The notes under the pieces: generated by a model
Database searches by the model: none
What the model was told of the DNA's origin: nothing
Seen by the model: only the letters and a program-made list of their open reading frames with translations
Made by a program: the position numbers and the translations under genes
In this document: positions 1-33,156 of the stretch, piece by piece
Layout of the letters: each line of letters begins with the position of its first letter
How positions within the stretch are numbered: position 1 is the first letter of the stretch
NCBI GenBank assembly: GCA_022750415.1
Contig: JAKIVT010000010.1
Span: forward strand, 1-33,156
Direction: 5' to 3'
From: Thermoplasmata archaeon
Lineage (GTDB): Archaea > Thermoplasmatota > Thermoplasmata > Lutacidiplasmatales > UBA184
Length of the DNA: 33,156 bases

Positions 1-2
1 AG

Positions 3-2897
3 AACCAGTACGCGTGGCCGCCGGGGCAGGTCTACCCGCACCTCGCGACCGGCGTCTCGACCTACGGGTCCACCACGAAGGGGTTCGATTTCCCGACCGG
101 GTGGGGCTCGATCAACGTCTGGAACTTCGCCCAGGACCTGCTGCAGATCGAGCAGATGCCGGGGACGTTCATCACCGTCAACGCGAGCAGCAACCACTAC
201 GCTCCGCTCGAGTGGACGGACCTGACGACCAACAACACCTATACGATTCACGTCAACGCGACAGGGACGTTCGCCTCGAGTTCCCCCGTGGTTACGGCCG
301 AATTCTTCGGGAGCAACGGTGTCAACAGTAGCATGAACCCGACGCTGACCCCGACGTTCTCCCCAGCCACGGGGTTCGACTTCACGTTGAACACCTCCCT
401 CCCGCCGTACGCACCGCTATTTTCGGCGGGACTACTGATCTTGACCATCGGCAACGCAACGAACCCAAGCTCAGGGTTCTTGTACGACTGGATTTCCCAG
501 CAGATCCCGACCGGCCCCCTCAACGTGACCGTCGTTGCCCCCAGCACGAGTGGAGAGGTCGGCGGGTACGCCGAATTCAACGCGTTCCTCGGGTTCGGTC
601 CTCCGACGGTGGACCCGGCGTGTTGCGGCGCGCTATTCGCCAACACGTTCACCGTGCGCGTCACGCAGGGCGGACAGCCCGTCTACGACGCGCTCGTCGT
701 CGCCTCGGTGTCCTCGACCAACCTCCTCGCGTTCTCCGGCTCCCTCGCGGAGGCCCAGTCAGACTCGTTCGGCAACCCCCACTACAAGTCCCCCACGCAG
801 GTTTCGCAGTCCCTGACGAACGCGACGGGCTACGCCCTCGTGTACACCTGGAACGTGATCGCCCCCACGACGTTCTTCGTGAACGCGACGTACGGCGCAT
901 CGTTCGGCGGCACCACCTACCAGATCCTGCCCGGTCCGAACGTCGGGATCAGCGACAACTCCGGCGGGACAATGTCGAACTTCAACGTCATCCGGTGGAT
1001 CCTCTACGCGACCCACCAGAACGACTCGGCGAGTTCCATCGCTCGGGAGGAGCCGAACGCCCTCAACCAGACGGCGTTCTGGAACCTGATGTACGGCTGG
1101 CAGGGCGAGCGGGTCACCGTCAACGTCTCGAACTACACCGGGGCGCCCCTCTCCGGCTCGAACGTCTGGCTCGGTACCTTCGATTCGGGTCGGGAAACGA
1201 AGTTCGAGCGGTACGAAAGCACCGGCTCGACCCTCGGGGTCACGAACACGTCCGGGACGGCGGCCCAGACCAACAACAACGGTCAGGCAGTCATCCAAAT
1301 CCCCGACAACATGTCGGATACGGGATTCTTCTCCACGACGGCCCAGGGCCAGACGTCGGGGTGGGGCTGGATTGCCACGGACATTCCCGGTTCCGTGAAT
1401 CGGACGTTCCAGTACCAGGAGCCGTGCATCCCGACCCTGCCCACGTTTACGGCGTTGATCCACTGCGAGTTCAATAACTCGTACCAGCGGAATTACACCG
1501 CGGCGCCGATCCTGGTGCTCCCGAACCCGGTCGCCGTCACCGTGCAGACCCCGAGCCGCCTCCCGCTCGACTTCTTCGGAGTCGGCGCGAACGTGTCGTT
1601 CGAGGTCAACGTCTCCCTGCCGTTCCTCGACCCGGTCGCGGGGAACAACATCGGGTGGAACTGGCCGGCCTCCCGGGAGCACATCACCGCGATCCAGGCG
1701 TTCGTCGACGGGCACTTCGCCCTCGACCTGTCGCCGACGTCCCCGCCGTTCTGGCAGAACTACACGAAGTTCGGCAACCTGTCGAACACGTTCGCCCCGG
1801 GAACGCACTTCCTAACCCTGGTCGTCAACGACAGCCAGGGGCGGACGTTCACGGACACCCAGCAGTTCATCGTCGGGGGCGTCACGATCACCAACCTCGG
1901 GATCAACAACCTCTACACGGTGGTGCCGTTCGTCGTCAACTGGACGCTCGAGCTTCCCCCCGGCGACGTGTACAATTACACGTTCAGCCAGACGTTCGAC
2001 CTCCGCTACGTCACCCCGAGCTGCGGGTCCCCGCGGAACCCGTGCCCGACGGTCGTCAACCTGACGGAGAAGATCCACGACGGCCAGGTGCTCTACAACC
2101 AGTCGATCAACCTGACCCTCATGGGGCTCGACCACTTCTACGCGGGTTCTGGAGGGTATCCGCCGGGTCAGTACCAGGTGATCATCTGGCTCAACGCGAA
2201 CCATTCCGGTTCGATCGCGAAGGAGGTGAACACGTTCCTGATCTTCGCCCCGGTCGTGGGCGGGATCACGGGTCCGGGCACCAACGCCACTGTCCCGCTC
2301 GGCAACGTGACGCTGGCGTACTCCTACCAGGGCGGCTACATCGTCAACGCGTCGCTGTTCGTCTACTCGAACACCGACATGCTCAATCCGGTCTTCAAGG
2401 CCGGAGCGTACGTGCCGGCCGTCGGGGAGCAGCCGCGGGCGGGCGCCGCCACATGGCAGGCGGTCCAGACGGGAATGTACGATGTGGTCCTCTTACTCGG
2501 GACCCCGTACGCGAACTACACGGCGCACGATTGGATCAACGTCACCAATCCGAACGGGTTGGTGTTCCTCAACCAGTCGAAGGGGAACACGCCACTGATC
2601 TCGCTCTCGTCCGCCGCGCTGGCGACGATCCTCGCGATGGTCGCCCTGATCGTCGGGCTGTTCCTCGGCCTGATCGCCGCCCCCGCCCTCCGGCCAACCC
2701 TGACCGGCACGGCGGCGTCGGGGTCCTCCGCCCCCAAGCCGTGGGACGAGGGAAAGCCGACGACCGGTGGAGCGGCGGCGTCGGGAACGGCCGAAGGCAC
2801 GCCGGGGGGCCTCAGCTGCCCGATCTGCCACGAGCCGATGACCAGCCAGTTCGCCCTGCACCAGCACCAGCAGGTCGTGCACGGACTCGAAGAGTAG
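3..2897 (+). CDS. C-terminal part of an S53 (sedolisin)-like surface protein; Ig-like domains, C-terminal TM helix and terminal C2H2 zinc finger (5'-truncated at window edge)
   Basis: The frame is open from base 3: NQYAWPPGQVYPHLATGVSTYGSTTKGFDFPTGWGSINVWNFAQDLL resembles the S53 C-terminal GYD-x-x-TGWGS motif. It continues through Asn/Thr-rich beta-sandwich-like sequence, TM segment AALATILAMVALIVGLFLGLIAAPAL, and CPIC-x12-HQQVVH (CX2CX12HX4H). The listed ORF start at 156 is internal. Confidence 0.75.
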   Translation, partial: NQYAWPPGQVYPHLATGVSTYGSTTKGFDFPTGWGSINVWNFAQDLLQIEQMPGTFITVNASSNHYAPLEWTDLTTNNTYTIHVNATGTFASSSPVVTAEFFGSNGVNSSMNPTLTPTFSPATGFDFTLNTSLPPYAPLFSAGLLILTIGNATNPSSGFLYDWISQQIPTGPLNVTVVAPSTSGEVGGYAEFNAFLGFGPPTVDPACCGALFANTFTVRVTQGGQPVYDALVVASVSSTNLLAFSGSLAEAQSDSFGNPHYKSPTQVSQSLTNATGYALVYTWNVIAPTTFFVNATYGASFGGTTYQILPGPNVGISDNSGGTMSNFNVIRWILYATHQNDSASSIAREEPNALNQTAFWNLMYGWQGERVTVNVSNYTGAPLSGSNVWLGTFDSGRETKFERYESTGSTLGVTNTSGTAAQTNNNGQAVIQIPDNMSDTGFFSTTAQGQTSGWGWIATDIPGSVNRTFQYQEPCIPTLPTFTALIHCEFNNSYQRNYTAAPILVLPNPVAVTVQTPSRLPLDFFGVGANVSFEVNVSLPFLDPVAGNNIGWNWPASREHITAIQAFVDGHFALDLSPTSPPFWQNYTKFGNLSNTFAPGTHFLTLVVNDSQGRTFTDTQQFIVGGVTITNLGINNLYTVVPFVVNWTLELPPGDVYNYTFSQTFDLRYVTPSCGSPRNPCPTVVNLTEKIHDGQVLYNQSINLTLMGLDHFYAGSGGYPPGQYQVIIWLNANHSGSIAKEVNTFLIFAPVVGGITGPGTNATVPLGNVTLAYSYQGGYIVNASLFVYSNTDMLNPVFKAGAYVPAVGEQPRAGAATWQAVQTGMYDVVLLLGTPYANYTAHDWINVTNPNGLVFLNQSKGNTPLISLSSAALATILAMVALIVGLFLGLIAAPALRPTLTGTAASGSSAPKPWDEGKPTTGGAAASGTAEGTPGGLSCPICHEPMTSQFALHQHQQVVHGLEE

Positions 2898-3014
2898 GCG
2901 CTCTCCGAACCCTTTCCCTCGCGTCCGGGCGGCGGCTGTCCCGCTGCCGGCTCCGGTTATCCGTCGCTCGCGGAGGCGGCGACGCCGCCCCAGGCGGCCG
3001 TCGTCTCCGCGACA

Positions 3015-3022
3015 TTTAAGTA
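3015..3022 (+). promoter_or_regulatory. Candidate archaeal TATA box (TTTAAGTA) for the 3044 gene
   Basis: AT-rich octamer in GC-rich context, about 26 nt upstream of the ATG at 3044; spacing suggests a nearly leaderless transcript. Confidence 0.45.
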
Positions 3023-3043
3023 ATGAAAGTCGTCACCTGACCT

Positions 3044-4636
3044 ATGCGCCAATCTTCGGTACTTCGGGTTGGGACGATTGCCATTTTGGCCGTTCTTCTG
3101 GTCGCCCTGTCCGTCGGAGCTGGCGTGTTCGCCTTCCCGTCGGGCATGGCCGTCCGGACGGCCGGAGGGGCGCATTCTGAATCCGCCCGGACGTTCGCGG
3201 CGCCGCACGCCGCCTTGGCCGCCCATGCGCCCGCCCCCGCGATGGCTCGGCACGCGGCGGCCCACCCCGGCGCGAACGCCACCAACAACACGACCCTGAC
3301 GAACATCACCATCGCCCCGCTCAACAGCACGATTGCACCCGGCAGCACGGTGGTCCTGACGGCCACCCTGACCTGCAAGTCCAACAACACGGCCAACGGG
3401 ACGGTCGTCGCCTGCCCCACGAACCTGACGGCCAACGTGAGCTACACGTGGTCGGTTGGGACACCGTTCGCCGGCACTCTCAACGAGTCGAACCAATCGT
3501 CCGTGACGTTCATCGCGGGCTGGGCGACGTCCTCGACCACAGTGGGCGTGACGGGGGCTCTGTCGGACTTCCCCACCTACAACAACTCGACCATCAACGC
3601 GCCACCGGCGACCGTCAACGTGGCGACGAGCGAGGCCCCGGTCATCACGATCGCGTTCACGACCGCCTTCCAAGTGTACATGCAGGTCCCGTGGGACCTG
3701 ACGTTCACGGTCTCGGTGACCGGCGGTTCGATTGCGCCGAGCTCGACCTGGGTGAACGTGAACGTTCGGGACCTGATTCCGACGTGCGGCAGCCAGTACA
3801 GCTTCCTGGGCGCTCCCCCGTGCCCCGAGTTGATCAACGTCTCGATGCCGGTGACGAGCGGGCAGTCGACCTTCTCGTACATGATCAACTACACCAACCT
3901 GGACCAGAACGGGTACGCGAACCCAACGGCGGGGGTCTTCCCGGCGGACGTGTTCCAGTTCATCGCCTGGGTGTCCGACAACAACAGCGCGGCCAACCAG
4001 ACGGCGGGCCTGGAGCAGAACGCCTACCTGGTCTTCCATACCCCGAGCGGGATCTTCGCGCAACCGGTCCCCGGTGACAGCCTCTCGACCGGCAACGTGA
4101 GCTTCGCCGTGACGTACTACGGCGACTACCTGCAGGCGGCCGAGCTGATCGTCAAGAACGCAACGGGACAGGTGGTGTTCGTCCAGGCGGTCTTCGCCGT
4201 CGGACAGGGGAACCGTACCGTGGTCGCTCCGACCATGTGGCTCGCGGTGACGCCGGGGCAATACACGGCGTACATCAACTTCACCACGCCGTACGGGTCG
4301 TACCAGAGCTCGCAGAAGTACACGGTCATCCCGGCGGGCCAGACGATCTACATCAACCAGACGGCGTACCACAACGCGTCGTTGCTCGGTGGCCTTTCTC
4401 AGGGGCTCTCGGGAATGTTGCTGCTGGTCATCGGCCTGATCATCGGACTGGTGGTCGCGCTGGTCCTCGGCCGGATGATGTGGGGCACCCCCAGCCAGCC
4501 CTCGTCTCCCCAGCCGTGGTCGCCCACGCAGAGTAGCGACTCGAGCGGGACGACGTCCAGCGGCGGAACTTCCTCGACCCCTCCCTCCACGGGTAGCTCG
4601 GACATGAGTTCCGAGGGCTCGACGACGGACAAGTAG
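3044..4636 (+). CDS. Secreted/membrane-anchored surface protein: N-terminal signal, sequon-rich ectodomain, C-terminal TM helix, Ser/Thr-rich tail
   Basis: N-terminal hydrophobic segment (VGTIAILAVLLVALSVGAGVFAF), many NxS/T sequons, TM segment GMLLLVIGLIIGLVVALVLG, low-complexity tail. Resembles the C-terminal part of the upstream CDS. Confidence 0.85.
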   Translation: MRQSSVLRVGTIAILAVLLVALSVGAGVFAFPSGMAVRTAGGAHSESARTFAAPHAALAAHAPAPAMARHAAAHPGANATNNTTLTNITIAPLNSTIAPGSTVVLTATLTCKSNNTANGTVVACPTNLTANVSYTWSVGTPFAGTLNESNQSSVTFIAGWATSSTTVGVTGALSDFPTYNNSTINAPPATVNVATSEAPVITIAFTTAFQVYMQVPWDLTFTVSVTGGSIAPSSTWVNVNVRDLIPTCGSQYSFLGAPPCPELINVSMPVTSGQSTFSYMINYTNLDQNGYANPTAGVFPADVFQFIAWVSDNNSAANQTAGLEQNAYLVFHTPSGIFAQPVPGDSLSTGNVSFAVTYYGDYLQAAELIVKNATGQVVFVQAVFAVGQGNRTVVAPTMWLAVTPGQYTAYINFTTPYGSYQSSQKYTVIPAGQTIYINQTAYHNASLLGGLSQGLSGMLLLVIGLIIGLVVALVLGRMMWGTPSQPSSPQPWSPTQSSDSSGTTSSGGTSSTPPSTGSSDMSSEGSTTDK

Positions 4637-4648
4637 GGACACTGAGGG

Positions 4649-4676
4649 CCTCCCCCCGGCGAAAGCCGGGGGGAGG
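4649..4676. terminator. Perfect 12-bp GC hairpin with GAAA tetraloop between convergent genes
   Basis: cctccccccggc-gaaa-gccggggggagg; lies between the stop codons at 4636 (+) and 4755 (-). Confidence 0.6.
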
Positions 4677-4754
4677 GTTCGACCGCCCGAACCCCTTCCG
4701 CTTGTTGCTTTTGGAAGGTTCTCGGAGTCGGGTGGCCCCCGGGGGGCGCGGAAT

Positions 4755-5984
4755 CTAGGCGAACCGGAGGGCCGGAAATTTCCGGCGCCACGCCAGGACT
4801 TCGGCGGCGACCCGTTCCTTCTGGACCCCAGCCCGGACGAGGAAGTCGGCCAGGCGAGGCATGTCGTCGGGCGTCAGCCCGAGGCGGGTGACCTCCGCGG
4901 TTCCCAGCCGGCCCGCGAGGTCGCCCACGAGCCGTTGCTTCTCCCACCGGCGGGCCAACGCCCCGGGGGCGATCCCGTGGCGTCGCATGAGTTCCGAGCG
5001 GTCGAGGAGGAGCTGGTGCGAACGGGTGAAGCCCTGCGCCTCGGCGACGAGGGGGATCTTCCGCTCCGTGAGCGCCCGGCCGAGCGCCTGAGAGTTCTGG
5101 ACGACGGTCCGGGCGTACTCCGGTCCGACCCGCTCGAGCTCCAGCACCGTCTGGGCGACGCCCGCGATCCGGTTCCAATGGGCGTTGTCGAACACCCGCC
5201 AGACGAGCGCCGGGTCGATCTGGTCGAACAGGTCGGTCCGGTCCGTGGCAAGGATTCCGCCTTGCGGACCGGGGAACGACTTGTGCGTGCTCCCGTAGAG
5301 GATGTCGGCCCCTTCCCGGAGCGGGTCCTGGAACTCCCCTCCGGCGATCAGACCGAGCACGTGCGAAGCGTCGTAGAAGACCAAGGCACCAATCGAGTGG
5401 GCCGCCTCGGCGATTGGGGCCATCGGGTACGGAAACAGGAAGAAGCTCTGCCCGAGGACGACGGCGTTCGGACGCTCCCGGCGGATCTCGGCGGCGGCCG
5501 TTTCGGGCTCGACCGAGAATCCCGGACCGTCGGCCGGGAGCGGTCGGACCTCCCAGCCGAACAGCGCCGGGAGATACCCCGGGGCGTATCCGTCGTACCC
5601 GCCCTGGTCGGGGGAAATGGCGAGGATCTTCGACCCCTTGGGCAGGAGCGGCACCAGGGCCGACATGGCGGCGATGTGGCCGGAGAGGGGTCGGACCGTC
5701 GCGTGTTGGGCTTTGAACAGCCGCGCGCACGCCGCGTTTCCGAGCGCTTCGATCTCGTCGGTGTACTTCGTCCCGGCGTAGCTGTTGTCGATCGTCTCGC
5801 CGTGAAACTTCGTGACGACGGGGAGGGTGTAGCGCCCGGCGAGGTCGCTCGCGAGGAAGCTGCGGGCCTTGGGCGAGACGGCGTTCTCGCTCGGCAGGAG
5901 ATTGAACACCGAGCGACCGCGCCAGCGGTCGTGGGCCCGGACGAGCCGGAGGAGGCGGGCTTCGTCAGGCGGGAGTTCGGGCAT
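4755..5984 (-). CDS. glyA: Serine hydroxymethyltransferase-like PLP enzyme
   Basis: NLLPSENAVSPKARSFLASDLAGRY, SYAGTKYTDEIE, and PLP-lysine region YGSTHKSFPGPQGG. Confidence 0.8.
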   Translation of the reverse strand: MPELPPDEARLLRLVRAHDRWRGRSVFNLLPSENAVSPKARSFLASDLAGRYTLPVVTKFHGETIDNSYAGTKYTDEIEALGNAACARLFKAQHATVRPLSGHIAAMSALVPLLPKGSKILAISPDQGGYDGYAPGYLPALFGWEVRPLPADGPGFSVEPETAAAEIRRERPNAVVLGQSFFLFPYPMAPIAEAAHSIGALVFYDASHVLGLIAGGEFQDPLREGADILYGSTHKSFPGPQGGILATDRTDLFDQIDPALVWRVFDNAHWNRIAGVAQTVLELERVGPEYARTVVQNSQALGRALTERKIPLVAEAQGFTRSHQLLLDRSELMRRHGIAPGALARRWEKQRLVGDLAGRLGTAEVTRLGLTPDDMPRLADFLVRAGVQKERVAAEVLAWRRKFPALRFA

Positions 5985-6567
5985 CGGACTTCGCGGCGGC
6001 AGTGGGGATTTGGCCGTACCCGCTCGCCGTCTTCCGGTGCTCGCGGTTCCCGCAGCGCGGGCACCGCAGCTCCTTGTCGCCCCGCCCGAGGAGGCCGTGG
6101 CACGATTGGCAGCGCGCCGCGACCACGCCGAGGTCGGAGGCGGCGGTGGAGAGCTTGACCGACGGGTGGCTCTGCAGGACCCGAGCCACGATCAGGTCGC
6201 CCGGAGCGAACTCGTCGGAAAGCGCCTCGGTGTAGCCGTCCTTCGCCTTCGAGATGTGGACCGTCCCTTCCGGGGCGCCGGGGACGGGCCGCTGGCTCGT
6301 GGCGGCGGTGAGGATCGTGACGATCGCCATGGCGCTCTTGACCTCGTCGACGCGGCCGTACACGAGGTCGTCGTCGTGGACGCTCGGGATTGCGTTCAAG
6401 GCGTCGACGCTCACCGCCCGGTCGCTCGGGTCCACGCGGCGGTGGCCGAGGAGGCAGGCGTAGATCTTCCCCCGGTCCTCGTACGTGCCGTGGCCGGGAA
6501 CGAACTCTTCAGCGGTGCCGAGGAGCTCGCCAGGGATGACGAGGGTGTCGCGTGCTTCGCTGCTCAT
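5965..6567 (-). CDS. csl4: Archaeal exosome RNA-binding subunit Csl4-like protein (S1 domain plus zinc ribbon)
   Basis: Start MSSEARDTLVIPGELLGTAEEFVPGHGTYEDRGKIYA, S1-like region, C-terminal CQSCHG...CPRCGN zinc ribbon. ATGA overlap with the upstream methylase supports the 6567 start rather than 6882. Confidence 0.85.
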   Translation of the reverse strand: MSSEARDTLVIPGELLGTAEEFVPGHGTYEDRGKIYACLLGHRRVDPSDRAVSVDALNAIPSVHDDDLVYGRVDEVKSAMAIVTILTAATSQRPVPGAPEGTVHISKAKDGYTEALSDEFAPGDLIVARVLQSHPSVKLSTAASDLGVVAARCQSCHGLLGRGDKELRCPRCGNREHRKTASGYGQIPTAAAKSDARTPA

Positions 6568-7175
6568 TTCGACGGTCCTTGTGTGCGGATCACCCAGAGG
6601 TCGACCGGGAGCTCGACCGAACGCTTCCGGTGGTGCCGGAACGTCGGGCCGAGCGTCCACGGGACCGGCCGTTGGGCCTCGACCCGCGCGCCGCGAGCGA
6701 CCGTGAGGCGCGCTATAAAGGTTCGGGAGTCGGCGAGCGCGAAGGCGTAGACGGCCCGCGGGCAGGCCAACGCCGCTTCCCAGAACGGGCGGTCGGCCCC
6801 CCGGGTCTGGGCCCCGAACGGGGGATTCATGACCACGGTCTCGGCCGCGGACTCCACCCCCGCGACGTCGCGGATCGTCCACGAGACGTGCGCCCCGGCG
6901 GCCGAGGCCGCGGATCGCGCGAGCTCGACGGCTCCCGGATCCGCTTCGATCCCCTCGACGGGGCCCGCTCCCAGGAGAGCGGCGCCGATGGCGAGTCGTC
7001 CCGTCCCGCTCCCCAGGTCGACGACCGAGCGGGCGGCGAGGTCCCCGCGGGCGAGCGCCTCGAACAACAGGTCGGCGGCCCGCTCCGGCGGGGTCGCGAC
7101 CTGCTCGCGCTTCGGGTCCGGGTTGGAAAACTCCGGCACCTGGGACAGGATCCGAACTAGCTCGCTCCGCCGCAT
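6564..7175 (-). CDS. METTL5-like predicted RNA (N6-adenine) methyltransferase
   Basis: SAM motif VVDLGSGTGRLAIGAALLGA and catalytic NPPFG; adjacent to Csl4. Confidence 0.85.
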   Translation of the reverse strand: MRRSELVRILSQVPEFSNPDPKREQVATPPERAADLLFEALARGDLAARSVVDLGSGTGRLAIGAALLGAGPVEGIEADPGAVELARSAASAAGAHVSWTIRDVAGVESAAETVVMNPPFGAQTRGADRPFWEAALACPRAVYAFALADSRTFIARLTVARGARVEAQRPVPWTLGPTFRHHRKRSVELPVDLWVIRTQGPSK

Positions 7176-7208
7176 CCTCCGCCGGTCCTCGTTCCGTAGG
7201 AAGGGGAT

Positions 7209-7314
7209 GCGGGGAGCCGGATTTGAACCGGCGAACGCCTACGCGACAGGATCTCTTCGGCGGGTTCGACCGCCGTTTAAGTCCTGCGCCGTTTCCGGGC
7301 TTGGCTATCCCCGC
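7209..7314 (-). tRNA. tRNA-Leu(UAA) with a 23-nt anticodon-loop intron (intron 7253-7275)
   Basis: Acceptor GCGGGGA/TCCCCGC, T-arm GCCGG-TTCAAAT-CCGGC, long variable arm CGC-GTAG-GCG, anticodon stem CAGGA/TCCTG. The spliced loop is CTTAAAA, giving anticodon UAA. Confidence 0.9.
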
Positions 7315-7318
7315 GCCG

Positions 7319-7618
7319 TTAGCGGGCGGGGATCGCCGTCGCCTGTTCCCGGGTCGGGGCCTTCCCCGGCGCGCGCTTCAGCGAGACGCGCTTCGGGAAG
7401 AACTTCAGGAGCACGACGTCGTTCACGGCCGACACCCACCGGTACGGAACGTTGACGGGCTTCGACTCGTCCACTAACAGCGGGTTCGTTTCGTCGACGT
7501 ACAGACCGTCGATCTTGGCGCCTTCGACGTCGACAACAACATTCTCGACTTCGCCCAGGAGCCGGCCCTCAGCGGTGTAGACCTGCCGCCCGAGGAGCTC
7601 CGTCATCTCGACCAGCAT
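7319..7618 (-). CDS. PRC-barrel domain protein
   Basis: MTELLGRQVYTAEGRLLGEVENVVVDVEGAKIDGLYVDE matches the PRC-barrel pattern; 99 aa, single domain. Confidence 0.8.
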   Translation of the reverse strand: MLVEMTELLGRQVYTAEGRLLGEVENVVVDVEGAKIDGLYVDETNPLLVDESKPVNVPYRWVSAVNDVVLLKFFPKRVSLKRAPGKAPTREQATAIPAR

Positions 7619-7658
7619 GAGTACGGCCTCTCGAAGGTTCCGACGGCGGCTACCCCTT

Positions 7659-9479
7659 TTAGTCCTTTCTGCCGACCGGCACCCCGGTCGCTCCGTCCGG
7701 GGCGTCGTCGCCCTCCGTCGACTCGCGACGCACTTGGGTCCGGTACAGGCGGAGCAACTCGGCGGCGGTGGTCGCGTCCTCGGGGCCCTTGTCGTCGCGC
7801 CATCGGCCCGTGAACCGAGGGAATCGCAAGGCGAAGCCGGCGCCGGGCCGGACCATTCCCAGCCCAGCCCGGTGGTTCGGGCTGAGCGAAAGCTCCGCGC
7901 CCCGAACTTCGAGGACGAGCCCGGGTTTCATCCATCGGTCGGGCTCGAGGCCGGTGTCGATCCCCGGGGGGCGCTCCTGGACCTCGAACGGTCGGAGCTT
8001 CTCAGGGAGTGCGGCCAGCGCGGCGTCGTCGAATCCGGTCCCGACCTTGCAGAACGACTCGTAGACCCCCTTCTCCGGGTCGTACGACGCGAGGAGCAAG
8101 GCCCCATAGGTTCCGGCCCGACGGCCCCGCCCGTGGAAGGCACCGACGACGACCCCGTCGATGGAATCGGCGAGCCCTTGCGTGTACTCGCGCTTGTACT
8201 TGATCCACCAGAACCCCCGCGCCCCGGCCCGGTAGGAGCTCTCGGCGGAGAGCGACTTGGCCATGACTCCCTCGCATCCGTCGGCGATCGACTCGTCAAA
8301 GAACGCCTGGGCCGCCGGGACGTCGGTGACGACCCGCTGCGTCGCGAGACGAATTCGAGTCGAGCCGCGCACGAGGGCCTCGAGCCTCCGTCTCCGCTCG
8401 GGGAAGGGGAGGTCGATGGTCCGTCCGTCACCGTCCAAGAGTACGTCGAACAGGAACAGCGCGACACGGATCTCTTCCTGCATCCGTTCGAGGTCGTACT
8501 TTCGTCCCCGTCGGCGAGAGATCTCCTGGAACGGTCGGATCTCGTCGGTATCGGCGTCGACGGAGACGCACTCCCCTTCGACGATGGCCGGTCGGCTGGC
8601 GAGCGCGTTCGGGAGGTCCGCGAGGAGCTCGGGGAACTGGGCGCTGATCTCCTCGAGTCGCCGCGAGAACAGCCGAACCTTCCCGTGGGCGTCGAGATGC
8701 GCTTGGACCCGGAGGCCGTCGTACTTGTACTCGAGGGCGGCCGTCCCCTCCATCCGCTTCAAGACCTCCGTCAGATCCTTGGCCCGTTCCCCGAGCATGG
8801 GGCGGACGGGCCGGCCGACGGTCAGGGTGATTCCGGCCAAGGCGGCGACGCCGCCGTCGGCCACCGTGGTGGCCACAACGCCGAGGTCGCTCGAGACGTT
8901 GAACGCCGCCTCGATCGCGAGCCGAGATTCTTTCGTTCCCCCGCCCCACGCCGCGCCGAGCGCGTCGAGGATCGTCGCTTCCCGGACCCCGAGGCGGAGC
9001 GTTCCCATCACGAACCGGATGAGGTACTTTCCCTCCAACGGAGCCGCCCGCCCGAGGAGGTCCCGGAGAATGCCGATCTTCGCGTCCTGCGAACCCTCAC
9101 CCGCCGTCTGCGCCACGCGAAGGAGGCCGTCGTAGACCTCCGAAACCTCCAGAGGTCGGTCCTCGCCCGTCTTCCCCCCGGCCGTCAGTAGCTCGGCCGC
9201 GACGTCTCCCAGATCCCCGAGGGCTCGAAGTCGTTCGGCGACCGCCGTGGGTTCGGTCGAGGTGGCTTCGGCGACGGCCCGGGCTCCCAGGGAGGCAGCG
9301 AGACCGAGTTCGACCCCCTCGTACTCCGGTCGGAGTTGCCCTTGCGAGAGGTAGACGACGGAGGCGAGCTCGCCCCTCGGGACCGATTGGAACAGTTCCG
9401 AAAGGATGGTGCGCATCTCGAGGCGTTTGGTCGTCGCCTCGAGGCGTTCGTACGACCGGACGAGCTCAGCGAACCGCAC
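7659..9479 (-). CDS. lig: ATP-dependent DNA ligase
   Basis: Nucleotidyltransferase motif EYKYDGLRVQAH (KxDG), EGVMAKSL, WIKYKREY. The start is placed at GTG 9479 (VRFAELVRSYERLEATTKR); the preceding ORF sequence overlaps rpe and looks non-coding. Confidence 0.93.
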   Translation of the reverse strand: MRFAELVRSYERLEATTKRLEMRTILSELFQSVPRGELASVVYLSQGQLRPEYEGVELGLAASLGARAVAEATSTEPTAVAERLRALGDLGDVAAELLTAGGKTGEDRPLEVSEVYDGLLRVAQTAGEGSQDAKIGILRDLLGRAAPLEGKYLIRFVMGTLRLGVREATILDALGAAWGGGTKESRLAIEAAFNVSSDLGVVATTVADGGVAALAGITLTVGRPVRPMLGERAKDLTEVLKRMEGTAALEYKYDGLRVQAHLDAHGKVRLFSRRLEEISAQFPELLADLPNALASRPAIVEGECVSVDADTDEIRPFQEISRRRGRKYDLERMQEEIRVALFLFDVLLDGDGRTIDLPFPERRRRLEALVRGSTRIRLATQRVVTDVPAAQAFFDESIADGCEGVMAKSLSAESSYRAGARGFWWIKYKREYTQGLADSIDGVVVGAFHGRGRRAGTYGALLLASYDPEKGVYESFCKVGTGFDDAALAALPEKLRPFEVQERPPGIDTGLEPDRWMKPGLVLEVRGAELSLSPNHRAGLGMVRPGAGFALRFPRFTGRWRDDKGPEDATTAAELLRLYRTQVRRESTEGDDAPDGATGVPVGRKD

Positions 9480-10161
9480 GGCGGGACCCCTCGTCCACCG
9501 CGCGCCGCAGGCTCTTGAGGTTGTCCGAAACGGGGTCCTTGTTGAACACGGAATTGCCGCAGACGAAGAACGTCGCACCGCTCTCCGCCGCGAGGGTCGC
9601 CGTCTCGGTCGTGATCCCCCCGTCGACGGAAACGTCGGCGGAGGAGCCCGATGCGTCGAGGGCCTTCCGGGCCGCCACGACCTTCGGAAGCACGTCGGGA
9701 ATGAACTTCTGCCCCGAGAACCCCGGCCGCACGCTCATCACGAGCACCTGGTCGAGCCGGTCAAGGAGCGGTTCGACCCGGTCAAACGCCGTGTCCGGAC
9801 GGATTGCCGCCCCCACCCGAACCCCCGTGGCACGGATCGCCCGGACGGTCTCGTCGGCGTCGTCGGACGACTCCACATGAAACACGAGCGTTGTACCGCC
9901 CGCCTTCGCGAACGCCTCGGCGTACTGCGCGGGATGTTCGATCATCAGGTGGACGTCGAGCGGGAGACGGGTCCGCATCCGGACGGCTTGCACGAGCGCC
10001 GGTCCGAAGGTGATGTTCGGAACAAAATGGCCGTCCATCACGTCGAGATGGAGCGCGTCGGCGCCGCCCGCCTCCGCCGCTCGGATGGCTCCGGCGAGGT
10101 CCGAAAAGTCGGCGCTCAGCAGAGAGGGGGCCAAAAGAAGCCGACGGCCCACCGTCGGCAC
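9466..10161 (-). CDS. rpe: Ribulose-phosphate 3-epimerase
   Basis: LLAPSLLSADFSDL, LHLDVMDGHFVPNITFGP, DVHLMIEHP, VLVMSVRPGFSGQKF, VDGGI. Confidence 0.93.
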   Translation of the reverse strand: MPTVGRRLLLAPSLLSADFSDLAGAIRAAEAGGADALHLDVMDGHFVPNITFGPALVQAVRMRTRLPLDVHLMIEHPAQYAEAFAKAGGTTLVFHVESSDDADETVRAIRATGVRVGAAIRPDTAFDRVEPLLDRLDQVLVMSVRPGFSGQKFIPDVLPKVVAARKALDASGSSADVSVDGGITTETATLAAESGATFFVCGNSVFNKDPVSDNLKSLRRAVDEGSRRAVR

Positions 10162-10182
10162 ATCCGGGCCACTCCGTTGGGG

Positions 10183-10190
10183 TATATATA
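10183..10190. promoter_or_regulatory. TATA box (TATATATA) in the divergent rpe / substrate-binding protein intergenic region
   Basis: TATATATA within GC-rich DNA, about 55-60 nt upstream of the SBP start and about 22 nt from the rpe ATG; symmetric, so it could serve either direction. Confidence 0.6.
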
Positions 10191-10245
10191 CGACCTCGGA
10201 GGTTGGCGACCAAGTCTCGGCCGCGGCCGAACTTTGGTGAAACGA

Positions 10246-13200
10246 ATGGAAGCGGAGAGTGTGCCCTCAGGGTCGGACCGACGCTGGCAAGGCAAGCGCG
10301 GACTGTCCACGCCAACGGCAGCGATCATCATGATCGTCGTCATCGCGCTGGTCGCCGCCGGTAGCTTCGCCGCGTTCAACGCGGTCAAGCCGCAGACGGG
10401 AACCACGCAGAACTGCGAGCCGAAGTCCAGCTACATTTGCGTCAACTTGCTGGCGGGGCATGACATGGCTCTCCTGGTGCCGTTCAAAACGACCCAGGCA
10501 GGAACCACGGTCCCCTTCACAGCTTCTTTTACAAAAGGCGAAACTTCCTCGAAATACGTTTTCAACTTCGGTGACGGCTCCAACGTAAGCTCGAACGTCC
10601 CGACGGTTTCCCACTCGTATGCGGCACCAGGTACCTACATCGCCTCGGTGACAGCGACGGTCGGCGGAGTGACCCACGACAACTTCGAGTCGTTGGCGCT
10701 CATCACCGTCGCCCCCTCGTACACCTCCTCCCACTCCGGCACCGCCCCGACGGTCACGGGCGCGATCGTCAAGATCACCAGCGGACTCGCCGGCCCGACA
10801 GCGGTCGTCGCCGTCGGCGGCCAGGTCACCATCGCGGGTGCCTACAGCTCCGCGCCGACCAACCCGCTCTTCACCCCCCAGGCCCCGACGATCACGGCGA
10901 GCACGGGCGTCCAAACCAGCGGCACATCGGGCACCAGCACCTCGGCGACGGCCACGGTCCAGTGGCAGAACCCGGGTATCTACACCGCGGTGTTCGTCGG
11001 TGAGGCAAAGTCCGGCAGCGTCGTGGCCTACCAGAACTACACGTGGACGGTCTTCGTGGCCGCCACGGGCGTTCACGCGGGCATCGGGGGCGGGGCGAGT
11101 TCGGTCTCTAACCCGCACCCGAACAGCCTCGACATCTACGAACTCTCCCCCGGCGGCTCGACCTCGGAAGACCCTGCGATCGACTACGAGACGGTGGGCT
11201 ACGAGCCGATCATCAACATCTACCAGACGTTGATCTCGTACAACGGGAGCGACTCCGGTCCGGGCTACCAGAACTTCGTCCCCGTCGCCGCGGCGTGCGT
11301 GCCGGGCAGCCCGCAGTGCACCGCCCTCTTCGGGACCAACCTCACCAGCGGGACCGACTACACGTTCGTCGTGAGCAGCGCTCCCCAGTTCTACGACCCG
11401 GTCAGCCACAACCACTGGGGCATGTACCCCTCGGACGTCGTGTTCAGCCTCGCCCGAACGCTGGGCTTCGCGACCCAGCCGGCGTTCGGCGCGAACAACG
11501 GCTGGATCGTCGCCCAGTCGCTCCTCTCGGCGGGGAACGGCGCTTGGGACGGCGGGATCCACGCGACGATGAACAACACCCCCCAGGGCGTGTTCAACTC
11601 GATGTCGGTCAACGAGACCGGCGTGTGCACGGCCGCGATGATGACGGGAAGCTACCACGGCTGCGTCACGTTCCACGTGAACGCGAACGGCGTGAACTGG
11701 CCCTACTTCCTCGAGTTGATCTCGGACGCGCTCGGCTCGGCGATCGTCCCGTGCGGCTGGTTCAGTGCGATGGCCCAGGGCTCGGGAATCCCGGGCTGGA
11801 CGTACAACACTGAGTCGTCCTCCGATTCGGGCGACCACCCGTGCCTCCTGCCCGGCGGCGCAACGTCGACCTCGCAGGCGCAGTTCCAGCAGGCGATTTC
11901 GCTGACCAACATGACGCCGACCTCTTGGGACACCTGGCAGACCATCGGCTCGGGAACCCAGTCTTCCGGGCACTTCTGGGGCAACACCCAGTGGAGCATG
12001 GCCGGCAGCGGTCCGTACTACATGGCCAGCCTGACGATCGGCCAGAACTACCTGCTGAAGCCAAACCCCGCCTACGCCCAGACCCCCTCGTGCACCTGGC
12101 TGGGCTGCGAGCCTGCCCCCGGGACCTACGCGCACTCGGTGAGCGTGGACTGGGAGCAGAACCAGCTGCCGGGTGAGGAGGCCTACGCGGCCGGATCGGC
12201 CGACTTGGCGAGCATCCCCGCGACGGATGCGGCCCTGTTGCTCCAGCTGATCCAGCAGGGGAAGATCGGTGCCACGACGTTCCCGTCGTTGAGCATCTAC
12301 TTCTTCCCCTTCACGGCGGAGTTCAACCTCGCGGGCGCGCAGAAGTACACGTCGAACCCGATCACGGTTCCGACGGACTTCTTCGCCAACTCCGGGGTCC
12401 GGAACTTCTTCGTGAACGCGTACCCCTACACGACGACGGAGAACACCATCGGAACGAAGGACGGGATCCAGTACGACTTCAACTACGGCGGCGCGATCCC
12501 GCAGTTCATGGGGGCGTACTACCCCACGAACGTTTCGTTCCCGAGCACGGACCCGGTGGCGAACGACAAGACGACCGGGTCGGCCTCCTGGTGGTGGACC
12601 CAGCTGGAAGCCAACGTCAGCACCCCCTCGAGCCCGTTCTACGCCCCGGAGCTGGCGAGTTGCACCACGGCCAACCCGTGCCAAGTGCCGTTCTTCGGTG
12701 AGACCGGTGCCCCCGATGTCGACCAGCGCCTGGCCCTCTGGGCCGCCGAGATCTCCCTGCTTTCCGGCGGGAAGCTCAAGGTGAACGTGCTGGACATCGA
12801 CTTCACCGACCTCGTGCTGAACTCGCTCTACAACGGCCCCGGGCAGAACCCGATGCCGTTCTACGAGCTGGGGTGGGCGCCCGACTACCCGGACCCGACG
12901 GACTACATGGTCCCGCTCTACAAGCCGGACGGGTCGTACACCCACGCCGACGCGCTCAGCGAGGTCTTTGAGGGGTACCCGAACCCCGGCCCCAACCCGA
13001 CGTACAACAACTCGGCGTGCCACACCTGGACGGACTACGGATACTGGTCCAACCAGGCCCAGACCCCCGGCGGGATTGCGAGCGACTGCCAGGGTTCGGC
13101 GTACGGGGCGATGGCGCTGGCGCAGCAGGTGGCGGGCTACACGCCCGACGGCCCGCAGCGCGTGCTGATCTACAACATGATCGAGCACATCGCGAACGCG

Positions 13201-13353
13201 CTGGCCCTGTACACCTACTGGGGACAGTCGAACGTCGTGCTGACCTACGCGCCGTGGATCAACGGTGCGTCGGCCAACTCCAACATCGTCATCGGCGGCG
13301 GTGGAGACCAGACCTGGTACACCTTCACGGGCATCAACGGGGCCCCGGCGTAG
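10246..13353 (+). CDS. Membrane-anchored extracellular solute-binding protein (family 5, peptide-type) with N-terminal PKD-like domain
   Basis: N-terminal TM AAIIMIVVIALVAAGSFAAFNAV, PKD-like FNFGDGSNVSSNVPTVSHSYAAPGTYIASVTATV, then SBP_bac_5-like sequence (YEPIINIYQTLISYNG, YPSDVVFSLAR, YELGWAPDYPDPTDYM). Alternative GTG start at 10237. Confidence 0.88.
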   Translation: MEAESVPSGSDRRWQGKRGLSTPTAAIIMIVVIALVAAGSFAAFNAVKPQTGTTQNCEPKSSYICVNLLAGHDMALLVPFKTTQAGTTVPFTASFTKGETSSKYVFNFGDGSNVSSNVPTVSHSYAAPGTYIASVTATVGGVTHDNFESLALITVAPSYTSSHSGTAPTVTGAIVKITSGLAGPTAVVAVGGQVTIAGAYSSAPTNPLFTPQAPTITASTGVQTSGTSGTSTSATATVQWQNPGIYTAVFVGEAKSGSVVAYQNYTWTVFVAATGVHAGIGGGASSVSNPHPNSLDIYELSPGGSTSEDPAIDYETVGYEPIINIYQTLISYNGSDSGPGYQNFVPVAAACVPGSPQCTALFGTNLTSGTDYTFVVSSAPQFYDPVSHNHWGMYPSDVVFSLARTLGFATQPAFGANNGWIVAQSLLSAGNGAWDGGIHATMNNTPQGVFNSMSVNETGVCTAAMMTGSYHGCVTFHVNANGVNWPYFLELISDALGSAIVPCGWFSAMAQGSGIPGWTYNTESSSDSGDHPCLLPGGATSTSQAQFQQAISLTNMTPTSWDTWQTIGSGTQSSGHFWGNTQWSMAGSGPYYMASLTIGQNYLLKPNPAYAQTPSCTWLGCEPAPGTYAHSVSVDWEQNQLPGEEAYAAGSADLASIPATDAALLLQLIQQGKIGATTFPSLSIYFFPFTAEFNLAGAQKYTSNPITVPTDFFANSGVRNFFVNAYPYTTTENTIGTKDGIQYDFNYGGAIPQFMGAYYPTNVSFPSTDPVANDKTTGSASWWWTQLEANVSTPSSPFYAPELASCTTANPCQVPFFGETGAPDVDQRLALWAAEISLLSGGKLKVNVLDIDFTDLVLNSLYNGPGQNPMPFYELGWAPDYPDPTDYMVPLYKPDGSYTHADALSEVFEGYPNPGPNPTYNNSACHTWTDYGYWSNQAQTPGGIASDCQGSAYGAMALAQQVAGYTPDGPQRVLIYNMIEHIANALALYTYWGQSNVVLTYAPWINGASANSNIVIGGGGDQTWYTFTGINGAPA

Positions 13354-13370
13354 GCGCGCGACGACCGAGT

Positions 13371-13394
13371 TCGGCGGCCCCGAAGGGCCGCCGA
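13371..13394 (+). terminator. Hairpin plus T-rich tract downstream of the SBP gene
   Basis: tcggcggccc-cgaa-gggccgccga (10 bp) followed by ccaaccctttcctccctttcttttt; 17 bp after the stop codon. Confidence 0.65.
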
Positions 13395-13584
13395 CCAACC
13401 CTTTCCTCCCTTTCTTTTTCGAGGATTCACGGGGAGGGGTTTTGTCCCCCGATCCGCGGCCCGCCCGTGCGGGTGGCGAGCGGCGATGAGCCGCGGGGCG
13501 TCCAGGTGACTTAGGGGGCGCTCCGTGGAGGGTCCACGGCCTCGGCGGGGGCCTAGGGAGCGCCGGACTCAGGGCCGACGAGTC

Positions 13585-14010
13585 TTACAGGAACTCGTGG
13601 GGGTCCGGGCCGCCCGACCCGGTCGGGACGTGCCGGGCGAACGCGTCCGGGTGCCACGCCTCGGGGGTCCAGCGCCCGAACCGGACGGGCCGGTACCACG
13701 AGGGGCGGTACGGGGTGGACCGCTCCTCCTCGGGGCCGGGACGGGTCCAAAGGAACCGGTAGGCGAGGAACTCCAGGTAGAACGCGACCCCGAGGGCGAG
13801 AACGAGGCCCACGAACTGGCGTTGTTCGGCGAAGAACCCGACGACCATGGCGTCGACGATGAGGAAGCCGAGGCCGACCCAGACCTTCAGGAACGAGAAG
13901 TAGAACCAGTCCTTCCAGGGAACGCCAGGGTCCGCCACGGCGGCCGAGCGGTCCGCGGGAGTGGGCCGAAGGCGGGGCCCCGGGCGCTCGTCGAGGTCGT
14001 CGGTGGCCAT
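13585..14010 (-). CDS. Small membrane protein (about two TM helices), last gene of the Dpp-like operon; function unknown
   Basis: FLKVWVGLGFLIVDAMVVGFFAEQRQFVGLVLALGVAFYLEFLAYRFLW; starts 14 bp downstream of the ATPase stop codon on the same strand. Confidence 0.7.
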   Translation of the reverse strand: MATDDLDERPGPRLRPTPADRSAAVADPGVPWKDWFYFSFLKVWVGLGFLIVDAMVVGFFAEQRQFVGLVLALGVAFYLEFLAYRFLWTRPGPEEERSTPYRPSWYRPVRFGRWTPEAWHPDAFARHVPTGSGGPDPHEFL

Positions 14011-14023
14011 GGGGCCTCTCCGG

Positions 14024-15229
14024 TCAGTTGGCGGTGGCGGGGGTGGCCGCCACGGCCGCGGAGGAGGAAGCAGGGAGCCGTCCCTCGAACCCCGGCACGA
14101 AGGCTCCAGTGCCCTCGGCGGGGTTCGGATACAGGTGGCAGGCGACCCAGTGGTCGCCCCGGATCCGGATGAGCGGCGGCTCGACCTTGGAGCAGATCGG
14201 CATGACGGCCGGGCACCGAGTGTGGAAGTGGCAGCCGGGAGGGGGGGCGGCCGGGCTCGGGACGTCTCCCTTCAGGACGATCCGCTCCCGCTTGACCTTA
14301 GGGTCGGGGATCGGGATGGCGGCGAGGAGCGCCTGGGTGTACGGGTGCATCGGGCGGGAGAACAGGTCCTCCGTCGGCGCCCGCTCCACGACCTTGCCGA
14401 GGTACATCACGACGACCCGGTGGGACATCGCGCGGACGACCGACAGGTGGTGGGAGATGAACAAGTAGGCGAGCTGCTGCTCGGACTGCAGCCGCTTCAG
14501 GATGTTCAGGATCTGCGCCTGGACCGAGACGTCGAGGGCGCTCGTGGGCTCGTCGAGGACGATGAAGTCGGGGCGGAGCGCGAGGGCCCGGGCGATCCCG
14601 ATCCGTTGCCGCTGGCCGCCGGAGAACTCGTGGGGGAAGCGCCAGAGGTGCTCGGGGTTCAACCCGACGGACTGGAGGAGCTCGGCAACCCGCTTGTACC
14701 GCTGCTGGCGGGTCCCCATGTGGTGGATCGCGAGCGGCTCGCTCACGACGTCCCGGATCAGCATCCGGGGGGACAGCGAGGAGAACGGGTCCTGGAAGAC
14801 GATCTGCAGCTTCCCGCGGAGCTGGTGGATCTTCTTCGGGGACATCCGGTAGAGGGAGTACTGCTTCGCGATCTGGTCGAGCTCCTGGAGGGCCGCCTGG
14901 GTGGGGGCGGCGAGGTGCTCGGTCCCCCCGTCGACGGGGAGGCCCTGGTACAGCGTTTCGAGCCGATTGGCGACCTCGGCGGGGGGCCGGTAGTACGTTT
15001 GCCCGCTCGTCGGCTCGATCAGTCGGAGGATCAGCCGGCCAACGGTGGTCTTCCCGCAACCGGACTCGCCCACGAGGCCGACGGTCTCCCCCTCGTGGAC
15101 GTCGAAACTGACGCCGTCGACGGCCCGGACGTCGCCGATATGGCTCGAGAACAACCCCCCCCGGATGGGGAAGTACTTGCGCAGGTTGCGAACCGAGAGC
15201 AGTACCGGTGCCTGACGCCCGTTGTCCAT
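14024..15229 (-). CDS. dppF: Peptide/oligopeptide ABC transporter ATP-binding protein (OppF/DppF-like)
   Basis: Walker [11 protein letters not shown]-loop [10 protein letters not shown], signature [15 protein letters not shown], Walker [14 protein letters not shown]-terminal CHFHTRCP oligo_HPY region. Confidence 0.92.
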
Positions 15230-15257
15230 TCGTCCGTCGACTCCCCTGTACGGCCCG

Positions 15258-16883
15258 CTATCCCTCGGTGGTCGGCCCGTTGTACAGGTAGCAGGCGACG
15301 GTATGGCCCCCACCCTCGATGGTCATCGGAGGTCGATTCTCCTTGCACACCGGCATCGCGTGGGGGCACCGGGGATGGAATCGGCAGCCTGTGGGGGGAT
15401 AAATGAGGTTGGGTACCGATCCCGGGATCGACTCGAGCTTCTTGTCCGGTTCGTCCATCCGGGGGATCGAACTGAGCAGTCCCTGGGTGTAGGGGTGGAG
15501 GGGCCGGCGGAACAGCTCCTCGACGGGGGCGGTCTCGACCACGTTCCCCGCGTACATGACGCACACGCGGTCGGCGACCTCGGCGATCACCCCGAGGTCG
15601 TGGGTGATCAGGAGGATCGCGGTCCCGACGCGGCCCTTCAGGTCCCGCATCAATTCGAGGATCTGGGCCTGGATCGTGACGTCGAGGGCCGTCGTCGGCT
15701 CGTCGGCGACGAGCAACTCGGGCTCGGCCGAGAGGGCCATGGCGATCATCACCCGCTGGAGCATCCCGCCGGACAGCTCGTGGGGGTAGCCCCGGGCGAC
15801 CTGGACGGGGTTGGCGATCGAGACCCCTTCCAGGAGCGCGACGACGTTCCAGAACATCTCGTCGGCAAGCCCCTTCCGGGTGTACCGCTTGATCCCCCAG
15901 AGGCTCAGGTGGAGGGTGGAGAGGTTGAGCGCGAGCCGCCGGGTCCGGATCACCCGACGGTGGTTTCGGTCCATCTTGGAGGTGCGCATCTCCTCCATGT
16001 ACGATGCCTTGAGCTCGGCTTCGAGGAGGAGCCGGCGGCGCCGCTGGGAGAGGTAATTCTTCTGCAGGCCCGAGAATTCGACCCTCCGGAGCGCCTTCCG
16101 CATCTGCGGAACCTTCGACTCCGGGTCCGCGTGGGCCGCGCGGAAGGTGTAGTACGCTTGAGTCCCCAAGCTCGGTACGCCGGTCACTTCCGCGAACGCA
16201 TTGCAGGCTGTCCGCAGCACGTTCCCGTCGTTCGTCCGGGCGGCGTCGACGACGGCCTGGAGGGCCGCCTCGACCTCCGCTCCCCGGGACTTCGCCTTCA
16301 GGAGCCGGTCGATGATCGGGATCCCGCGGTGGAGGAACAGCGCCTCGCTGATTTGGTCCGCAATGGAGAAGATCGGGTTGAGAGCGCTCATCGGCTCCTG
16401 GAAGATCATCGAGATGCCGGCGCCCCGGACCGCCGTCATCCGCTCCTGGCCGACCTTAATCCGCCGGTAGCGGCGGCGGACCTTCACCCGGTTCGACTTC
16501 CGGATCGGCTTGAACGTCGCCTCCTTCTCGAGGCCAAAGAGCAAGTTCGCCCCCTTGAACCGGATCTGCCCGTCCATGATCCGCCCGGGGGGGTCCGCGA
16601 TCAGTTTCGTGATGGAGAACGCCGTGACCGACTTGCCGCAGCCGGTCTCCCCGACCAGGCCGAGAGTCTCGCCGCGGTGGATCTGGAAGGTGACGCCGTC
16701 GAGCGCCTTGACGACCCCGTCGTACGTGAAGAAGTAGGTCCGCAGGCCCCGGACGTCGAGGATCACCGGGGTTTCGGTGGTCGACTCCCTCGGGGCGGAA
16801 GCGGTGGAGGTTTGGGTCGGGCGGGACGGCTCGGAGGGCAGCGGAGTGGACGGAATTCGGGCTGCGGCCGCCGTCCCACTCAC
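15258..16883 (-). CDS. dppD: Peptide/oligopeptide ABC transporter ATP-binding protein (OppD/DppD-like) with a large insertion
   Basis: Walker [19 protein letters not shown], signature [15 protein letters not shown], Walker [29 protein letters not shown]. Confidence 0.92.
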
Positions 16884-18127
16884 CTCCGCAACCGGGGGTC
16901 AAACGCGTCGCGGAGGCCGTCCGAGAGGAAGTTCACCGAGATCGCGAACAGGAACACGATCAGGCCGGGAAAGAGGAGCTGCCACCAGGGGAAGGCGCAC
17001 GAGGTGCCGGCCGAGGCGATCTGGCAGGCCGTGAGCTGCCCGGGGAGGATCCCGACCGCCAATGCCGACATCTGCCCCCACTCGGGGAAGTAGAGGGTGG
17101 GGAAGATATGGTACCCTAGGAAGGCGATCCCTCCAACGAGCAGCGGGATCGAGCCGACGTCGAGGGAGAGCTGGACGAACACCGGGTAGAGGCTGTTCGG
17201 CACGATGTGCTTGAGGATGATGCGGGGGGCCTTCGCGCCGCTCGCCCGGGACGCCTCGACGTACTTCTGCTCCCGGGTGACGAGCACCTGGCCCCGCACG
17301 ATGCGGGTGTAGCTCGGCCACCAGACGACGATGAACGCGCCGACCAGGAGACCGACCCGTTGCGGCAAGGTCGAGAACGACGGCCCCAACGCCGCCAGGG
17401 TCACGAGGACCAGCAGGAGGGCGGGGATGGAGAGGAAGATGTCGGTCACCCGCATGACGAGCTCGTCGACGAGCCCGCCCAAGTACCCCGCCATCGACCC
17501 GAGGAGAAGCCCAATGGCCGCCCCGACGCCGACGATGACGACCGAGATGAAGAGGGACCACTGCGCCCCTTCGATGAACCCGTCGTAGATCGAGTAGAAC
17601 AGGTTCCCGTCCGAGACGATCGTGAGGGAACCGAGCGGCAACGGGCCGCCCGAGAAGTGGGCCAAATTGAGGGTGGGCGGGACGTTCCCCGGATTGTACT
17701 GGTCGACGGCGTAGCAGTTCGGGGAGGGCGGAGGCCCGTTCGAGGGGTAGGTGCAGACCAGGTTGCAGGAGCCGTTCAGCGGGACGTAGTTCTGGGTGCC
17801 GAGCCCGGCGTAGGAACCGCAGTACAGGACGAGATGGTCGTTCGGGAACCCGTGGGTTCCCGCCGCGGCCGAGGAGACTGCCACCACGGCGAAGAAGATC
17901 AGGATCGCGAGACCGATGAGCGCCAGATTGTTGCGGCTCAGGAAGTACCACGTCCGCTTCATCTGGGCGATCCGCGGGCTCGGCCGCCGCCCCTTCGGAA
18001 TGAGGGCGGCGCTGGGGGTGACCCCCGTGGCGGAGGGAGGCGTCGGGTCGGGGAGCTTCGAATCCGGTGGGGGGGAGGACGTCGCCACGAGCTTACCCCA
18101 ACCGGACGCGGGGGTCGAGGTAGGCAT
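16880..18127 (-). CDS. dppC: Peptide ABC transporter permease (DppC-like)
   Basis: [24 protein letters not shown]-terminal TM; permease EAA-like loop [28 protein letters not shown]; 4-bp overlap with dppD. Confidence 0.9.
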
Positions 18128-19280
18128 AGAGGATGTCCACGATGATGTTCGCCGCGACGACGATGATGGTGAACAACAAGGTCGTGCCGAAGATCAGCCC
18201 GAAGTCCGGACTCGGGAGGATCGAGTAGGCGAGGAGGAGGCCGATCCCCCGCAGGTGGAACACCAGTTCAATGATCGCGAACCCGCCGATGAACCCCGCG
18301 AAGGTCAGGCCGAGAACGGTGATCGTCACGTTGAGGGAGTTTCGCCCCGCGTGCTTGCGGACGACGACCGACTCGGGAACACCCTTCGAGCGGGCCGTGC
18401 GGATGAAGTCGAGATTCATGACCTCGAGCATGCTGTTGCGGACGAATCGGAGGATCCCGGCGACCGACCCGTACGCGATGCTCACGGCGGGGAGGATCTG
18501 GCGCTTCACGGACTCCCAGGCGAGGAACCAGTTCTGGTGGATGATCGCGTCGACGGTCGGGAATCCAGTCGGCGAGGTTTGACCGAACGCTCCGACCCAT
18601 TTGGGTAACTCCCCGCCGGGGAGGCAACCCGAGGGGGGCCAGGACCCGTAGAACTCGAAGAACGGGGTCGATTGGCCGCCGCAGACCTGAGAGAACTGGC
18701 CTGCAAGGACCGTGGCCCCGAGCAAGAGCAGGATGGCCAAGAGGAACCCGGGTAAGGCGAACCCGGAGAACGACAGGACCCGCGTCGCTTGGTCCAGCGG
18801 TCGATTCCGGTAGACCGCCGAGTAGTTTCCGAGCGGGATCGCCAGCGCCAGAATGAGCAGGAGCGAAAGTGCCGCGAGCTCCAAGGTGTACGGGAGGAAG
18901 TACGAGAGAACCGTCGTGACGGGGATCGTGGACCCGCCGATCAGATTCGTACTCGCGTAACTCCCGTGCTCGGTCGACCCCCAATTGAGGGTCAGACTGT
19001 TTTTCATGTAGGTGAGCCACTGGAGGTAAATCGGTTGGTTGAGGCCGAGCGCGTGGACCCCGCGGACGTAGGCGGGGTTCGGGCACATCCCCGTCCCAGG
19101 CAATCCCAGCTGCGAGCAGGCGACCGTCGGGCTGTAGCCGAATTTCGAGGGGCCGTAGTAGGCGTTCAGTTTGGTATCGACGGGGAGGGTGCTGACCAGT
19201 ACGAAGGTGATGGTCATCACCCCGATGATGACGGGGAGGAGGAGGAGCATCCGGCGGACGATGTAAATCCACATCCGCAT
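18093..19280 (-). CDS. dppB: Peptide ABC transporter permease (DppB-like)
   Basis: MRMWIYIVRRMLLLLPVIIGVMTITFVL; EAA-like loop FIRTARSKGVPESVVVRKHAGRNSL. Start could instead be GTG 19304. Confidence 0.9.
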   Translation of the reverse strand: MRMWIYIVRRMLLLLPVIIGVMTITFVLVSTLPVDTKLNAYYGPSKFGYSPTVACSQLGLPGTGMCPNPAYVRGVHALGLNQPIYLQWLTYMKNSLTLNWGSTEHGSYASTNLIGGSTIPVTTVLSYFLPYTLELAALSLLLILALAIPLGNYSAVYRNRPLDQATRVLSFSGFALPGFLLAILLLLGATVLAGQFSQVCGGQSTPFFEFYGSWPPSGCLPGGELPKWVGAFGQTSPTGFPTVDAIIHQNWFLAWESVKRQILPAVSIAYGSVAGILRFVRNSMLEVMNLDFIRTARSKGVPESVVVRKHAGRNSLNVTITVLGLTFAGFIGGFAIIELVFHLRGIGLLLAYSILPSPDFGLIFGTTLLFTIIVVAANIIVDILYAYLDPRVRLG

Positions 19281-19299
19281 GGTGTGCAACCCCCGGCCT

Positions 19300-19317
19300 G
19301 TCACCTGACACGGTGAC
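19300..19317. promoter_or_regulatory. Inverted repeat GTCACC-N6-GGTGAC at the predicted dppB transcription start region
   Basis: gtcacc tgacac ggtgac; a minus-strand TATA-like element (RC of tatttat, 19341-19347) lies about 25-30 nt upstream. Confidence 0.4.
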
Positions 19318-19400
19318 GAAGCGTGCGATTCGGGTCCCAGTATTTATGGATTTATCGAAAAACTCGGATATTCCCGCGACGGCCGGCGCCGGCGGGCGCG

Positions 19401-19742
19401 CTAAAGCAGCGGGAGATTGCCCGTAATCGCGTCGATCTCCTCGGCTCGGGCGGGGCCGATGCCGAGGACCGTCTTCGTGCCTGGGGGGACCTCCGTAAGG
19501 CCCGCGTCCTCGACGACCTCGGTCATCAATCCCTTCGCCCGCGCCAGCCGCTGTACCCGTTCCAGGTCGTCGATGGTCGGCACAACGACGGCGATCTTCC
19601 GCTGCCCCTGGGCGAACCAGGCGGCGAGGGCGTCGGCGTTCCGTTTCCGCCCTGCCTCGACGAGCATGACGGCGGCGTGGGCGACCTGAACGGCCGTCTT
19701 TCCGGCGGTGAGCCGCAACTCGCCGCGGACGACGAGGACCAT
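19401..19742 (-). CDS. pth2: Archaeal-type peptidyl-tRNA hydrolase Pth2
   Basis: VVRGELRLTAGKTAVQVAHAAV, DAGLTEVPPGTKTVLGIGPA. Confidence 0.92.
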   Translation of the reverse strand: MVLVVRGELRLTAGKTAVQVAHAAVMLVEAGRKRNADALAAWFAQGQRKIAVVVPTIDDLERVQRLARAKGLMTEVVEDAGLTEVPPGTKTVLGIGPARAEEIDAITGNLPLL

Positions 19743-19761
19743 CTTGTACTGGCCGGCCTCC

Positions 19762-20304
19762 CTACGCGGCGTTGAGCTCCCCCTCCCGCGCCGCGACCGT
19801 CCGGGCCTCTTGAGCGAGCACCTGCTCCAGGTCGGCCTCGACCCGCGGGCGCTCGGGGGCGTCCCGAGGGAGGACCCGGAGCCGATGTCGAAGTCGGCGC
19901 TCTTCGGCTTTCAGGCCTTCAAGAACCCGGATCGTCTCGAACGGGCGCTCCTTCTCTCCTTCCGGTTCGAGGACGGGCCCGGACGGGGGAACGGCGGCGA
20001 AGGCACCCCGAAGGACGGCCGCGGCTAGGCCGACGAGGGTCACCCCGGCCAGAAGCTCGAAGAGGACGGGGTCCGACCAGTTCACCCCGAAGCCAACCGG
20101 GGAGTTGAGGAGCCCGAATCCGAGGATCACGGTGATCGCGACGCTGCCAAACAGGCTGAGAGCGAGCGTTTCGAGGAGATGAATGGCGCCGTTCGGTCCT
20201 CGGAACCGCCATTCGGGGAACGTCGCCCGGGCGAGGGCGAAACCGGGGAGAACGAACGTGAGGGCGAGGCCGGCCACCGCCTCGGCGGCGTTGACGGACG
20301 CCAT
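19762..20304 (-). CDS. Small membrane protein with charged C-terminal helical tail (DUF1616-like)
   Basis: Two or more hydrophobic segments (GLALTFVLPGFALARATFP, LALSLFGSVAITVILGFGLLN) plus a predicted cytosolic helical tail; sits between ffh and pth2 with short gaps. Confidence 0.65.
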   Translation of the reverse strand: MASVNAAEAVAGLALTFVLPGFALARATFPEWRFRGPNGAIHLLETLALSLFGSVAITVILGFGLLNSPVGFGVNWSDPVLFELLAGVTLVGLAAAVLRGAFAAVPPSGPVLEPEGEKERPFETIRVLEGLKAEERRLRHRLRVLPRDAPERPRVEADLEQVLAQEARTVAAREGELNAA

Positions 20305-20313
20305 CGCCCCGGA

Positions 20314-21651
20314 CTACGCCGGCGGCCCTCCCCCGTGGAACTGGCGCTCCAATTGGCGGCGGAGCTTCCGATTGGAGGCGATCCCGTGGGCCGCCTTCCG
20401 GGTGGTGTCCACGTACTTCAGCAACGCCCGGACCTCGGGGGGCTTGACCCCGCTCCCGCGGGCGATCCGCTGGATCCGGTCCCCTTTGATGATGTGGTAA
20501 TCGTCGAGCTCGGCGCCGTTCACCGAGTCGAGGATCGAACGGAACCGGCGGAGCCGCTTCTGGGTGTCCTCGAGTTGGTTGTCGCTCAGTTTGGCCCCGC
20601 CGAACGACGGGAGCATCGACATCAGCTTGGAGAACGGACCCATCTGTCCGAGGGAGTCGAGCTGCGCCCGCATGTCCCGGAGGGTGAACTTCCCGGACAT
20701 GAGGTTCTCGGCGGCCTTCTCCGCCTCCTCCTTGTCGGTGAGTTCCTCGAACCGCTCGAGGAGGGTCTGGATGTCGCCCATCCCGAGGAGTCGGGAGACG
20801 AACCGGGTCGGCTCGAACCGCTCGAGCTCGTCGAGGTGCTCGCCGGTGCCCAGGAAGACGATGGGGGCTCCGCTCGCCGCCACGGCCGAGAGGGCGCCTC
20901 CCCCTTTCGCCGACCCATCGATCTTGGTCAGCACGACCCCGGTCAGTCCGACCGCCTTGTGGAACGCTTCCGCGCTCCGGCCGGCCGACTGGCCCATCGC
21001 CGCATCGAGCACGAGGAGCGTCTCGTCCGGGTGAACGGCCTCCCGGACCCGTCCGAGCTCCGCGATCAGCTCGGCGTCGATGCCGCTCCGACCGGCAGTG
21101 TCGACGATGACGGCGAGGTGCGGGGGGAATTTGGCGAGCGCCTCCTTCACGATCACCTCGGCCCGCTTTTCCGACCGGTTCGCGTAGAACTCGCACCCGA
21201 CCTTCTTCGCGAGCTGCTCGAGCTGGTCGATCGCCGCTGGTCGGTGGACGTCGGCGGCGACGAGTCCGACTCGGACCCCTTTCTTCTGGAAGTGGCGCGC
21301 GAGCTTGCCGGCGGTGGTCGTCTTCCCCTGGCCAAAGAGGCCGACCATCAGGATCTTGCGCGGTTTGACCTCGAACGGCCGGTCCGGGCCAAGGATTCCG
21401 CGGATCTCTTCGTAGATGATCCGCACCAGGAAATCGCGGACCGAGGCGCCCGCCGGCGGCTTCTCCTCTTTCGCGCGGCGCTTGACCCGCTGCGTGAGGT
21501 CGAGGGCGAGCTGGACGTTGACGTCGGATTGCAGGAGCGCCCGCTGGATGTCGCGCGAGACCTCCGCGAGGAGGGCGTCGTCCACCGCCGAGCCGCGGGC
21601 GATCTTTTGCAGAACGCCGCGGAGCGATTTTCCGAGCGAGTCGAGGACCAT
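20314..21651 (-). CDS. srp54: Signal recognition particle GTPase SRP54
   Basis: MVLDSLGKSLRGVLQKIARGS, GLFGQGKTTTAGKLA, VDTAGR, LTKIDGSAKGGGALS, M-domain; start at 21651 rather than 21825. Confidence 0.95.
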   Translation of the reverse strand: MVLDSLGKSLRGVLQKIARGSAVDDALLAEVSRDIQRALLQSDVNVQLALDLTQRVKRRAKEEKPPAGASVRDFLVRIIYEEIRGILGPDRPFEVKPRKILMVGLFGQGKTTTAGKLARHFQKKGVRVGLVAADVHRPAAIDQLEQLAKKVGCEFYANRSEKRAEVIVKEALAKFPPHLAVIVDTAGRSGIDAELIAELGRVREAVHPDETLLVLDAAMGQSAGRSAEAFHKAVGLTGVVLTKIDGSAKGGGALSAVAASGAPIVFLGTGEHLDELERFEPTRFVSRLLGMGDIQTLLERFEELTDKEEAEKAAENLMSGKFTLRDMRAQLDSLGQMGPFSKLMSMLPSFGGAKLSDNQLEDTQKRLRRFRSILDSVNGAELDDYHIIKGDRIQRIARGSGVKPPEVRALLKYVDTTRKAAHGIASNRKLRRQLERQFHGGGPPA

Positions 21652-21823
21652 CGTACACCCGCCGGCCCGCCGCTCGTCCGGCCGACGAGCGCTCGAGGGG
21701 GACCACCCCTCATTATGTTTGGGGAACTCGAAAACTCGTCGGGCAGCGTCGCGCCCGTGCGACGACGCCGCATTCTCGGGCAACGCTCTTATCGCGCGAA
21801 CGGGGTGAGAGGTTCGGGACCCC

Positions 21824-23296
21824 ATGGTCGCCGATGCCAGCCCCGGGACGGCGGCTCCCGCACCGCCGAAAGCGCCGCCGAAGCTGAACCCGGTCCGGGT
21901 CCAGATCCACGAGGCGCCGGTCGCGGAGCGGACCCAGAATTTCGAGGAGGTCCTTCACGCCTACTCGAAGGAGGACGCGATCCTCGAAGCGAAGCGCTGC
22001 ATCCAATGCCGCCGACCCTGGTGCGTGGAAGCGTGCCCGATCTCGCAGGACGCCCGCGAGTACATCCGGTTCATCGCCGACGGGGATTTCGACGGCGCGG
22101 CGCGCGTGACGGTGCAGGAGAATCCGCTCGCCACCTGCCTCTGCAAGGTCTGCTACCACTACTGCGAGGACGCCTGTGTCGTGAAGAAGAAGGGCGTCCC
22201 CGTCGCCATTCGCCACCTCAAGCGGGCGGCGATGGAACTCGGGAACGGGGACCTCGCCTATGTCGCCACGGCCCCCAAGAACCAGCGGATCGCCGTGGTC
22301 GGCGCCGGTCCGGCCGGGATCATGGCGGCGTGGGAGCTCGGGATCCGAGGCTACGCGGTGACCGTCTTCGAGCAGGAACCGGTGTACGGAGGCCTCATGC
22401 AAACGATTCCCGCCTACCGGATGACCGACGCGGACGTCGAGGAGGACCGGGCCCGATTCCGGGACCTCGACGTGACGTTCGTCAAGGACCGGCGCATCGG
22501 CGCCGAATTCCCCCCCGAGAAGCTCCTTGCCGAAGGGTATCTCGCCGTGTTCCTCTCGGTTGGCACGAGCGCCCACCGCTCGCTCGGGGTCGTCGGCGAG
22601 GACCTTCCCGGTGTCGTGCCGGCTCTGGAGTTGCTCAAGCGCGTCAACCGCAGCGAGCCGGTCTCGCTCGGCCACCAGATCGTCGTCATCGGGGGCGGTG
22701 ATGTGGCGATGGACTCCATCCGCAGCGCCCTTCGGTTGTCCCAAGGCGGAAAAGTCACTCTCGTGTACCGGCGAAGCCAGGAGGAGATGCCGGCCGACCC
22801 CGAGGAGGTCCACGGCGCCATGACCGAGGGGATCGAGTTCATTTTCCAGAAAGCCCCGGTTCGCATCGTCGGAACCGGGCACGTCGAAGGGGTCGTCTTC
22901 CAATCGATCGAGCTCGGCCCTCCGGATGCCGGCGGACGCCGCTCCCCGGTTCCTGTTCCCGGTTCTGAGGTCACGATCCCCTGCGACACGGTCGTCGTCG
23001 CCGTGGGCCAGAAGGCCGACCTCGCCGGGTTCGGCACCGCGCTCGACCTCAAGCTCACGAGCCAAGGATGGCCGGAAGGGAAGAATCCGGGGTTTGCCAC
23101 GGCGATTCCAGGCGTCTTCGCCGCCGGCGGCCGTTCGGTCGTCTACGCCATGGGAACCGCGACCAAGGCCGCGGAGGCGATCGATGCCTACCTCTCGGCC
23201 CAGCGCAATGCCGTGGCCGAGCCTCGACCGGACCCGTTCGGGGGCCCGACGAAGTACCACCTCCCCGCGGGGTACACGACCCCGATCCGCAGTTAG
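21824..23296 (+). CDS. GltD/NfnB-like FAD/NAD(P)-dependent oxidoreductase with N-terminal Fe-S domain
   Basis: RCIQCRRPWCVEACPI, CLCKVCYHYCEDAC, IAVVGAGPAGIMAAWEL, VIGGGDVAMDSIRSALR, PGVFAAGGRSV. Confidence 0.88.
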   Translation: MVADASPGTAAPAPPKAPPKLNPVRVQIHEAPVAERTQNFEEVLHAYSKEDAILEAKRCIQCRRPWCVEACPISQDAREYIRFIADGDFDGAARVTVQENPLATCLCKVCYHYCEDACVVKKKGVPVAIRHLKRAAMELGNGDLAYVATAPKNQRIAVVGAGPAGIMAAWELGIRGYAVTVFEQEPVYGGLMQTIPAYRMTDADVEEDRARFRDLDVTFVKDRRIGAEFPPEKLLAEGYLAVFLSVGTSAHRSLGVVGEDLPGVVPALELLKRVNRSEPVSLGHQIVVIGGGDVAMDSIRSALRLSQGGKVTLVYRRSQEEMPADPEEVHGAMTEGIEFIFQKAPVRIVGTGHVEGVVFQSIELGPPDAGGRRSPVPVPGSEVTIPCDTVVVAVGQKADLAGFGTALDLKLTSQGWPEGKNPGFATAIPGVFAAGGRSVVYAMGTATKAAEAIDAYLSAQRNAVAEPRPDPFGGPTKYHLPAGYTTPIRS

Positions 23297-23434
23297 GCGC
23301 GCCACGACCGGACGGGCGGCGGCGACCGGTCCTCGTCGGATGTCGCGCGCGTACGGAACGGTTCGAAAGTTCCACGTCCCCCGCGCAAACGGCAGGTTTA
23401 TCGCAGGGCGGCCCGACTAGGCGGGAGGACGTCG

Positions 23435-25885
23435 ATGGATCGGCGCCTGCGCTCCCTGCTACGCCTGAGCCTCGTCGTCGCGGCGGCGTTCCTCGGGCTC
23501 GGCGGTGTGCTGTCTCCCCTGGGAGCCGCGACGGCCGTGCCGGCGGCGGCCCCCCATCCGACCCCGGTCTGGGCGAGCGAACTACCGTCGGCGCTCTTGG
23601 GGGCGCCCGCTGCCCGCCTAGGTTTCAACGCAGCCATCGCGCAATCGGTTCTCGACGCGGCGCCCGCTTCGGGAACGCTCACCACGGTCCTCACGCTTCG
23701 GCCAAGCAGCCCTTCGTTCTACCTGACACCCGGTCCGGGAACCCGCGCGCTGACCACGTCCGAGGTGGCCGCCGAGTACGGCCTGTCCCCCCTCCAGTAC
23801 TCCGCGCTCGAGTCGTATTTTACCGGCCACGGCATCACCATCCTTCACGCATGGCCTGACCGGTTGTCCCTGACAATCTCGGGTCCGGCCGCCCAGATGG
23901 GGAGCGCGTTCGGTACGTCCGAGAAAAGCGGGCTCTACCAGGGGCGACCCGTCGTGTTCGCCACCTCCCTTCCCACACTCCCCGCGCCGTTCCAGTCCGA
24001 GGTCGCTGCGGTCAGCGGGCTCACGACCGAACCCGGTCGATTCACGCTGCCGTTTCAGGCGCTCCCGGACCCTGCGCTCCCGCTGTCCACGGAGGCGGGT
24101 CCGGCGCAAGGTCGCACCACGCCGACCGTCACTCCGCCGGCGATCCACACGATTTACGGTCTCGACGCGCTGTACAACTATTCCGGGACGAGCCACTGGG
24201 CGACCGGCATCGGCATCGCCCTCGTCCTGTGGGGAGACGGGTACGCTCCCGCGGACCTCCAGACGTTCTACTCGAGCGCGTACCCTTCGGGATTCCCCGC
24301 GCCGGTGCTTCGGTACTTCCCCGTCGATGGGGCCCCGCAACCGTCCGCGGCCGCGCTCAGCGACCCGTCGACCGGTCCCCAGGAGCTGACCCTCGACCTC
24401 GAGTGGGCGGGGAGCGAGGCGCCGGGGGCGACCCTGGACGCTGTCTACGCCCCGGACGGTCCCTCGTCGAACGGGTACTCGCCGACCGACCCCTCGATGG
24501 AGGATGCGCTGAACGAGGCCGTCACCTCGGTCACCGGCGTGCAGGTCCTCTCGATGTCGTTCGGAACCGCCGACGGTACCGACACCGCGTTCCAAGCCGC
24601 GTTCTCGAATTCGTTCCACGAGGCGACGCTCAAGGGGATCACGATCCTCGCCGCGAGCGGCGACACGGGCGGCACCTCCTCCAAGAACTGCCAGGGCAAC
24701 GTCGCCCCCCAATTCCCCGCGAGCTCCCCCCAGGTCGTGGCCGTGGGCGGCACCGCCCCCGTGCTCACCGAGAACGCGCTCGGTGTCGTCAACGGGCTCG
24801 AATCCGAACCCGCCTGGAACCTCTCGGGCGGCGGATTCTCCGCGGACTACCCCGCTCCCTCCTGGCAGCTGGTCGGAAGCGCCGCGGGCCCGATCGGGGC
24901 GAGCGGGATGCGGGGCGAACCGGACGTCGCCGGACCGGCGGCGGACAACGAGTTCTACTTCAACGGACGGGCGGCGTTTGGCGAGGGGACGAGCTTTGCC
25001 ACTCCGATGTGGGCCGGCTTGATCGCCGAAATGGACGCCCTCCGAGGCAATCCTCTCGGCTTCGTGACCCCCCACCTCTATGCCGTCGGCGCCGGGGGAG
25101 GTGGATCCATCGGTGGGGGCCTCGTCGACATCACGCAAGGGGGCAACTGTCTCGGGCCCGCGGGACCCGGATGGGACACCGCGACCGGGTGGGGCTCGCC
25201 TCGGGCGTTGCCGTTGTTCGAGGAGATCGCCGGGACGTACGTCGGCGTCGACCTCGGCGTCTCGCCGCGACCCGTCGCGCCCGGAGCAACCTTGACCGCG
25301 ACGGTGCACGCGTTCAACGCAACGAGCAAACGGGGAATCGGTTCCCTGTCCGTCTTCGTCGAGCTCGACTCGCTGTCGTACAGTGGACCGTGCGGTGGGG
25401 TGCTCGCGACGGCCACCGGACCGACCGATGCGAACGGGTCGTTCACCGTCGGCGTCCCGGTCCCGGGGTGTTACTTCGGCTCGCAGGTCTCGCTGTCCGT
25501 TACCGTCAGCTCGAACGGGTTCTACGGCAGCAACCAGACGACGGTGGCCGTCAATCTCGACGGGATCTCCGGACTGCTGGCCGCCCTGCAACAGTACCCG
25601 TACAACGTCGTGGGGTTCGCGGTCATCATGGTCGCCGCGACCGCCCTTGGGTTGCTCGCGAGTTCCCGGCACAAGCGTCGCCTCGCACGTCGACCCCCCC
25701 CGCGGGTGCCGCCGGGGGCGAAATCGCCCGGTCCCGCTCCCCCTCCTACGAGCGACTCCGTGACGGGACCCCCAGGGCCCGACCCGATGCCGGTGGTCGA
25801 CGCGCCCGGACCGGCCACATCGGGGCCAGTCGCGGAACCCGAGGCGCCTTCGGCGGCGCCGAGCGCGCCGGATTATCCCGTCTAG
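23435..25885 (+). CDS. Secreted S53 family (sedolisin/pro-kumamolisin) peptidase with C-terminal Ig-like domain, TM helix and Pro-rich cytoplasmic tail
   Basis: N-terminal signal, activation domain, E/D pair in QELTLDLEWAGSEAPGATLD, oxyanion-type ILAASGDTGG, catalytic GEGTSFATPMWAG, Ca-site-like VDITQGGN...GWDTATGWGSP, TM VVGFAVIMVAATALGLLASS. Confidence 0.92.
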   Translation: MDRRLRSLLRLSLVVAAAFLGLGGVLSPLGAATAVPAAAPHPTPVWASELPSALLGAPAARLGFNAAIAQSVLDAAPASGTLTTVLTLRPSSPSFYLTPGPGTRALTTSEVAAEYGLSPLQYSALESYFTGHGITILHAWPDRLSLTISGPAAQMGSAFGTSEKSGLYQGRPVVFATSLPTLPAPFQSEVAAVSGLTTEPGRFTLPFQALPDPALPLSTEAGPAQGRTTPTVTPPAIHTIYGLDALYNYSGTSHWATGIGIALVLWGDGYAPADLQTFYSSAYPSGFPAPVLRYFPVDGAPQPSAAALSDPSTGPQELTLDLEWAGSEAPGATLDAVYAPDGPSSNGYSPTDPSMEDALNEAVTSVTGVQVLSMSFGTADGTDTAFQAAFSNSFHEATLKGITILAASGDTGGTSSKNCQGNVAPQFPASSPQVVAVGGTAPVLTENALGVVNGLESEPAWNLSGGGFSADYPAPSWQLVGSAAGPIGASGMRGEPDVAGPAADNEFYFNGRAAFGEGTSFATPMWAGLIAEMDALRGNPLGFVTPHLYAVGAGGGGSIGGGLVDITQGGNCLGPAGPGWDTATGWGSPRALPLFEEIAGTYVGVDLGVSPRPVAPGATLTATVHAFNATSKRGIGSLSVFVELDSLSYSGPCGGVLATATGPTDANGSFTVGVPVPGCYFGSQVSLSVTVSSNGFYGSNQTTVAVNLDGISGLLAALQQYPYNVVGFAVIMVAATALGLLASSRHKRRLARRPPPRVPPGAKSPGPAPPPTSDSVTGPPGPDPMPVVDAPGPATSGPVAEPEAPSAAPSAPDYPV

Positions 25886-25928
25886 TCCAACCTGTTCGTG
25901 AGAGACCATGGCCGCCCTCGCCGGCGGC

Positions 25929-25945
25929 GTGGGGCGACGCCCCAC
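25929..25945. terminator. Hairpin gtggggc-gac-gccccac after the S53 peptidase gene
   Basis: 7-bp perfect stem with 3-nt loop, about 44 bp downstream of the stop codon. Confidence 0.35.
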
Positions 25946-25991
25946 AGGCCCCGCTCCGAGGAGTTAAGCCGCCGCCGCGGGTGGGCGCGAC

Positions 25992-26690
25992 GTGCGGCGC
26001 ACGCCACGCACCGGACCGTCGGCCGCCGACGCCACACGCCAGTACATCGATGAGCATCCGAGCGTCCGCGAGGCCCTTCGCGACGACCTCGTCAACTACA
26101 CGGCGCTCGCGCGGCGGGTCGAGGCGGAGACGGGGGTGACCAGCGAGGAGGCGGTCACGGTCGCCGTCCGGCGCTACCAGCGGGGACTCGCCACGGAGGA
26201 CCCTTCCCTCCAGCGCGTGCGGGCGCTCGTTCGGGAAAGTCGGCTTGAGGTCCATGCGCGGGTCGCGATCGTCCGGCTCCACGACGATTGGGATGTCGTC
26301 GACGCCCTGCTGGCCCTCGGCCGCCGACTCCTCGACGAGGCCGGTGGACGCCGGCTGTTCGAGATCATCATCGGCGGCCGGGCGATCACGGTCCTCTGCG
26401 AAGAATCCCTCCTCGCCGAGATCCGACCGGCGATCCCGGCGAAGCTCCTGATGGGCACGGAGCGGGGCCTCGCCGTCCTCGCGTTCCGGAGCCGGCCGGA
26501 GGTCGCCGAGATCCCCGGCGTGCTCACGTACATGGCGGAGGCGCTGTTCCGCTCCGGGATCAACTGCCTCGAGACCGTCAGCGTGCACACCGATTCGCTG
26601 TTCGTCTTCCGCGACAAGGACGCCATTCGGGCGTACCAGGTCCTCTCCACCCTCGTGCCATCGCCGGCCGGTGCGCCTCCCGCGCACTAG
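25992..26690 (+). CDS. ACT-domain-like protein with N-terminal helical (HTH-like) region
   Basis: N-terminus QYIDEHPSVREALRDDLVNYTALARRVEAETGV; C-terminus FRSRPEVAEIPGVLTYMAEALFRSGINCLETVSVHTDSLFVFRDKDAIRAYQVL resembles ACT domains. GTG start. Confidence 0.7.
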   Translation: MRRTPRTGPSAADATRQYIDEHPSVREALRDDLVNYTALARRVEAETGVTSEEAVTVAVRRYQRGLATEDPSLQRVRALVRESRLEVHARVAIVRLHDDWDVVDALLALGRRLLDEAGGRRLFEIIIGGRAITVLCEESLLAEIRPAIPAKLLMGTERGLAVLAFRSRPEVAEIPGVLTYMAEALFRSGINCLETVSVHTDSLFVFRDKDAIRAYQVLSTLVPSPAGAPPAH

Positions 26691-26726
26691 TAGGCCGAGA
26701 GGCCCGGCGTCTCGGGCGAGTCGCAA

Positions 26727-26757
26727 GGGGGACACGTCGGAGAACCCGACGACCCCC
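26727..26757 (+). terminator. Stem-loop upstream of the arg operon (attenuator or terminator candidate)
   Basis: ggggg-aca-cgtcgg-agaac-ccgacg-a-ccccc; a second hairpin ccgaga-N9-tctcgg lies at 26695-26715. Confidence 0.4.
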
Positions 26758-26812
26758 AGAGGACACCAGTCTCAATATCGCGGGGTCGGATGCGCCGCTA
26801 CTCCCGACACCG

Positions 26813-27829
26813 ATGGCGAAGGCGGCGGTGGTCGGCGCGAACGGGTATCTCGGCGGCGAATTGCTTCGACTTCTTTCGTACCATCCCCAGATCGAGCTGA
26901 CGGCCGCGGTCTCGCGAAGCCAAGCCGGGAAGACCGTCGGCGAAGTGGCGCCGAACACCGAGCGGTTCTCCGACCTCGTCCTGGAGGCGGAGCCCGACGG
27001 GATCGACGTCGACGTCGCGTTCCTGGCCCAAGGGGCCGGCGAGGCGATGAAAGTCGTGCCGTCCCTCCTCGAGCGCGGGATCCGGGTCGTCGACCTCGGG
27101 CCCGATTACCGGCTTCCCGACCCGGCAGAGTACGCGCGGGTCTACGGTCGCGAGCACACCGACCCCGGCCACCTCGCTGAGGCGGCGTACGGACTTCCGG
27201 AATTGTTCGGAGACAGCGTCCGACGCGCGCGACTCGTCGCCAACCCCGGCTGCTATCCAACCGCGACACTGCTCGCCGTCGCCCCGCTCGCGCAAGCCGG
27301 AGAGATTGCGGGACGGGTCGTCGTCGACGCGAAGAGCGGGACGTCCGGCTCGGGCGCCCAGCCGACCTCCAGCTCGCACCATCCCGAGGCCGCGCTGACC
27401 GTGACACCGTACGGTACGCCGGATCACCGGCACGCCCCGGAGATGGCCGCGGCGCTCGCCCGTCTGGGAGGGACGGCCGAGGTCCCGCTCGTGTTCGTGC
27501 CCCACCTCGTTCCCTTGGTCCGCGGGATCCTCTGCTCGATCTACGCCTCCCCGGTCGCTGGGGTGGACGCTGGACGTTGGCCGTCGCTGTTCGAGTCCCG
27601 GTACTCCGGCTCGAAATTCGTCCGCGTCGGGGGCGTGCCGAAGCTCCCTTGGGCCCAAGGCACGAACCGGTGCTACCTCTCGGTCCAGTTTGCCGGCGGC
27701 TCGCCGGTCGTCTTCAGCGCCATCGACAATCTCGGGAAGGGCGGGGCCGCCCAGGCGATCCAGAACGCGAACGTGATGCTCGGGCTCGACGAAACGTCGG
27801 GACTGCTCCACCCGGGCTTCGGAGTCTAA
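26813..27829 (+). CDS. argC: N-acetyl-gamma-glutamyl-phosphate reductase
   Basis: VVGANGYLGGELLRLL, VANPGCYPTATLLA, DAKSGTSGSGAQ; start ATG 26813 inside the longer ORF. Confidence 0.93.
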   Translation: MAKAAVVGANGYLGGELLRLLSYHPQIELTAAVSRSQAGKTVGEVAPNTERFSDLVLEAEPDGIDVDVAFLAQGAGEAMKVVPSLLERGIRVVDLGPDYRLPDPAEYARVYGREHTDPGHLAEAAYGLPELFGDSVRRARLVANPGCYPTATLLAVAPLAQAGEIAGRVVVDAKSGTSGSGAQPTSSSHHPEAALTVTPYGTPDHRHAPEMAAALARLGGTAEVPLVFVPHLVPLVRGILCSIYASPVAGVDAGRWPSLFESRYSGSKFVRVGGVPKLPWAQGTNRCYLSVQFAGGSPVVFSAIDNLGKGGAAQAIQNANVMLGLDETSGLLHPGFGV

Positions 27830-27832
27830 CCG

Positions 27833-29077
27833 ATGTTGCGGGTTGCCGGAGGGATCACCGCGCCCCGCGGGTTCCACGCCGCGGGCGTGGCGAGTGGCGT
27901 GAAGCGGAGCGGACGGGCCGACCTCTCGGTCGTCCTCTCCGATCTCCCGTGCGTGGCCGCCGGAGTGTTCACGACGAACCGGGTTCGCGCGGCCCCCGTC
28001 GTGTTGGGGGCCCAACGACTCGACCGGTCCCCGTCGGGGATCCGCGGGATCCTGACGGTCTCCGGCGTGGCCAACGCTCTCACCGGGCCGGAAGGGATTG
28101 ACGACAACCTGCGACTCCTCACGGCCGCGGAGACCGAACTGGGACTTCCGGAAGGCTCGCTCCTGCCCGCGTGCACCGGCGTGATCGGACCGCGGCTCCC
28201 GATGGACCGGGTCGTCGCCGCCCTTCCGCAGCTCAAGACCGCTCTCGCCGGAGCGGGAGACGGCGCCGAACGAGCGGCCCACGCGATCCTCACCACGGAC
28301 ACTCGGGCGAAGGTCGCCTCGGTCCGGGCCCGCCTCTCCGATGGGACCGTCGTCCGCGTTGGGGGGATGGCGAAGGGAAGCGGGATGATCGCGCCGCGCC
28401 TCGCCCCCGTCCACGCCACTACGCTCGCGTTCCTGACGACGGATGCCAGGGCCCGGCCAGGCCCGCTCGGTCGCCTCCTGGCCCGGGAGACGGATTCGAC
28501 CTTCAACATGCTCAGCGTCGACGGCGACACGAGCACCAACGACACCGTGTACCTCCTCGCGAACGGGGCGGCGGGAGGGGCTAACGCCGATGACGACCCG
28601 GCCTTCGCGACCGCCGTTCATGCGGTGCTCGAGTCGCTCGCCCGCCAGGTCGCTCGGGACGGGGAGGGCGCGACGAAGCTCCTCACGGTCCACGTCGTCG
28701 GAGCGCGGACGATCGAGGACGCCCGAGCCGCCGCGAGGGCCGTCGTCGGCTCCACGCTCGTCAAGGCGGCCCTCTTCGGCGCCGACCCGAACGTCGGACG
28801 GATTGCGTGCGCGCTCGGCTACTCCGGGGCCCGCCTCGACCCGGACCGGATGGACGTGTCGATCACCCGCCCCCGACAATCGGTCCCCCTCATCGTCCAA
28901 GGGCGCCCGGCGCCCTCCCTCGAGAACGGGGGCGGGAGCCGGGTGCGCGACCTGCTGCGGCAGCTCGACGAAGTTCCCCTCGAGGTGCGCTTGCACGAGG
29001 GCCGGGCGAGCGCCACCGCCTGGGGCTGCGACCTATCCTACGCGTACGTGCAGATCAACGCCGCGTACCGGACGTGA
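27833..29077 (+). CDS. argJ: Glutamate N-acetyltransferase / ArgJ
   Basis: GGITAPRGFHAAGVASGVKRSGRADLSVVLSD, CTGVIGPRLPMDRV, KGSGMIAPRLAPVHATTLAFLTTDA (autoproteolytic region). Confidence 0.93.
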   Translation: MLRVAGGITAPRGFHAAGVASGVKRSGRADLSVVLSDLPCVAAGVFTTNRVRAAPVVLGAQRLDRSPSGIRGILTVSGVANALTGPEGIDDNLRLLTAAETELGLPEGSLLPACTGVIGPRLPMDRVVAALPQLKTALAGAGDGAERAAHAILTTDTRAKVASVRARLSDGTVVRVGGMAKGSGMIAPRLAPVHATTLAFLTTDARARPGPLGRLLARETDSTFNMLSVDGDTSTNDTVYLLANGAAGGANADDDPAFATAVHAVLESLARQVARDGEGATKLLTVHVVGARTIEDARAAARAVVGSTLVKAALFGADPNVGRIACALGYSGARLDPDRMDVSITRPRQSVPLIVQGRPAPSLENGGGSRVRDLLRQLDEVPLEVRLHEGRASATAWGCDLSYAYVQINAAYRT

Positions 29078-29079
29078 GC

Positions 29080-29913
29080 ATGGAGCGATCAATCCCTCTC
29101 GTGGTCAAGGTCGGCGGCCGGGAGACCGAGCCCGCCGGGGCCCTCCGGGACGTCGTCGCCTTCGTTCTGCGCGCGCAGCGGAGCGGGCGGGAGGTCGTCG
29201 TCGTCCACGGCGGCGGGGAGGAGGTCACGGCTCGGGCGACCGCGCTCGGCCTTCCGACGACCAAGGTCGGCGGACAGCGGGTGACGGACGCCGCCACCCT
29301 GGAACTGGCCATTGAAGTCTTGGCCGGCCGGGTCAATGGCCGGATCGTCAACGCCCTGACCGATGCCGGAATTCCCGCGGTCGGCCTGACGGGTGTTTCG
29401 GGTCGGCTGCTGCCGGTCAAACCGGCCGGAGACCCGCCGGGGTCGCTCGGATTCGTCGGAGAACCGACGGGAGCTCGGACTCGGATCCTCCGGACCTTGC
29501 TCGACGAAGGGTACACCCCGGTTGTCGCGCCGATCGGGACCGACCATGACGGGGGCGTCTACAACGTGAACGCCGATGTGGCCGCCGCGGCGATCGCCTC
29601 CGCGCTGGGCGCCGAGCTGTTGCTCATCACGGACGTCGATGCAGTCCTCGACGCGACCGGAACCGCGATCCCCTCGGTCCGTCCAAAAGACGTCGACGCC
29701 CTCGTCCACCGCGGGACCATCACCGGCGGCATGATCCCGAAGCTGACCAGCGCCGCCCGGGCCGTTGTCGCGGGCGCTCGTTCGGCCTGGATCGGCTCGG
29801 TGCAGGGGCTCGGGGACGACGGCCCCCGACCGTCCGCCGGGACCCGGATCCTCCCGGGTCGCGCCGTCGCCGTTCCGCTCCTCCCACTGCAACAGCGGGA
29901 GGTCGGACAATGA
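29080..29913 (+). CDS. argB: Acetylglutamate kinase
   Basis: LVVKVGGRE, VVVHGGGEEV, VNADVAAAAIA, LITDVDAVLD, GGMIPKL. Confidence 0.92.
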   Translation: MERSIPLVVKVGGRETEPAGALRDVVAFVLRAQRSGREVVVVHGGGEEVTARATALGLPTTKVGGQRVTDAATLELAIEVLAGRVNGRIVNALTDAGIPAVGLTGVSGRLLPVKPAGDPPGSLGFVGEPTGARTRILRTLLDEGYTPVVAPIGTDHDGGVYNVNADVAAAAIASALGAELLLITDVDAVLDATGTAIPSVRPKDVDALVHRGTITGGMIPKLTSAARAVVAGARSAWIGSVQGLGDDGPRPSAGTRILPGRAVAVPLLPLQQREVGQ

Positions 29914-31175
29914 CGAACGGTTCGACGAAGCGCCATGTGGTCCTCGCCTATTCCGGCGGACTCGACACCTCGGTCGCGATCCGGTGGATCGCGGAGAAGC
30001 ACGACGCCGAGGTGACCGCCCTCTCGGTGGACGTCGGCCAGGAAGGGGAGCTCACCGGCGCTCTCGACCGGGCCAAGCGGAACGGGGCTCGGGATGCGCA
30101 GCTGATCGACGCGAAGGCGACGTTCGTCGAGGAGTACTGCCTCCCCGCCTTGCAGGCCAACGCGCTCTACGAGGGAATCTACCCGCTCTCCACCGCCCTC
30201 GCCCGTCCGTTGATCGCGAAGACCCTCGCCGAGACGGCCGTCGCGACCGGTGCGGACACCGTGGCGCACGGGTGCACCGGGAAGGGGAACGACCAGGTCC
30301 GGTTCGACGTGGCCGTCCATACGCTCGCGCCCTCGCTCCACATCATTGCGCCCGTTCGGGAGTGGAACATGAACCGGGACGACGAGATCGCGTACGCGCG
30401 CACGCACGGCATCGAGGTCCGCACGACGAAGGAATCGCCGTACTCCGTCGACGAGAACCTTTGGGGCCGCTCGATTGAAGGAGGTCGACTGGAGGACGCC
30501 GGCGTCCCCGCCCCCGAGGAGGTGTTCGACTGGACCGGCCACCCCTCGAACTGGCCGGAGTCCCCGGAGCTGGTCGACGTGGAGTTCGTCCAGGGCGTTC
30601 CGGTGGCCGTCGACGGGGTTCGGCTCGACCTCGTCTCGCTCGTGCGCACGATGAACCGGCGCGCCGGGCTGCACGGGGTCGGACGGATCGACCACGTCGA
30701 GGACCGGGTCGTGGGGATCAAATCGCGGGAGACGTACGAGTGCCCGGGCTCGGTGGCCCTCATCACCGCCCACCAAGCGCTCGAGGCGCTCGTCCTCCCG
30801 CGGGACCTCCTCCAATTCAAGGCCTCGGTGGACCGACGGTTCGCCGACCTCGTCTACGACGGGCTTTGGTTCTCGCCGCTCCGCGAGGCTCTGCAGGCGT
30901 TCATCACGTCGACCCAGTCGGTCGTCACCGGCCACGTGACCCTCCGGCTCCACCACGGGAGCTGCCGGGCGGTCGGTCGACGGTCCGAGTACTCCCTGCT
31001 CGCCCACGAGCTCGCGACGTACGGCGCCGACAGTCGGTTCCCCCAGGAGCTGGCCGTCGGCTTCATCCACCTCTACGGGCTTCCCAACCAACTGGCCCAC
31101 GCCCGCGTCGCGGCGGCCCGGGCCGCCATCGAACGGACGCCGGATGCTGCGAGACCGGTTCTCCGCACCGCTTGA
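29910..31175 (+). CDS. argG: Argininosuccinate synthase
   Basis: VVLAYSGGLDTSVAIRWI, HGCTGKGNDQVRF, APVREWNMNRDDEIAYA; ATGA overlap with argB. Confidence 0.95.
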   Translation: MTNGSTKRHVVLAYSGGLDTSVAIRWIAEKHDAEVTALSVDVGQEGELTGALDRAKRNGARDAQLIDAKATFVEEYCLPALQANALYEGIYPLSTALARPLIAKTLAETAVATGADTVAHGCTGKGNDQVRFDVAVHTLAPSLHIIAPVREWNMNRDDEIAYARTHGIEVRTTKESPYSVDENLWGRSIEGGRLEDAGVPAPEEVFDWTGHPSNWPESPELVDVEFVQGVPVAVDGVRLDLVSLVRTMNRRAGLHGVGRIDHVEDRVVGIKSRETYECPGSVALITAHQALEALVLPRDLLQFKASVDRRFADLVYDGLWFSPLREALQAFITSTQSVVTGHVTLRLHHGSCRAVGRRSEYSLLAHELATYGADSRFPQELAVGFIHLYGLPNQLAHARVAAARAAIERTPDAARPVLRTA

Positions 31176-32580
31176 CCAAGCGGCGGCGGCGCTCTCGAGT
31201 TCCGTCGTCGAGGACCGGGCTCTCCTCGGGGTGGACCTCTGGGAGTCCATCGTCCACGCCCGGATGTTGGGCGCGACCGGGATCATCCCGAAGGCGAGCG
31301 CGGGGCGGATCGTCGCCGGTCTGCGCGCGATCGCTCGCGAGGCGGCCGCCGGCCGATTCCTTCTCGACCCCCTCCACGAAGACGTCCACCTGAACGTCGA
31401 GGCGGAGCTCACCCGGCGGATCGGCCCGGACGGAGAGCGGCTCCACACCGCCCGGAGCCGGAATGACCAAGTCGCGACCGACCTCGCCCTCGCGCTCCGG
31501 GAATCGCTCCTCGGCCTCGAGGGCGCCTCGGCCCGGGTCTCGTCCTCGCTGCTCGGAGTGGCCCGCTCCCCGCAAGGTCGGACCGTGGTCGACGGCTGGA
31601 CGCACACCCAGCCGGCGCAGCGGCTGTACTGGGCGCAGATCCTCGGGACCCACGCGTTGCGGTTCGTCCGGGACGCCGAACGGTTCCGCCGGATCCGCGA
31701 GCGGATCGACGCCTCTCCGCTCGGCAGCGGGGCGATCGCCGGTACCTCCCTCCCGGTCGACCGCCGGGCGACCGCGCGGGCGCTGGGATTCGCCCGGGCC
31801 ACGGCGTCGTCCCTCGACGCGGTCTCCGACCGAGATTCCGGGACCGATGCGTTGTACGCCTGCTCGGTGACGCTCCTGCACGCGAGCAGTCTCGCGGAAG
31901 AGTTCGTCCTCGGCTCGCTTCCCGGCGTCGACCGGGTCCGGCTCAGTGACCGGTTCGTCACCACGAGCTCGCTGATGCCGCACAAGCGAAATCCGGACTT
32001 GGCTGAGCTCGTGCGGGCCGAGAGCGGCCCCGCCATCGGCCGGCTCGTTTCGCACCTCGCCGTTCTGAAAGGACTCCCCGTCGGATACCAGCGGGACCTT
32101 CAGCTCGGGAAACCGATCGTATTCGAGGGGGTCGTCCGAACCCGGCTCGCGCTCGAGGTCCTCGCCGGAATGGCGGCCGAGGCCTCGTATCGGACCCCGC
32201 CGGTTTCGGATGCGTCCACCGGATCGGTCGAACTCGCCGATGCCCTGGTGCGGGCCGGTGTTCCCTTCCGGACGGCGCACCGGCGCGTGGGTCTCTGGCT
32301 CTCGAAGCGGGAGAAAACGACGAGCCGGGCCGCTCCGATCCGGGACTCCGAGATGCAAGCGGAATTCCCCGAACTCCCCCGGGCGTTTCGATTCCCGGGC
32401 GCGGACGAGGAGCCCGAGCGTCGCACGAGTTCGGGCGGGTCCTCTTGGCGGTCGGTCGCGACCCTGCTCGACGAAGTCGACCGTCGACGGCGCCAGTCGG
32501 AGAGCGCCACCTCCCGGGAGGTCGCCCGACTGCAACGGCTCCGCCGGGGGGCGGGAATCCCCGAACGTCTGTTCGCGTAG
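31144..32580 (+). CDS. argH: Argininosuccinate lyase
   Basis: DVHLNVEAELTRRIG, HTARSRNDQVATD, GWTHTQPAQ, signature-like SSLMPHKRNPDLAELVRA. Confidence 0.95.
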   Translation: MLRDRFSAPLDQAAAALSSSVVEDRALLGVDLWESIVHARMLGATGIIPKASAGRIVAGLRAIAREAAAGRFLLDPLHEDVHLNVEAELTRRIGPDGERLHTARSRNDQVATDLALALRESLLGLEGASARVSSSLLGVARSPQGRTVVDGWTHTQPAQRLYWAQILGTHALRFVRDAERFRRIRERIDASPLGSGAIAGTSLPVDRRATARALGFARATASSLDAVSDRDSGTDALYACSVTLLHASSLAEEFVLGSLPGVDRVRLSDRFVTTSSLMPHKRNPDLAELVRAESGPAIGRLVSHLAVLKGLPVGYQRDLQLGKPIVFEGVVRTRLALEVLAGMAAEASYRTPPVSDASTGSVELADALVRAGVPFRTAHRRVGLWLSKREKTTSRAAPIRDSEMQAEFPELPRAFRFPGADEEPERRTSSGGSSWRSVATLLDEVDRRRRQSESATSREVARLQRLRRGAGIPERLFA

Positions 32581-32597
32581 TCGCGGGGCGGGAGGCG

Positions 32598-33047
32598 CTA
32601 CGCCTCGGCGACCTCGTCCTCGGGGCTCGGCCTCGAGGGGAGGCGGGCCACGACCGAGGGCGGAAGGACGGTTTGGCCGCTCATCGCGCCCTGCAGGAGG
32701 ATCGACCGCTCGCGAGCGGAAAGTCCCGGGTGCTGGCCGTAGAGATGGATCTCGAGACTCGCCCGCGTCGCGTACTCCCGCGAACACACCGGGCAGAGGA
32801 AGACCTGGCTATCCGCGCCGAAGCGGGCGCAGTTGCAGGTCAGGACGTGGCAGGGCATCGGCGTGGTCCGGTCGCGGGGTCGAGCGAAGTGGCGGCGGAC
32901 CCGGCCCTCTTGCGGGGCCAGAAGGTAGTGACTCGCGCGGAGGTGACCGCACTCCCGGCACGGGAGAAGGCGCAGATGGCGCCGCTGAGTTACCACGTTC
33001 GGTTCGCGTCCCCTCTCGGAGTAGTGTTTCGTTCGTTTCGAGCCCAC
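32598..33047 (-). CDS. Small multi-zinc protein: CxxCGH...CxC motif plus C2H2 zinc finger
   Basis: LPCRECGHLRASHYLL...MPCHVLTCNCARF and FLCPVCSREYATRASLEIHLYGQH (CX2CX12HX4H). The listed ORF extends to 33152; a TATA-like element (RC of ggaatatagcc, about 33103-33113) favours a later start such as GTG 33047 or 32996. Confidence 0.65.
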   Translation of the reverse strand: MGSKRTKHYSERGREPNVVTQRRHLRLLPCRECGHLRASHYLLAPQEGRVRRHFARPRDRTTPMPCHVLTCNCARFGADSQVFLCPVCSREYATRASLEIHLYGQHPGLSARERSILLQGAMSGQTVLPPSVVARLPSRPSPEDEVAEA

Positions 33048-33156
33048 CGTCGGAGGTGAACTCGGGGAGTCCCGGTCTCCCTGTGCCGCGTTCGTGGCCG
33101 GCCGGAATATAGCCGAGGTGTCTCGGGCGCGACAAGTCGTCTCGTTTGGCACTCCA

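Follow-up and report, generated by a model that had tools for sequence, protein, structure and literature searches.

A predicted cytoplasmic C2H2 zinc-finger tail shared by S53-type, thermopsin and protease-free surface proteins of Lutacidiplasmatales archaea

For the Lutacidiplasmatales, S53 peptidases and thermopsins are reported to be the prevalent extracellular peptidases, and the lifestyle to be acidophilic (Sheridan et al. 2022, PMC9287336). Here we describe an S53-type surface protein of this lineage that ends, after a single transmembrane (TM) helix and a low-complexity linker, in a C2H2 zinc finger predicted to lie in the cytoplasm. Its gene opens the window, that is, the whole stretch of 33,156 nucleotides that was analysed. 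The same tail is found on protease-free Ig-like proteins and on thermopsins, and, as judged from sequence comparison, the finger is not peptidase-specific and the tail is a portable module. S53 surface proteases and C2H2 fingers are each known; their combination was not found in the literature and family libraries that we searched. The architecture is unnamed in Pfam and NCBIfam, our literature search turned up no surface protease that carries a folded, conserved zinc finger on the inner face of the membrane, and the word zinc is absent from the main text of Sheridan et al. 2022 (PMC9287336).

Results

The full-length S53-type protein

The features of the gene within the window are as follows.

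3 to 2897, forward strand: 3' part (964 aa) of the S53-type surface protein, whose frame lacks its start because the gene is truncated at window base 1.
3 to 137, forward strand: C-terminal end of the S53 domain, with the second Asp of a putative Ca2+ site (KGFDFPTGWG); also the contig overlap.
1905 to 2546, forward strand: two tandem Ig-like beta-sandwich domains, membrane-proximal ectodomain (AlphaFold2 strands 4-214; Foldseek).
2598 to 2672, forward strand: single TM helix with a conserved GxxxG (GLFLG).
2673 to 2810, forward strand: flexible low-complexity linker of about 48 residues, predicted to be cytoplasmic and disordered (pLDDT <50).
2736 to 2753, forward strand: KPWDEG, conserved juxtamembrane Trp motif (Trp codon 2742-2744); it persists in 55 of 56 tails, among them tails that have lost the finger.
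2811 to 2894, forward strand: C-terminal C2H2 zinc finger LSCPICHEPMTSQFALHQHQQVVHGLEE, its four ligands invariant in the 46 fingers recognised by that pattern.

The remaining 5' part of the gene, with the signal sequence, the propeptide and the catalytic triad, was located on a different contig of this genome (G000:C58, L004; the window is G000:C2). The two contigs meet in an exact 139-bp overlap, as in assembler overlaps, and the joined ORF codes for 1649 aa. The join is safe because the relatives' layout is the same within single frames: a close relative has an unbroken frame of 1672 aa with the same architecture, and single frames of 1488-2477 aa in other relatives share it, which rules out an artefact of contig joining. 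The longest of them, the 2477-aa S53 frame of L088 (G062:C16), extends about 800 residues further N-terminally in open-frame terms. The named relatives are Thermoplasmata MAGs, including Candidatus Lutacidiplasma silvani (Lutacidiplasmatales, Thermoplasmatota).

From the N- to the C-terminus the joined protein consists of a signal sequence (hydrophobic stretch at about residues 20-40), a kumamolisin-type propeptide, the S53 domain, a long beta-rich ectodomain with the Ig-like domains, one TM helix, the Trp-containing linker and the C2H2 finger. Foldseek, run with the tail model that includes the Ig-like region, returned only generic matches, to Ig-like and transglutaminase-type beta domains.

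The S53 assignment made in the first-pass annotation from the 3' part stands for the full-length gene. Residues 85-222 match the Pro-kuma activation domain PF09286 (E=1.1e-19, 71.5 bits against a cut-off of 23.5), and the best solved relative is kumamolisin (E=2e-17). Alignment to kumamolisin placed the Glu, Asp and Ser of the S53 family together with its oxyanion Asp, and none of these residues (Glu379, Asp383, Asp471, Ser619) varies across 26 full-length aligned rows, some of which enter the same gene a second time. The Ca2+-site pair Asp671 and Asp714 is also present, with Asn or Ser in a few homologues. Conservation of these sites indicates that the peptidase is probably active. The window codes for a second S53 peptidase (23435-25885, forward strand, 816 aa), which has a TM helix and ends in a Pro-rich, finger-less tail.

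A C2H2 finger on the cytoplasmic side of the membrane

The frame terminates in LSCPICHEPMTSQFALHQHQQVVHGLEE followed by the stop codon, an exact CX2CX12HX4H pattern (residues 1624-1645 of the joined protein) that stands behind a single TM helix (about residues 1551-1575, Kyte-Doolittle values up to 2.8), as had been read from the window alone. The chance expectation of a C2H2 pattern with three to five residues between the His, calculated for the 73-residue tail with the Cys and His frequencies of the protein itself, is about 2e-6; this figure and the invariance in relatives rule out a chance motif. In the AlphaFold2 model of the tail fragment, a TM helix (236-262, fragment numbering) leads through a disordered linker (263-301) into a finger with the beta-beta-alpha fold (pLDDT 74-83), and the finger folded alone was predicted as beta-beta-alpha with a core pLDDT >90. 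The family finger profile matches solved C2H2 proteins with E=2.5e-16, the target being a multi-finger protein. The window finger stays below the Pfam gathering cut-offs, at 20.3 bits against 27 and 18.8 bits against 25.2, as does that of the best relative seen, at 22.3 bits against 25, such cut-offs being curation thresholds and not a defining trait of C2H2 fingers. The window finger is atypical: Met stands where the core Phe would be, Lys and Arg are absent, and this copy may be partly relaxed. Assignment as a ubiquitin-binding zinc finger (UBZ) was rejected, since Pfam matches were weak (E 0.013, 3/16). UBZ fingers have a spacing and an Asp that do not fit the finger described here.

Two statistical signals place the tail inside the cell. 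Among 27 proteins, the ectodomains contain 836 N-X-S/T sequons in 26,839 residues and the tails 3 in 1,591, where ectodomain density would give 49.6; sequon density depends on Asn content, and this comparison is support for the topology rather than proof of it. Furthermore, Lys and Arg rise from 0-1 before the TM helix to 1-4 after it. With an N-terminal signal, one further TM helix, sequons outside and positive residues inside, the layout is that of a type I single-pass protein, and we consider the cytoplasmic location of the tail, which the first-pass annotation had proposed, to be strongly indicated. In an acidic exterior, moreover, a zinc site made of Cys and His would probably not retain its metal.

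Conservation and selection on the tail

The earlier expectation that the C2H2 residues would be conserved in orthologues was confirmed: both Cys, both His, the Gly that follows and the linker Trp are invariant in 20/20 S53-type tails, collected by a two-pattern search plus tblastn over 330 residues. When thermopsin and protease-free proteins were included, all 46 fingers kept the ligands (CX2CX12HX3-5H), an invariance that is partly by construction given that the fingers were recognised by the ligand pattern itself; the core Phe is found in 42 of them and the Leu in 44. Finger codons are the most constrained of the tail, with a dN/dS of 0.17 against 0.30 for the linker and 0.28 for the ectodomain (simple counting over a few close, non-independent pairs), and amino acid identity is 0.88 in the finger and 0.59 in the linker. 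Constraint extends to surface residues, with an acidic [ED][ED] C-terminus in all S53-type tails and Lys or Arg at finger column 20 in 42/46. The net charge lies between -4 and 0 in all 46 fingers, none being positive, and the positions on the helix face are variable. Zinc binding by the finger is a strong expectation. It is hardly credible that the pattern is a chance product or a relic that binds no zinc, as the missing core Phe and the sub-threshold Pfam score of the window copy might suggest, when the ligands persist over at least six genera under purifying selection and the beta-beta-alpha model is confident.

All 56 TM helices compared contain GxxxG/A, against 37 expected by shuffling, which gives weak support for helix packing as the relatives are not independent; GxxxG is common in TM helices generally.

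One tail on unrelated ectodomains

Downstream of the S53-type gene the window contains a paralogous surface protein, here called the partner, and two conserved neighbours.

3044 to 4636, forward strand: partner, paralogous surface protein of 530 aa with a signal sequence, Ig-like ectodomain, TM helix and QPW motif.
4755 to 5984, reverse strand: SHMT-like conserved syntenic neighbour, a locus marker that probably lies outside the system itself.
5965 to 6882, reverse strand: exosome RNA-binding subunit (ECR1_N), a conserved syntenic neighbour and locus marker.

The partner adjoins the S53-type gene, is itself protease-free, and is a paralogue of the C-terminal half of the S53-type protein (27% over 306 residues, E=2e-24). 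Its C-terminus in most relatives has the form TM-(P/A)W-linker-C2H2; in the window, and likewise throughout the clade formed by G000, G010, G062 and G271, a Ser/Thr-rich tail replaces the finger. Some genomes have the partner alone at the same syntenic place, which is recognised by the SHMT-like gene, the exosome subunit and further constant neighbours.

Finger-tailed proteins of three further genomes, G013, G019 and G304, carry a thermopsin domain (PF05317; E 6e-58, 2e-56 and 4e-44, respectively). Those of G013 and G019, the two covered by the neighbourhood comparison, sit at the same syntenic locus; the G304 tail is without the Trp. Other thermopsins, examined in nine genomes where their frames closed within the locus, have no TM helix or a TM helix with a short Arg-rich RRR tail, and neither the Trp motif nor a finger was found in them. 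These thermopsins and the second S53 peptidase of the window show that surface proteases do not in general end in the finger.

The first-pass annotation had described a peptidase joined to a zinc finger. That fusion is real, but the framing was too narrow, the same tail being present on the neighbouring protease-free paralogue and on thermopsins. Because one tail occurs on S53, thermopsin and protease-free ectodomains, mostly at a single syntenic locus, its job would be independent of the enzyme.

Every full-length copy of the module that was found belongs to family f1, where it is spread over genera g1 and g25-g29 (at least six genera). Outside the family, 300 genomes of the class and 293 of the phylum gave no match to TM plus finger, only short soluble fingers or a TM helix alone. 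The whole module is also absent from several near-complete genomes of the genus.

Related tails occur elsewhere in the genome of the window. A surface protein at G000:C137:2624-2791 (L034), with 13 sequons in the part examined, ends in TM-APW-linker-zinc ribbon (CPTCG...CENCG); here a zinc domain of a second kind takes the finger's place on the cytoplasmic side. Two others, at G000:C13:358-504 and G000:C57:17406-17573 (L028 and L029), have a TM helix followed by APW or QAW and no finger. Juxtamembrane Trp motifs of this kind may be more widespread in the lineage. Among the other genes of the window are a PKD-domain protein of 1315 aa (9406-13353, forward strand) and, in series at 27833-32580 (forward strand), argJ, argG (argininosuccinate synthase) and an argH-like lyase, an ordinary arginine biosynthesis set.

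Evolution of the finger

A tree was computed from 56 Ig-plus-TM regions. The 17 S53-type rows in it cluster in a single group (support 100/99), all with the finger, and the 10 finger-less rows require four changes. With a tree that has no root and covers short, diverged regions, we infer that the finger is ancestral and was lost about four times, always among partner-type proteins, one of which is the partner encoded in the window. The [PAQ]W motif is kept in 55/56 regions, also where the finger is lost. In the four-genome clade with finger-less partners, the S53 finger has also lost the core Phe and a Lys/Arg that is invariant elsewhere, which hints at coupling, though from one event only.

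Discussion

The architecture, the catalytic residues, the invariance of ligands and Trp, and the occurrence of one tail on unrelated ectodomains are established here at the level of sequence. What the tail does is a separate question, and the reading we prefer, to which we give an even chance, is that the finger docks proteins on the cytoplasmic side and thereby clusters or localises an acid-protease assembly at the cell surface. The S53 acid peptidase and its Ig-like stalk would stand outside as a type I protein, one TM helix would cross the membrane, and a flexible cytoplasmic tether would end in the folded finger as a module for protein-protein contacts. The finger, the juxtamembrane Trp and the GxxxG-type TM helix would together hold the protease in a membrane assembly, usually with the Ig-like neighbour; the assembly would bind either a cytoplasmic protein or each other's fingers, and docking would set where the acid protease sits. 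Within this reading the docking function itself is what we infer, and a protein ligand is favoured because the finger has no net positive charge and ends in an acidic [ED][ED]. The anchor that was among the original proposals survives in this form. Counting against docking, no cytoplasmic binding partner for the tail came to light; the finger has been lost about four times in partner-type proteins while the rest was retained, so that it is dispensable there; the module is missing from several near-complete genomes; and the window finger is atypical. Small soluble two-finger C2H2 proteins in which finger 1 is acidic or neutral and finger 2 basic (L030, L068 and L069, at G000:C194, G020:C210 and G035:C71) are possible candidate interaction partners of the tail.

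A bolder version, which we regard as rather doubtful, is that the portable TM-(P/A)W-C2H2 tail couples interchangeable S53 or thermopsin ectodomains to a scaffold or signalling protein dedicated to them in the cytoplasm and defines a new class of prokaryotic transmembrane zinc-finger receptor that arose within Ca. Lutacidiplasmatales.

Three other explanations are less likely than docking, in the order given here. The finger could be a folded cap without a specific partner, shielding the tail from cytoplasmic exopeptidases and the proteasome or fixing the orientation of insertion. A short finger at the extreme C-terminus of a disordered tether would suit such a cap, as would its loss or exchange for a Ser/Thr-rich tail in partners that retain TM helix and Trp. 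However, a mere cap does not account for the constraint on surface residues at the acidic end and at column 20, and other thermopsins in these genomes manage with short RRR tails, so that a cap is not generally needed; we consider it unlikely.

Somewhat less probable again is a regulated sensor, in which zinc occupancy or thiol oxidation of the finger alters the assembly from the inside, or cleavage outside is relayed inward through the TM helix. An ectodomain enzyme, one TM helix with a small-xxx-small motif and a folded cytoplasmic domain do make up the layout of a single-pass receptor, but no effector domain is attached, the conserved neighbours are housekeeping genes (SHMT-like and exosome subunit), and protease-free versions carry the same tail.

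Finally, the suggestion that intramembrane cleavage frees the tail to act on DNA or RNA, put forward in the first-pass annotation, lost support and is very improbable. C2H2 fingers are often nucleic-acid binders, and the finger profile does match eukaryotic DNA-binding fingers. DNA-binding C2H2 fingers are basic, usually repeated and conserved at base-contact positions; the finger here is single, never positive in the 46 examples, and variable on its helix face. In a small control of three soluble two-finger proteins from the same genomes, the second fingers have charges of +2 to +5.

That acid proteases of two unrelated families share one module points to a function for which the cytoplasmic tail itself is selected, and raises the question of what these archaea attach on the inside to their digestive surface enzymes. 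Under the docking interpretation it would add a membrane-bound, probably protein-binding role to those of prokaryotic C2H2 fingers, of which the best-known example, Ros, is a transcription factor.

Compared with known systems, the S53-type protein shares with the kumamolisin/sedolisin enzymes (PDB 1t1e, 1gt9, 1sio) the propeptide, the Glu-Asp-Ser set with the oxyanion Asp, the Asp pair of the Ca site and a secreted-type ectodomain. Kumamolisins are known as soluble secreted enzymes, whereas here a long Ig-like stalk joins the domain to a TM helix and a predicted cytoplasmic finger. Thermopsins (family A5) are likewise acid-protease ectodomains, and three relatives carry the TM-finger tail described here, the Trp motif being present in two, unlike the other thermopsins of these genomes. 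A recurrent TM helix and tail on varied ectodomains is also seen in archaeal surface proteins with other C-termini, such as the zinc-ribbon case L034. PGF-CTERM and similar sorting signals, too, place a C-terminal TM helix and tail on varied ectodomains and are processed outside; here, in contrast, the conserved element is a folded domain predicted on the cytoplasmic side. With classical C2H2 fingers (PF00096/PF13894; Ros and archaeal soluble fingers) the tail shares CX2CX12HX4H, mostly the Phe/Leu core and the predicted beta-beta-alpha fold. Classical fingers are soluble nucleic-acid binders, whereas this one is single, without net positive charge, below the Pfam cut-offs and held on a membrane tether.
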